NCBI GenBank assembly: GCA_902800525.1
Contig: CADCEV010000019.1
Coordinates: forward strand, 1-53,297
DNA: 53,297 bases
DNA from: an uncultured Bacteroidales bacterium
GTDB lineage: Bacteria > Bacteroidota > Bacteroidia > Bacteroidales > Paludibacteraceae
Reading direction: 5' to 3'
Part shown: piece after piece, positions 1 through 53,297 of the stretch
Position numbering within the stretch: position 1 is the stretch's first letter
Layout of the letters: each line of letters opens with the position of its first letter
Made by a program: the position numbers and the translations under genes
Notes under the pieces: generated by a model
Databases searched by the model: none
Seen by the model: the letters and a program-made list of their open reading frames with translations, nothing else
What the model was told of the DNA's origin: nothing

Positions 1-2793
1 AGCAGGGCCAGAAGGCAGGAACACCGCACCGGCGTTCTCCATTGCGGTCCAGTCGTCGCCGGAATAGACATTCGTTGTAAAGTTGTCCGGATCAGGGGTA
101 AAGGCCAGGCCGCTCCAATCGTTCGGAAGGAAGATATAGCCGCTCTTGTCGTTTACGGTAGCCCTACCCTTGGTATTATTTTCAATCAGATAATTCCATT
201 CATCTTTCGTAAGTGTACGCCAACCGGCACCCATGTTGGGTCCCCAATCGACAAAATCTCCGATATAATCGACGGCATTATAGCTATTATTGATACCATA
301 GTAGGTAGCGGCCGTACTCCAACCGAACAGATCCACCGTACCATTCTCAGAAACGGTTCCGTTGCCGTCGATCTTGTTATTCGCTACGGCAATACTAAGG
401 TAATCCCATTGGTTAGCAGCAAAGCCCCATGTCCAGTGGGCACCGAGGTCGGTAGTCGTAGCCTGCAGGTTACCTTTTGCGAAGGAGATTTGGTCACCGC
501 CGGCATTAATAGTGAACTTACCGTTCAATGCATTGGCAGGCATTCCGCCGCCCGGGTTCAGAGCTGCAAGAGCAGCCTCAGCAGCGGTCAGCACATCATA
601 GTTGCTTACCAGCAGTTTCTGGTCAGCGGTGAGTGCGTCGTACGCAGCGCGCGCGCTTTCAATAGAATCGCGCGTAGCGAGTTTCAGCGTAACCGGCTGC
701 GGGATGTTGGCAATCTTAGCCTTCACCGCGTCTGCCTCGGCTTGGATCAATGCCGTGTAATCAGTGATAGCCTGATTCAGTTTCTGTACCGTAGCATCAT
801 CGAGGGCACCCTTGGTAGCGTCGCTCAGCGCATTGTAAGCGTCGCGTGCTGCCTGAACAGCGTTCACGCATGCGGCATCGAGCGTTACAGGAACAGGGAT
901 TGCATCAATCAGGTCTTTTACAGCCTGTGCGGAATCCAGCGGAGTAGCACCTCCTGTATGTGCCGTTACCAGACGGACAGATTGACCGGCGACGCGGTCG
1001 CCATAGTCCGGACTGAGTTCCGGAACGAACCTGACTCGGTACGCCCACTTCTCACCATACGTCGTAGACGTCCAGTAAAAAGCGTACTTACCGACAGAGT
1101 TCACACTCGTGACGAGGCGACTACCCGCCGCGGGCAAAAAGGCTACGCCATTAGCTTCGTATGCCGCCCAATCCTCGGCACTGATGGTATTGTCGCTCCA
1201 ATCACTGTGGTCCGCGTTGATAGCAGTTCCTTTATAGGAATCTGGTAATATAATAATACCATGAATGCCGGCAACCGTTGCATGTCCATACTTGCTGGCG
1301 GCATCGGTACGAGTTTCAAACAGATATCCCCATTCATCTCGCGTCAACGTACGCCAACCTTCAGCTATTGTTTCTCCCCAATCGATAAAATCGCCGGGAT
1401 GCTTACCGCTAACATTCGTGTTGTTTATGCCGTAATAGGTTGCGGAAGTACTCCAACCGAAGAGATCAACCGTTCCGTTAGCAGATACCGTTCCGCTTCC
1501 GGTGATGGCGGTATTGGCTACTGCATTGCCGATGACATCATATTGGTGAGCAGCAAATGCCCAAGTCCAGTCGCTTCCGCCATACGTAGCCTGTAAGTTA
1601 CCCTTCGAGAAGGCAATCTTGTCGCCGTCCGCATTGATCGAGAACGCGCCAGTCAGGGCTCCTTCCGGCAGCGGTGCTCCGCCGCCCGGGTTCAGGCCTG
1701 CGAGGGCAGCCTCAGCAGCTACGAGGTCATCGTAGTTGGTTACCAGCGCCTGTTGAGCTGCGTTCAGAGCGTCGTACGCAGCGCGCGCGCTTTCTATGGA
1801 ATCGCGCGTAGCGAGTTTCAGCTCTACCGGCGTCGGGATGTTGTTGATCTTAGCGATTACCGGATCAGCCACGGCTTGATCAGCAGCTTGTTTAGCATCT
1901 GCATAAGCCTGCTCAGCTGCGGTCAAAGTGCTATAATTGGTTACCAGCGCTTTATCCGCATCGCTCAGGGTTTCGTACGCCTCGCGTGCTGCATCGATCT
2001 TCGCTTTGCTCTCTGGCGTACTATCTACTGTGCCGATAGCGTTAATCAATGCAATCACGTCTGCCGGCGTCTTAGGAGCAACCGTTACCAAACGTACAGA
2101 TTTCGATTTCCAACGATTGTATTCGGTAACACCATTACTTGACGCATCGAACCATAAGTAGTACGCTTTCCCTCCATCTTCATCATGCGGAGTAGAAGCC
2201 CAGTACCAGCCGTAGAGATTTACTTGATATATATCCGATCCCTCACGAACTCCGGCAGCAGGTAAGAAGACCGCACCGGCATTCTCCATAGCGATCCAAT
2301 CGGCTCCGTCGTATGTGTTTGTGGTATAATTACCGGCATTGGGTGTAAAGCTCAAACCGCTCGGGAGTTCCCACTCGTCCGGTAAGAAGATATAGCCGTT
2401 CACGCCATTCACCATCGCGTGACTGCGTTTTTTGTACGCTTCCGTTCGGGTATAAACAATATAATACCATTCTTCTTTACTCAGCGTACGCCATTCTGTG
2501 CCCATAAGTGCGCCCCAGTCAACGAAGTCTCCGGCATAATCGTCGTTCTTCCAGCTATTATTGATACCATAGTAGGTAGCAGCGGTACTCCAACCAAAGA
2601 GATCTACCGTACCATTTGCAGAAACTTTTTTGTTTCCATTGATGGCATTGTTAGCAACAGCATCGCCGATAAGACTCCATTGGTTAGGAGCAAAATCCCA
2701 CGTCCAGTTAGCACCGAGGTCGGTAGTTGTTGCCTGCAAGTTACCTTTCGCGAATTGTACCTTGTCTCCGTTTGCATTGATTGAGAATGCACC
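1..2793 (-). repeat. Three protein-level repeats (FISUMP-like modules) with FIVAR-like linkers
   Basis: Within the giant gene, three modules start with F(S/T)INA.GD, continue through FAKGNLQAT, DLFGWS, YYGIN and EWRTL-like words, and the two complete ones end with SVRLVT. They span about 2083-2793, 964-1650 and 1-522 (truncated). The linkers between them are alanine-rich helical segments with the word ALVTNY; parts of these linkers are near-identical in DNA (for example the stretches near 645 and 1777). This suggests recent internal duplication. Confidence 0.75.
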
Positions 2794-5700
2794 GGGCAGT
2801 TTTGGAATGATAGTGACTGCCAGTCCTATGTTGTGGGACGGCATCGTGAACTGCCAACTCCTATTCGGCTGCTTAGCCGGATCCGTACCCGGGTTTGTGC
2901 CGGGCGCCGGAGCAACAGGCGCTGCAACACCATACGCATAGGTTATACCGCTGATAGTGATTCCCTCCGGATTGATGGCTAAAGCTTGAGCTTTGGTGTC
3001 GTGCGTAGCTAATTCTGCTCCCGTGTAACTCGTCGCGCCGACGGTCACTATCGATGAGCTAAGATAACTGTTACTACCGGGAAGACTAATATTAGGGGTA
3101 TTAGCGATGATATAACGAGAGGGATCATGCCCATTCGTTGCCTCTGTGATATTTCCACCATTGTGGTTATAAGTAACCTTGGTATCATCAGTTGGATTAT
3201 ACCAACCAATAATTCCGCCTGCCGAACCTCTTGTAGCATCATCAGTACCGGAGGAAGAAATACTGCCATAGTTCTGGCAATAACTAACATATCCGGCGCC
3301 ACATGAACCTGTGATTCCGCCCACATATCCTTTTCCGCTTACATTGCCGTAGTTGATACAATGATCTACGCGGTTATTATCTCCTCCGGCGCTTCGCATC
3401 CAACCTACGATACCGCCGATACGAACTGATCCGTCATACGAAGAAGAAACCGTAGCATAGTTAGCGCAATACTGTACGGTACCGCCGTTTAACTGTCCCA
3501 CGATAGCACCGACATTGCGGAAAGTACTGGAAACAGTACCGCCGGCAACGACTACGTTCTTAACTACTGCCGAAGCATCGTTCACGCAACCAAACAAGCC
3601 TAACGGATTTTCACCGCTGGTGATGGAGAGGTTGATATTAGTGAACACAAAGCCGTTTCCGTCGTAAATACCCTTGAACGGCTTGCTCTCGGAATTACCC
3701 ATAACGGTAGTGATGCCGTCCAAGTTTGCCATCTGGCGGCAATTAGGCGCAGCCTGCGTTCCATCGTTCACTTTTGCTGCCACCGCATTCCAGTTAGCCA
3801 CGGTGTAGATCAGATACGGATCCTCCGCTGTACCGGCTCCTAACAGACCGGCCTCTTCAGCCGAAGTAATACTTTCCGCATCCTTGGATGCAGGCGGAGT
3901 CAACACAACGGTTTGTCCGTCAGCAATATGATACCTGCCATTGATCGGCAAAACGGCATCACCGTTAGCGGTTACTGCCCAACCATCGGGTACATTGCAT
4001 ACTGCGTATTTAACGGTCGGCAGTACTACAGGATCCGGAATGAGTGCTGTCCAAGCAGCCTCAGCATCGGTGAGTTTCTGTATATCCGCATCATCGATAA
4101 GGCTGGCAGCCTCGCCCAGAGCCGTAACGGCTGCACGGGCAGCCTCGATCGCGTTGCCGCAAATTCCCACGAACGTTACCGGATTCGGGATCGCATTGAT
4201 GAGGTCTCTTGCTGCTATGGCGTCTGCGATTACTGAAGCAGGCGCTACGGTGCAGGTAATTGTGATCGCATTACCGGCAACCATACAATCAATAAGAACT
4301 GATTCGGAGTTGCCTGTCCAAGCAGCAGATGTTCCCAGGTTAGTACCTGTAGGCCAACCGGCACTTGTAGATGCGCCTTCGCTAATATTCATAATATTGA
4401 CATCTGTTTCGATGGTAATATTGGTAAATTTCCCAAGCGATGTTGAGAATTCGAAGGAACCATCCATTGCCAGCATGTCGTCAGCGGTCATACTTCCGTT
4501 TGACAGAGCCAAATTCACTCCCTCCTTCGTAACTCCGGTAGATGTGAATTCACTTTTGTAGATAACCACTACTGTCGGTGCACCACCCGGGATAGCCGCG
4601 AAGGCAGCCTCAGCAGCCTCAAGAATAGCGATGTTGGTTACCAGCGCTTTCTGCTCAGCCGTCAGCGCGTCGAATGCCGTGCGCGCGTCCTGTACCTTAG
4701 TATATACAGAGAGTTTAAGGTCACTTTCCTGTACCGGATTCGGAAGCGCAGCGATCAAGTCTTTCACTGCATCAGCCGCTGCTTGGTCTGCCGCAGTCTT
4801 AGCATCTGCATAAGCCGTTTCCGCATCGGTCAATGTGCTGTAGTTCGTTACCAGCGCTTTGTCTGCGGCGCTCAATCCGTCGTATGCCGCACGGGCAGCA
4901 TCGATCTTCGCCTTGCTCTCTGCGGTATATTCTACCTCGCCGATAGCACTAATCAGAGCTATCACATCAGCCGGAGTCAGATTAGCAGACAGATATCCGC
5001 CTGCGCCGACATAAGCTTTGTCGACGCCTGTTGCTTCACTATCATAATTAGGAAGATTAGTACAACCATAGAACATAGCGTATCCGTCTGTAACAGCAGA
5101 AGTATTCCAATCGTCGCCTACGTAGATGGTAGTCAAATTAGAGCATCCGTTGAACATCCCCTTCATATCCGTCACTTTCGCCGTATTGAACGAACTTAGA
5201 TCAAGAGAAGTCAGAGCCTGACAGTCATAGAACATATAACGCATACTCTCAACGTTCGCCGTTGCCAAGTTTTCAATACCATTGATGGTAGTCAAAGCCT
5301 TGAAAACATAGAAGAGATTATAGAATGACGTCAGCGTATGATTCTGACACGACTCATCAATAGTAAGGGTCGTGATAAACTTACGATCACTATATTGAAT
5401 AGCGTTTCCGTCATACACAGGATTGCTTCCTGCCAAACCCCATTTCAAGGTACCTGCTGTGCCATCCACCTCCATGTAGAGTTGGTTGGTCGGAATAGCC
5501 GAGATGATTGCTTCCTTCGTAGCCCAGTTGTCAGCCGCCTTGTAGGTAGCTACTGATGCCGCCGGTACATAGATATGTTCGAGTTTGTCACAATCGAAGA
5601 ACGCATTATTCCCCAAAGTAGGAGGAGTTGTCGCCTCACAGGTAATAGTAGCCAAATTTTCGCAATTACGGAAAAACCAAGCTCCAATACTTTCAACGCT

Positions 5701-6462
5701 AGCAGGAATAGTGACGTCAGTCAACATGCTACAATTCTTGAACGCAGACTCTCCAATGGTCTGAACGCTGCTGCCAATCGTCAGAGAACTCATCTGGTCG
5801 CAAGTATTGAAGGCAGAATTTCCAATGCTGGTTACGCTGTTCGGAATGATCACGGAAGTCAAGCTTTCGCAACTGCCAAACGCAGACTCTCCAATGGTCT
5901 GAACTTTGTTACCAATCGTTAAAGAGGTCATAGCCCCACATTCATCGAAAGCATTTGCTTCTATGTTTGTAACATCGTTACCAATAACAACAGAAAGCAA
6001 GGCAGTGCATTCGTCGAACGCAGACTCTCCAATGGTCGTCACTCCGTCGCTGATGATCAGATGCTTTATCTCTGTGTTTTGATAATAAGCCTCTGTTCCC
6101 GGATTGGAGTTCACCGTCAGGGTCTTGGTGGCATCATCCCATGTGTCACCAGCAAGAACCCAAGACGGAGCAGACGAACCGCCGCTGATAGCCAGCTGGA
6201 GCGTACTCCCTTTCTGGATGTTGTAGTCCGCGAGCGCGTGATCATCCTCCATTAAGGTTGAATTGAAATAGAGCGTCTGGTTCGCAACAGGGATACTCGT
6301 CTTATCTTCAATCTTGTCCTTAACGTTTGCGATATCATCGCTTGGCTCAACCTCAATTGCGAGCAGATCTTGTTCGGGCACGTCGATATAAATCTGCATC
6401 GCCCAACTCATCCCTACGCTTGCTACTATAGCAAGAAGTAGTATATAAAATCTCTTTATCAT
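1..6462 (-). CDS. Giant secreted modular protein with N-terminal ubiquitin-like domain (C-terminus beyond window)
   Basis: The frame is open from ATG at 6462 to base 1: 2154 codons with no stop, checked over most of its length. Residues 1-21 are a signal peptide ending in SWA. Residues 22-93 are ubiquitin-like (starts MQIYI, contains IEVEPSD and DYNIQK, then GG at 94-95). Next come BspA-type leucine-rich repeats (about 134-300, repeated GESAF and SLTIG words), a DUF285-like segment (about 370-475, MFYDC/MFNGC), helical FIVAR-like segments (about 500-630 and others), a GLUG-like beta-helix region (about 870-1120), and three ~230-residue FISUMP-like modules starting near 1223, 1604 and 1981, the last cut by the window. 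It starts 8 bp after the upstream secreted gene, so the two probably form an operon. A surface-exposed or released adhesin-like protein is likely; the ubiquitin-like domain has no assigned role. Confidence 0.88.
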   Translation of the reverse strand, partial: MIKRFYILLLAIVASVGMSWAMQIYIDVPEQDLLAIEVEPSDDIANVKDKIEDKTSIPVANQTLYFNSTLMEDDHALADYNIQKGSTLQLAISGGSSAPSWVLAGDTWDDATKTLTVNSNPGTEAYYQNTEIKHLIISDGVTTIGESAFDECTALLSVVIGNDVTNIEANAFDECGAMTSLTIGNKVQTIGESAFGSCESLTSVIIPNSVTSIGNSAFNTCDQMSSLTIGSSVQTIGESAFKNCSMLTDVTIPASVESIGAWFFRNCENLATITCEATTPPTLGNNAFFDCDKLEHIYVPAASVATYKAADNWATKEAIISAIPTNQLYMEVDGTAGTLKWGLAGSNPVYDGNAIQYSDRKFITTLTIDESCQNHTLTSFYNLFYVFKALTTINGIENLATANVESMRYMFYDCQALTSLDLSSFNTAKVTDMKGMFNGCSNLTTIYVGDDWNTSAVTDGYAMFYGCTNLPNYDSEATGVDKAYVGAGGYLSANLTPADVIALISAIGEVEYTAESKAKIDAARAAYDGLSAADKALVTNYSTLTDAETAYADAKTAADQAAADAVKDLIAALPNPVQESDLKLSVYTKVQDARTAFDALTAEQKALVTNIAILEAAEAAFAAIPGGAPTVVVIYKSEFTSTGVTKEGVNLALSNGSMTADDMLAMDGSFEFSTSLGKFTNITIETDVNIMNISEGASTSAGWPTGTNLGTSAAWTGNSESVLIDCMVAGNAITITCTVAPASVIADAIAARDLINAIPNPVTFVGICGNAIEAARAAVTALGEAASLIDDADIQKLTDAEAAWTALIPDPVVLPTVKYAVCNVPDGWAVTANGDAVLPINGRYHIADGQTVVLTPPASKDAESITSAEEAGLLGAGTAEDPYLIYTVANWNAVAAKVNDGTQAAPNCRQMANLDGITTVMGNSESKPFKGIYDGNGFVFTNINLSITSGENPLGLFGCVNDASAVVKNVVVAGGTVSSTFRNVGAIVGQLNGGTVQYCANYATVSSSYDGSVRIGGIVGWMRSAGGDNNRVDHCINYGNVSGKGYVGGITGSCGAGYVSYCQNYGSISSSGTDDATRGSAGGIIGWYNPTDDTKVTYNHNGGNITEATNGHDPSRYIIANTPNISLPGSNSYLSSSIVTVGATSYTGAELATHDTKAQALAINPEGITISGITYAYGVAAPVAPAPGTNPGTDPAKQPNRSWQFTMPSHNIGLAVTIIPKLPGAFSINANGDKVQFAKGNLQATTTDLGANWTWDFAPNQWSLIGDAVANNAINGNKKVSANGTVDLFGWSTAATYYGINNSWKNDDYAGDFVDWGALMGTEWRTLSKEEWYYIVYTRTEAYKKRSHAMVNGVNGYIFLPDEWELPSGLSFTPNAGNYTTNTYDGADWIAMENAGAVFLPAAGVREGSDIYQVNLYGWYWASTPHDEDGGKAYYLWFDASSNGVTEYNRWKSKSVRLVTVAPKTPADVIALINAIGTVDSTPESKAKIDAAREAYETLSDADKALVTNYSTLTAAEQAYADAKQAADQAVADPVIAKINNIPTPVELKLATRDSIESARAAYDALNAAQQALVTNYDDLVAAEAALAGLNPGGGAPLPEGALTGAFSINADGDKIAFSKGNLQATYGGSDWTWAFAAHQYDVIGNAVANTAITGSGTVSANGTVDLFGWSTSATYYGINNTNVSGKHPGDFIDWGETIAEGWRTLTRDEWGYLFETRTDAASKYGHATVAGIHGIIILPDSYKGTAINADHSDWSDNTISAEDWAAYEANGVAFLPAAGSRLVTSVNSVGKYAFYWTSTTYGEKWAYRVRFVPELSPDYGDRVAGQSVRLVTAHTGGATPLDSAQAVKDLIDAIPVPVTLDAACVNAVQAARDAYNALSDATKGALDDATVQKLNQAITDYTALIQAEADAVKAKIANIPQPVTLKLATRDSIESARAAYDALTADQKLLVSNYDVLTAAEAALAALNPGGGMPANALNGKFTINAGGDQISFAKGNLQATTTDLGAHWTWGFAANQWDYLSIAVANNKIDGNGTVSENGTVDLFGWSTAATYYGINNSYNAVDYIGDFVDWGPNMGAGWRTLTKDEWNYLIENNTKGRATVNDKSGYIFLPNDWSGLAFTPDPDNFTTNVYSGDDWTAMENAGAVFLPSGPA

Positions 6463-6470
6463 AGTATATA

Positions 6471-8312
6471 TCATTTAGCAGTTTGAAGAATATACTCGTT
6501 CTCAGCGCCTTCCTTGCGGATAAGTGTGAACTTGCCTACTTGTTTCTTGGGCGCGCCCGAAGGTTCGTTCTCCGTGTAGATCGCCTGGAGTTTGATACCC
6601 TCGCTCAGCGGGCCTTCTTTTACCTCCCATCGTACGAAGGTAAAGCCCTCTACCTCCGGAGCCTCCGGACGGTTGAAAGCAGCCGTCTCTTGAGCAGCCT
6701 TATTGCCAAGGCTGTCCAGATAAGAGACATTCGTACTTGGGTTGATTGTCCAATTAGCGACATAGTTCTTATCCCCCGTAGATCCTTTCGCAATCTCCAC
6801 AACGAGTTGCGGTACATCGCCGTTCGAGCCGGTCCAACCGATGAAGGTATAACCCAGACGAGTCGGAGCGGTCAGTTGGAAGTTTTCCGATATCTGGCTA
6901 TAAGTAGCCGGGTTGGTTCCTTTACCCTCATTATAATCGTAGGTGATGTTATAAAGCGGTACCCAATTGGCGGTATAAGATTTATTACCCGTCGAACCCT
7001 TGGCAATCGTGACAGTCGTCTGCGGAGTTGTTCCGTTCGAGCCTGTCCAGCCGAGGAAAACATAGCCCGTACGGGTCGGGTTATTCAGGGTGATGGCATT
7101 GGTTGTTACATCGTAGCTTGTCGGGTTGCCGGTTACCGTACCGTCCTTGAGGTCGTAGCTGATGGTATAGTTTTCCAGTGTCCAGTTAGCCGTATAGGTC
7201 TTATTTCCCGTCGAACCCTTCGCAATCTGCACGGTCGTTTGCGGCGTGTTGCCGTTCGAGCCCGTCCAACCCTTGAAGGTATAACCTGTACGTGTCGGGG
7301 TTTTGAGGGTGAAGGTAGCCGTCTCGATGTTATAACTCGTCGGGTTACCGCTTACGCTACCGTCATTCAACGTATAGCTGATGGTATAGTTTTCCGGTGT
7401 CCAGTTAGCCGTATAGGTCTTATTTCCCGTCGAACCCTTGGCTATCGATACAGAGGTCTGCGGCGTGCTGCCGTTAGAGCCCGTCCAACCCTTGAAGGTA
7501 TAACCTGTACGTGTCGGGTTTTTGAGGGTGAAGGTAGCCGTCTCTACGTTATAACTCGTCGGGTTGCCGCTTACGCTACCGCTGTTTAGCGTATAGCCGA
7601 TGGTGTAGTTCACTATCGTCCACTGTGCGTAGAGCGTTGGACTCCAAAGATCAGTGGTATAAGTAGCACCCTTGGCATAACTTTGTCCTGAACCATCCTG
7701 TTTGGTATTCCAGTTGTTGAACGTATAACCCGTACGTGTCGGCGTAGTGCTACTCAGCGTCAGGTTAATACCCTGTACCTTTTTCTGATCTGCCGGCGCA
7801 CCACTACCGCCATTGGCATTGTACTTAACAGTGTACGGATCAGCAACCGATACCTTTTTTACGACGGAAACTCCGTCACTCGAGTACGTTAATCCGACAC
7901 TATTACCACTTCCTGCTACATTGAGGGCGTAGATGCGCACATAGTACGTGCCCGCCCCAACACCTATATTGTACAGATCGATGGTACGGTCGAAACCGTG
8001 TACCGTACCATACAACTCGCCGACGGAGGAACCCCAGTCGCCCTTTAGATCCGGACGATCGAGATTAGCGTACGTACCGTTGATACCTTTTACGGCCTTC
8101 GCAAGATCCGTTTCAGTCTCACTTGAAAAAAGATACACGTGAACCTCGACGGTCGCACTGCCATTGTCGGGATCAATCGCCCACCCGTTGACAGTAATCG
8201 AACCGTGCTTGCCTGTGACGGCGTCAATCGAGCCAATCGGATTCGCAGCCCACATCGCTGTCGCGCTAAAGACTGTTAGCGCAAACCAGCTTAAGAATTT
8301 TAGTTTGTTCAT
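6471..8312 (-). CDS. Secreted Listeria-Bacteroides repeat (InlB B-repeat-like) protein
   Basis: A 613-residue protein with a signal peptide (residues 1-22, ending in MWAA). Residues 23-150 form a beta-rich domain with the phrase VNGWAIDPD, a module also seen in other bacterial surface proteins. From about 160 to 590 there are six tandem repeats of roughly 70 residues with the words TRTGYTF, GWTGSNG and YTANW, the signature of the Listeria-Bacteroides repeat (Flg_new/InlB B-repeat-like fold). These repeats usually form an extended stalk on surface proteins. It is the first gene of a two-gene operon; the giant ubiquitin-domain protein starts 8 bp after its TGA stop. It lacks the C-terminal tail shared by other secreted proteins in the window. 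No enzymatic motif is visible. Confidence 0.85.
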   Translation of the reverse strand: MNKLKFLSWFALTVFSATAMWAANPIGSIDAVTGKHGSITVNGWAIDPDNGSATVEVHVYLFSSETETDLAKAVKGINGTYANLDRPDLKGDWGSSVGELYGTVHGFDRTIDLYNIGVGAGTYYVRIYALNVAGSGNSVGLTYSSDGVSVVKKVSVADPYTVKYNANGGSGAPADQKKVQGINLTLSSTTPTRTGYTFNNWNTKQDGSGQSYAKGATYTTDLWSPTLYAQWTIVNYTIGYTLNSGSVSGNPTSYNVETATFTLKNPTRTGYTFKGWTGSNGSTPQTSVSIAKGSTGNKTYTANWTPENYTISYTLNDGSVSGNPTSYNIETATFTLKTPTRTGYTFKGWTGSNGNTPQTTVQIAKGSTGNKTYTANWTLENYTISYDLKDGTVTGNPTSYDVTTNAITLNNPTRTGYVFLGWTGSNGTTPQTTVTIAKGSTGNKSYTANWVPLYNITYDYNEGKGTNPATYSQISENFQLTAPTRLGYTFIGWTGSNGDVPQLVVEIAKGSTGDKNYVANWTINPSTNVSYLDSLGNKAAQETAAFNRPEAPEVEGFTFVRWEVKEGPLSEGIKLQAIYTENEPSGAPKKQVGKFTLIRKEGAENEYILQTAK

Positions 8313-8348
8313 AACTTTAATTTTAATTAGTTAATTATTTTTTGTTAA

Positions 8349-8402
8349 CGTTGTTTTCGTAGTTAACGTTGTTTTCGTAGTTTTCGTAGTTAACGTTGTT
8401 GT
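8349..8402. repeat. 9-bp tandem array in 5' leader
   Basis: Six successive 9-bp units of the form CGT(T/A)GTTNN (CGTTGTTTT, CGTAGTTAA and variants) sit between the promoter at 8436-8466 and the start codon at 8312, so they would be in the mRNA leader. A related 9-bp array lies at 45048-45119. Confidence 0.8.
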
Positions 8403-8435
8403 ATAGTAATACTATAAATTCAATAAAATCCGGTG

Positions 8436-8466
8436 CAAAGTTACATAAAAATTATGATATACGCAA
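8436..8466 (-). promoter_or_regulatory. Bacteroidetes-type promoter for the surface-protein operon
   Basis: Minus strand: -7 box TAACTTTG (8436-8443) with an upstream TTGCGTAT box at about 8459-8466. The predicted leader is about 120 nt. The block upstream of the -33 box is nearly shared with the promoters at 11949 and 12218. Confidence 0.7.
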
Positions 8467-8619
8467 TAGGCAAATGCAAAAATTTACGCAGAGTCGATTT
8501 TTAGGGTCATTTATTTACGCAAAGTCGATTTTTGTGACGAAATCGGTGTTTTTAGTGACGAAATTGGTATGTTAAGTAACGGCAATTTTTCCACATTGTG
8601 TCAAATTTTACACATACAC

Positions 8620-8645
8620 AAAAAGCGCCTGGAAGGACGCTTTTT
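8620..8645. terminator. Terminator-like hairpin, bidirectional
   Basis: AAAAAGCG (8620-8627) pairs with CGCTTTTT (8638-8645), giving T-runs on both strands. No adjacent gene clearly uses it, so it may end an unrecognised short transcript. Confidence 0.5.
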
Positions 8646-8694
8646 GCTTGGTCTATGGGCATAATGGGGATTATTCTCATAGGTTGTTATTTTT

Positions 8695-9007
8695 TTAGCC
8701 GGATGTTGTCCGGCAAGATGAACTGGACAAAGACCCTACAGTGAGGTCGCGGGGATATCGCGGGGATATCGCGGGTTCAACAGGTAAAGGGAGGCTGTCG
8801 GGAGGGTTGCCGGATGGATGTCAGGTGGATGTCGGGTGGCATCCGACCTAATGGACGACGCTTTGGGGATGTCCGGATACGATCCGGACGCAATGGACAA
8901 AGTCATTCAGGCGGACGGGTTGACAGGCGGACACCTAATGGACGACGCTTTTGGGATGTCCGGATACGATCCGGACGCAAAGGACAAAGTCATTCAGGCG
9001 GAGGGGT
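8695..9007. repeat. Palindrome-rich intergenic array, no protein gene
   Basis: This stretch holds short palindromes (such as GTCCGGATACGATCCGGAC), two ~85-bp near-identical direct copies (starting about 8850 and 8935, sharing the words AATGGACGACGCTTT and GGACAAAGTCATTCAGGCGGA split by one variable base), and 11-bp tandem units (TCGCGGGGATA near 8745; GGATGTCAGGT near 8818). The open frames across it are low-complexity and not gene-like. The connecting word AATGGACAAAG recurs in the array at 35534-35843. Confidence 0.7.
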
Positions 9008-9103
9008 TGACAGTATGACAGATGACAGATAAATTCCTATAATATACACACCCACGCGCGTGTGTGATATATATAAAAAGAACTGTCATCTGTCATACTG
9101 TCA
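9008..9103. repeat. 21-bp perfect inverted repeat with inner palindrome
   Basis: The 21 bases at 9008-9028 (start TGACAGTATG) are the exact reverse complement of 9083-9103. The 54-bp centre holds the 10-bp palindrome CACGCGCGTG at 9053-9062 and AT-rich flanks. The right arm overlaps the stop codon of the small ORF at 9101-9199. Confidence 0.85.
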
Positions 9104-9199
9104 TGGACGAGCATTAATGTTTCTATTGGCGTTTACCTCCTCCATATCTCTTACACGAACCAACCATCCTCTCGCTTTGGAAGCCGGCCTGTTGGCCAT
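9101..9199 (-). CDS. Possible 32-residue basic protein, unrecognised
   Basis: A short frame starting MANRPASKARGWLVRVRDME and ending in NINARP lies 35 bp downstream of a TACCTTTGCA -7 box (9234-9241, minus strand), so transcription is plausible. It is rich in Arg and has no recognisable domain. The stop lies inside the right arm of the 21-bp inverted repeat. It could equally be a decayed 5' remnant of a longer gene, or a non-coding leader. Function unknown. Confidence 0.3.
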   Translation of the reverse strand: MANRPASKARGWLVRVRDMEEVNANRNINARP

Positions 9200-9253
9200 A
9201 ATGTTAATTGACGATTGATTTCGTTTCCGGGTGCAAAGGTACTGCTTAGACAT

Positions 9254-9279
9254 AAAAAAAGCACCTCGGAACGAGATGC
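9254..9279 (-). terminator. Terminator-like hairpin
   Basis: Minus strand: GCATCTC pairs with GAGGTGC (one G-U pair), followed by seven U. It sits where a -33 box would be for the TACCTTTG at 9234-9241, so it may insulate that promoter from upstream transcription. Confidence 0.5.
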
Positions 9280-9288
9280 TCAAATATC

Positions 9289-9392
9289 ATCAAAATGCGC
9301 CAAATCGAAGAAATTTTCACCGATTTGGCTGAATTAGACCATCAAAACGCGCCAAATCGAAGAAAATTTCATCGATTTGGCTGAATTTATTT
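9289..9392. repeat. Two tandem 52-bp hairpin units
   Basis: Unit 9289-9340 is repeated at 9341-9392 with few changes. Each unit contains CCAAATCG ... CGATTTGG, an 8-bp stem with a ~13-nt loop. The second unit runs into the promoter of the transposase gene. Confidence 0.8.
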
Positions 9393-9421
9393 GCATATAT
9401 CAACTTTTTTTTGTACCTTTG
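9391..9421 (+). promoter_or_regulatory. Promoter of the RAYT-like gene
   Basis: TTGCATAT at 9391-9398 and TACCTTTG at 9414-9421 match the promoter pattern seen across the window. Transcription should start near 9427, which rules out the ATG at 9411 as the start codon. Confidence 0.75.
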
Positions 9422-9452
9422 CACCGCAATCCCGGTAATTCCTCTCCCAGAT

Positions 9453-10514
9453 ATGATGCTGGTGATGAATCCGGGTTTTTTATTTGGTATGGATAATAAC
9501 AATTGGCATTGGCAGGAGAAAGGAACAGCGTGGTATGGTATAGGGATCTACCATGTCACGCTGGTTGTGCCTAGTCGAGAGCCATTGTTGGGTAAACTGA
9601 TCATTCCGGAGAATGATCCTAAGCAGGCAATAGTAGAGCGAACGAATTTGGGTAATGCGCTGGTGGAAAAATTACTGAGTCATCCATCGCATTATCCGGA
9701 GATACGTATCCTGCAATTCTGCCTCATGCCTGACCATCTGCATGCAATCTTGCATGTTACACAGCCGATGGACACCAGTATACGTTCCGTTGTGCGCAGC
9801 CTTTGGCAAGGAGCAAAGAAACTTGGCAAAGCATATTCTTTGTCCCTTGTTCCCGAATCTGATTCGGGGACAAACAACAAAGAGGAGCAATATCCATTCC
9901 CAATATTTACAGAACGACCTTTCATCCGTGTACTTACACACCAAGGGCAGTTACAAACGATGTATGATTATATCCGCATGAACCCGCAACGCCTCGCTAC
10001 CAAGCGTATATACCCGAACTTATTCCGGGTACAGGATAATATAGAAATTTCTAAACGAACATACAAAGGTGTCGGTAATGCAGAGTTGTTACAACGGACG
10101 CAGTATATGCCCGTTCATGTACGCAGAACGATGGTAGAAGAAGCGGAGCATGGCGATGATAAACGGCTACGCGATTATATGAACGGCTGTGTTCTCGCTG
10201 CACGACGCGGAACCGTTCTTGTCTCACCATTTATCAGCCAACAAGAACAGGCGGTGATGGCAGTGCTGCTGAAGGAGGGACATCCGTTCATCTATATTGC
10301 CGATAACGGCTTCCGGGATTATTATAAACCGCAAGACAGCCTGTTTGATGCCGTTGCAGCCGGACATGTGCTGTTACTTAGCCCATGGGAATACGACCCG
10401 CAAAAAAAGCATGTCAGCCGTGCTGATTGCGTGGCGATGAATCAGATGGCAGAAGAAATCTGCACTTTGTCCCTTGCTCCCGAATCAGATTCGGGTACAA
10501 ACAACAAAGAATAA
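9453..10514 (+). CDS. RAYT-like Y1 transposase with C-terminal DprA-like extension
   Basis: About 353 residues. The N-terminal half has the HUH motif of IS200/REP-associated tyrosine transposases (MPDHLHAI) and the usual tyrosine region (YDYIRMNPQRL). The C-terminal ~120 residues (phrases VLVSPFIS, PFIYIADNGF, LLLSPWEYD) resemble a DprA/Rossmann-like domain. ATG at 9453 is chosen because 9411 lies inside the promoter; 9489 is a second candidate. Two 45-bp copies of a palindrome are read in the same frame, once internally (PESDSGTNNKE) and once as the last codons. RAYTs are domesticated transposases that act on REP palindromes, so the nearby hairpin arrays may be its targets; that link is inferred. 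Confidence 0.8.
   Translation: MMLVMNPGFLFGMDNNNWHWQEKGTAWYGIGIYHVTLVVPSREPLLGKLIIPENDPKQAIVERTNLGNALVEKLLSHPSHYPEIRILQFCLMPDHLHAILHVTQPMDTSIRSVVRSLWQGAKKLGKAYSLSLVPESDSGTNNKEEQYPFPIFTERPFIRVLTHQGQLQTMYDYIRMNPQRLATKRIYPNLFRVQDNIEISKRTYKGVGNAELLQRTQYMPVHVRRTMVEEAEHGDDKRLRDYMNGCVLAARRGTVLVSPFISQQEQAVMAVLLKEGHPFIYIADNGFRDYYKPQDSLFDAVAAGHVLLLSPWEYDPQKKHVSRADCVAMNQMAEEICTLSLAPESDSGTNNKE
9839..9883 (+). repeat. REP-like palindrome, copy 1, in coding sequence
   Basis: A 45-bp element with core CCCGAATC-T-GATTCGGG and outer arms TTTGTCCC / GGGACAAA. It is read in frame inside the transposase gene. Confidence 0.85.
10466..10510 (+). repeat. REP-like palindrome, copy 2, at the 3' end of the same gene
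   Basis: Same 45-bp element as at 9839-9883 with about three or four changes, same orientation and same reading frame. It supplies the final codons before TAA at 10512-10514. Confidence 0.85.
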
Positions 10515-10584
10515 CTATTTATTGTTCACGAATTTAACAAATTAAACTAATTATACAAAATCCATGAGGTGAGGTTATTATTCG

Positions 10585-11919
10585 TTAAAAGAGGAGCATT
10601 GCAAGGAGGTATGCCACGAGGGTGGAGACGGCAATACAGATGAGTCCCGGCATCATAAAGGAGTGATTGAGGAGGTACTTGCCGATATGCGTTGTACCGG
10701 TCCGGTCGAAGTTCACCGTAGCCACATCGGAAGGATAAGTGGGGATGAAGAAATAGCCATAGATAGTAGGCAGCACACCGAGAAGAACGGGTCCGGGTAT
10801 TCCGAGTTGGTACGCAAGAGGGAGCATCGCCACCACGACGGCGCCCTGCGAGTTAATGAGGATCGAGACGACAAAGAAGACGATAGCGATCATCCATGGA
10901 TACTGGCCCACTATACCTCCGAGTGAGGCTTCGAGCTGGGTCATATAATGCCCGAGGAAAGTGTCCGCCATCCACGCGATACCATAAATAGCCACGACAG
11001 CCGTCATACCGGCTTGCCAGACCGGTCCTTGCACCGCCTCTTTGGGTTTGGCGCCACTGATGATGATCATCAGCGCGGCGGCGGTTAACATGACGATCTG
11101 GATGACGAGGTTCATCTTCAGTTTATTGCCGTCCCACGAAGGCAGGAGATCGGGGAAAACGGCAAAGACGACGATGAGCAACAACGCAGCGGCGAAGACA
11201 TAGACCGCCGATTTGGATTTGCGGGAGATCTGTTTATCGAGGGTAGTAGCCGAGTGACCATAGATATAGGCGTATTGTTCGGGGTCTTTGAGTTTCGCCT
11301 GAAATTCGGGGTCTTTGTCCAAGTCCTTTCCGCGTTTGAAGGACGCCAGAGCAGCCGCCATCAGTCCAATGAGACAAGCAGGGAGGCTGACCATGAGGAC
11401 CTGCGGGATAGTGACGTCAAATCCGTTCATGCCGGAAATGCTGACAAAGGCGACGACGGCAGCGGAGATAGGTGAACACATGATTCCCAGCTGGCTTGCG
11501 ACACTGGCGACGGCACAGGGGCGCTCCGGACGAATGCCTTTCTTAATAGAGATATCGCAGATAATAGGCATGAGGGTATAAACGACATGTCCCGTTCCGA
11601 CCAGGACGGTGAGAAAGAACGTAGCCAAAGGCGCGAGGAAAGTGATCCCCTCCGGATGGCGGCGAAGGAGTTTCTCCGTCAGTTGGATGAGCCAATCCAT
11701 ACCGCCGGAAGCCTGCATCATACCGGCGCAAGTGATGGCGGCGATGATGATATAGATTACATCCGTCGGAGGGGTGCCGGGTTTCATACCGAAGCAGAAG
11801 ACCAAAATCGCGAGACCGATTCCGGAGATGGCGCCTAACGCCAGACTGCCATAACGCGAGCCTAACCATAGTGCGCCAAACACTACAAAAAGTTGAAGGA
11901 TGAGAAGAAAAATTTCCAT
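10585..11919 (-). CDS. Anaerobic C4-dicarboxylate transporter, DcuA/DcuB family
   Basis: A 444-residue inner-membrane protein with about ten hydrophobic segments and a charged cytoplasmic loop near residues 200-235, the normal size of Dcu carriers. Typical phrases include GTGHVVYTLMPII, RPERPCAVASVASQLGI and FFIPTYPSDVAT. Dcu proteins exchange succinate for fumarate, malate or aspartate in anaerobes, which fits succinate-producing Bacteroidales. It is a single gene with its own promoter at 11949-11979. DcuA and DcuB cannot be told apart from sequence alone, so no gene symbol is given. Confidence 0.9.
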   Translation of the reverse strand: MEIFLLILQLFVVFGALWLGSRYGSLALGAISGIGLAILVFCFGMKPGTPPTDVIYIIIAAITCAGMMQASGGMDWLIQLTEKLLRRHPEGITFLAPLATFFLTVLVGTGHVVYTLMPIICDISIKKGIRPERPCAVASVASQLGIMCSPISAAVVAFVSISGMNGFDVTIPQVLMVSLPACLIGLMAAALASFKRGKDLDKDPEFQAKLKDPEQYAYIYGHSATTLDKQISRKSKSAVYVFAAALLLIVVFAVFPDLLPSWDGNKLKMNLVIQIVMLTAAALMIIISGAKPKEAVQGPVWQAGMTAVVAIYGIAWMADTFLGHYMTQLEASLGGIVGQYPWMIAIVFFVVSILINSQGAVVVAMLPLAYQLGIPGPVLLGVLPTIYGYFFIPTYPSDVATVNFDRTGTTHIGKYLLNHSFMMPGLICIAVSTLVAYLLAMLLF

Positions 11920-11948
11920 GGTAAATCCGTTTTAAATCAAACAACGTG

Positions 11949-11979
11949 CAAAGGTATAAAAAATTTTGCAAATACGCAA
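11949..11979 (-). promoter_or_regulatory. Promoter of the dcu-type gene
   Basis: -7 box TACCTTTG (11949-11956) and TTGCGTAT at 11972-11979. Upstream lies a block (TTTTTGCAT, then TCGACTTTGCG reading upstream) shared with the promoters at 8436 and 12218. Confidence 0.75.
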
Positions 11980-12108
11980 TAGTAAAATGCAAAAATTTAC
12001 GCAAAGTCGAATTTTCAGGTCATTTTTTGACGCAAAGTTGATTTTTGAGCCTGAAAACCTCAAATTATTCAAGGAACGCACGTGAGCGCACACACGTAAA
12101 AAAAGGAC

Positions 12109-12211
12109 AAAAAAAAGAGGAGCGCTTTTCCCAAAGGGCTCCTCCCCAAAAACTACTTATTGTTTAACTCCATTTGCCTTTAACGCCCATGAGAACCATG
12201 AACGATTAAAA
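12109..12211 (-). ncRNA. Candidate small RNA, about 100 nt
   Basis: A promoter at 12218-12248 points into this segment and a strong terminator closes it: GAGGAGC (12138-12144 read on the minus strand) pairs with GCTCCTC (12117-12123), followed by eight U. No protein frame over about 11 codons (MVLMGVKGKWS) fits between them. The segment lies between two separate genes and is not the 3' end of either. It does not match an RNA class that I recognise. Confidence 0.5.
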
Positions 12212-12217
12212 ACGATG

Positions 12218-12248
12218 CAAAGGTACTGCTTTTTTTTGACATACGCAA
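12218..12248 (-). promoter_or_regulatory. Promoter of the candidate small RNA
   Basis: -7 box TACCTTTG (12218-12225), A-rich spacer and TTGCGTAT (12241-12248). Three copies of the word AAAGTCGAA lie upstream between 12270 and 12345. Confidence 0.75.
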
Positions 12249-12346
12249 GAGTTTGATGCAAAAATTGTTTCAAAGTCGAATATTTTATGAACTTTTTGCA
12301 GAAAAGTCGAATTTTAGTTCTATTTTTTTGCATTAAAGTCGAACTA

Positions 12347-13528
12347 TTAAAGATCTTTCTTGGACCAATCCTTTGGGTTGAGTCCGGTCTCTCTTGTAAA
12401 AATCCGGCTGAAAACAGTGCTCGAAGAAAAACCGGCAAGTTTGCTAACTTCGTGCGATTTCAATTCGGGGTAAGCGGTCATGATCTGCTTCGCCTCTTCC
12501 ACGCGGTAATGGTTCACGAGTTGGTAGAAAGAGCAGTTGTATTCATTTTTGATAAACTTACTGAGTGAAGTACGGTTCTTAGGAATGATGGTCCGAATAT
12601 CCTGGAGCTGGAAATCGGGATTGAGAAAGGGTTTGTCCGTCATCATCCATTGCTCGAAGATGGCTCTTTCCTTCCCGACAAAGTTTGATTGTTCGGTATT
12701 TGTCCCGTTCGGGGCTGTCATTTCATCCGAGAGTGTAGTCTGTGCGTCCTCTGAGAGAAGCGCCCACGGGTCCTTGTGGTAGAGGATTTGCTCGGTGCTA
12801 TAAGCCAGTATCAGGAAAAGCAACCATTGTTGGGTGAACATCCTGTTCGGCACAAACCAAAAGCAAATAAAATAAAAGGACATTCCGGCAAGGAAAAGCA
12901 TGATCAGATAGCGTACGATCCACTGGGTATCAAAATGATCCATGGAAGAGAAGTTCTCTTCACACCATTGACGATAGCCCGAAATATGCGAGCAGAGGAG
13001 GACAAAGATGACAACCGGGAAAAGCATGATAACCGGTAGGAGGTTTAGCGGCAGGAAATAATCCACTATACCGAGCAAAATAACCGGTATGACAAAACTT
13101 AAAGCTCTCCACCTATTGAGCCATTGAGGCCGCAAGACGAGCGAAGGATAGATGAATAGCATCCACGCCAAGAGGTTTCCGACCGTCAAAGAGGCGTTAT
13201 AAAGCGGATCACCGGCGTCCCCTCCGACCGCCTTGATACCAAAGCAGTATCGTATTAGCAGAAGCGCTACCTCGATCAAGCCCCAGAGGATGAGCGTTAT
13301 GCCCCATGCGCGCCGCAGGCGGTTTCCTTCATGATGGCGGAAAATAACCCACGCCCCGTAGAAACATACGACCCCGATCGTCACATATTGCGCGGGGTTG
13401 ATACAATACTCGAATATATCCTCGGGTATAAACGCCGCCGCCCAATAACTGAAGACGGTCAATGCCGCGAGCACAATGCCGAAGAAGACCTCCGACCGAT
13501 ACTCCAACCAAAATTCACGAAACGTCAT
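12347..13528 (-). CDS. Membrane-anchored AraC-family regulator
   Basis: About 393 residues. Residues 1-230 have six or seven hydrophobic helices; residues about 290-393 are an AraC-type DNA-binding domain with two helix-turn-helix units (phrases SLSKFIKNEYNCSFYQLVN, HEVSKLAGFSSSTVFSRIF, TGLNPKDW). The ATG at 13528 overlaps the TGA of the deoxynucleoside kinase by one base (TGATG), so the two are likely translationally coupled. Regulators of this build are common in Bacteroidetes, usually as orphan sensors. It is the last gene of the starch run and might control it; no ligand can be read from the sequence. Confidence 0.85.
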   Translation of the reverse strand: MTFREFWLEYRSEVFFGIVLAALTVFSYWAAAFIPEDIFEYCINPAQYVTIGVVCFYGAWVIFRHHEGNRLRRAWGITLILWGLIEVALLLIRYCFGIKAVGGDAGDPLYNASLTVGNLLAWMLFIYPSLVLRPQWLNRWRALSFVIPVILLGIVDYFLPLNLLPVIMLFPVVIFVLLCSHISGYRQWCEENFSSMDHFDTQWIVRYLIMLFLAGMSFYFICFWFVPNRMFTQQWLLFLILAYSTEQILYHKDPWALLSEDAQTTLSDEMTAPNGTNTEQSNFVGKERAIFEQWMMTDKPFLNPDFQLQDIRTIIPKNRTSLSKFIKNEYNCSFYQLVNHYRVEEAKQIMTAYPELKSHEVSKLAGFSSSTVFSRIFTRETGLNPKDWSKKDL

Positions 13529-14175
13529 CAAATCTCTTTACCCTTTTTTTCTTCAGTTTCAAATGGGAAAAGTCCGAACAACTCGGCGTCAATACGGTCG
13601 GTTACCCAACGGAAATCCTCGGGGTTATCGCCGAACTTGATCCGGTCTCCTTCCACGATGAGCAGTTTACCTTTATAATCTTTAATCCAGTTCTCGTATT
13701 TCTCGTTCAAGCCTTGGAGGTAATCGATTTTGATCTGCTGCTCGTACCCGCGGGCGCGTTTTTGTATCTGCGCCACGAGTGTGGGCACAGACGCACGGAC
13801 ATAGATGAGCAGATCCGGCATCTTAATGAGCGTGGTCATCAGTTCGAAGAGGTCCCGGTAGTTCTCAAAATCGCGGTCGGACATAAATCCCATATCATGC
13901 AGGTTCGGCGCAAAAATACGCGCGTCTTCGTAGATAGTGCGGTCCTGAATGATATACTTGCCCGATTGGCTGATCTCCACTACGTCCTTGAAGCGTTTGT
14001 TCAAGAAATAGACCTGCAAGTTAAAGGACCATCTCTCCATGTCGGTATAGAAATCCGACAAATAGGGATTGTAATCCACAGATTCAAACCGGGGTTCCCA
14101 GCCATAATGTTTGGCTAACATGTTAGTCAGTGTGGTCTTGCCACAACCGATGTTTCCTGCTATAGCAATATGCAT
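13528..14175 (-). CDS. Deoxynucleoside kinase (dGK/dCK family), paralogue 1
   Basis: About 215 residues. It has the P-loop GNIGCGKTT at residues 7-15, the DRTIYED motif (DRS family signature) near residue 85 and an Arg-rich lid (QIQKRARGYEQQ). The family phosphorylates deoxynucleosides for nucleotide salvage in the cytoplasm. Start chosen at MHIAIAGN because this aligns with the N-terminus of the paralogue at 14327-14962; an upstream ATG at 14262 would add 29 residues with no family support. Bacteroidetes often carry tandem dNK pairs. Exact substrate (dA, dG or dC) is not readable. Confidence 0.88.
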   Translation of the reverse strand: MHIAIAGNIGCGKTTLTNMLAKHYGWEPRFESVDYNPYLSDFYTDMERWSFNLQVYFLNKRFKDVVEISQSGKYIIQDRTIYEDARIFAPNLHDMGFMSDRDFENYRDLFELMTTLIKMPDLLIYVRASVPTLVAQIQKRARGYEQQIKIDYLQGLNEKYENWIKDYKGKLLIVEGDRIKFGDNPEDFRWVTDRIDAELFGLFPFETEEKKGKEI

Positions 14176-14326
14176 TCGCGTTCGGCAATCGGTGTGCATT
14201 GGTTTATACCGCTCCGCTAAATAAACGGGCAACCGATGCCTCCGCTCTCCCCGAAAAAACATTCATTTTCTTTGCAAATGCACGTTTTTTTGGGGACCCC
14301 CTATGCCGCCGAGAGGGGTTAATGAG

Positions 14327-14962
14327 TTATTTATTCCAGTTTGTTTCGCTGAACAGGCCGAAAAGTTCAGCATCCACTTTGTCGATAACCTTGCGGAAAT
14401 CCGCGGGGTTGTTTTCAAAATCCATTTGGTCGGACTCGATGACGAGCACCCTGCCCTCGTATTTATGGAAGATGAAATCTTCATACTTGTCGTTCAGTCC
14501 TTTGAGGTAGTCGATCTCCATCTGCTGCTCGTAGTCGCGTCCTCTTTTCTGGATCTGGGCGACGAGTGCCGGCACGGATTTACGGAGATAAATCATCATA
14601 TCCGGCATTTTCATCTGCGATTTCATGAGGTCAAAGAGCTCCATGAAGGTCTCAAAATCGCGTTGTGAGAGGTCTCCGCGCTCGTAGTTATTGCGAACGA
14701 AGACATAGACGCCCTCAAAGATGGAGCGGTCCTGCACGATGGTATGCGTAGCGCGCTGCACAGCCAGCATGTCCTTGAAGCGCTCTTTGAGGAAATACGT
14801 CTCCAGACAGAACGCCCAGCGGTTGATGTCGTGGTAATAATCCTCCAAATAGGGATTAAAACTGACCGACTCGAACCGCGGTTCCCAGCCATAATAGCGC
14901 GCTAACATCTTGGTCAGCGTGGTCTTTCCGGCTCCGATATTTCCAGCTATGGCGATATACAT
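14327..14962 (-). CDS. Deoxynucleoside kinase (dGK/dCK family), paralogue 2
   Basis: 211 residues, clearly homologous along its length to the kinase at 13528-14175: P-loop GNIGAGKTT, DRSIFEG, and QIQKRGRDYEQQ. Its ATG overlaps the TAA of the amylase gene by one base (TAATG), so it is coupled to the starch operon. The 151-bp spacer to the next kinase contains no gene; it has a short GC-rich inverted word (GGGGTCCCC followed by A-run) but no clear promoter. Two paralogues in tandem may form a heterodimer or split substrate range. Confidence 0.88.
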   Translation of the reverse strand: MYIAIAGNIGAGKTTLTKMLARYYGWEPRFESVSFNPYLEDYYHDINRWAFCLETYFLKERFKDMLAVQRATHTIVQDRSIFEGVYVFVRNNYERGDLSQRDFETFMELFDLMKSQMKMPDMMIYLRKSVPALVAQIQKRGRDYEQQMEIDYLKGLNDKYEDFIFHKYEGRVLVIESDQMDFENNPADFRKVIDKVDAELFGLFSETNWNK

Positions 14963-17364
14963 TACTTCACGCGCGTACCTTGTATATTATACACCGCTCC
15001 GTTGCGGAGGATATAGATCTGACCGTCGATGAGGAGCTTTTGGCTCTCGGTAGCCGGTTGCGCGAAGATCTCTTCCAAGCCTTGCGGATCGCGTTTCTGA
15101 ATATCCTCGAATGTCGGAGCTTGCACCGGAGTACCGGTGAATACCATCAGTTCGCCGGGTTTGAGGGTATAAGTAGCTGCAGCAGGTTTGGCGCCGTCGA
15201 GATAATCATACCACGTGCCGGCAGGCATTTGCAGCGTCTGGTCGTCCGTAGCCGAGAAATTAGCCGCAGCAAAGACGTTTGTTCCCCATTGGATGGTACG
15301 TAGCGCTACCCGTGAACCGATATTAACCGTCGGGTTCCCGGAGAAAGCCTCCGGCATCAGCTGTGTACGCAGCGTGATCACTTGTGCGCACTTGGTGAAA
15401 GCTGCCACGCGATCCTCGTTGGTGAAATAGCCTTTGTTAGCCGGATTCGGTTTGGTGCCGGTACGTCCGTTATAGTCGATAGATACATCGTATCCCAGTT
15501 CCTCGAACTGCCAGAGCATATGCGGGCCTTTGAGCAGCACATTGAATGCCACACACGCGGGCACACGCGCTACACGGGCGGACTCATTGGTTTTGAGATC
15601 GCCGGCACCGTACTCTTTCATCTTATACTGCATGCGTTCCTCGTCATGGCTCTCCGCATAGGACACATAGCCGGTTTTGTTCGCTCCGTTGAGCGCGTCC
15701 GTATTACCGCCGTCGTCCGGTTTGAGCCAACCCATAGCTACCTGGTAATAAGCCGAGCAAAGTCCGGCTCCTGTCCAACAGAGCATACCTTCATTGATCA
15801 GATCACTCTGTCCGTTCCCCCAGTGCTCCAGGATCATATAGGCGCCCGGAGAAGTAGCCTGAACGGTACGGTTATACTCCTTGAGGTTAGCCACCGCGTT
15901 ATTGGTATTACCGCATAAACCATGGCTGAGGTCGAGACGGTATCCGTCGATCTTATACTCCTCGAGCCAGTATTGGAAGACGCGTTTGAACATCTCTTTA
16001 GCCGGTTCAAAATCATGGTTCCATTCCTCTCCGTAGCCGTTATCGCCCTCAGGCGGATTGATGTTAATCCACGGGTTATAGCGCAACTCGGTCTCTGTTT
16101 TGACCGAACTGGTCCAAGGATAGAGTTTGACCATCGGGTTCGTACCGTTCGTGTGATTGAACACAAAATCAAGAATCACAGCAATGCCGCGTTTGTGACA
16201 CTCGTCCACAAAAGCTTTCAAATCCTCCGGCTTGCCATAGGTCTTATCCAGCGCGAAATAGAGCGAGGGGTTATAGCCCCAACTCTGGTTTCCGTCAAAC
16301 TCCGACACCGGCATCAGTTCGATGGCGTTGATACCTAAGTTCTGCAAATAATCCAGACGTTTCATCATCCCTTTGAACGTACGGGCCGGGGTATAATCGA
16401 AGACCCATGCCTCGTAGATAATCAGGCTGTTGCGATCCGGGCGCTTGAAGTTCAGGGTAGCGTCCGACCACATGTAAGGGGTCTTACCGGGACGAATGAC
16501 GGAGACGAACGTGCCGTCAGCGCCCTTGGTGGGGTAACTGATGAGGGTCGGATCCACCGTTTTGGGCTCGTACTGGTCATCGGGGTGCAGCACTTTCTCG
16601 GAATAGAGGTCGCATATCTGCTTCTTCACGCCATCCGCGCGCTCTACCGCGTACTGGAAACGGTATTCCTTGTTCGGGGTCAGACCGGTTAAGGTGATCC
16701 AGAAATAGTTACCATCCTTAAAGAGCTGATAATCGCCGGTCAGTTTCCAATCGGTCATATCTCCCAGGAGGAAGACGCGTTTAGCGGATTCGGTTTTGGA
16801 CGCCGCGTACGTACAGAGCGTGACGGATGTACCGTCTGCACCGTAGTAAATACCATTGGAGACCCCCGCCGGACGGGCTTTCGAAACAGGAGCTACGCCT
16901 TCCACGCTCTCCCAGATATCGCCTTCGGTCTTTTCGCCCAGATAGAGCAAAATGTCGCCGGCAGAAGCTTTCCCTTCTTTCGTGCCGCCTTTTCCGTCAT
17001 GGAAGACGAACGCCAGCGCCTTGATATCGGTGGTCTCGGGCACGCCATAGAACGTATAGATATTCGGGATCGTGAGTTGCCAGAGGTTATCGCCGACCGA
17101 AGTCAGTTCCGGCTGCGTTGCGCCGCGCCAGGTGCCGATAACATTCTTCCAATCGCCCGTGTTTTGGGAGGCGGAAGTGATCAGACCCGTATGGGCAAAG
17201 CACTTCGTTGCACCCACCATACCACCATTGCCTTTGGTAGCATCAAACGTGATAACCACCTCGCCGGTATAGCCCACGGGAATGGGGTTCGGCGTCGGGA
17301 GTACTTGCGCGTACGCGTATAGCGCGCAAATAAATAAGGAGACTAAAACAGATAATCTTTTCAT
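14962..17364 (-). CDS. Secreted GH13 alpha-amylase family enzyme with N-terminal beta domains and shared tail
   Basis: 800 residues. Signal peptide 1-19; two beta-sandwich domains (about 25-150 and 165-260, the second resembling an N-terminal glucan-binding domain, E-set type); GH13 barrel about 310-660. Catalytic residues visible: nucleophile Asp478 in GYRLDLSHG, acid Glu513 in MILEHWG, third Asp574 in AESHDEE. The last ~25 residues (LLIDGQIYILRNG, then YNIQGTRVK) are the tail shared with six other secreted proteins here. Its ATG overlaps the upstream gene stop by four bases. Its GH13 type differs from its three neighbours and looks closer to branching or pullulanase-like members; exact specificity is unclear. 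Confidence 0.88.
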   Translation of the reverse strand: MKRLSVLVSLFICALYAYAQVLPTPNPIPVGYTGEVVITFDATKGNGGMVGATKCFAHTGLITSASQNTGDWKNVIGTWRGATQPELTSVGDNLWQLTIPNIYTFYGVPETTDIKALAFVFHDGKGGTKEGKASAGDILLYLGEKTEGDIWESVEGVAPVSKARPAGVSNGIYYGADGTSVTLCTYAASKTESAKRVFLLGDMTDWKLTGDYQLFKDGNYFWITLTGLTPNKEYRFQYAVERADGVKKQICDLYSEKVLHPDDQYEPKTVDPTLISYPTKGADGTFVSVIRPGKTPYMWSDATLNFKRPDRNSLIIYEAWVFDYTPARTFKGMMKRLDYLQNLGINAIELMPVSEFDGNQSWGYNPSLYFALDKTYGKPEDLKAFVDECHKRGIAVILDFVFNHTNGTNPMVKLYPWTSSVKTETELRYNPWININPPEGDNGYGEEWNHDFEPAKEMFKRVFQYWLEEYKIDGYRLDLSHGLCGNTNNAVANLKEYNRTVQATSPGAYMILEHWGNGQSDLINEGMLCWTGAGLCSAYYQVAMGWLKPDDGGNTDALNGANKTGYVSYAESHDEERMQYKMKEYGAGDLKTNESARVARVPACVAFNVLLKGPHMLWQFEELGYDVSIDYNGRTGTKPNPANKGYFTNEDRVAAFTKCAQVITLRTQLMPEAFSGNPTVNIGSRVALRTIQWGTNVFAAANFSATDDQTLQMPAGTWYDYLDGAKPAAATYTLKPGELMVFTGTPVQAPTFEDIQKRDPQGLEEIFAQPATESQKLLIDGQIYILRNGAVYNIQGTRVK

Positions 17365-20123
17365 AATACTTTCTTTCCTGTAATATCATATGTACTGCCA
17401 TCCACGCGGATGAACAGTTTGCCGTTCTCGATGAACTTCTCCGCTTTCTGTTGCGGCATGGGCAGCTCTTCTACGGCCGTGGGCAGCGGAGTGGTCCTAT
17501 TCACCCAGATCTGGTAGCTGGCATCCTTACCCATACCGCAGTCGTTGGTCTCGTAATAGCTTGCCATCAGCTTGTAACCGTATCCCGAGAAATCCTGATG
17601 CGCTTTGTCGCCCAGACAGAGGATCAGATAACCGTCCTTGCCTACTACCGTAGCCTGATAACCCGTGGCGTTGGCGGATTCGTCTCTCACCTCGCTCTCC
17701 GAATGAACGCCGGCTAACTTACGCGCCTCGATCATCGGTTTGATAAACTCTTTGTATTTATACCAGTGCGGGTAGAAGATACAGGGTACACCCGGCATAG
17801 AGAGCAGGAACGCGTTCGATTGCAGGAGTCGGCATTTCATGCCTTCCGTCATCGAGTTACCTCTGCCGCCGAACTCATTCTCGTTGTCCGGACGGAGGAA
17901 CCAGTCGTGGCTCTCCATGAACGTCACAGCGTGACGGCCGTCACCGCGGCTCATCATACAATCCCCGCGTTTGCTGCTGTAATCCCAGCCCGCAATCGAG
18001 TTGAACACATGCCATTTGAGGTCAAAATCCAAGCCCATGAGGTTGTAGTTCGCCCCGGCGATACGGTTCTGGATCTCGTCTGTGCCGCTATAGCACTCCA
18101 TGAAGGCAATATACGGACCGGAAGCCTTGTTGTAGTTGTCGTGATGCCAGTTATTGAAACCGTCACCCTTGTCATAACGCCATCCGTCGTAACCGATCAC
18201 GTTCTTCATCCATTTGAGATACGCCTTGAACATCTCCTGCACTTTGGGCAGGTCGTGCGACCAGTCGCGCGCACCGTCCCAGTTCTCGCCGTCGTCATAA
18301 CTACCCGTAGCCTTGCCGAAGCATTCTGCCGCATCGGGGTTGAGGTTCACCTCGTCGTTCTTGCATATATACGATGCGTCCGGATGGAACTTACCGTACT
18401 CGCCGAAGTCAAACTCCGGGAAATCACACCAGCTCGACCAGCCTGTGCAATGGTTGATCACAATGTCCGCAATCACCTTGGCACCCGCTTTATGGAAAGC
18501 CTTGATCAGTGCATCCAGTTCCGCACTGCTTCCCCAGTTGGAACTCTGGTTGCTGTAGTTCTTCGGGTGATAACCCATTCCGTCACCTTCTGCAGAAGGC
18601 GGCAACCAGATCAGGTCGAAATAGCGGCCGATTTCTTCAGCCTGCGGCGTCAGCGTCTTCCATTTGGTGTCGCCATACTCGCTCACGCCCGGAGCCGTGC
18701 TGTTGTACGACTCGTTATAGAACGCCTGCATCATCACGTCCGTGCATTGTTCGCGCACGGCGGTGGTGTAAGTGCCTTGTTTGGAGACGTAGATCTCGTC
18801 GTTCTCGTAGATGAACTTGATATAGAAATCGTATTTGCCGTCTTCCTCAACGAGGTAATGTTTATCGGCTCCTTCGCCCTGAATCGGGAAAGTGAAACTG
18901 GTGGCAGCGAACTGCTCCATCACCCAAGCTGCTTTCGCACAGTTGTCATAGATCTGAATCTTCTGTCCTTTCTTCAACTCCACATTGCGCAGCATGTATT
19001 CCAACCATTCGGATTGGAGCACATTCTTCTTGCCGGGCACGAACTTGCCATCTACCAGCAGGCCGTAGCTCTCGCATTTCTTCTCCACCGGCAACCAAGT
19101 ACCGTCATCCCACCCCTTGATGGTCCAAACCATGCTGGAATAATTGATCTTATCCTTGGTCTCGCCCCAAACCAGCACGTCTTCGCCTTTCTGCTCCCAG
19201 GTCGGAGCGGTTGTTTTAGGGCTGAAACGGATGAAAGCAATCGAGTCCGCTTGCGGGTTGATGGTCACTTGCAGGGTGTCGTTGCCCTCGCTTACCGGCG
19301 CAAAGAAATCCGTCCATTGCGCCTCGATCTTGTCGCCCCAAAGCCATGCGGCGAACTTGGCATCCGCCACGAGCCATTCCTCGCTAGGCACTAACTTCAT
19401 CACACTCTTATCCACCGGCTTTACATAGAAATTGCCGATCAACTTAAAGAGCGACTTGGTATAAATGACTTTCACCGGACCAGCCTCAGCCAGGGTAAAG
19501 CAGATATTCTTGTCGCTTCCCTCTACCAAACCGTCCGCCACTTCCGTCAGCGCGTCATAACCTTTCGCGGTTGCCCATTTGCCGTTCACCGTCACTTTCA
19601 TCACGTAGTCTCCGGCAGGAAGATTCAGCACGAACGTATCTTTATTCGAAACGATCGCATCGGAAGTCCACGCTTTTCCGGCATCCAGACCTGCCGCCGT
19701 CACCAAAGCGTCATTTCCCGTGATATAGAATTTCGCTTCGGGATCGGTATTGCCGTAAGGCTCGCCTGCTCCACAATTAGAACCCTCGCCGATATACAAC
19801 CGGTCTTCTCCATACTTGAGCTGGATGTAGAAATCGTAGCAGCCTGTTACGGTAGCGTTATAGTGGTCGCCGTCAAGGGTGAAACCTTTCACCGAATAAG
19901 AATTCAGCGTCACCGCCCAAGCCGCACCGTTATCCTTGTCGAACAGTTGCAATTTGTCGCCCGCTGCTACCGGAACATGCGCCAGATATTGGGTAAAACC
20001 CTCATTCTCGCCGGCTGCTTCACCTGCGTAATAGGTATTTCCGTTCACTAAAATACCGTAACTCGCAGCACTCAGGCTCAGGCTTACGAATACAGCCGAG
20101 AGGATAGATAGTATCTTTTTCAT
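17361..20123 (-). CDS. Secreted multi-domain GH13 alpha-amylase with two copies of the ~100-residue module
   Basis: About 920 residues. Signal peptide about 1-20; ~100-residue module (YGILVNG ... YDFYIQLKY) at about 22-115; a beta domain about 120-230; another beta region to 340; a second divergent copy of the module at about 352-450; GH13 barrel about 460-840. Catalytic residues near Asp651 (GWRYDKGDG), Glu676 (AFMECYSG) and Asp740 (MESHDWF). The start at 20123 (MKKILSIL) gives a proper signal peptide. C-terminal tail: FIENGKLFIRVDG, YDITGKKVL. It probably digests starch at the cell surface or outside. Middle of the four-enzyme operon. Confidence 0.88.
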   Translation of the reverse strand: MKKILSILSAVFVSLSLSAASYGILVNGNTYYAGEAAGENEGFTQYLAHVPVAAGDKLQLFDKDNGAAWAVTLNSYSVKGFTLDGDHYNATVTGCYDFYIQLKYGEDRLYIGEGSNCGAGEPYGNTDPEAKFYITGNDALVTAAGLDAGKAWTSDAIVSNKDTFVLNLPAGDYVMKVTVNGKWATAKGYDALTEVADGLVEGSDKNICFTLAEAGPVKVIYTKSLFKLIGNFYVKPVDKSVMKLVPSEEWLVADAKFAAWLWGDKIEAQWTDFFAPVSEGNDTLQVTINPQADSIAFIRFSPKTTAPTWEQKGEDVLVWGETKDKINYSSMVWTIKGWDDGTWLPVEKKCESYGLLVDGKFVPGKKNVLQSEWLEYMLRNVELKKGQKIQIYDNCAKAAWVMEQFAATSFTFPIQGEGADKHYLVEEDGKYDFYIKFIYENDEIYVSKQGTYTTAVREQCTDVMMQAFYNESYNSTAPGVSEYGDTKWKTLTPQAEEIGRYFDLIWLPPSAEGDGMGYHPKNYSNQSSNWGSSAELDALIKAFHKAGAKVIADIVINHCTGWSSWCDFPEFDFGEYGKFHPDASYICKNDEVNLNPDAAECFGKATGSYDDGENWDGARDWSHDLPKVQEMFKAYLKWMKNVIGYDGWRYDKGDGFNNWHHDNYNKASGPYIAFMECYSGTDEIQNRIAGANYNLMGLDFDLKWHVFNSIAGWDYSSKRGDCMMSRGDGRHAVTFMESHDWFLRPDNENEFGGRGNSMTEGMKCRLLQSNAFLLSMPGVPCIFYPHWYKYKEFIKPMIEARKLAGVHSESEVRDESANATGYQATVVGKDGYLILCLGDKAHQDFSGYGYKLMASYYETNDCGMGKDASYQIWVNRTTPLPTAVEELPMPQQKAEKFIENGKLFIRVDGSTYDITGKKVL

Positions 20124-20155
20124 AGTTGAATGGATTATCAATTATTACTTGTCAA

Positions 20156-21079
20156 TTATAGTTCGCGGCCTGTTGCATCAAACATTTTGTCGCCGCGAAC
20201 GATACGCAGTTGACCGTCCACCATCACTTTGTGCGCTTTCTCGCTTACTTCCGTATTATTGATTGCTTGAAGTGGCTGCGGGTCTGCCAATTTCTTACCG
20301 GGCATCGGCTCCGTGGACACCTCTAATGTACCATCACCGTTGTCATAAAGGTAAAGGGTATAGGTGCCAGCACCGATATGGAATTTCTCTCCGCCTGTCT
20401 TCAACACGGTAGCATGCGTCACGCCATCTGTATAACTAGCCGTCATGTACTGTTCACCCGGGTAACCGTCCACCTGGTAGAGAATGAAGATATAAGCGTT
20501 CTCTGACACTTCCAATTCCGCCATACCGTGATCAAAAAGGGTTGATTCTGAAGGTTCTACGTCCTGATTATCAATATATCCCTTATAGTAATAACGGGGA
20601 TTACCTGTTACGCCACCTTGGCTTCCTCCTTGACCACCGGGGTTATCACCACCGCCTTGACCACCAGGATTCTCTCCGCCGCCTTGGCCGCCGCAATCTT
20701 TGCCTAATTCCACATAGATCAAGTCGCCTTTTTCCATGCTCAGTTTGATGTAGAAATCATACGAACCGGCTACTTTACAAGTAATCATACCGGCTTCTTT
20801 GCCTCCTTCAAAATTAGCATAATCGCCATACGGGTCCAGATTGATCATCCATGTGTCACCACAACTCTGATTAATCAGTTTCACCACATCACCGGCCTGG
20901 AGTGCGACACAACTTGCTTTATACTGAACACGTCCTTCGGGATCTGCATCTCCGAATTTAGGAGCATCCACTACTTTGTTTCCGTTGATTTGCAAGCCGT
21001 AAGGGCCATCTTGGCATTCTGCCATCGCCGTCATCCACCCCATGGATAACATCATCATAAATGTAAAAATCTTTTTCAT
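20156..21079 (-). CDS. Secreted non-enzymatic partner with the shared module and a Gly-rich linker
   Basis: 307 residues. Signal peptide 1-20; one copy of the ~100-residue module found in the neighbouring amylases (YGLQINGNK ... YDFYIKLSM) at about 26-125; a Gly-Gln-Asn linker of repeated GGQGG words at about 130-155; a second beta domain about 160-255; the shared C-terminal tail (VMVDGQLRIVRGD, FDATGREL). No glycosidase motif is present. It sits between two amylase genes in the operon, so a starch-binding helper role, similar to SusE or SusF, is a reasonable inference. Confidence 0.75.
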   Translation of the reverse strand: MKKIFTFMMMLSMGWMTAMAECQDGPYGLQINGNKVVDAPKFGDADPEGRVQYKASCVALQAGDVVKLINQSCGDTWMINLDPYGDYANFEGGKEAGMITCKVAGSYDFYIKLSMEKGDLIYVELGKDCGGQGGGENPGGQGGGDNPGGQGGSQGGVTGNPRYYYKGYIDNQDVEPSESTLFDHGMAELEVSENAYIFILYQVDGYPGEQYMTASYTDGVTHATVLKTGGEKFHIGAGTYTLYLYDNGDGTLEVSTEPMPGKKLADPQPLQAINNTEVSEKAHKVMVDGQLRIVRGDKMFDATGREL

Positions 21080-21100
21080 AATATTAAATATTGGTTTGTT

Positions 21101-22918
21101 TTATTTTACGATTCTACCCATTGCGTCATACACATGCTCGCCCATGCGGATGAACAGATGTCCGTTCTCGAAGAACTTGGTACCTTGTACTTTTTCCGTT
21201 TGTACATTCTCCACGCTTTGCGGTTTGCGCTCTTCATCCTTGTCCCCGCGCGCGCTATTTACCTTATAATATACGCCGTAGTTTGTGCCCTTGACCGCCA
21301 GGGTATAGCCGCTCGGAGTGTCATTATAGCCCGAGTTTGGACCTACTAAAAGACGAATTTCACCATTTGTGCCAGTGATAGTAGCTTTGTAATAGCCGTT
21401 TCCGCAATCGTCATTCACGCTGCTCTCGCTATGCACTCCGGTTTTATAACGGGCATTGATCATCTTTTTCAGCGGCTCTTTGAATGTCACCCAATGCGGG
21501 AAGAACACCAAAGGCACACCCGGCATAGACAACAGATAAGCATAACATTGCATGATCTTATCCTTGCATACCGTCATCGAGTTGCCGGCGCCGCAGAACT
21601 CATTGTCATCGCGCTGATAAGAATCGTGACTATCCAGGAAAGTAACGGCATAACGTGCCTTGCCAGCACCCAACAAACCGGCACCTCGCAAACCGCAGTA
21701 ATTATCCGCTGCCACACCGTTATTGAAAGCCTTATATTTGGTAGCGAAATCAAACGTGAGCGTATTCCAGCCGGCATCTTTGAGATGGTTTTGCAATACA
21801 TTCACATCACCATCCCACATTTCCATCACAGAGAAATAAGCCTGTGCGGCAGAGTTATAGTCATTGATGTGGCTGTTATGGAAACCCTTGCAATAATCAT
21901 AGCGGAAACCGTCTATCTTCACATCGTTGCGCAGCCATTTGAGGTACGCCTTGAACATTGCCTGTACATCCGGATTCTTATGATCCCAGTCGCGACCGGA
22001 GTCATAGTTTGCCTCGCTACCATAACCATCATCATCCGCTCCTGTTGCCTTTCCTTTGCAACTGCCGGCCTTTTCGTCGAAATTCATTTCATCCGTCCTG
22101 CATATCCACGAAGCATCCGGCTGGAACTTACCATACGCGCCAAAATCCAGCGGCGCGAACTTACACCAACCTTCTATAGAAGCACCATGATTAATCACAA
22201 TATCGGCTACCACCTTAGCACCGTTATTATGCAACGTACCGATGAGTTCCCTAAGGCGTTTTTCGGTTCCCCAATCGCTCTCCAAATTGCTGTATTGCGT
22301 GGGGACATAACCTGTTCCGCCTGTAGCTTTGGACATTGGCGGTAGCCACACCAAATCAAACCATTGGCCAATCTCAGTAGCATTCGTGCCATTATTACCA
22401 TTGATAAAATCGACCCATTTAGTACGACCATGTCCTTTGTCGGTATAGCTATCCCAATAGAAAGCTTGCAGCATCACATCCGGGCATTGCGCCGGAGCGG
22501 AACCGGCATAACCCGGCTCGATCGGATCGCCGCCGCTTATATCCTGACCCTCGCCGCAATCAGAGCCCTTGCCGATATACAGCTCATCCGCCTCAAACTT
22601 AAGCTTGATATAAAAATCATAGCATCCCTTTACGGTTACATCGTAATGATCGCCGTTGCGCGTGAATCCCGCCTCGGAAGACGTATTGAGCGTCACCGCC
22701 CAAGCCGCCTTGTTATCTGCGTCATACAACTGAACCTTGTCCCCTTGCGCCACTTTCACATGCGCCAGATACTGCTCAAAACCCTCTCCAAACGGATCCG
22801 GACCTTGATACGAACCGGCAAAATAGATCTTGCCGTTCACCAAAATTCCATAATTGGCTGCTTGTGCCATCATCGCGCACACCGCCAACACGCATACCAA
22901 AAATCCTTTTTTCATCAT
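21101..22918 (-). CDS. Secreted GH13 alpha-amylase with one N-terminal module
   Basis: 605 residues. Signal peptide 1-20; one ~100-residue module (YGILVNGKIYFAG ... YDFYIKLKF) at about 22-118; GH13 barrel about 145-520. Catalytic Asp341 (GFRYDYCKGF), Glu366 (SVMEMWDG) and Asp432 (FLDSHDSY). The barrel closely resembles those of the flanking genes at 17361 and 22948 (shared PDVMLQAFYWDSY and VADIVINH phrases). Tail: FFENGHLFIRMGE, YDAMGRIVK. Second gene of the operon, which starts at 24420. Confidence 0.9.
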   Translation of the reverse strand: MMKKGFLVCVLAVCAMMAQAANYGILVNGKIYFAGSYQGPDPFGEGFEQYLAHVKVAQGDKVQLYDADNKAAWAVTLNTSSEAGFTRNGDHYDVTVKGCYDFYIKLKFEADELYIGKGSDCGEGQDISGGDPIEPGYAGSAPAQCPDVMLQAFYWDSYTDKGHGRTKWVDFINGNNGTNATEIGQWFDLVWLPPMSKATGGTGYVPTQYSNLESDWGTEKRLRELIGTLHNNGAKVVADIVINHGASIEGWCKFAPLDFGAYGKFQPDASWICRTDEMNFDEKAGSCKGKATGADDDGYGSEANYDSGRDWDHKNPDVQAMFKAYLKWLRNDVKIDGFRYDYCKGFHNSHINDYNSAAQAYFSVMEMWDGDVNVLQNHLKDAGWNTLTFDFATKYKAFNNGVAADNYCGLRGAGLLGAGKARYAVTFLDSHDSYQRDDNEFCGAGNSMTVCKDKIMQCYAYLLSMPGVPLVFFPHWVTFKEPLKKMINARYKTGVHSESSVNDDCGNGYYKATITGTNGEIRLLVGPNSGYNDTPSGYTLAVKGTNYGVYYKVNSARGDKDEERKPQSVENVQTEKVQGTKFFENGHLFIRMGEHVYDAMGRIVK

Positions 22919-22930
22919 ATTAGAATTTAA

Positions 22931-22956
22931 TTATCAATTGTCAATTATCAATTAAC
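22931..22956. repeat. 7-bp tandem array between amylase genes
   Basis: TTATCAATTGTCAATTATCA and following bases form 7-bp units (TCAATTG, TCAATTA). The array includes the stop codon region of the 490-residue amylase. Same class as the arrays near 29223, 35504, 40057 and 44524. Confidence 0.6.
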
Positions 22957-24420
22957 TTTCATTCCCTGCACATTGTACTTCGTTCCATTGTACTTCAAAT
23001 AGAGCACGCCGTTCTCAATCACCTTTGTACCTTGTGTTTTGTCCCCTTGTACATTACTGATTCCTTGCGCTCCTTCTTTGTAGAAAATAGTGTAATCAGC
23101 CACCGATCCGCCTTCAAGTGCTACCGTATAACCTTCCGGCGCTTCTTTCGAGCGGTTCGCGCCCAAACGGAAAATAACTATACCTCTGTGGCCGGTGATT
23201 TTTGCCTCATAGACATTGTTATTAGAGCCCTCTTCCACAGACGACTCCGAGTGAATACCGGCTTTTTTACGAACAGCTATCAATGCGCTAATCTCCTCCT
23301 GATAACTCTTCCAATGAGGATAGAACACACACGGAATACCCGGCAGCATCAAAATGTACGCATTCGCTTGAAGAATCTTATTCTTGTTCTCCACATTATT
23401 CATGTCTGCCTTATAGCCCAAGAACTGCTGACCTTGCGCATCGGAGCGCTCGAACGTGTCATGATTGTCAATAAACGTCACGGCGTATTTGCCATAGCCC
23501 TTGCCGCGAAGCGAATTAGACGGATTGACCAGCAGACGGTAGTTTTTCACACGAAGCGCATTGTTAAACACGTATTTCAGCGGAAAATCAAAGATCATCG
23601 TGTTAAAGTCCGTCGCGTTCAGGTGCCCCACTTGCTTATCAATGCCCTCCCAATACTCGGACACGGAGAAATAGGGTTGAGCAGACTCATTGTACATCTG
23701 CAAATAACGGCCTGCGAAACCCAACGTCATGTCGTACCGGAAACCATCGTATTTCATCACATTCAACATCCATTTAAGATACGCTTTTGACCAATTCTGC
23801 ACATACTCGTTCTTATGGTCCAAGTCGCGCGCACCCTCAAAATTGGTACCCGAATCGGTAGCACCGCGCTCGGAAGAAGGTGCCTGATAACAACTGGATC
23901 TTGAATCCGTAAAACCCTCATCGTTGGAGCACATGTGCTTCTGCGTCAACTGGAACTTGCCGTATTGACCGAAGTTATCCTCAAAGAAAGTACACCAACT
24001 TGTACTATTCCCGTGATGGTTGATTACAATATCCGCAATCACTTTGGTACCATTCGCATGCAAAGTAGCGATAAGTTTCTCTAATGTAGAAGCCTGACCC
24101 CAATCACTGGTCTGATCCGTAAAATTCTTAGGGATGTACCCCACTCCGCCTTTTCCGTTTCCGCCATCACCAAACGCACTCGGCGGAAACCATACTAAAT
24201 CAAAATCATTACAGATGGCTACGGAATCTTTACGCAAATCGACCCATTTCGTACGACCATATTTAGAGTCCGTCGAACTCTGATTCTTGTAACTGTCCCA
24301 ATAAAAAGCCTGAAGCATCACATCTTCGCTTTCAGCAGGAACACCCACATTTTTAGCGTTCAAAGCACTCGTATTTACGAGTAAAATGGAAATTAAAACT
24401 GAAGAAATAATTCGTTTCAT
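22948..24420 (-). CDS. Secreted GH13 alpha-amylase, single catalytic domain
   Basis: 490 residues, the first gene of the starch operon. Signal peptide 1-22; GH13 barrel about 30-420 without the N-terminal module. Catalytic Asp230 (GFRYDMTLGF), Glu255 (SVSEYWEG) and Asp321 (FIDNHDTF). It ends with the shared tail (VIENGVLYLKYNG, YNVQGMKVN). It is preceded by a clear promoter at 24446-24476 and a 25-nt leader. Successive genes of the run follow with short gaps or overlaps down to about 12347. Confidence 0.9.
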   Translation of the reverse strand: MKRIISSVLISILLVNTSALNAKNVGVPAESEDVMLQAFYWDSYKNQSSTDSKYGRTKWVDLRKDSVAICNDFDLVWFPPSAFGDGGNGKGGVGYIPKNFTDQTSDWGQASTLEKLIATLHANGTKVIADIVINHHGNSTSWCTFFEDNFGQYGKFQLTQKHMCSNDEGFTDSRSSCYQAPSSERGATDSGTNFEGARDLDHKNEYVQNWSKAYLKWMLNVMKYDGFRYDMTLGFAGRYLQMYNESAQPYFSVSEYWEGIDKQVGHLNATDFNTMIFDFPLKYVFNNALRVKNYRLLVNPSNSLRGKGYGKYAVTFIDNHDTFERSDAQGQQFLGYKADMNNVENKNKILQANAYILMLPGIPCVFYPHWKSYQEEISALIAVRKKAGIHSESSVEEGSNNNVYEAKITGHRGIVIFRLGANRSKEAPEGYTVALEGGSVADYTIFYKEGAQGISNVQGDKTQGTKVIENGVLYLKYNGTKYNVQGMKVN

Positions 24421-24445
24421 GGTTTAACTTTGTTAAAATTGCCTG

Positions 24446-24476
24446 CAAAGTTACAACATTTTTTGCACATATGCAA
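24446..24476 (-). promoter_or_regulatory. Promoter of the starch operon
   Basis: -7 box TAACTTTG (24446-24453) and TTGCATAT (24469-24476). The predicted leader is short (about 20-25 nt), leaving no room for a structured control element. Confidence 0.75.
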
Positions 24477-24525
24477 GCGCACACGCGTTTTTTTCAAAAA
24501 AAAGTATTATTTGTCCCTTTTTTCG

Positions 24526-24670
24526 ACTTTTTTTACAATTATTCTTGCACTTTCCACTTTTTTTACAATTATTCTTGCACTTTCCACTTTTTTTACAATT
24601 ATTCTTGCACATTCACTTTTTTCACAAATCCCTCTCCAGCTCCACTTTTTCACAAATCCCTCTCCGGCTC
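24526..24670. repeat. 30-bp and 28-bp minisatellites at the 3' end of trmO
   Basis: Three 30-bp units (ACTTTTTTTACAATTATTCT then TGCACTTTCC) at 24526-24615 are followed by two 28-29-bp units (CACTTTTTTCACAAATCC ...) to 24670. The second set overlaps the last codons and stop of trmO, so the coding end KKVEPERDL is echoed just after the stop. Confidence 0.85.
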
Positions 24671-25396
24671 CACTTTTTTCACGACCACCCGTCTGTTTTC
24701 CACCACAAAAGTAACCGTATATCCGCTGTAATCCATTTTGTACTCCCGTTTCGGGTCATCCTGATACGCCGGACGGGGATCTTGTGACAGTATATATTCT
24801 ATCTCCTTCTTTTTATCTGCCGGAAGCGGGTGATTAGTGGGTGACAAGTGGGTGATTACTGGGTGATTAGGGGGACATTCAGCGTTCACTAAGCCATCAC
24901 AAACGCACGCAACGCCCTCTGCCAAACGCCAATCCACCTCCAAATGGTAATCTTTCGTCTCTTCGGCGAACCCGTTTTTCGCCTCCGGGTGGCTGTCGCT
25001 GAAACTCAGATAAGGTTTTATATCATATATCGGTGTTCCGTCCAACACATCCGCTCCGCTCACGATCAACTCTCCATGCTCTATCCCCACCAGTCTCACG
25101 CTACTCAGTCCTATCGGGTTCGGGCGAAAAGGACTCCGTGTCGCAAACACACCCATTCGTTTGTTTCCGCCCAATCGCGGTGGCCGCACGGTCGGAGACC
25201 AGGTGTCCACTTCGCTAAAACCCCATATCAACCACAGATGGCTATACCCTTCTATTCCCCGGAGGGCTTCCGCCACGTTATATTCCGGCTCAAACACGAT
25301 GCGCGTGAGGATCGGACTTTCCTCTCTACTCTGACGCGGAATTCCGAACTTATCCGTGTGTCCGTTCCGCGCATAGGCAATCACTTTTAACTCCAT
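24650..25396 (-). CDS. trmO: tRNA (N6-threonylcarbamoyl-A37) methyltransferase TrmO
   Basis: 248 residues. It has the TrmO/TsaA beta-barrel pattern: FGIPRQS near the N-terminus, HLWLIWGF, RPNPIGLS near residue 91, and DGTPIYDIKPYLSFSD near residue 118. The enzyme adds a methyl group from SAM to t6A37 in some tRNAs. An 11-bp tandem array (24828-24871, units GGGTGATTAGT and variants) lies inside the gene and encodes the Pro/His/Thr-rich loop HPVITHLSPTNHPL, likely a tolerated insertion. Promoter with TAATTTTG at 25416-25423. Confidence 0.92.
   Translation of the reverse strand: MELKVIAYARNGHTDKFGIPRQSREESPILTRIVFEPEYNVAEALRGIEGYSHLWLIWGFSEVDTWSPTVRPPRLGGNKRMGVFATRSPFRPNPIGLSSVRLVGIEHGELIVSGADVLDGTPIYDIKPYLSFSDSHPEAKNGFAEETKDYHLEVDWRLAEGVACVCDGLVNAECPPNHPVITHLSPTNHPLPADKKKEIEYILSQDPRPAYQDDPKREYKMDYSGYTVTFVVENRRVVVKKVEPERDL
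24828..24871. repeat. 11-bp tandem repeat inside trmO
   Basis: Four units of 11 bp: GGGTGATTAGT, GGGTGACAAGT, GGGTGATTACT, GGGTGATTAGG. The unit is not a multiple of three but the reading frame stays open. Confidence 0.85.
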
Positions 25397-25415
25397 AATT
25401 CTTGCAAATTTGCTG

Positions 25416-25423
25416 CAAAATTA
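25416..25423 (-). promoter_or_regulatory. -7 box upstream of trmO
   Basis: TAATTTTG on the minus strand, 20 bp upstream of the ATG at 25396. No clear TTGCATAT box is present. Confidence 0.5.
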
Positions 25424-25483
25424 CTACTTTTTTGCCAAAAAAACAAGAAAAACACCATAAAATGCAAAAAAAATGCGAAAAAA

Positions 25484-25515
25484 TTTGCTCATGTCAAAAA
25501 AAAGTAGTACCTTTG
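25484..25515 (+). promoter_or_regulatory. Promoter of tRNA-Phe
   Basis: TTTGCTCATGTC at 25484 and TACCTTTG at 25508-25515 with an A-rich spacer. The precursor would carry about 120 nt before the tRNA, including a palindrome around TTAACGGG. Confidence 0.7.
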
Positions 25516-25639
25516 CACCCGCTTTCGTTCGAAGAGCATATTTTTATGCCCTTTCCGGCGGAAGCCAATAAGCGACAAAGCGTGTTTGAAGCCCTTTTGG
25601 GCAGAAGCCGCTTCTCCCGTTTAACGGGAGACCGCTCCG

Positions 25640-25712
25640 GGTGCCATAGCTCAGTTGGTAGAGCAAAGGACTGAAAATCCTTGTGTCACTGGTTCGATTC
25701 CCGTTGGCACCA
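25640..25712 (+). tRNA. tRNA-Phe (GAA)
   Basis: Acceptor GGTGCCA pairs with TGGCACC (25705-25711); D-loop TAGCTCAGTTGGTAGAGC; anticodon stem GGACT / AATCC region with loop CTGAAAA, so anticodon GAA; T-loop GGTTCGATTCC. The discriminator is A and CCA is not encoded. Confidence 0.95.
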
Positions 25713-25718
25713 CAAAAC

Positions 25719-25745
25719 AAGAGACTCATTCGGGTCTCTTTTTTG
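25719..25745 (+). terminator. Terminator after tRNA-Phe
   Basis: AAGAGAC (25719-25725) pairs with GTCTCTT (25734-25740), followed by a T-run. Confidence 0.8.
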
Positions 25746-25825
25746 TTCTATTTAGTCCTTACACCGTTTACAACATCCCATTTTTGACAAAAATACACCT
25801 GACAAGCGATTTTTTGGTCAATTTA

Positions 25826-25857
25826 TTTGCTCATATCAAAAAAAAGCAGTAATTTTG
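25826..25857 (+). promoter_or_regulatory. Promoter of the 729-residue secreted protein gene
   Basis: TTTGCTCATATC at 25826 and TAATTTTG at 25850-25857, with the same A-run spacer as the tRNA-Phe promoter. Confidence 0.7.
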
Positions 25858-25910
25858 CACTTCGTTAAACACAATACTATCATTTTAACACAAACTAATT
25901 TTTATTATCT

Positions 25911-28100
25911 ATGCAAAAATTAACTTCTTTACTTTGCGCTCTTTTAATTGTTTTGAGCGCGAGTGCGACCCCGCAGTTCAGCGGTAAGCGTCCATCGGAA
26001 GTGCTGAAACAAATGGATCAGAACCAGCGTATTCAGTTCCTCCGCGCTAAAAAAGCCCAATCGGCTTCTCATTTCATTCGTGCAACCAAAGCGGCAACGC
26101 CTCAGCCAATGCGTCTGCAAAACAAATTGGTGGACGAGCCGGCTGTTCCCGACACGGTGATCATCTTCAATTGCAACGCTACCTTCTATCCGGAAGACGG
26201 AGCTGTCTTTTACGGACTTTACACCGAAGATTGGTCCAAATCATTCTATTTCTCCATTTTGGTAGAAGAAGGCAAGCACGATATTGAAAACGGGCGCACC
26301 TATACGCTCGCGGACATGGAGGAAAGCGAATCCAACAGTTGGGAAGATGAGGAGTGGGAAAGCCATCCCTATGCTTCCGCAACCTTCACCAAAACGCTTG
26401 GAGCCGGTTATGACGTACATATCCTGGCTACTGTTACCGATTCGCTCGGCAATTCCTTTGTTGTCATCTATGACGAGAAGCCGATTACTATCTCCGGTGA
26501 CACAGTTGATGTCGCATTCACGGACAGCATCCCGAATATTGAGTATATCTCCGACGGCACATGGCTCTTCCGTGCAGGTGGCGAATCGTTCGGTTACAGC
26601 GTGCAACTCAGCTATTACAGTACGAACCAGCTCTCTTGCGCCGGCGCATACAAAGGCGAAGATATAGACCAGAACACTTCCGTCATTGCAGAATTCTACA
26701 AGGATGAGGCAGAAGAAACCCAAGTGAATTTCGCTACTGTCAAAGATGGTGATTTCGTAGTGCTGGATACCGATACCGCCTTCCATTTGAATGGTACTTT
26801 GCTCGGTGTGCTTAATGACACCGCCAAAGTGTATCGTCTGAATATCACCAGCAGCAAACCGCAAGCAAAGCAACAGGTAACTATCACCGCAGACAACCTC
26901 AGCGTGGACGACTACTGGTTCGACTACACCGAAGAGGTGAAGTTCCTTGCTTACGACGAGACCAACGAAGTGGAAGTGGTACTCTATCCCGAAGGTTTGG
27001 CAGAGCAGATGGCAGGTACTTATACCATCGGTTTGGGCGGTACACGCGTTACCGTTCGTACGGCGGATCCGATGGATGACGTGGAGACCAACGCTTTCAG
27101 CGGCAGTCTGGAACTGCAATACGAGAAGGGAAACATCCTGATCACCGGTTCTGTCCTCTGTTTCGACAACACGCTCTATACCCTCAATCTCAGCTACACC
27201 AAGCCTGCGAAATCCCGTGAGCAAGTGCTGACCTTCGAAAACGTGGATCTGGCGGTATTCGACGACAACAGCTGGCAGGTTATCGGCTACAACGCTGAGC
27301 ATACACAATATATTTCCCTCGCTGCCGTTCCTGCTGATTTCGGAGAGACAAGCGGCACTTATACCGAGAAAGAACTGGTGGCTGATTACTGCTATGTAGT
27401 TACGGACATTACCGCTGGGAACCTGTACAAATACTTTACTGTTTTGGAGGCGAACCTCACCATGAACTATAACGCGGCAGACAGTACTGCACTTGTTACC
27501 GGTACGCTCCTCTGCCTCAACAGCGAGGACAAAACCGATGTGCCGGAGTTCACGATCGCCATCAATGCCACAATACCGAACCCCTATGAGTTTGACGAGG
27601 CGAAAGCGGACTTCAACCAGCAGTTTGCTACGTTCTCCGTTGATCCGGAGTACGCAGATGCCGGATGGCTATATGTGGACGCTATGGATGGCAACAAAAT
27701 GCTCGGCCTGCAGTTCTATGTTGCGGAAGGAGATACACTTCTGGGAGAAGGTACTTATCCTATCAATGATTCGCACGAACCGGGAACAGTTGCTGCTTCT
27801 CCGGGTATGACGCCAAACGGTCAACTCCGCTATTCATATGCCGCCATCGTGGATGTAGCCCAGCGCCTGATCAATAACGCTTGGTTCCTCGTTTCCGGTA
27901 ATGTGACAATCACCAAGGAGGGCGTAATCACCGTGGATGCACTCAACTCCAAAGGCAAAAAAGTGTACTGTGTACTGGGTGCTACACAAGCCATCTCCAA
28001 TGTCAACACCAACGCTGCTGCTACCAAACGCATTGTAAACGGCAAACTCGTCATCGAGAAAAACGGCGTTCGTTATGACGCTTTGGGTACGCAACTTTGA
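25911..28100 (+). CDS. Secreted beta-rich repeat protein with shared C-terminal tail, function unknown
   Basis: 729 residues. Signal peptide 1-19 (ends in LSASA). After a basic helical segment (20-75), residues about 80-690 contain five or so degenerate beta-rich repeats of roughly 110-120 residues; each begins with a V/T-I-F-N-like strand and ends with G(T/S)(L/V)L then a strand (GTLLGVLND, GSVLCFDN, GTLLCLNS). I do not recognise a catalytic motif. The last 25 residues (RIVNGKLVIEKNG, YDALGTQL) are the tail shared with the amylases and the peptidase. It is a single gene with its own promoter and a perfect terminator. A surface or envelope protein is likely. Confidence 0.75.
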   Translation: MQKLTSLLCALLIVLSASATPQFSGKRPSEVLKQMDQNQRIQFLRAKKAQSASHFIRATKAATPQPMRLQNKLVDEPAVPDTVIIFNCNATFYPEDGAVFYGLYTEDWSKSFYFSILVEEGKHDIENGRTYTLADMEESESNSWEDEEWESHPYASATFTKTLGAGYDVHILATVTDSLGNSFVVIYDEKPITISGDTVDVAFTDSIPNIEYISDGTWLFRAGGESFGYSVQLSYYSTNQLSCAGAYKGEDIDQNTSVIAEFYKDEAEETQVNFATVKDGDFVVLDTDTAFHLNGTLLGVLNDTAKVYRLNITSSKPQAKQQVTITADNLSVDDYWFDYTEEVKFLAYDETNEVEVVLYPEGLAEQMAGTYTIGLGGTRVTVRTADPMDDVETNAFSGSLELQYEKGNILITGSVLCFDNTLYTLNLSYTKPAKSREQVLTFENVDLAVFDDNSWQVIGYNAEHTQYISLAAVPADFGETSGTYTEKELVADYCYVVTDITAGNLYKYFTVLEANLTMNYNAADSTALVTGTLLCLNSEDKTDVPEFTIAINATIPNPYEFDEAKADFNQQFATFSVDPEYADAGWLYVDAMDGNKMLGLQFYVAEGDTLLGEGTYPINDSHEPGTVAASPGMTPNGQLRYSYAAIVDVAQRLINNAWFLVSGNVTITKEGVITVDALNSKGKKVYCVLGATQAISNVNTNAAATKRIVNGKLVIEKNGVRYDALGTQL

Positions 28101-28118
28101 TAACCCTTCTGTTCATTG

Positions 28119-28158
28119 AAAAAGAGTGTGCCGGCAATCCGGCACACTCTTTTTTTTT
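28119..28158. terminator. Strong bidirectional terminator
   Basis: AAAGAGTGTGCCGG at 28121-28134 pairs perfectly with CCGGCACACTCTTT (28139-28152), loop CAAT, followed by a run of T. Confidence 0.92.
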
Positions 28159-28219
28159 GCGTCAAAGGTATATTTTTCGCCCAAAGTGGTGTAATAACAC
28201 AGCAATCTGAATGCAAAAC

Positions 28220-28250
28220 TTGCATATGTGGATTTTTTTTCGTACCTTTG
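28220..28250 (+). promoter_or_regulatory. Promoter of the GH43 gene
   Basis: TTGCATATG at 28220 and TACCTTTG at 28243-28250, 30 bp before the ATG at 28280. This rules out the upstream ATG at 28211 as start. Confidence 0.8.
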
Positions 28251-28279
28251 CACATCATTTGAATTCAAACGAACAGACC

Positions 28280-29809
28280 ATGAAACGATTGTATGTTTTT
28301 CTGATGGCTATTTTTGCCTTCCTGGGAGCGGCTTGTGCAGCTGTTCCGAGTTACACCAACCCTATTCTGCCGTACGACTACTCCGACCCGGATGTCTGCC
28401 GCGTCGGGGACACGTATCTGATGACCTCGTCGTCCTTCAACAACGTGCCGGGATTGCAGATCCTTGCTTCTAAAGACCTGGTACATTGGGAGATTGTTGA
28501 TGCGGCGATCCGCTATCAACTGCCGGGCTATAAAGAGGGAGACAAAGTAGCCGGAAACTTCGTCTGGGCACCTGCTATCCGCGAGCACGACGGACGGATC
28601 TGGATCTATTACGGCGATCCCGACCGAGGCATCTACTGCATCCGCAGTAAACCTTTCAAAAATCAATCATCAACTCTCAACTTTCCCATGGAATGGGAAT
28701 CCCCTGTCCTCGTCATTCCGGCAAAAGGCTACATCGATCCCTGTCCGTTATGGGATGAGGACGGACGCGTTTGGCTGAGTCACGGCGTGGCAGGAAGCCG
28801 TTTCGGTCTGAAATCCGTGCTGATGATGGCGGAACTGACAGCGGATGGTTTGTCTCTCAAGACCCCAAGCCGGATCATCTTCGACGGACACGAGGAACAT
28901 CCCACGAGCGAAGGAACGAAGCTCTACAAACGCAATGGTTATTATTATATCATGCACCCCGCGGGCGGTGTTTCAACCGGTTGGCAAGTCGTGCAGCGAA
29001 GCAAGAATATCTACGGTCCGTACGAACTGAAAGTGACGCTCGCGCAAGGCGCTACCGCCATCAACGCACCTCACCAAGGCGGCTGGATCGAAACGCCCGA
29101 AGGAGAGGGATTCTTCATCCATTTCCAGGATGTGGGTGTAGCCGGACGCATCGTACACATGCAACCGCTCAAATGGGAGAACGATTGGCCTGTCATGGGC
29201 AATAACGGCGAACCCGTCATGGAAATTAAAAATGAAAAATTAAAAATTAAAAATTCTCAGCCCTCGTGGGCGAATTTTGTGCGCAGAGATGAGTTTGACA
29301 GCACGGAGTTGGCGCTCGATTGGCAATGGTCAGGCGGAAGGGTGTTGCCGCAATGGTATTTCTGCGACGCCGCCAACAGCCGCTTGCGGCTCTATAGCGC
29401 GCCACGAGAAGAGGACGACTGGATGCCGAACCTGCTCTTGCAGAAAATCCCGGCGGTCGCTTTTACCGCTACCACCCGCGTACGCTTCACGCCCAACGCC
29501 CATAAGAAGATGCAAGGCGCGGAGCAAGCCGGCATGATCGTCACGGGCCGTAAAGCGTCTTTCCCCTTACAAGTGCCCGTAACGAACGAATGGGTTTATC
29601 TGCGTGTGAAGATGTCGGATACCCAGCGCGGTCAGTTCTACACGAGTACCGACGGCAAGCATTGGACGAAAGCCGGCGAGGAGTTCCAAGCCGTGGAAGG
29701 TCATTGGATCGGCGCGCAGGTGGGTCTCTTCTGTTCCCGTGACACCCGCAAACACAACGACGCCGGCTGGCTCGATGTCGATTGGTTCGAAATAACGGTT
29801 GACAAATGA
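28280..29809 (+). CDS. GH43 family beta-xylosidase / arabinofuranosidase, exported
   Basis: 509 residues. Signal peptide 1-20, possibly lipidated (LGAAC). Five-bladed propeller about 24-320, then a beta-sandwich (about 345-505) as in GH43 subfamilies with a C-terminal DUF1349-like domain. Catalytic candidates: Asp36 in YSDPDVC, Asp in GYIDPCPLWDEDG, Glu in TSEGTKLYK. GH43 enzymes release xylose or arabinose from xylan side chains or ends, which fits the xylose operon nearby. At 29223-29257 a 7-bp A/T tandem array is read in frame as EIKNEKLKIKNS between the two domains. The 3' 243 bp overlap an antisense frame (29567-30523). Confidence 0.88.
   Translation: MKRLYVFLMAIFAFLGAACAAVPSYTNPILPYDYSDPDVCRVGDTYLMTSSSFNNVPGLQILASKDLVHWEIVDAAIRYQLPGYKEGDKVAGNFVWAPAIREHDGRIWIYYGDPDRGIYCIRSKPFKNQSSTLNFPMEWESPVLVIPAKGYIDPCPLWDEDGRVWLSHGVAGSRFGLKSVLMMAELTADGLSLKTPSRIIFDGHEEHPTSEGTKLYKRNGYYYIMHPAGGVSTGWQVVQRSKNIYGPYELKVTLAQGATAINAPHQGGWIETPEGEGFFIHFQDVGVAGRIVHMQPLKWENDWPVMGNNGEPVMEIKNEKLKIKNSQPSWANFVRRDEFDSTELALDWQWSGGRVLPQWYFCDAANSRLRLYSAPREEDDWMPNLLLQKIPAVAFTATTRVRFTPNAHKKMQGAEQAGMIVTGRKASFPLQVPVTNEWVYLRVKMSDTQRGQFYTSTDGKHWTKAGEEFQAVEGHWIGAQVGLFCSRDTRKHNDAGWLDVDWFEITVDK
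29223..29257. repeat. 7-bp A/T array inside the GH43 gene
   Basis: AAAAATG then three AAAAATT units, in frame in the interdomain linker. Confidence 0.8.
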
Positions 29810-30523
29810 CGATGAAATAATTTGAATGATTCGTTGGACTATCTCTTCCGGATGATCAACAAGGAGCTGACCATGGTTCATGCCTTCGAAAATCTCGACA
29901 TGTGCCTGAGGATAAAGCGAAAGCAGATGTTTCGCTTGCGGCTTGGCGACAAACGCTTCTTTCGTGCCATACCAGAAATGGATGTCATTGCCGGAGATGG
30001 ATTCCAACTTGTTGGTATAAACGGACTTGTAGCCATCTAAGACGGCCTGTCTGCCACCCCACGGCCATGTTTTCTTGCATTCATCCAGCAGCACATCGAA
30101 ATAGTGGTTGCGGAAGACGGCTTTCCAAAATCCCGTCCAATGGTAGCATGTCCAGACGTTGATTGCCTGGTAGTGCCGCAGAGGATTGACAAGCCAATTG
30201 GGCAAAGGCAGCAAAGGAGCCGCGTCAAGGATGGCATGGTCAATGGTCAGTACATTTCGCTCCAAGATACGCGAAAGGATTTTACCGCCAAGCGACAGGC
30301 CATAGGCACAATCCAAATGTCCGTCGCAATGCGCTTGCACATAGGCAATGATTTGCGAAGCTTGGTCGTCCACAGAGGTGAAGCGTGTGTGCTTGCCAAG
30401 CGTAAAACCGTCCACCTCCACGGCTATGATACGAAACCGCTCTTCCACCAAACGAATGAGAGGAAGGAATATCTCGTACAGTAATGTCGGGGCTTGTTTC
30501 TTGCCAAAAATCTGAAAGTTCAT
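29567..30523 (-). CDS. Alpha/beta hydrolase, 3' end antisense to GH43
   Basis: 318 residues. Nucleophile Ser in GLSLGG near residue 97; a C-terminal His in MNHGQLL near residue 217; Asp candidates between. The part from 1 to about 238 is a full alpha/beta-hydrolase; the last ~80 residues are encoded antisense to the GH43 3' end and show no family similarity. The frame probably lost its original stop. Its ATG overlaps the TGA of the ICMT-like gene by four bases (ATGA), so the two are coupled. Substrate unknown. Confidence 0.75.
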   Translation of the reverse strand: MNFQIFGKKQAPTLLYEIFLPLIRLVEERFRIIAVEVDGFTLGKHTRFTSVDDQASQIIAYVQAHCDGHLDCAYGLSLGGKILSRILERNVLTIDHAILDAAPLLPLPNWLVNPLRHYQAINVWTCYHWTGFWKAVFRNHYFDVLLDECKKTWPWGGRQAVLDGYKSVYTNKLESISGNDIHFWYGTKEAFVAKPQAKHLLSLYPQAHVEIFEGMNHGQLLVDHPEEIVQRIIQIISSSFVNRYFEPIDIEPAGVVVFAGVTGTEETHLRADPMTFHGLELLAGFRPMLAVGTRVELTALGIRHLHTQINPFVRYGHL

Positions 30524-31023
30524 TTTTTACATGTCCATGGTAAGAACCGCCCTGTGCGACGGCAATAAGACTCATATTCTTCGCCAAAATCCCGACGGAG
30601 ACGTTTCTCTTCTGTCAGCACTTGCACGAACATGATAGCGAAGAAAATAACCCACACCAACAGAGCCTGCCACGTCCATAGCCAAACGATAAACGATGCG
30701 AGATAGACAAGCGTCCCAGTCAGCATCGGATTGCGGTTGATGCGGTAAGGACATTCCGTCATCAGATGTTGCGTGCGAGGAGCCACCTCATGTCCGAAAG
30801 CGTCCATCGGATTACCTTTGCCGCGACGCTTCATATAGACAATAGTCCACACGCTGAGTGTTAAGCCGCCCACCATCAACAGTCCTGTCAGGGATGCACG
30901 CAATGCGCCGATATGTTCCAATGCCGGCATTCCTGATGCCAGCCACATAATCGTCGGCAAAAGCACTACGAACATCACTCCTCCAAGCATATAGCCGGCT
31001 ATGTTTTGAATGGTCTTTTTCAT
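30520..31023 (-). CDS. Isoprenylcysteine carboxyl methyltransferase-like membrane protein
   Basis: 167 residues with about four transmembrane segments. The C-terminal motifs are those of the ICMT/PEMT family: PYRINRNPMLTG (RNPM), then EEKRLRRDFGEEYESYCRR before the end. Bacterial members methylate small membrane-associated substrates that are mostly unknown. It follows the cysteine-rich protein gene by about 107 bp and is coupled to the downstream hydrolase. Confidence 0.85.
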   Translation of the reverse strand: MKKTIQNIAGYMLGGVMFVVLLPTIMWLASGMPALEHIGALRASLTGLLMVGGLTLSVWTIVYMKRRGKGNPMDAFGHEVAPRTQHLMTECPYRINRNPMLTGTLVYLASFIVWLWTWQALLVWVIFFAIMFVQVLTEEKRLRRDFGEEYESYCRRTGRFLPWTCKK

Positions 31024-31130
31024 ATCAAATCACTTACTTCTAACTTGTTAATGCGCTCTCAAAATCTATAGCTACGAAGTTATCCATTGATCTTCAAAAA
31101 TCGATACTTTTTACTTTTTACCTTTCTTGA

Positions 31131-31277
31131 TTATTTTTCCCATTCAATTCCTCTCAAGCATGCCGGTAGTTTGGTTCCGTGTGCTTTGTGGTGAGCTACG
31201 CACTCGCAACATTTTCCGTGTCGCGGACATCCCTCTTTTGTACAGGGGCAATCTATGTGATTATGTGGACAGGGCAT
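31131..31277 (-). CDS. Small cysteine-rich protein (DUF6485-like), 48 residues
   Basis: Frame MPCPHNHIDCPCTKEGCPRH, then GKCCECVAHH and LPACLRGIEW. Seven or eight Cys and several His in CPC, CxxxxC, CCECxxHH arrangements suggest a zinc-binding knuckle. It is too short for usual gene-length cut-offs but has a clear TACCTTTG promoter 35 bp upstream. Similar small Cys-rich proteins occur in anaerobic gut bacteria; I recall them as DUF6485 and do not know a function. It is the first gene before the ICMT-like and hydrolase genes. Confidence 0.8.
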   Translation of the reverse strand: MPCPHNHIDCPCTKEGCPRHGKCCECVAHHKAHGTKLPACLRGIEWEK

Positions 31278-31311
31278 GGTAGTTATTCATTTCTTGCACG
31301 ATCTCTTCGTG

Positions 31312-31342
31312 CAAAGGTACTACTTTTTTTTGACATATGCAA
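31312..31342 (-). promoter_or_regulatory. Promoter of the Cys-rich protein gene
   Basis: -7 box TACCTTTG (31312-31319) and TTGCATAT (31335-31342). The leader contains a short hairpin GCACGA ... TCGTGC just after the start point. Confidence 0.8.
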
Positions 31343-31383
31343 ATAATTTTTGCATATTGCGCGAAAATGGATGATAATTGCCG

Positions 31384-31547
31384 CAAGAATGCAGCAAAAA
31401 TGCACGATGAGGCAGCATAGAATGCCGAATCAACGGACGAAACCGGATAACATTCGGGGCAATTAACGATGATAAGGGCTATTTGTTCGAGTAAAAAACA
31501 GCGTTATATTTTCCCAAATCGTAGTAAAAAAGAATAGATTTGGGAAA
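31384..31547. repeat. Dispersed repeat copy plus 11-bp inverted repeat; no gene
   Basis: 31384-31442 is about 88% identical to 35534-35592 (word GCACGATGAGGC then GCATAGAATGCCGAATCAA). It is followed by CCGGATAACATTCGGGG-like palindromes. At 31510-31520 TTTCCCAAATC pairs with GATTTGGGAAA (31537-31547). No coding frame of note was seen from 31320 to 31758. Confidence 0.75.
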
Positions 31548-31639
31548 GTATAGTACGCATTAAAGGGCTTTCCATTTACTTTTCGGAATAATGTAGAGCC
31601 ACAATGTTGTGCAATTTTGCAATTATGTAATGCCCCCAT

Positions 31640-31668
31640 AAAAAAACAGGACCGAAGTCCCGTTTTTC
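31640..31668 (-). terminator. Terminator after the lipoprotein operon
   Basis: Minus strand GGGAC-TTCG-GTCC stem with a T-run (31640-31647); it follows the stop at 31759 by about 90 bp. Confidence 0.8.
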
Positions 31669-31758
31669 TATTGGGGTCCCCAAACGCCCGCAGTCGCGCG
31701 AGTGTTAGTACAAGCGAAGCCCACGAATTGTGAGCTCCGCTTTAAGGAATGGGAGAGA

Positions 31759-32538
31759 TTATTGTACAGTCGGTGCGAAGGTGTGCTTCCAGACTTCCGT
31801 TTGTCCCTCTTTGAGGAATTGGTATTTAACAACCTGAACCTTCGCCTCTACGGTCAAGACATCTGAGGCATGTGCATTAGCAATCGAGTCGCAAACGGTA
31901 GCCACATAGGTATCAAACGGCGGATAATCTTCTTCCAATTTGTCGAATACATTGCGGAAACGAGCTTCAAAAACAGACTCCGAATGGACGTAAGAGCCTC
32001 CGGAAGATTTATGAACGCCTAACAAGCGGAGAAGGGTGTGATAACTGTTATTATAGACAGTCTCATCAAGACTTTCCTTTTGGGCTTCGAGGGCAGCATA
32101 CGCTTCATCTTCGTTACTGAGGATGGAATAGTATGTGTAGGTCTTGGTGAGGGCTTGGCCCATGATATAAGAACCGATGATTTCCGACTTTTTCTCAACG
32201 CCGGGTTCAGCAGAATCCGTTATGCGATAGAGGTCATACTTGAGGTAAATACTCTTCGCATCGGCATGTTGTTTCTTAACTTCCTCACAAGCAGCTTTCA
32301 TCTGTTCGTCTTGCGGAGCCTTATGCGCCACAATCATACTACCGTCATTGCCGATAGCCTTGTTGAAAGCCGTTTGGATTTCGGCAGCTTCGTACGGATC
32401 ATAGCACAGATATTGAATATCCTGCCCTACTTCGTACAAATAAGATGTGGGATAATTAACAGATGATCCCGATTCACAAGCTGTAAACAGCATTGCGCTG
32501 GCGCAGCAAATAGCAAAAAAACTAAATAATTTCTTCAT
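31759..32538 (-). CDS. Putative lipoprotein, function unknown
   Basis: 259 residues. Signal peptide with lipobox FTAC (Cys near residue 20). The rest is mixed helical with no recognised domain; phrases such as DPYEAAEIQTAFNKAIG and AHKAPQDEQMKAACEEV suggest a soluble periplasmic-side fold. Start chosen at MKKLFSFF (32538); the longer frame to 32568 adds non-signal residues. It follows a second small lipoprotein gene by about 48 bp and both are probably transcribed from the promoter near 33027. No partner suggests a role. Confidence 0.7.
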   Translation of the reverse strand: MKKLFSFFAICCASAMLFTACESGSSVNYPTSYLYEVGQDIQYLCYDPYEAAEIQTAFNKAIGNDGSMIVAHKAPQDEQMKAACEEVKKQHADAKSIYLKYDLYRITDSAEPGVEKKSEIIGSYIMGQALTKTYTYYSILSNEDEAYAALEAQKESLDETVYNNSYHTLLRLLGVHKSSGGSYVHSESVFEARFRNVFDKLEEDYPPFDTYVATVCDSIANAHASDVLTVEAKVQVVKYQFLKEGQTEVWKHTFAPTVQ

Positions 32539-32586
32539 AATTTTAAATAAAATTTTGTTAAACAACATCGATAAAACTTCAAATCG

Positions 32587-32976
32587 TTACTCGGCAGGAT
32601 ATTTCCATTCGCCTATAGTAGCCGCAGGTTCCGGTTTGCTGCGCTTGCAACCGTACGTAAAATAAAAATCGGTGCTTAGCTTTTCGGCAATTTCTTCACG
32701 AGACAAGTTCTTAACCAGGTTTTCAAACTTAGCCTTTGCCTGCTGGTCACATTTCTCCAAGCTGGCATCCGTGATAGTCCAAGTATCTGCCATAGGACAT
32801 TCTTTGCCAGTCAGATAATTCTCAAGATCAGCATAATCCATGATTACACCGGAACCACCGCCGTAATCGAAGAGACCGACTGCGTACGTAGCCGTTGTCT
32901 GTTTTTCACACGAACTGAACGTAAATGCGCATACCAGCGCGCAGCATACAACTGCAAATAATTTGATTGTTTTCAT
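32587..32976 (-). CDS. Small putative lipoprotein, function unknown
   Basis: 129 residues. Signal peptide with lipobox FSSC (Cys at about residue 23). A short soluble domain follows with three further Cys (KECPM, EKCDQ, YGCKR), which could form disulfides. No family recognised. First gene of a two-lipoprotein operon. Confidence 0.7.
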   Translation of the reverse strand: MKTIKLFAVVCCALVCAFTFSSCEKQTTATYAVGLFDYGGGSGVIMDYADLENYLTGKECPMADTWTITDASLEKCDQQAKAKFENLVKNLSREEIAEKLSTDFYFTYGCKRSKPEPAATIGEWKYPAE

Positions 32977-33026
32977 ACGATTTTTTGTTTTTTGTTAATA
33001 AATTGTACTATTTCACAAATTTGGTG

Positions 33027-33034
33027 CAAAATTA
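33027..33034 (-). promoter_or_regulatory. -7 box of the lipoprotein operon
   Basis: TAATTTTG on the minus strand, 50 bp before the ATG at 32976. It directly abuts the terminator of the upstream regulator gene. Confidence 0.55.
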
Positions 33035-33066
33035 CAAAAAACCAGTGAAACTGACGTCTCACTGGT
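33035..33066 (-). terminator. Terminator of the TPR/AraC regulator gene
   Basis: ACCAGTGA (33041-33048) pairs with TCACTGGT (33059-33066); minus-strand T-run follows. It overlaps the spacer of the next promoter. Confidence 0.8.
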
Positions 33067-33096
33067 GGAAAAATATGTCTCAAATCAGGAATATTG

Positions 33097-34803
33097 CTAT
33101 TTTTGTCCGGCAATTTGGCGATACTCGCTACACGACATGCCGTAGGTATTTCGGAAAAGGCGGGCAAGGGTGGCGCGGCTGGGGATACCGGATAGCTCGC
33201 CGATAAGGGCAATAGGATCGCCCGTGGTTTTGAGCAGATGCGCCACATGCTCCAGACGATAACGGGTGATGAAGTCCATGACGGTCTCGCCATGCGAACA
33301 CTCACGGATCGCCTGTTCCACATACTTGGCATTGGTGTTCAGAAGCCGGGCTAGCGAATCACGGTTTAGGTGCTCGTCCGTGTAAGGCTGCTGTTCAGTC
33401 ATCAGTGTGCACAGACGGCGGTATAGTTGCTGTTCGGGCGTGAGGCTTTCTTCCGGTTGCGCCTGCCAATAGCGCTGTTGCTCCTGCTTCGCTTGTTCGC
33501 GCTGCTCGATCTGTTCGTAGAGACGGCGGTTCTTCTCAGTCAATAAGCGGTTGTCGCGACGCACGCGCCAGATGATGTAGCATAACAACAGCAACAGCAA
33601 CAAAGCAGCGATGAGAATAATGCGCTGCGTACTGATGGATTGGCGCTTTTGGGCTATTTCCTCTTCCTGTCGCAGGATTTGCTGCATCTGCTCCACATTG
33701 GTCAGTTGCTCCTGCCGTTGCAGCGAGTCGGTCAATTGCAGCATATCATCACCGACCCTCATCGCCTCAGCCATGCGCCCTGCCCGTTGCAGCGCATCAT
33801 ACTTGTGTTTGAGCAAGGTCTTGACATAGATGTCGGTCACCAACTCGCCGTTAGCACGCATCATCGTGTCCACTTCATCGAATAGCCGTACTGCCTCGTC
33901 GTACCGACCTATCATGGTCAGACAGACCCCCGCCGCCGTCATGTCGCTTGCGTCCAAACCTTGTGACTGCTGATGTACACGCAAAAGGGCTTGTGCTTGG
34001 TTATACTGTCCGTTGGCCGCATAGACCATGGCTTTGCTGATAGTCGCGTTATTGCGGCGTTTGATCAATATCCAATCCTCCTCATCGCAAGCTCGTGCCA
34101 GACGGTTGACGGTCGTGTCCAACTTGGGCAGAAGAGGGATGGCCTTCTCGGGCATATGGTTGTCAATATACAGGTCGTTGAGGGACAACAAGGCGTAGAT
34201 AAGCGGATCGATATCGCTATAATCGGTGGCACTCTCAGTGCTCTGCATAAGCATATCGACGCATTGCAAGAACAGCCGTTCCGCTTCGTCAATGTGGTTC
34301 AATTCGCTTTCACACTCCGCTATCGTCGTCAACGCCCTGCATCGCATGATCACGTCTTCGGGGGAATCACCTTCGCCTATAAAAGTAAGGATTTCCTTGG
34401 CCAGCGAAAGCGATTTTCCATATTCACCGTTGGTGAAAGTGACATCCGACAGTATCCATCGGGCCACGCAATAGAGCGTGCTGTCAGCGGGTGTTTTGAT
34501 AGTTTGTTTACCTTCTGCGGCGATCGCTTTCTCGGCATAATAGGCAGCCAGTTGCAGCTTGTCCGCATTCTCATGCAGCATCGCCTTAACAGTATTGGCA
34601 CGTACAGCCGTGAACAAGCCCGCCTGCTGTGCACTGTCCACCCGCTGCATAGCATGCTCGATATCCGAAAATCCTTCTTCGACAATCTCCTCGCTCAACG
34701 CTACCGCCTCGTCGCTGTGCTCATGTTCTGCGCAGCCCGCGAACAGGCCAAGAAGCGCCAAGTTCAACAAGAAAAGACTAATTTCTAAAAGTGTTTTTTT
34801 CAT
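33097..34803 (-). CDS. Lipid-anchored TPR sensor with transmembrane segment and AraC DNA-binding domain
   Basis: 568 residues. N-terminal signal with a lipobox-like LFAGC (Cys near residue 24); helical TPR repeats about 35-370 (phrases AAYYAEKAI, GEYGKSL, GRYDEAVRLFDEV); a transmembrane helix near 400-420 (IILIAALLLLLLL); a coiled-coil; and an AraC-type HTH at about 465-565 (LNRDSLARLLNTN, RYRLEHVAHLL, IPSRATLARLFRNTYG). Bacteroidetes use such one-component membrane regulators with periplasmic TPRs. ATG at 34803 is preceded by a promoter at 34839. It likely regulates nearby genes, possibly the two lipoproteins downstream; the ligand is unknown. Confidence 0.83.
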   Translation of the reverse strand: MKKTLLEISLFLLNLALLGLFAGCAEHEHSDEAVALSEEIVEEGFSDIEHAMQRVDSAQQAGLFTAVRANTVKAMLHENADKLQLAAYYAEKAIAAEGKQTIKTPADSTLYCVARWILSDVTFTNGEYGKSLSLAKEILTFIGEGDSPEDVIMRCRALTTIAECESELNHIDEAERLFLQCVDMLMQSTESATDYSDIDPLIYALLSLNDLYIDNHMPEKAIPLLPKLDTTVNRLARACDEEDWILIKRRNNATISKAMVYAANGQYNQAQALLRVHQQSQGLDASDMTAAGVCLTMIGRYDEAVRLFDEVDTMMRANGELVTDIYVKTLLKHKYDALQRAGRMAEAMRVGDDMLQLTDSLQRQEQLTNVEQMQQILRQEEEIAQKRQSISTQRIILIAALLLLLLLCYIIWRVRRDNRLLTEKNRRLYEQIEQREQAKQEQQRYWQAQPEESLTPEQQLYRRLCTLMTEQQPYTDEHLNRDSLARLLNTNAKYVEQAIRECSHGETVMDFITRYRLEHVAHLLKTTGDPIALIGELSGIPSRATLARLFRNTYGMSCSEYRQIAGQK

Positions 34804-34838
34804 CTTGGTTTTGTATGATTCCGTGAACAAAACGAGTG

Positions 34839-34869
34839 CAAAGGTAGTATAAATTATTGATATATGCAA
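34839..34869 (-). promoter_or_regulatory. Promoter of the TPR/AraC regulator
   Basis: -7 box TACCTTTG (34839-34846) and TTGCATAT (34862-34869). Confidence 0.75.
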
Positions 34870-34911
34870 ATTTATTTCTTTTTTCTCGGTCTTCTCTCGG
34901 TTGTGTCCCGC

Positions 34912-35435
34912 TCATCGGTCGGTGGATGGATATGCGGTGATGTAACGGCGGTTGGAGTCGTTTCTGTGGACGGTGGTCGGACGCAAAAGTCCGGCAAGCA
35001 CTAATTTATTGACATACTGCTCTCGTGTCTTGGTCTGATATTTTACCCCAACCTTTTCCAAGATCTCTTGCGCTGTACGAGGTGTTTCGTCGCAGAACTC
35101 TAACACTTTTCGCTGCTTTGCAGTTAAACGCACTTGGTTACTTTTTTGCTCCGCTTGGTTACTTTTTTCGTCTAGCTCCGTTACTTTTTGAGGCCGCTCA
35201 GTTACTTTTTCGGCTGGGTCTGACACTTTTTCCTGACGATAAATTATCGTCCGGAAGTCGTCCGCTTGGATAAATTCGGGTGTGCGGAGACCTCGGAAGC
35301 TGGCATGTCTTCGAAGATAAAGGGTACAAAGAAACGCCCAAGCAAGCCGTCTGTGCGGATATAATCGCATAGTTGCCGCCGTTCTTGGGCAAACTCACGT
35401 TGGACGCTACTTATGAATACTCTAGTATCAGCCAT
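34912..35435 (-). pseudogene. Decayed DUF4062 / AlbA_2 family gene (internal deletion and frameshift)
   Basis: The N-terminus (MADTRVFISSVQREFAQERR, 35435 downwards) is a DUF4062 domain for about 55 residues, ending near SAHPN. At about 35280 the homology jumps to the C-terminal part of the same family in another frame (GLRTPEFIQADDF, then KVTE-repeat linker and a winged-helix end, to 34912). Full-length members have about 450-500 residues with an AlbA_2 and ATPase-like region; here about 300 codons are missing. The promoter (TATCTTTG, 35453) is intact. It is a remnant of a full gene. Confidence 0.8.
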
Positions 35436-35452
35436 AATGTCAAATGCGGGTG

Positions 35453-35483
35453 CAAAGATACTAAAAAATTTTGAGATATACAA
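35453..35483 (-). promoter_or_regulatory. Promoter left upstream of the pseudogene
   Basis: -7 box TATCTTTG (35453-35460) and TTGTATAT (35476-35483). Confidence 0.6.
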
Positions 35484-35503
35484 GAAAAATCCGAGATTTT
35501 TAG

Positions 35504-35531
35504 TTGAATGTTGAAAGTTTAATGTTTAAAG
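35504..35531. repeat. 7-bp tandem array
   Basis: TTGAATG, TTGAAAG, TTTAATG, TTTAAAG: four 7-bp units. Confidence 0.75.
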
Positions 35532-35533
35532 AC

Positions 35534-35843
35534 ACAAGAATGCGACAAAATGCACGATGAGGCGGCATAGAATGCCGAATCAATGAACGAAATTGACCGG
35601 CATACGATGCCGGGCTAATGGACAAAGAGGCGGAGCTTACGCTCCTTGTCAGGGACGTAATCCTCACTCGCAGAAACTCACGGGAGCAGGACACCAAAGG
35701 ACGGTAAATCCGGCAACGGAGGTGCCGGACACAGGACACCGTAAACCGGAATAAAATTCCGGGCTAACAAACGAAGGAAACAACGGCATATAATGCCGGA
35801 AAATAAACATACATTATTAACCAGATCCGCCAAGATTGGCGGA
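35534..35843. repeat. Array of degenerate palindromic units, no gene
   Basis: Seven or so units of about 30-37 bp, each with a small palindrome (CGGCATAGAATGCCG, CCGGCATACGATGCCGG, GGAGCTTACGCTCC, CCGGAATAAAATTCCGG, CGGCATATAATGCCGG) joined by spacers such as GCTAATGGACAAAG and GCTAACAAACGAAGG. At the right end ATCCGCCAAGATTGGCGGAT is a perfect hairpin. Spacers are not unique sequences as in CRISPR. The first unit is shared with 31384-31442. Confidence 0.75.
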
Positions 35844-35851
35844 TGGAATAG

Positions 35852-35884
35852 AAAAAGAAGCGATCCAAACGGGTCGCTTCCTTT
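35852..35884 (-). terminator. Terminator of the xylose operon
   Basis: Minus strand GAAGCGACCC and GGATCGCTTC form a stem with loop GTTT, followed by a T-run. Confidence 0.85.
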
Positions 35885-35890
35885 TAGATA

Positions 35891-37294
35891 TCATCGTTTG
35901 CTCTTTTCCCGCCACATCGTGGTGATTTGTTCGAGCGTTTTGCCTTTCGTTTCGGGCACGAGTTTCCACACGAACAGCGCCGCTATGAGACAGATCACGC
36001 CATACAGGATATAGACCATGGCATGGCTGTAGTTATACAACGGTACAAACGAAGAAGAGACGACGAAATTGCTGATCCATTGGAACGCCACGGCGATGGC
36101 GGTTGCCTGCGAACGGATAGTGTTCGGGAAGAGTTCCGCCATATAGACCCAGCATATAGGTCCCCAACTGAACATGAACGAAGCGCTATAGATGAGAATG
36201 CTCATCACCGCCACCCACGCTGGGAGTGTGGTCATATTCGTCAGCGCGACACCGAAAGCACCGACCGCCATAAGGAGCGAGCCGACAACAAGGAGCGGTT
36301 TGCGGCCGAGTTTCTCCACGGTGAAAATCGCCAGGAGCGTGAAACCGATATTCACGACCCCCATGATGACGGTGAAGATCATCGGGTTAGCGACACCCAT
36401 CGATTCGAAGATACGGGGTGCGAAATAGAGCACGGCGTTGATCCCCACAATCTGCTGGAAGACAGAGAGCATGATTCCCACAAAGATAACCATCCATCCG
36501 AAGGCAAAGAGGGGTTCGCGGTTCTCGACCGCGGTCTCATGTATCTCACGGACAATCTGCCGGGCATGCTCCTCGGGATGCAGTTTGGAGAGGACGGCAA
36601 TCGCTTTATGGTCGTGTCCTTTGAGTGCGAGGTAACGGGGACTCTCGGGTACAAGGAGTATGAGCAGTGCGAACGCCGCAGCGGGCACGCACTCGGAGCG
36701 GAACATCACACGCCAGCCAATCTGTTGCGTCCATTCCACCACCGCCGGATCATCGATATGCGCACGGACGATGAGGTAATTGACGAAATAGACCACAAGT
36801 TGACCGAAGATGATGGCGAACTGGTTCCAAGAGACGAGTGCTCCGCGTTTTTCCGCCGGCGAGATCTCCGCAATATACATCGGGCAGATAGCCGAAGCCA
36901 AGCCGACACCAATACCGCCTAAGATGCGGTAGAGGTTGAAGACGATGAGCAGGGTTTTGGTGGGTTCTCCGTAAGGCAGAATACCCGTTTCCGGGGCATA
37001 GGAACCCCATGCGGAGAGGTAGAACAGCACGCCGGCAACGAAGAGCGTACGCTTGCGCCCGAAACGCTGGGAGAGGATACCGGAAAGGAACGCTCCGATG
37101 ATGCAGCCGATGAGCGCACTACTGGACGTGAAACCATGCCAGAAGTCGGAATAAACAAAGTCCTTTGCGTTACCGAAAAACTGCTCCAGTCCTTTCTCTG
37201 CGCCGGAGATGACTGCTGTGTCGTACCCGAACAGCAGTCCTCCGATTACCGCCACGAGGACGATAAAAAACAGATTTAATTTGTATTTAGTCAT
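35891..37294 (-). CDS. xylE: D-xylose:H+ symporter, MFS sugar porter
   Basis: 467 residues with 12 transmembrane segments. Sugar-porter motifs are visible: GYDTAVISGAEKGL near residue 20, GRKRTLFVAG in loop 2-3, PMYIAEISPAEKRGALVS after helix 4, VPESPRYLALKG in the central loop, GRKPLLVVGS in loop 8-9 and VPETKGKTLEQI at the end. It imports xylose with protons across the inner membrane. Start at MTKYKLN (37294). Last gene of the operon, 31 bp after xylA, followed by a terminator. Assignment to xylose rather than another sugar rests on operon context. Confidence 0.9.
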   Translation of the reverse strand: MTKYKLNLFFIVLVAVIGGLLFGYDTAVISGAEKGLEQFFGNAKDFVYSDFWHGFTSSSALIGCIIGAFLSGILSQRFGRKRTLFVAGVLFYLSAWGSYAPETGILPYGEPTKTLLIVFNLYRILGGIGVGLASAICPMYIAEISPAEKRGALVSWNQFAIIFGQLVVYFVNYLIVRAHIDDPAVVEWTQQIGWRVMFRSECVPAAAFALLILLVPESPRYLALKGHDHKAIAVLSKLHPEEHARQIVREIHETAVENREPLFAFGWMVIFVGIMLSVFQQIVGINAVLYFAPRIFESMGVANPMIFTVIMGVVNIGFTLLAIFTVEKLGRKPLLVVGSLLMAVGAFGVALTNMTTLPAWVAVMSILIYSASFMFSWGPICWVYMAELFPNTIRSQATAIAVAFQWISNFVVSSSFVPLYNYSHAMVYILYGVICLIAALFVWKLVPETKGKTLEQITTMWREKSKR

Positions 37295-37324
37295 TTTCAA
37301 ATCTCAAATGTCAAATCTTCAAAT

Positions 37325-38638
37325 TTACTTGGCATAGAGGGCGACGATGGTTTCGTAGAGCTCTTGTTTGCCGCTGGTCTGTTTGGGTTCTCCGACCTTC
37401 TTGCCGTACTCATAGACCTGCTCGAAGGTCAGTTTTCCCTCCTCAAAGTCCTTTCCGATGCCGCCGTCAAAGGAAGCGTAACGCTCTTTGAGCATAGCCG
37501 GGATCGGGCTCTTCTCGAGGATCTCGATGGCATTGAGCAGAGCGCGTGCGCAAGCGTCCATGCCGCTGATATGGGCGATGAAGATGTCCTCCAAGTCGGT
37601 GGAGTTACGGCGTGTCTTGGCGTCGAAGTTCGTACCGCCTGTTCCGAAACCGCCGTTGCGGACGATCTGCATGAAAGCCTGTGTGAGTTCGAAGTTATCA
37701 ATAGGGAACTGGTCGGTGTCCCATCCGTTCTGGGCGTCACCGCGGTTGGCGTCGATCGAACCGAGCATACCGGCATCAACGGCGCAAGCCAGTTCGTGTT
37801 CGAACGTGTGGCCTGCGAGGGTGGCGTGATTCACCTCTATATTGACCTTGAAATCCTTGTCGAGTCCATGCGCTTTGAGGAAACCGATGACGGTCTCGGT
37901 ATCGACATCGTACTGATGTTTGGACGGCTCGCATGGCTTCGGCTCAATAAGGAACGTTCCTTTGAATCCTTTGGCGCGCGCATAATCACGAGCCATGCGG
38001 AGCATAGTAGCCATGTGCTCTTTCTCGCGGCGTTGGTCGGTATTGAGGAGCGACATATAGCCCTCGCGACCACCCCAGAAGACATAGTTCTCTGCGCCCA
38101 GTTTGATACCGGCGTCCATCGCGTTCTTGATCTGGACGATAGCACGCGCTACTACATCGAAATCGGGGTTCGTGCTGGCGCCGTTCATATAACGGGGATT
38201 ACTGAACACGTTAGCCGTGGACCACAGTAGTTTGATGCCGGTCTCGTCCATTTTCTGCTTGAGGTAATCGGTGATGGCAGCGAGGTTGGCTTCGTACTCT
38301 TCTACCGAATCGCCCTCGGCGATGAGATCCACGTCATGGAAGCAGAAATAAGGGATGCCGAGTTTCTGCATGATCTCGAATCCCGCATCGGCTTTGTGCT
38401 TGGCGATCTCCAAAGCGTTAGCGCCTTCATTCCACGGGAACTTCTTCGTTCCGCCTCCGAACTGGTCGCCGCCTTCCGCACAGAGGGTGTGCCACCAAGC
38501 CATAGCGAAACGCATCCACTCTTTCATTGTTTTACCGGCTACGACGCGCTCAGCGTCATAGTAGTGAAATGCCATCGGGTTCTTGGACTCCGGGCCTTCA
38601 AATTGGATCTTACCGATCTCAGGGAAATACTCTTTCAT
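37325..38638 (-). CDS. xylA: Xylose isomerase
   Basis: 437 residues, the usual length of Bacteroides-type XylA (the class used in engineered yeasts). It converts D-xylose to D-xylulose in the cytoplasm. Visible signatures: FCFHDVDL with catalytic His, VFWGGREGYMSLLNTD, LIEPKPCEPSKHQYD and EVNHATLAGHTFEHE metal-binding regions. Start chosen at MKEYFPEIG (38638); the longer frame to 38683 would read into the structured spacer. Second gene of the operon. Confidence 0.95.
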   Translation of the reverse strand: MKEYFPEIGKIQFEGPESKNPMAFHYYDAERVVAGKTMKEWMRFAMAWWHTLCAEGGDQFGGGTKKFPWNEGANALEIAKHKADAGFEIMQKLGIPYFCFHDVDLIAEGDSVEEYEANLAAITDYLKQKMDETGIKLLWSTANVFSNPRYMNGASTNPDFDVVARAIVQIKNAMDAGIKLGAENYVFWGGREGYMSLLNTDQRREKEHMATMLRMARDYARAKGFKGTFLIEPKPCEPSKHQYDVDTETVIGFLKAHGLDKDFKVNIEVNHATLAGHTFEHELACAVDAGMLGSIDANRGDAQNGWDTDQFPIDNFELTQAFMQIVRNGGFGTGGTNFDAKTRRNSTDLEDIFIAHISGMDACARALLNAIEILEKSPIPAMLKERYASFDGGIGKDFEEGKLTFEQVYEYGKKVGEPKQTSGKQELYETIVALYAK

Positions 38639-38645
38639 GTCGTGT

Positions 38646-38773
38646 GAGCTAAGGCTTAGAACGATTCGTGCCTGCGCACTCATATGATCTTTCGCCTTGC
38701 TCCCACTCTTCGAGCCGCAAACAGCCGCAAGCGGCTTCGGTTTACGTCTCGAGGAAGGAAGCCCTCCTAGCTC
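38646..38773 (-). ncRNA. Highly structured leader between xylB and xylA, candidate regulatory RNA
   Basis: The 160-bp spacer folds well by eye: outer arms GAGCTAAGGCTT (38646-38657, read on plus) and AAGCCCTCCTAGCTC (38759-38773) pair with a small bulge; inside are AGCCGC-TT-GCGGCT and GTGC-GCAG-GCAC hairpins. No protein frame is supported. The long spacing is unusual for a catabolic operon. I do not recognise a riboswitch class. Confidence 0.4.
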
Positions 38774-38797
38774 ATAGAGGTGTTAAATGATTTATTA

Positions 38798-40285
38798 TTA
38801 GTTATTTAGTTTTGCTTTCCAGCGGTTGTAGGCTTCGCGGTACTCGTCCTGATGGTTAGGACGGATGGTCGCAAGGGTTTGGAGGGAACGGAATGCCTCT
38901 TCGGGTGTTTTGTAGATACCGGCTCCTATTCCTGCGCCTTTGGCTGCTCCGGCCGCTCCGTCCGTGTCGTGAAGCAGGATCGTTGCTCCTGAGACACCGG
39001 CTAAGGTCTCGCGAAAGATCGGCGAAAGGAACATATTCGCGTTGCCGGCATGGATGGTGGAGATGTTAAGCCCCATCTGCTGCATGATTTCGATGCCGTA
39101 CATGAATGAGAAGACAATACCCTCTTGCGCCGCCCGGAGCAGATGTGCACGGGTGTGCTGGGTGAAACTGAGTCCGTGGACAGAGCATCCGCGCTCCTCG
39201 TTGCAGAGCATTCGTTCTGCGCCGTTACCAAAGGGAAGAATACTCAGTCCGGCGCAACCGACGGGCGCTTTGGATGCCTCTTCGTTCATCTGCGGATAAC
39301 TGAGATCCGGCGCGACCTGATGGCGCATCCATGAGTTGAGAATACCTGTTCCGTTGATGCAGAGCAGAACGCCCAAACGGGGATCTGCCGGGGTGTAATT
39401 GACATGTGCAAAGGGGTTTACACGCGAGAGGGGGTCGTATGCCACTTGGTCGATGACGCCATAGACGACTCCCGAAGTGCCGGCTGTAGAAGCGATCTCC
39501 CCGGCATGCAGGACGCCCAATGAGAGGGCGTTGTTCGGCTGATCGCCGGCGCGATACGAGACAGGGATGCCGGCAGGGATGCCTAAGAGTTCCGCAGCCT
39601 CTTTGGTGACGGATCCCTGGATGCCGAAAGTCGGTTTGGTATCGCATAGGATCGCGGGGTCGATGCCATAGTGCTCCAATAAGGCGTACGCGGGCGTTCC
39701 TTCTTTGAAATCCCAGAGGATGCCCTCGCTCAGACCGCTCATGGTGGTCACCGCATCGCCCGTGAGGCGCATAGCGATGTAATCGCCCGGCAGCATGATC
39801 TTGTCAATACGGGCATAGAGTTCCGGTTCGTTCGCTTTGACCCACGCCAACTTGGCGGCAGTGAAGTTACCCGGCGAGTTAAGATAGTGCTCCCGGCAAT
39901 AGGCTTCACCCAGAGCGCGATAAGCCTCTTCGCCATAGGGAACCGCACGGCTGTCACACCAGATAATAGCGGGACGGAGCACGTTCTGATCCTTGTCCAC
40001 ACAGACCAAACCGTGCATCTGATAACTGATGCCGATGGCGGCGATGTCATTGGAAATTTGACATTTGAGATTTGACATTTGAGATTTGGAGACCGCCTCT
40101 TTGAAAGCCGCTTGCGCGTACTCCCACCATTTGGCGGGATCCTGCTCCGCCCACCCTGCCTGATGCGAGATAATAGGCGCCTCCTGTTTGGGATAAAAAG
40201 CCGATGCGATACATTGCCCGCTCTCCGCCTCTACCAGCGAAGCTTTGACGGACGAACTGCCGATATCAAACCCTAATAGAATCAT
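38798..40285 (-). CDS. xylB: Xylulokinase
   Basis: 495 residues, FGGY kinase family; phosphorylates D-xylulose with ATP. Visible motifs: GFDIGSSSVKASL at the N-terminus, YQMHGLVCVD, IIWCDSRA, GAGDQPNNALSLGV-like (RAGDQPNNALSLG) and TDGAAGAAKGAGIGAG near the C-terminus. First gene of the xylose operon with a promoter at 40307. Residues 66-77 (KSQMSNLKCQIS) are encoded by a 7-bp tandem array (TTTGACA/TTTGAGA) inserted in frame into a surface loop. Start chosen at MILLGFD (40285). Confidence 0.95.
   Translation of the reverse strand: MILLGFDIGSSSVKASLVEAESGQCIASAFYPKQEAPIISHQAGWAEQDPAKWWEYAQAAFKEAVSKSQMSNLKCQISNDIAAIGISYQMHGLVCVDKDQNVLRPAIIWCDSRAVPYGEEAYRALGEAYCREHYLNSPGNFTAAKLAWVKANEPELYARIDKIMLPGDYIAMRLTGDAVTTMSGLSEGILWDFKEGTPAYALLEHYGIDPAILCDTKPTFGIQGSVTKEAAELLGIPAGIPVSYRAGDQPNNALSLGVLHAGEIASTAGTSGVVYGVIDQVAYDPLSRVNPFAHVNYTPADPRLGVLLCINGTGILNSWMRHQVAPDLSYPQMNEEASKAPVGCAGLSILPFGNGAERMLCNEERGCSVHGLSFTQHTRAHLLRAAQEGIVFSFMYGIEIMQQMGLNISTIHAGNANMFLSPIFRETLAGVSGATILLHDTDGAAGAAKGAGIGAGIYKTPEEAFRSLQTLATIRPNHQDEYREAYNRWKAKLNN
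40057..40089. repeat. 7-bp tandem array in frame inside xylB
   Basis: TTTGACA, TTTGAGA, TTTGACA, TTTGAGA, TTTGG. The same words occur at 37296-37325 and 44524-44554. Confidence 0.85.
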
Positions 40286-40306
40286 GGTACTAACAATTTT
40301 TTGATG

Positions 40307-40337
40307 CAAAGGTACTACTTTTTTTTCACATACACAA
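40307..40337 (-). promoter_or_regulatory. Promoter of the xylBAE operon
   Basis: -7 box TACCTTTG (40307-40314) and TTGTGTAT (40330-40337) with an A-rich spacer. Confidence 0.8.
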
Positions 40338-40410
40338 GTGTGTATAGCAATATTTCTTATAATTACACCTTTTTGGTGAAAAATTGCACATATTTCGGAC
40401 GCAAAGGTTC

Positions 40411-40438
40411 AAAAAAAGAGACTCGCGCGAGTCTCTTT
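40411..40438 (-). terminator. Terminator of the peptidase gene
   Basis: A 24-bp perfect palindrome centred on CGCG (AAAGAGACTCGC / GCGAGTCTCTTT, 40415-40438) with a T-run on the minus strand. Confidence 0.9.
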
Positions 40439-40454
40439 GGGGAGAGGGAATAGG

Positions 40455-42149
40455 TTATTGGATACGTTGCCCTAAGGCATTATAGGTCTTGCCGTCACGG
40501 ATGATAAAGAGCTGTCCGTTGCGGAACACTTTGGAGCCTTGCACGGCGGGCTTTTGTAGTTCATCCATGCCTTGCGCCCCACCGAGAACGCGGTCTAAGA
40601 TTGCAGTGATCTGCGCGGTCTTGGATGGGTCGGTATTGGCAGTAAACGAAACTAAATGATTCTGCGCCGGCAGGATAAACTTCTGTACGTTCGTGCCGTT
40701 GATGAACTGATCTTTCACCGCTGCACCTGTCCAGGTATCATCTTCGCCATAAATAAGGATAATAGGCTTGGTAGCATTCTTCGTGGCTTCCATCGTCCGG
40801 TCATATAGATTGCGGCTGAAAGTAACGTCCTTGAAAGGAAAGCCAAAATCTCGGCAATTGCCGGCGTAAATCTGCCAGAAATTGTTAGCCGCTGCAGCCT
40901 CCTGCTGATTAGGACAAATATCGTCAAAGCGAAAATCATAGTATCCTAATTCGTGTTTGGATTGATACTCGTACGCCATCGCACTGCCGATATGCAGCGT
41001 ATCTGTTCCCCACCATGCTTTTTCGCTGATGCCGTAAGGAACTATCCGGCGGCGTTCAATACGGCGAGCCGGACCTTTAGCCGGATCAGGGTATTTACGC
41101 AGCGTATCGATCCATGCACTGAAAGTCTTCAGCGAGAAGGTGTCTTTCGAGAACCAGAAAGACATCACAGTATCGTTCGGCTCACTCCATCCGTAAGAAC
41201 GCATCACACTGTCGTTGAGCGCCATCTCCTTGCGAATCTTAGCGGTGTCCGAATAAGCATGCGCATTAAATCCGAAACCCGCTACCCCCGACATATAAAG
41301 AGCAGCCAAGGTGTCCGCGGCCGCCTGAGAGGTATTGCCGCCGCTATTCATCTTATGATAAATAGGCCAAATAGTGTTCGTGCTCGGTTTATTGAAAAGA
41401 CCCGATAGGCCCTTCTTGCGGATTGACATGAAATAATCGAGGTACTCTTTGTTCCAACCCTTGAAATACCAATATTGGCACATCGTCGTGTCTTTCTCAC
41501 TATCAAAGAACGGCGCCGAGTACGGCAAATAAACGTCCATATCTTCGGGATAGAAAGCGTGTTGAAGCAGGGTCGTTATGCCACCTTTGCTTACACCCGA
41601 CATCACCCATTTGCCTTTCAGCACTTTCTTCAATCCGTCGAACAGATTATGAAAATCCGCAGCCGCTTCTTCCGCCGTCAGCGGATCCAAATCCTCCCAG
41701 CATTTGTCTGGAGCCGAGTATTGGAAATAACGGTGCTCGATCAGAATATAGTTCGCGTTATACCGTTTTGTTATCTCGACCGTAGATCCTTTGTCTTTGG
41801 CAAACATCGAATCCGGATTCATCAAATACGGATAATCAATCGAGTAACCCGAGCAATAAACATGATTGACCGCTTTTGTCACATCATTGCGCGTATCAAC
41901 GGTGATCAAGGCACGCATATGAAAGCGCGCACTCTGCGGATCGTCATGATAGAGCGGCTGGTTGTAATACACGACATACGTGCGGCTGTACGGCGCAGCA
42001 GGATGCGGATTATACCAGCTGGCGGAATCAATCAGACCTTGATTTTCGTTGATCAGAGCAGTAAGCCACTGCGGCACCTGCCCGTTTTGCGCCATGGCGC
42101 ACAGACTGCTGATTGCTGCCAGCAGAAAAACATAGAACTTTTTCATCAT
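40455..42149 (-). CDS. Secreted serine peptidase, S37 (PS-10)-like, with shared tail
   Basis: 564 residues. Signal peptide 1-20. The alpha/beta-hydrolase-type peptidase core has nucleophile Ser in MSGVSKGGITT, Asp candidate in IYGEDDTWTG, and His in AQNHLVSF, which match the S37 tripeptidyl aminopeptidase family. It probably trims peptides in the periplasm or outside. The C-terminus carries the tail shared with the amylases (VFRNGQLFIIRDG, YNALGQRIQ). No clear promoter is seen in the 90 bp upstream. Single gene with its own terminator. Confidence 0.83.
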   Translation of the reverse strand: MMKKFYVFLLAAISSLCAMAQNGQVPQWLTALINENQGLIDSASWYNPHPAAPYSRTYVVYYNQPLYHDDPQSARFHMRALITVDTRNDVTKAVNHVYCSGYSIDYPYLMNPDSMFAKDKGSTVEITKRYNANYILIEHRYFQYSAPDKCWEDLDPLTAEEAAADFHNLFDGLKKVLKGKWVMSGVSKGGITTLLQHAFYPEDMDVYLPYSAPFFDSEKDTTMCQYWYFKGWNKEYLDYFMSIRKKGLSGLFNKPSTNTIWPIYHKMNSGGNTSQAAADTLAALYMSGVAGFGFNAHAYSDTAKIRKEMALNDSVMRSYGWSEPNDTVMSFWFSKDTFSLKTFSAWIDTLRKYPDPAKGPARRIERRRIVPYGISEKAWWGTDTLHIGSAMAYEYQSKHELGYYDFRFDDICPNQQEAAAANNFWQIYAGNCRDFGFPFKDVTFSRNLYDRTMEATKNATKPIILIYGEDDTWTGAAVKDQFINGTNVQKFILPAQNHLVSFTANTDPSKTAQITAILDRVLGGAQGMDELQKPAVQGSKVFRNGQLFIIRDGKTYNALGQRIQ

Positions 42150-42241
42150 ACTAAGTTTTTAAAGTTTGACATACAAGAATTTTGTCAAAAAAAGCGAATT
42201 TATTTACATATTTTCATGGAACCGGCATCTTTGCGCCCTAA

Positions 42242-42982
42242 TCAGAGAATCCACATTGCGCTCATTATAGTGCGCCAAAGCGTGTCATACCACCGGCGGC
42301 GGAAGAGCTGTTGGTAGTCCACAAAGAGTACAATCCAGGTAATAAAAGCAGGGAAAATATACGGACTGAAATCCAAAACCGGCACAAACCAGCCCACAAC
42401 CAAGACCCATATCGTGCTCAGCAGTTGCAGCTGACAAATAATATAAATATGCGCCGTCAGTATCTCCGCGAAATTGTATTTGTACTTGCCTTCGATAGGA
42501 TAAGGGCAATTGTCACGTTCAGAACGGCGGAAAAGCAACCAGCAAAAGACAATCAGCAAGATCGAACGCGTCAGCAAGCCGAACTCCATATGCTCTTCAT
42601 TCCAGATCACATAGGCATCTATCCCGTGAATGCCTTTGCGGAACACCTCTATAACTTCCATCGCATCGGGTGTCAGGTCGTTGGACGATTGTACCATCTC
42701 CATGAACATCTGCTCGCGCGGCTGGTAATGTTTCACCTCCGCAGGCACGATAAACAGCACGATACCAAACAAAATCAATATCCCCAGCAGCAACTGGAAA
42801 GGTTGCAGATACTCTTTGCGTTTGCCGTTCAGGTAATCAGCCATCATTTCTCCGGGGCGACAAATCAGATCTTTCACAGTCCGCCAATACTTCGATTCGC
42901 CCACTTCTGCCATCAAAAGCCGTGCTACGTACGGCATCGTAAGCCGAGGTTGCAGATTCTTATCCTTGTTCTTTTTTTTCAT
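42242..42982 (-). CDS. DUF3667-type membrane protein
   Basis: 246 residues. A cytoplasmic N-terminus (LICRPGEMMADYLNGKRKEYLQP in two parts: RPGEMMADYL and NGKRKEYLQP are the DUF3667 hallmark) is followed by four or five transmembrane helices. The family is common in Bacteroidetes and has no known function. Start chosen at MKKKNKD (42982) with TAATTTTG promoter upstream; an ATG at 43045 would lie in the promoter region. Confidence 0.8.
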   Translation of the reverse strand: MKKKNKDKNLQPRLTMPYVARLLMAEVGESKYWRTVKDLICRPGEMMADYLNGKRKEYLQPFQLLLGILILFGIVLFIVPAEVKHYQPREQMFMEMVQSSNDLTPDAMEVIEVFRKGIHGIDAYVIWNEEHMEFGLLTRSILLIVFCWLLFRRSERDNCPYPIEGKYKYNFAEILTAHIYIICQLQLLSTIWVLVVGWFVPVLDFSPYIFPAFITWIVLFVDYQQLFRRRWYDTLWRTIMSAMWIL

Positions 42983-43014
42983 GCTTCTTATTTGACCTTC
43001 TCTTAAATCGGGTG

Positions 43015-43045
43015 CAAAATTACAAAATTTTTCGCACATATGCAA
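43015..43045 (-). promoter_or_regulatory. Promoter of the DUF3667 gene
   Basis: -7 box TAATTTTG (43015-43022) and TTGCATAT (43038-43045). Confidence 0.7.
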
Positions 43046-43103
43046 GAAAAAAAGACTTTTTCTATCTTTCTCAAAGAATTAGAAAGGATATGCCCCTATT
43101 AAA

Positions 43104-43128
43104 AGCAAACCCTCCAAATGGAGGGTCT
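43104..43128 (-). terminator. Terminator after the AspRS gene
   Basis: GACCCTCC-ATTT-GGAGGGTT stem on the minus strand followed by a T-rich stretch. It likely ends the whole ribosomal run. Confidence 0.75.
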
Positions 43129-43139
43129 GCAATAATTTT

Positions 43140-44516
43140 TTAAGGAGCTACGCGGTTGATGTCGCGGGGGAACATCGAGCATTCCTTGACGTTGGCGATG
43201 CCTAAGAAGCAAGCCGTGATACGCTCCAGACCGATAGCGAAGCCACCATGAGGAGGCATGCCGTTCTTGAAGGTATCGAGGTAGAAATGGAACGCATCGG
43301 GGTTCATACCACGACGGATCATCTTCTCGCGGTAGTCGGCTTCCTTATGGATACGCTGACCGCCGGAGGTGATCTCCAGACCGCGCATGAGGAGGTCGAA
43401 GCTGAGTGTCAGAGACGGATCCTCTGGATCGTCCATTGCATAGAAAGCACGGTGCTCCGACGGGAAATGGGTCACAAACACGAAGTCCGAACCGTATTTC
43501 TCGAAGGCGTACTTGCAGATAGCGCGTTCCTCTTCCGGCGCAAGGTCATCCTCGCCGCGGTGATCTGCTTCACAGAGACCGTTCTCGAAGAGAATCTCGT
43601 GTACCTCGCTCAATTTCCAGGCCGGCACTTGCTCCGGGAGAACAGGATTAACGGCATTGAGCAGTTGGAGCTCATGCGCGCAGTCTTTCTCCACCGTAGC
43701 GATGATATGACGCAGCAGGGCTGCTTCGAGGGTCATGACATCCTCCTGACCTTTGATGAAGCCCATCTCCACATCGAGGGAGATATACTCATTGAGGTGG
43801 CGGGAGGTAGCGTGTTTCTCTGCGCGGTAAGCGGGCGCAATCTCGAAGACGCGCTCATAGACGCCGACGCCGATCTGTTTGTAGAACTGCGGACTCTGCG
43901 CGAGATAGACCTGCTTGCCGAAATAATCCATCTTGAAGACGTTCGCACCGCCTTCTGCTCCTTCGGACACGATCTTCGGGGTGAAGATCTGTGTGAAGCC
44001 GTTAGCAGACAGGAACTCCCCGAAAGCACGAGCGATAGTGCTTTGCACTTTGAGGATCGCCATGTCGCGCGGGTTACGGAGCGTCACCTGACGGTTATCG
44101 AACTTATAGCGCAGCAGGGTCTCCTCGTCACCGAACTTGAGGGCGTTCATATCCACCACTTCGGCAGTTGTCGGACGCGAGAGTACGCGTACCTCGGCTA
44201 CTGCGATCTCAATGGTGTTGTAGAACGCAGCGGGGTCTTTGATCTTCGCCTCGTTGATAGTACCGGTAAGGGTAATGGCCATCTCGCGGCAGAGGTCATT
44301 CATCGCGATTTCGTTGCCCTGTTCATCGAAGAACTTCGAGGTCTCGTTGCTCACTACCGCTTGCAACAAGCCACGGGACTTGCGGAGCACGATAAAACCA
44401 CCCCATTTCGTCACGCGGACATTGTGGATCATGCCGGAAACGGAAACAGATTCGCCAACCTTGCAGTTGGCGAGATCTGTCACGTTTTCATTATGTTTGG
44501 TTGCATCCAAAAACAT
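43140..44516 (-). CDS. Aspartyl-tRNA synthetase, archaeal / non-discriminating type
   Basis: 458 residues, class II synthetase with an N-terminal OB-fold (about 20-120) and a catalytic domain. Motif 2 region (FEIAPAYRAEKHATSRHLNEY), QSPQFYKQ and a C-terminus of the form MPPHGGFAIGLERI then MFPRDINRVAP match archaeal AspRS, which is shorter than bacterial AspRS (about 590 residues) because it lacks the GAD insertion. QSPQ instead of the VSGQL of AsnRS argues for Asp. Such enzymes often charge both tRNA-Asp and tRNA-Asn. It follows rplQ by 36 bp, so it is part of the ribosomal run. Confidence 0.85.
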   Translation of the reverse strand: MFLDATKHNENVTDLANCKVGESVSVSGMIHNVRVTKWGGFIVLRKSRGLLQAVVSNETSKFFDEQGNEIAMNDLCREMAITLTGTINEAKIKDPAAFYNTIEIAVAEVRVLSRPTTAEVVDMNALKFGDEETLLRYKFDNRQVTLRNPRDMAILKVQSTIARAFGEFLSANGFTQIFTPKIVSEGAEGGANVFKMDYFGKQVYLAQSPQFYKQIGVGVYERVFEIAPAYRAEKHATSRHLNEYISLDVEMGFIKGQEDVMTLEAALLRHIIATVEKDCAHELQLLNAVNPVLPEQVPAWKLSEVHEILFENGLCEADHRGEDDLAPEEERAICKYAFEKYGSDFVFVTHFPSEHRAFYAMDDPEDPSLTLSFDLLMRGLEITSGGQRIHKEADYREKMIRRGMNPDAFHFYLDTFKNGMPPHGGFAIGLERITACFLGIANVKECSMFPRDINRVAP

Positions 44517-44523
44517 AATTCAA

Positions 44524-44554
44524 ATTGTCATTTGAGATTTGACATTGGAGATTT
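44524..44554. repeat. 7-bp tandem array between rplQ and the AspRS gene
   Basis: ATTGTCA, TTTGAGA, TTTGACA, TTGGAGA. Same words as inside xylB. Confidence 0.8.
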
Positions 44555-45023
44555 ACTCAGCAGCAGCTTCTGCAGCAACCTCTTCTACAGCCTCTTTAAC
44601 GGCTTTCTTGCCAGCACGGCGGGTAGCTTTCTTGGTTGCCTTCTTGCTCTCCTTGAGCATGTTCTCGTTGTAATCTACGAGCTCGATGATACACATCTCA
44701 GCTGCATCGCCCAAACGGAAACCGGTGCGGAGAATACGTGTGTAACCACCCGGACGGTTTGCGATCTTCTCGCCAACATTCTGGAAGAGTTCGGTTACGA
44801 CCTCTTTCTGTTTGAGCAGGGAGAAAGCCAAACGACGGTTGTTCATGTTATCCTCTTTTGCACGAGTGAGGATCGGCTCAACGTAGATACGGAGCGCTTT
44901 AGCCTTAGCGAGGGTCGTGCTGATACGCTTGTGCATGATCAGCGAGCAAGCCATGTTGGACAGCATCGCAGCGCGATGGTTGGCCTTGCGGCTAAGGTGA
45001 TTGAATTTTTTATTATGTCTCAT
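44553..45023 (-). CDS. rplQ: Ribosomal protein L17
   Basis: 156 residues. N-terminal L17 fold with [20 protein letters not shown] (MRH...LSR...HR.A signature) and [16 protein letters not shown]. The C-terminal ~40 residues are a Lys/Ala-rich extension ([18 protein letters not shown]), typical in Bacteroidetes. It binds 23S rRNA in the 50S subunit. It follows rpoA by 102 bp, a spacer that holds a 9-bp repeat array. Confidence 0.95.
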
Positions 45024-45047
45024 AATTTTTTAATGCGATTAAAAATG

Positions 45048-45119
45048 TTATTTCCGTTGTTTCCGTAGATTTCGTAATTTACGTAAACTACGCAGACTAC
45101 GATAACTACGAAAACTACT
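45048..45119. repeat. Eight 9-bp units between rplQ and rpoA
   Basis: On plus: TTATTTCCG, TTGTTTCCG, TAGATTTCG, TAATTTACG, TAAACTACG, CAGACTACG, ATAACTACG, AAAACTACT. It fills most of the spacer. Shares the 15-mer AACTACGAAAACTAC with the minus strand of the array at 8349-8402. Confidence 0.85.
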
Positions 45120-45125
45120 TTTCTT

Positions 45126-46712
45126 TTAATCAAGCGCTCTGTAGCGCGAGATGTCCATACCGAAGGCGAGGCCGTTACGCTCAAGCAGTTCGTCGAGCTC
45201 GGTGAGAGATTTCTTACCGAAGTTGCGGAACTTGAGCAGGTCTGCGCGGTGGTACTTAACGAGTTCGCCAAGTGTCTCTACCTCAGCAGCCTTCAAGCAG
45301 TTAAGCGCACGCACGGAGAGATCCATGTCTTGCAGTTTCTGGTTGAGCAGCTGACGCATGCGAAGCATCTCTTCGTCGAGTGCGTTGTTGTTCTTCTTGG
45401 TCTCCTCCTCAAGAACGATACGTTCGTCAGAGAAGAGCATGAAGTGGTAGATGAGGATCTTAGCGGCTTCGGTGAGTGCCTGTTGCGGGGCAATGGAACC
45501 GTCCGTGGTAATCTCAATAGTGAGTTTCTCGTAGTCGGTACGTTGCTCGACACGATACTGGTCAACAGAAATCATGACGTTGCGGATCGGCGTGTAGATA
45601 GAATCGATAGCGAGGGTTCCGATAGGATCGTCCTTCTTGCGATTCTCATCTCCGGGCACGTATCCGCGACCCTTATTGATGGTGATCTCAATCTCGAAAT
45701 CAGCCGAGTCATCGAGTTCTGCCAATTGAAGATCGGGGTTGAGCACCTCGAAGTTCTGCAGCACTGTGTTGAACTCACCTGCCAGGAACGCTTTCTCTTT
45801 GCGTACGTGGAGTTTAGCCGTTTCGGTTTCCTCCTCGATACCCTCCTTATGGAGGAAGCGGATCTGCTTGAGGTTGAGGATCAAGTTGGTAACGTCAGTG
45901 ATTACACCGGGGATCGTAGCAAATTCATGATCAATACCGCTGATCTTGACAGTGCAGATTGCGTATCCCTCGAGGCTGCCGAGCAGCACACGACGGATAG
46001 CATTGCCTATCGTAATTCCGTACCCCGGCTCGAGTGGGCGAAACTCAAAGATACCTTTGTTCGCACTCGAATCCAACATTATCACCTTGTCAGGTTTGAT
46101 GAAATTTAATATTGCCATGAATTTAACGATCAATTGCTCCTTAATGTTCTCCGGAATCTCTGCGCGAGCAGGAACATTGAGCAACTTACCGGCTTTCTCG
46201 CCCTCATTCCATTCGAGCCAACCGTACTTAGCGTGGTTGAAGCCCTGGAGGGACTCGTTGATCACCTCGAGCGATTTAGCTTTCTCGCGAACAGCTACTA
46301 CCTGACCGGGTTTAACCTCATAGGAAGGAATGTTCACTACCTTGCCGTCCACAGTGATGTGACGGTGGCTAACGAGCTGACGGGCAGCTGCGCGGGTCGG
46401 CGCCATACCGAGACGATAAACGATGTTATCGAGGCGGCACTCGAGAAGCTGAATCAGGATCTCACCGGTAATACCTTTGGTACGAGCTGCTTTAGCGAAG
46501 AGGAGGCGGAACTGTTTTTCCAATACACCATAAGTGTATTTAGCCTTCTGCTTCTCAGCCAACTGAGTACCATACTCAGAGTTTTTCTTACGACGGTTAA
46601 CGCCGTGCTGTCCGGGTGCATACGGACGTTTTGCAAGCACCTTATCCTCGCCGAAGATAGCCTCGCCGAAACGACGTGCAATGCGAGATTTTGGGCCAAT
46701 ATATCTTGCCAT
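45126..46712 (-). CDS. rpsD-rpoA: Ribosomal protein S4 fused in frame to RNA polymerase alpha subunit
   Basis: One uninterrupted frame of 528 residues. Residues 1-198 are S4 ([18 protein letters not shown]4 RNA-binding domain with [20 protein letters not shown]; end [10 protein letters not shown]). At residue 199 RpoA begins with its own Met ([15 protein letters not shown]) and runs to the end: alpha-NTD to about 430, alpha-CTD about 450-525 ([15 protein letters not shown] and [13 protein letters not shown]). Bacteroidetes S4 normally ends a few residues later with its own stop; that stop and spacer are gone. The ATG at 46118 could start a separate RpoA. No S4-only product can form without cleavage. 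Either a true fusion or a small assembly indel. Confidence 0.9.
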
Positions 46713-46744
46713 AATTGTTAAATTTTACGTTAAAGGATTAAACA

Positions 46745-47134
46745 TTATACACGACGACGTTTCGGAGGACGGCAACCGTTGTGCGGCATTGGAGTAACAT
46801 CAACGATTTCTGTTACGTCGATACCTGCTGCTACGCAGGCACGAATAGCCGACTCACGTCCTTGTCCGGGACCCTTAACGTATGCTTTTACCTTGCGCAG
46901 ACCGAGGTCGAATGCGACCTTGCAGCAGTCAGCTGCTGCCATTTGAGCTGCGTACGGAGTATTTTTCTTGCTGCCACGGAAGCCCTGTTTACCAGCGGAA
47001 GACCAGCTGATAACCTGGCCGTCACCATTAGCAACCGTAACGATTACATTATTGAAAGAAGACATCACGTGAAGCTGGCCAACGCCCTCGATCTTCACTA
47101 CGCGCTTCTTTGCTGCAATAGCTTTCTTTGCCAT
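46745..47134 (-). CDS. rpsK: Ribosomal protein S11
   Basis: 129 residues, full length. S11 signature near the centre and end: [37 protein letters not shown] and [16 protein letters not shown]. It sits on the platform of the 30S subunit near the mRNA exit. Position between rpsM and rpsD is standard. Confidence 0.97.
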
Positions 47135-47167
47135 AATACTTGATGAATTAAAATTAGGTTGTTAAAA

Positions 47168-47548
47168 TTACTTAGTTGCCTTTTTCTTGTTTGCAACAGT
47201 TTTCTTACGTCCTTTGCGCGTGCGGGCGTTGTTCTTGGTGCTCTGTCCACGAACCGGAAGACCGATACGGTGGCGCACACCACGGTAACAACCGATATCC
47301 ATCAAGCGTTTGATGTTCAATTGTGTTTCCGAACGAAGATCACCTTCTACTTTGAATTTTGCTCCGATGATCTCACGGACTTTAGCTGCTTGGTCATCCG
47401 TCCAATTCTCTACCTTGATGCTTGGGTCAATGCCTGCCTCTGCGAGAATTTTCTTTGCGCTTGAACGACCTATTCCGTAGATATAAGTCAAGCTGACTTC
47501 GCCACATTTGTTCTGCGGTATATCTACACCGACAATTCTTATAGCCAT
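47168..47548 (-). CDS. rpsM: Ribosomal protein S13
   Basis: 126 residues. Typical S13: [20 protein letters not shown] start, [14 protein letters not shown] helix region, [20 protein letters not shown] and NARTRKG C-terminal tail that contacts the P-site tRNA. Standard place after rpmJ. Confidence 0.97.
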
Positions 47549-47624
47549 AATTAAATACTAAGGATAATTTTGTTAAAAAATAATTGATTTTTAAGAAGTG
47601 GTTGATTCTAATTAAAGATTACGC

Positions 47625-47741
47625 TTATCCTTGACGCATCTTCATTTTAGGATCCTTCTTGTTGATTACATACAAATGCCCTTTGCGACGAACGATCTTG
47701 CAATCGGCATTGCGTTTTTTAATCGAAGCACGTACTTTCAT
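47625..47741 (-). CDS. rpmJ: Ribosomal protein L36
   Basis: 38 residues read on the minus strand: [20 protein letters not shown], then [18 protein letters not shown]. It carries only one Cys (DCK), so it is the zinc-free variant rather than the four-ligand type. Position between infA and rpsM is standard for Bacteroidetes. Confidence 0.95.
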
Positions 47742-47787
47742 TTCTGAATAGTGTTTACTTTGTTAATTAATTCCTTGTGAGCCTCAG

Positions 47788-47820
47788 GTCCTTGGTACCT
47801 TGTACTTTGTCCCTTTGTAC
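47788..47820. repeat. 7/8-bp array between rpmJ and infA
   Basis: CCTTGGTA, CCTTGTA, CTTTGTC, CCTTTGTA. Degenerate units in the 85-bp spacer. Confidence 0.5.
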
Positions 47821-47826
47821 TTCACA

Positions 47827-48045
47827 TTACTTGTAGCGGAACGAGATACGTCCTTTGGTCAGGTCATACGGGCTCATTTCCACTTTGACACGGTCACCGG
47901 CGAGAATCTTGATGTAGTGCATACGCATCTTACCGGAGATGTGAGCGATGATGAGCGGTCCGTTCTCGAGTTGCACGCGGAACATAGCGTTGGACAATGC
48001 CTCTACTACCGTTCCGTCCACTTCGATGCTGTCTTGTTTTGCCAT
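47827..48045 (-). CDS. infA: Translation initiation factor IF-1
   Basis: 72 residues, exactly the family length. S1/OB-fold with the usual phrases ([49 protein letters not shown]). Binds the A site of the 30S subunit during initiation. Confidence 0.97.
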
Positions 48046-48071
48046 AATTCAGTTTACTAATAGGTTAGTGA

Positions 48072-48857
48072 TTAGATGAATCTGTCTCCCAGGACTTCCT
48101 GGATAAAATCAAAGGTGGATAAGATCTCTGCCTTGCCGTTCCGAACGCAGATACTGTGTTCGTAGTGGGCAGCGGGTTTGCGATCGATCGTACGTGCCGT
48201 CCATCCGTCATCCTCGATGAGGACATTGCGTCTTCCGAGAGTGATCATCGGCTCGATTGCCATGGTCATACCGGATTTGAGGACGATACCGTTTCCACGG
48301 CGACCGTAGTTACATACCTCCGGATCCTCGTGCATCTCGCGTCCGATACCGTGTCCCACGAACTCGCGTACTACGCCGTAGCCGGCTTTTTCGCAGTGGT
48401 TCTGAATCGCGAAAGACACATCTCCTAAGCGTTTGCCCGTCACCGCCTGTTCGATGCCCAGATAGAGCGCCTCTTTGGTGGTCTTGAGCAGTTTCATCAC
48501 TTCGGGGCTTACTTCTCCCACCGGGAAAGTATAAGCGGAATCCGAATGCCAGCCGTTGAGTTCGATCGAGGAATCAATGGAGATGATATCGCCTTCTTTC
48601 AAAACCACCTTGTCGGAAGGAATACCGTGTACCACCACTTCGTTCACCGAAGTACAGAGGGTAGCGGGGTAATCCTCGTAACCAAGGCAGGCAGGACGTC
48701 CGCCATGATCCATAATGAACTCGTACGCTATCTTATCCAGTTGGGCGGTAGTAACACCCGGCTTGATAGCCTTTGCCACTTCGGCATAAGTCTTACCAAG
48801 CAGGATGTTGCTTGCCCGCATGAGTTCTACCTCTTCGTCAGTCTTCAGGAAAATCAT
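48072..48857 (-). CDS. map: Methionine aminopeptidase, type I
   Basis: 261 residues. Pita-bread fold; ligands visible as Asp in SIDSSIELNGWHSDSA region (ISIDSSIEL and SDSAYTF), His in FVGHGIGREMHE, Glu in MAIEPMIT and Glu in YEHSICV. It removes the initiator Met from new proteins. It follows secY by 12 bp. Confidence 0.96.
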   Translation of the reverse strand: MIFLKTDEEVELMRASNILLGKTYAEVAKAIKPGVTTAQLDKIAYEFIMDHGGRPACLGYEDYPATLCTSVNEVVVHGIPSDKVVLKEGDIISIDSSIELNGWHSDSAYTFPVGEVSPEVMKLLKTTKEALYLGIEQAVTGKRLGDVSFAIQNHCEKAGYGVVREFVGHGIGREMHEDPEVCNYGRRGNGIVLKSGMTMAIEPMITLGRRNVLIEDDGWTARTIDRKPAAHYEHSICVRNGKAEILSTFDFIQEVLGDRFI

Positions 48858-48869
48858 CTATCTAACGAA

Positions 48870-50210
48870 TTAGTAGGCCATAGCACCGGAGCGACCCTTG
48901 ATGCGCATGCCGGACTCGAAGAATCCGTCGTAGTGACGCATGAGCAGGTGGCTCTCAATCTGCTGCAAAGTATCCAATATAACGCCTACCATGATGAGCA
49001 GGGACGTACCGCCGAAGAACTGTGCAAAGCCCATCGAAACACCGAACAGACGCGCAAACGCCGGAAGGATAGCGATGATAGCCAGCAGGATCGAACCCGG
49101 CAGGGTGATGCGGCTCATGATAGTGTCAATATACTCAGCCGTCTTCTTACCCGGTTTCACACCCGGAATGAATCCGTTGTTCAGCTTCAGGTTCTCTGCC
49201 ATCTGAACAGGATTGATGATGATTGCGGTGTAGAAATAGGTGAAGGCGATGATCAGCAGTGCGAATACGAAGTTGTACCAGAAGCCGTTGTTATCCATGA
49301 ACGCCTGAACGAAGGCATTGCTCTCCGATGCACGGAAGCCTACGATAGCGATAGGGATGAACATGATAGCTTGCGCAAAGATAATCGGCATTACGTTAGC
49401 AGCATTGACCTTGAGAGGAATGTACTGACGTACGCCGCCATATTGCTTGTTACCCTGAATACGTTTTGCATATTGCACCGGAATACGACGTGTACCCTGA
49501 ACCAGCATGATCGCAAAAGCGAAGACGAGGAGCAGGATCACGATCTCTGCGATGAACACGATCAAACCGCCACCTGCGTCATTCAGACGACTGGAGAACT
49601 CTTGTACGAGAGCACCCGGGAGACGCGCAATAATACCGATCAAGATGATGAAGGAAATACCGTTTCCAACACCGCGGTCGGTAATACGCTCACCAAGCCA
49701 CATCACGAACATGGAGCCTGCGCAGAGCAGGATGGTCGAAGAGATTGTGAACCAGTTGAATCCGATTGCCAAAGGCTGACCTGCTTGAGCCATCTGTACA
49801 GACAGGTTAACGAGGTAGCTCGGTCCCTGGAAGAGCAGAATAGCTACGGTCAGATAACGAGTGATCTGGTTCATCTTCTGACGGCCGGACTCGCCTTCTT
49901 TCTGCATCTTCTGGAAATACGGCACTGCGATAGACAGCAACTGGATTACGATGGATGCAGAGATATAAGGCATGATACCCAGGGCGAAGATAGACGCATT
50001 GGAGAAAGCTCCTCCGGAGAACATATCCAACAACGCCATCAGACCACCTGCTGTCTGGCTATGCAGAGCAGACAAGGCTGTAGGGTCAATACCCGGCAGA
50101 ACGACGAACGATCCGAAACGGTAGATGAGCACGAACAGAGCCGTGGTCAGCAGACGGTTGCGGAGATCCTCGATCTTCCAGATATTTTTAAATGTTTCAA
50201 TCAGTTTCAT
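48870..50210 (-). CDS. secY: Preprotein translocase subunit SecY
   Basis: 446 residues with ten transmembrane helices. SecY phrases: RLLTTALFVLIYRFGSFVVL, GIMPYISASIVIQLL (plug region), GERITDRGVGNGISFIILIG, and RRIPVQYAKR in loop C4. It forms the membrane channel for secreted proteins; many in this window would use it. Confidence 0.97.
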   Translation of the reverse strand: MKLIETFKNIWKIEDLRNRLLTTALFVLIYRFGSFVVLPGIDPTALSALHSQTAGGLMALLDMFSGGAFSNASIFALGIMPYISASIVIQLLSIAVPYFQKMQKEGESGRQKMNQITRYLTVAILLFQGPSYLVNLSVQMAQAGQPLAIGFNWFTISSTILLCAGSMFVMWLGERITDRGVGNGISFIILIGIIARLPGALVQEFSSRLNDAGGGLIVFIAEIVILLLVFAFAIMLVQGTRRIPVQYAKRIQGNKQYGGVRQYIPLKVNAANVMPIIFAQAIMFIPIAIVGFRASESNAFVQAFMDNNGFWYNFVFALLIIAFTYFYTAIIINPVQMAENLKLNNGFIPGVKPGKKTAEYIDTIMSRITLPGSILLAIIAILPAFARLFGVSMGFAQFFGGTSLLIMVGVILDTLQQIESHLLMRHYDGFFESGMRIKGRSGAMAY

Positions 50211-50224
50211 AACTTTGTCGATTT

Positions 50225-50262
50225 TTCGTGATCACGTGATCTCGTGACGACGTGATCACGAA
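50225..50262. repeat. 8-bp tandem repeat and palindromes between secY and rplO
   Basis: CGTGATCA, CGTGATCT, CGTGACGA, CGTGATCA: four 8-bp units; TTCGTGATCACG and CGTGATCACGAA also form a 12-bp inverted repeat, and CGTGATCACG is itself a palindrome present twice. Confidence 0.9.
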
Positions 50263-50283
50263 GTTTTATTAATCGATTGTTAA

Positions 50284-50730
50284 TTAAATTTTTTCGATGG
50301 TGCCGCCGGCAGCTACGATAGCCTCTTCTGCTTTCTTGGAGAAAGCGTTAGCCTGAACGGTCAGTTTAGCTTTCAGTTCACCGTTACCCAGGATCTTAAC
50401 GAGTTGGGTTTTGGAGATGAAACCAGCCTCGTGGAGCTCGATCAAGCCGATCTTCTCCAGGTTCTTTGCCTCAGCGAGTTGCTGAAGAGTAGCGAGGTTG
50501 ATTGCTTTGTACTCCACACGGTTGATGTTCTTGAAGCCGAACTTAGGCAGACGACGCTGCATAGGCATCTGACCACCCTCGAAACCGATTTTCTTGCTGT
50601 AACCGGAGCGCGACTTAGCACCCTTGTGACCACGGGTAGAAGTTCCACCCAGGCCCGAACCTGCACCACGGCCGACACGCTTTGCGGTCTTAACCGATCC
50701 TGCTGCAGGGGTAAGATTATTCAATTCCAT
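50284..50730 (-). CDS. rplO: Ribosomal protein L15
   Basis: 148 residues. N-terminal L15 extension with RVGRGAGSGLGGTSTRGHKG and FEGGQMPMQRRLPKFGF. Large-subunit assembly protein. Located between rpmD and secY as expected. Confidence 0.97.
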   Translation of the reverse strand: MELNNLTPAAGSVKTAKRVGRGAGSGLGGTSTRGHKGAKSRSGYSKKIGFEGGQMPMQRRLPKFGFKNINRVEYKAINLATLQQLAEAKNLEKIGLIELHEAGFISKTQLVKILGNGELKAKLTVQANAFSKKAEEAIVAAGGTIEKI

Positions 50731-50753
50731 GATGTAATTACAAATTTTAGGGA

Positions 50754-50930
50754 TTAGTCAATAACTTTAACAAGGTGCTTTACCTTCTCTACCATACCCA
50801 GGATAGCCGGGGTAGCTTCGTGCTCAACGACTGCGTTCATTTTGCGCAGACCGAGAGCAACCATGGTCTCCTTCTGCACCTTCGGACATTTGATAGTACT
50901 GCGTACTTGTTGAATTTTAATCTTTGCCAT
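50754..50930 (-). CDS. rpmD: Ribosomal protein L30
   Basis: 58 residues read on the minus strand: MAKIKIQQVRSTIKCPKVQK, then ETMVALGLRKMNAVVEHEAT, then PAILGMVEKVKHLVKVID. Normal length and fold for L30, between rpsE and rplO. Confidence 0.96.
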   Translation of the reverse strand: MAKIKIQQVRSTIKCPKVQKETMVALGLRKMNAVVEHEATPAILGMVEKVKHLVKVID

Positions 50931-50947
50931 AGTTGTAGAAGAATTTA

Positions 50948-51454
50948 TTAACCATTAAACACTGTAGAAAGGCTTACGCCACGGTTAGCGGCTACGGTGC
51001 GAGCGTCACGCAGTTCTGCGAGCGCTTGGATAGTAGCTTTAACGAGGTTGTGGGGGTTGGACGAACCCTTGGACTTAGCCAACACGTCGTGTACACCTGC
51101 GGACTCCAGTACGGCACGCATAGCACCACCGGCTTTTACTCCGGTACCGTGCGTAGCAGGCTGGATGTAAACGCGGCTACCACCGAACTTAGCATACTGC
51201 TCGTGAGGGATAGTGCCCTTCAGAACAGGTACTTGGATGAGGTTCTTCTTAGCAGCCTCGGTAGCTTTCTGCATAGCAGCAGCAACCTCACCTGCTTTAC
51301 CCAAACCGTAACCTACAATTCCGTCTTCATTTCCAACAACTACGATAGCTGCGAAAGTGAAGGTACGTCCACCTTTGGTAACTTTCGTTACGCGGTTGAC
51401 TGCGACCAGACGCTCCTTGAGCTCGAGGTCTTGTGTTGTTTTAACTCTTTGCAT
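50948..51454 (-). CDS. rpsE: Ribosomal protein S5
   Basis: 168 residues. S5 domains: [20 protein letters not shown], then [18 protein letters not shown] and [20 protein letters not shown]. It shapes the mRNA entry tunnel of the 30S subunit. The start lies a few codons later than in many homologues (which begin AVKYNRVK). Confidence 0.97.
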
Positions 51455-51468
51455 AATATCGTCAGTTA

Positions 51469-51813
51469 TTAGAATTTGAGACCAGCCTCGCGAGCTGCGT
51501 CAGCGAGGGCTTTAACACGACCGTGATACAGGTATCCGTTACGGTCAAATACTACTTCGTTGACTCCGGCCTTCTGAGCAGCTGCTGCTACGAGTTTACC
51601 TACTTCAACAGCCTTCTCGGTCTTAGTCATTTTGTCCTTGATTGCGAGCGAAGATGCGCTTGCCAGGGTCTTGCCTGCGAGGTCATCGATCACCTGAGCG
51701 TAAATCTGGCTGTTAGAACGGAACACGGTCAGACGCGGACGCTCTGCAGTTCCCGACACCTTGGTGCGGATAGATGCCTTAATCTTAAGGCGACGTGCAA
51801 TTTTCTTAATCAT
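51469..51813 (-). CDS. rplR: Ribosomal protein L18
   Basis: 114 residues. Typical features: [20 protein letters not shown] and [20 protein letters not shown] near the end. It binds 5S rRNA. Confidence 0.97.
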
Positions 51814-51832
51814 AATCTTGTTTCCTTTCTAA

Positions 51833-52390
51833 TTATTTACCAGCCGACTTACCAGCTTTACGACGAACGATTTCACCTTGGAACTTAACACCCTTGCCTT
51901 TGTACGGCTCCGGTTTGCGGAACGAGCGGATCTTAGCGCAAATCTGGCCAAGAAGCTGTTTGTCTGCGCTCTCAAGCATTACCAACGGGTTCTGGTTACG
52001 CTCCGATTTGGTCTCTACCTTCACCTCTTTCGGCAAGCCGAGATAGATCGGGTGAGTATAACCGAGCGAGAAGTTCAGCACGTTCGGCTGAGCCAACTCA
52101 ACACGATAACCTACACCGACGAGCTCAAGAGTCTTCTTGTAACCCTCGCTGCAACCTACAACCATGTTGTGGATCAAAGCGCGGTACAGACCGTGTTTAG
52201 CGCGGCACTCTTTCTCATCGTTCGGACGGGTAACGTGGCATACACCACCTTCTACGTTTACGGAAATCAGGGGATCAACTGCCTGGCAGAGCTCACCTTT
52301 CGGACCTTTTACGGTCACTACATTCTCCGGGCTAACGGTTACCGTTACGCCGGCAGGAATTGCGATAGGAAGTTTTCCAATTCTTGACAT
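51833..52390 (-). CDS. rplF: Ribosomal protein L6
   Basis: 185 residues. Starts MSRIGKLPIAIPAGVTV; C-terminal signature PEPYKGKGVKFQGEIVRRKA. Located at the base of the L7/L12 stalk. Confidence 0.97.
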   Translation of the reverse strand: MSRIGKLPIAIPAGVTVTVSPENVVTVKGPKGELCQAVDPLISVNVEGGVCHVTRPNDEKECRAKHGLYRALIHNMVVGCSEGYKKTLELVGVGYRVELAQPNVLNFSLGYTHPIYLGLPKEVKVETKSERNQNPLVMLESADKQLLGQICAKIRSFRKPEPYKGKGVKFQGEIVRRKAGKSAGK

Positions 52391-52405
52391 AGCTGTTCCT
52401 CCTTA

Positions 52406-52801
52406 TTAATAAACATAGCACAATACTTCACCACCGAGTTGCTGGCCAAGAGCCTCTTTGTTGGTCATCACACCTTTCGAGGTCGAAAGGATAGCGATAC
52501 CGAGACCGTTCAATACGCGCGGCATATCACGGTAACCAACGTACTTACGCAAACCCGGAGTGGATACACGTTTCAAACACTTGATCGCGTTAACTTTGTT
52601 AACCGGATCATACTTGAGGGCAATCTTGATAGTGCCCTGAGGACCATCCTCAACGAACTTGTAGGAAAGGATGTAACCTTTCTCAAACAAGATGCGAGTG
52701 ATCTCTTTCTTCAGATTCGAAGCCGGAACTTCAACCACACGGTGGCCGGCTTTGATAGCATTCCTCAATCGAGTGAGGTAATCTGCAATAGGATCTGTCA
52801 T
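52406..52801 (-). CDS. rpsH: Ribosomal protein S8
   Basis: 131 residues. MTDPIADYLTRLRNAIKAGH start and a C-terminus STSKGVMTNKEALGQQLGGE as in bacterial S8. In many bacteria S8 is the spc operon repressor. The upstream spacer to rpsN is unusually long (171 bp). Confidence 0.97.
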   Translation of the reverse strand: MTDPIADYLTRLRNAIKAGHRVVEVPASNLKKEITRILFEKGYILSYKFVEDGPQGTIKIALKYDPVNKVNAIKCLKRVSTPGLRKYVGYRDMPRVLNGLGIAILSTSKGVMTNKEALGQQLGGEVLCYVY

Positions 52802-52972
52802 TTGTTTTTTGTTGTTAAATTAATCCCGCCTGTCGGGACAATATTTAATAATGTTAACTTATCGTCTGGGTTTACAGTGGGCTTTCTACCACACTAGCCG
52901 CAGCATTGACCGTCGGTAGGTCGTCGGTAGGCCGTCGGTATCTGCCCTACTGTATCCCTGTCGATTCTTGTT
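52802..52972. other. 171-bp spacer with 11-bp repeats between rpsN and rpsH
   Basis: Three 11-bp units (CGTCGGTAGGT, CGTCGGTAGGC, CGTCGGTATCT) at 52911-52943 and a small CCCGCCTGTCGGGA hairpin near 52826. No gene or promoter is evident. Neighbouring spacers in this operon are mostly under 40 bp. Confidence 0.8.
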
Positions 52973-53242
52973 TTACCAGCTCGCTTTCTTTACTCCGGGG
53001 ATGAGGCCTTTGGAAGCCATCTCGCGGAATTGAATACGGCTGAGACCGAATGCGCGCATGTATCCTTTCGGACGACCGGTCACTTTGCAACGGTTGTGCA
53101 GACGAACGGGCGATGCGTTTTTCGGGAGGGCCTGGAGCCCTACATAGTCACCATCCTTGAGGAGTTGTGCACGTTTAGCTGCGTATTTAGCAACCAATTT
53201 AGCGCGTTTTACCTCGCGGGCTTTCATTGATTCTTTTGCCAT
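52973..53242 (-). CDS. rpsN: Ribosomal protein S14 (zinc-free type)
   Basis: 89 residues. [20 protein letters not shown] start and [29 protein letters not shown] end. Cys-knuckle of the zinc type is absent. Order rplE-rpsN-rpsH is standard. Confidence 0.97.
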
Positions 53243-53250
53243 AGTCTGAA

Positions 53251-53297
53251 TTACTTTTTAAACGGTAAACCAAACTCACGCAGGAGTGCGAAGCCCT
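53251..53297 (-). CDS. rplE: Ribosomal protein L5, C-terminus only (partial)
   Basis: The last codons read [14 protein letters not shown] then TAA (53251-53253), which matches the end of L5 (ALL..F..PF). The rest lies beyond the window. Confidence 0.85.

Follow-up and report, generated by a model that had tools for sequence, protein, structure and literature searches.

What is a ubiquitin domain doing at the start of a giant protein of an uncultured Bacteroidales bacterium? The domain is encoded near one end of a contig of 53,297 nucleotides (GCA_902800525.1, CADCEV010000019.1), which was analysed over its whole length and is hereafter called the window. A minus-strand frame runs from 6474 to 1, comprises 2,158 codons without a stop and is still open at contig base 1; its product exceeds 2,100 residues and leaves the contig (Table 1). 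Because the gene ends at the contig edge, the anchor of the protein is not in view. The first-pass annotation of this DNA had placed a ubiquitin-like domain directly after a signal peptide, starting at residue 22, and this numbering is right when counted from the internal ATG at 6462: ubiquitin Met1 (position 6399) is then residue 22, GMSWA stands immediately ahead of it, and the mature part would open MQIYIDVPEQ. The body had been labelled BspA/GLUG/FISUMP-type, and of this label the first part holds: the window protein belongs with the BspA-type leucine-rich repeat proteins by its PF13306 repeats. GLUG was not reported by Pfam (E<=0.001), and the FISUMP label rests mainly on reading by eye because the match lies under its curated cut-off. 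The start of the upstream Listeria-Bacteroides repeat protein is likewise signal-peptide-like.

Table 1. Features of the ubiquitin-bearing gene and its upstream neighbour in the window
Feature	Position	Strand	Basis
Predicted signal peptide ending ...VGMSWA	6400..6474	-	Translation; 25 codons from ATG 6474 or 21 from ATG 6462
Ubiquitin domain, ubiquitin positions 1-72	6184..6399	-	PF00240, 35/72 identity, AlphaFold, Foldseek
Gly-Gly, ubiquitin positions 73-74, linker start	6178..6183	-	Translation; Gly-Gly also in L015 and L011
Putative exchangeable cassette (leader end plus ubiquitin)	6176..6424	-	blastn to L011, L015/L116
BspA-type leucine-rich repeats (LRR_5), best stretch	5722..6093	-	PF13306, E=9.4e-48
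DUF285 / PARCEL-type repeats	5053..5316	-	PF03382, E=4.2e-16; TIGR02167, E=1.7e-17
FISUMP-like segment, under curated cut-off	967..1365	-	TIGR02145, E=2.5e-4, 21.8 bits vs 41.65
613-residue protein with Listeria-Bacteroides repeats, upstream	6471..8312	-	TGA overlaps ATG at 6474 (ATGA)

Positions 1-72 of the domain align with human ubiquitin without gaps, 35 of them being identical, and PF00240 recognizes it at 58 bits (E=8.2e-16), over the curated cut-off of 25.4 (Pfam). This is the single PF00240 match of the genome (E=1.9e-17 in the genome scan), and 14 control genomes gave no match to the model. In a phmmer search of the PDB, residues 1-71 aligned with wild-type single ubiquitin chains (E=8.8e-15). 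AlphaFold modeling of ubiquitin residues 1-80 gave a mean pLDDT of 92.9 and a pTM of 0.81, with pLDDT per block of 96-99 across residues 1-70 and 61 in the last block. The best PDB match of the predicted structure in Foldseek is ubiquitin, with a TM of 0.89 on query length and 0.96 on target length, and the first 50 matches include 1ubq and entries 8hm1 and 8hm3 of BfUbb, the secreted ubiquitin of Bacteroides fragilis; in these alignments the window domain is 39% identical to BfUbb and 46% to human ubiquitin. The structure prediction that had been suggested as a check thus returned the beta-grasp ubiquitin fold, and the resemblance to eukaryotic ubiquitin is too close for an ordinary bacterial beta-grasp family. 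Alignment, family model and predicted fold all bear out a ubiquitin-family domain directly after the signal peptide of a giant, putatively secreted protein.

The face by which ubiquitin is recognized is altered in the window copy. None of the eight positions presumed to form the Ile44 patch is kept, Arg42 and Lys48 among them, and Arg72, Gly75 and Gly76 are changed too; 10 of 14 presumed core positions are unchanged. Positions 71-76 read ISGGSS and continue into the protein, with no C-terminal Gly75-Gly76. Since the Ile44 patch, Arg72 and the terminal Gly-Gly are lost, conjugation by the window copy or mimicry of host ubiquitin is unlikely to judge from its residues, and the earlier suggestion that the domain acts on host or protist ubiquitin machinery finds no backing here. 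A search for E2 enzymes (PF00179) in 14 genomes, its own included, gave no match; the controls were silent too, and there was no positive control. The window copy forms a clade with two other loci, L011 and L015. Across these three members 21 positions are fixed and unlike ubiquitin and 21 others vary; T42, Y44, N46, S47, T48 and L49 are fixed in all three, and the ubiquitin recognition face has been replaced in this clade.

How was such a gene assembled? It is a mosaic of a genus leader, a ubiquitin cassette and leucine-rich repeats. The signal-peptide DNA (6401-6474) is common to eight other genomes of the genus (L117-L124), with 91-97% identity over 67-76 bases, and in none of them does ubiquitin come next; by eye, the mature proteins that follow are of several kinds, one of which accounts for three of the eight. 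At the sequence level, the genus appears to possess a fixed leader with exchangeable secreted cassettes. The cassette of the window gene matches L011, from another family, at 93.5% over 245 bases by blastn, with flanks that are unalignable, and L015/L116 at 87.4% over 246 bases, while the repeat segment from about 6171 resembles still other genes. The Gly-Gly pair to which the first-pass annotation had drawn attention is indeed present at ubiquitin positions 73-74, but it adjoins the cassette boundary. The source of the cassette would be a bacteria-wide pool of secreted ubiquitins, itself presumably of eukaryote-type ubiquitin descent, and joined between the genus-wide leader and the leucine-rich-repeat body.

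Nor is the design a lone one. A scan of genome_contigs recovered 437 relatives. The best 80 of the 437 were analyzed; in 73 a signal-peptide-like segment ends exactly ahead of ubiquitin Met1 and in seven it is absent, according to a simple, home-made rule (a hydrophobic stretch with small residues at -1 and -3). When the window is added to the 73 loci (n=74), residue -1 is Ala in 65 and residue -3 is Ala in 43. By record title, which can err for metagenome bins, these 73 from the best 80 of 437 comprise 70 bacterial and three archaeal loci and represent 13 named NCBI phyla plus one record without a phylum. Shares among the 80 loci are no random sample because the ranking used resemblance to a single query and positions 55-64 are fixed by the pattern of the search. 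Named strains among the carriers include Lachnospira multipara, Ruminococcus albus 8, Saccharibacillus, Belliella, Pedobacter, Seonamhaeicola, Thiocapsa and others, and the record titles place several carriers in habitats other than a host. Around the window genome, PF00240 was matched by 4 of 101 relatives, by 6 of the 178 genomes in the genus and 8 of the 358 in the family, and, in samples, by 5 of 393 from the order (three over cut-off) and 4 of 296 from the phylum; its own genome is counted in each of these overlapping sets. In viral_contigs 21 loci, part of them with signal peptides, lie on contigs filed as viral; plasmid records gave matches in three, and phages gave no match. The match L013 was dropped: it scored 22.9 bits, under the cut-off, did not return in the profile scan, and its reading frame of more than 300 residues looks like a chemotaxis receptor by eye.

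These relatives also bear on whether a eukaryotic ubiquitin might have reached a bacterial bin through contamination or misassembly, a concern raised by the draft state of the genome (33 contigs). The 2,158-codon frame is continuous with bacterial leucine-rich repeats and begins with a bacterial-type signal peptide, and five further genomes of the genus contain matches. The same design is found in strains: 13 loci were chosen whose titles name a strain, and all 13 genomes have a single copy. Moreover, the complete plasmid pRUMAL01 of Ruminococcus albus 7 carries a signal peptide-ubiquitin gene. Contamination was rejected on the further genomes, the single copies and the plasmid, and its probability is negligible.

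The modules joined to ubiquitin in the wider family are diverse. Among 86 proteins including that of the window, Pfam (E<=0.001) found Autotransporter in 13 and SLH, Por_Secre_tail and IPTL-CTERM in six each, and NCBIfam (E<=0.01) found midcut-by-XrtH in eight, IPTL_CTERM in seven, Por_Secre_tail in five and LPXTG in two; these classes overlap, the figures come from the 25 commonest families among the matches listed, and many of the 86 proteins have none of the listed anchor modules. These modules are C-terminal, a placement also seen by eye in these proteins, and an N-terminal ubiquitin would therefore lie furthest from the anchor. Full-length relatives L146-L148 have no T9SS tail by Pfam and are T9SS-like by eye only; L148 has a sub-threshold match to DUF6383 (Pfam) and L009 a sub-threshold T9SS tail. 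The window's own genome has 11 matches over cut-off to TIGR04183, the T9SS tail model, which also matched 2 of 14 controls. The 86 proteins scanned come from 92 references, minus L029, the second L058 copy, L097, L099, L104 and L105; the list of 92 is itself free of duplicates (L001, L003, L005, L006, L014, L095, L096, L106-L114) and of L004, L012, L013, L052, L086 and L100-L102.

Does the wider family retain the recognition face of ubiquitin? The conservation set omits the window clade, loci with no signal-peptide-like start (L022, L031, L052, L058, L068, L070, L091), L097, L100-L102, L105-L114, L004, L007, L010, L012 and duplicates; removal of near-identical sequences reduced the remaining 79 to 74 (67 from genome_contigs, four from viral contigs and three from G genomes), of which 71 match human ubiquitin at 50 or more of 72 positions and are termed near-ubiquitin members. 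These keep up to 71 of 72 residues; L8, I44 and V70 are jointly intact in 35 and Gly75-Gly76 in two. Mean identity to human ubiquitin (n=71) is 0.743 in the Ile44 patch, 0.852 at 40 other exposed positions, from which 55-64 were kept out because the search pattern fixes them, and 0.947 in the core. Special conservation of the patch was looked for and is absent, the patch being if anything less conserved than the other exposed positions (permutation P=0.057); thus the wider family is not specially retaining this face. Third-position GC of the ubiquitin segment tracks locus GC (r=0.89, 67 ungapped domains), so the genes look resident. Across 2,211 pairs dS exceeds 2 or is undefined in 2,013, and the remaining 198 have a median dN/dS of 0.115. 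Within the window clade the ratio is much higher, 0.74 for the window against L015 (ubiquitin segment: 8 synonymous, 21 non-synonymous changes) and 3.7 for the window against L011 (1 and 14). Positive selection was considered and is not claimed because 1 versus 14 changes give P=0.16 and the L015 comparisons show none; judged by these substitutions, the ubiquitin segment of this clade may be under weak constraint or have changed its role.

A tree of 72 columns and 90 rows, with three eukaryotic ubiquitins and NEDD8 as references, groups the window with L015 and L011 (SH-aLRT 96) and nests this clade among sequences of gut Bacillota and Bacteroidales, where successive forks have modest support (84-91). 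Since 59 of 87 inner branches are drawn open and a long-branch warning applies to L017 and the window clade, the tree lends weak support. In this weakly resolved phylogeny, of the kind that the first-pass annotation had called for, the nearest rows to the window copy are other bacterial secreted ubiquitin domains (mostly gut by title) and not the few eukaryotic references.

Bacteroides fragilis, which presumably belongs to the same order as the window genome, Bacteroidales, is the source of BfUbb. One paper describes this species as one of a few bacteria with a eukaryotic-like ubiquitin and BfUbb as a secreted protein that acts on rival bacteria (PMC5705921), and a citing paper reports that sensitivity to BfUbb depends on a single residue, Tyr119, of a peptidyl-prolyl isomerase (PMC12396204). 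Both BfUbb and, by prediction, the window protein are secreted; in both the signal peptide, by sequence, ends exactly ahead of Met1, and both lack Gly-Gly at 75-76. BfUbb, however, is a free protein of 76 residues that is 63% identical to human ubiquitin and ends in Cys (PMC3352274; PMC5705921; PDB 8hm1, 8hm3), whereas the window domain has 35 of 72 residues in common with human ubiquitin and is fused to a giant repeat protein. With an open frame of more than 2,000 residues beyond ubiquitin, the design does differ from stand-alone BfUbb, as was originally proposed. WP_013483628.1 of plasmid pRUMAL01, a “ubiquitin family protein” by annotation only, has a signal-peptide-like stretch, ubiquitin and a C-terminal part as in the window, but matches human ubiquitin at 65 of 72 positions and its C-terminal part is about 150 residues long and not giant. 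BspA-type leucine-rich repeat proteins (PF13306) have the repeat body in common with the window protein, and their family definition is without a ubiquitin domain. The secreted ubiquitin extension proteins of nematodes also combine signal peptide, ubiquitin and C-terminal extension, but are eukaryotic, have a 12-residue extension that is cleaved off and act in plant cells, as described in PMC5705921. Among the papers listed by the literature searches, a scope that leaves most subscription journals outside, titles and abstract starts revealed no report of secreted-ubiquitin fusions to bacterial surface proteins across phyla, and no such fusions appear in the passages on ubiquitin of PMC4378268 and PMC3482391. 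Secreted ubiquitin in a bacterium is already known; N-terminal fusion to many secreted or surface proteins across phyla has no counterpart within that scope. The present data suggest that such fusions form a broad class, with members in bacteria both cultured and uncultured and in some archaea.

With its recognition face rebuilt, what might the window domain do? The reading favored here, and judged somewhat better than even, is that it is an exchangeable N-terminal ubiquitin-fold cassette of a secreted giant adhesin-like protein, a non-covalent binding module that is not conjugatable and whose design is akin to that of secreted BfUbb. Cleavage by signal peptidase ahead of Met1 would free a native-like N-terminus; the cassette would occupy the mature N-terminus, the end distant from any C-terminal anchor, and, if displayed at the surface, would bind non-covalently outside the cell. 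It would not be a conjugatable ubiquitin because its C-terminus runs into a linker and the surface read by enzymes and receptors is rebuilt. Its partner protein may belong to rival bacteria, as that of BfUbb does, or to a host, either protist or animal. The wider survey suggests that a fold borrowed from eukaryotes serves many unrelated bacteria and a few archaea as an extracellular contact module. A bolder reading, whose chances fall a little short of even, sees in this a widespread and hitherto unrecognized prokaryotic device: eukaryote-type ubiquitin at an exposed N-terminus, combined with various unrelated C-terminal anchors in roughly a dozen bacterial phyla and in some archaea, serving recognition or antagonism between cells. 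The window clade would then be a branch in which a new face replaces the Ile44 face while 21 positions vary, as expected for a new partner.

One special case of the binding-module proposal is that the domain targets competing Bacteroidales by binding one of their proteins and inhibiting it, either on a long surface stalk or after being shed. BfUbb, with its mature N-terminus at Met1, antagonizes B. fragilis strains (PMC5705921); PDB entry 8hm3 is titled “Complex of PPIase-BfUbb”, in keeping with the single PPIase residue reported in PMC12396204, and a patchy distribution in the genus (6 of 178 genomes) fits a competition gene. That BfUbb is free and 76 residues long while the window domain is fused to more than 2,000 residues, and that the window domain is no nearer to BfUbb (39%) than to human ubiquitin (46%) in the Foldseek alignments, make this narrower version rather unlikely. 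Comparably doubtful is a passive fold, a very stable N-terminal domain that aids export, folding or protease resistance and has no specific partner. The great variety of fused C-terminal parts and the weak constraint in the window clade would agree with such a passive role, but in the wider set the protein sequence is preserved although most synonymous sites are saturated (median dN/dS of 0.115 in 198 pairs), more than a mere fold would be expected to need; constraint also acts on eukaryotic donors, and part of this signal could therefore stem from repeated transfer. Engagement of host or protist ubiquitin enzymes, receptors or deubiquitinases is far less probable still. It could draw on the near-ubiquitin members elsewhere, which keep up to 71 of 72 residues with L8/I44/V70 intact in 35 of 71, and on the covalent complex that recombinant BfUbb forms in vitro with human E1 (PMC3352274). 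Against it stand the window copy itself, with none of eight Ile44-patch residues and none of R72, G75 and G76, the patch values of the near-ubiquitin family (0.743 versus 0.852, P=0.057), and the several carriers from non-host habitats by title. If the domain is a contact or antagonism module, ubiquitin biology would be linked to the surface interactions of bacteria living in gut, soil, freshwater and sea, and the question is open to direct tests in named strains that share the design, Ruminococcus albus 7 for example.

Several individual loci deserve separate mention. L008, in genome G360, has a signal peptide-ubiquitin frame at 1240-1779 with 59 of 72 residues identical to human ubiquitin; a separate frame (591-1217), with a T9SS-like tail by eye, begins shortly beyond the end of the ubiquitin frame, and the gene looks split. 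Signal peptide-ubiquitin genes lie on the contigs filed as viral of L094-L096, L098, L099, L103 and L104, and in L099 a signal-peptide-like stretch is followed by a complete ubiquitin with RLRGG at its end. In pRUMAL01, L153 (3923-4663) comprises a signal-peptide-like stretch and near-human ubiquitin, with a phospholipase C domain protein and a dockerin protein as neighbors. Ubiquitin-like stretches also occur in the Pseudoalteromonas plasmid records NZ_CP077771.1 and CP076682.1 and in L004 and L012, where they fall in genes with an Ig-like or tandem-95 repeat annotation or lie inside long secreted repeat proteins; the ubiquitin fold may be used away from the N-terminus too. Elsewhere in the window (14962-24420), and unrelated to the ubiquitin finding, three genes match the alpha-amylase catalytic domain.
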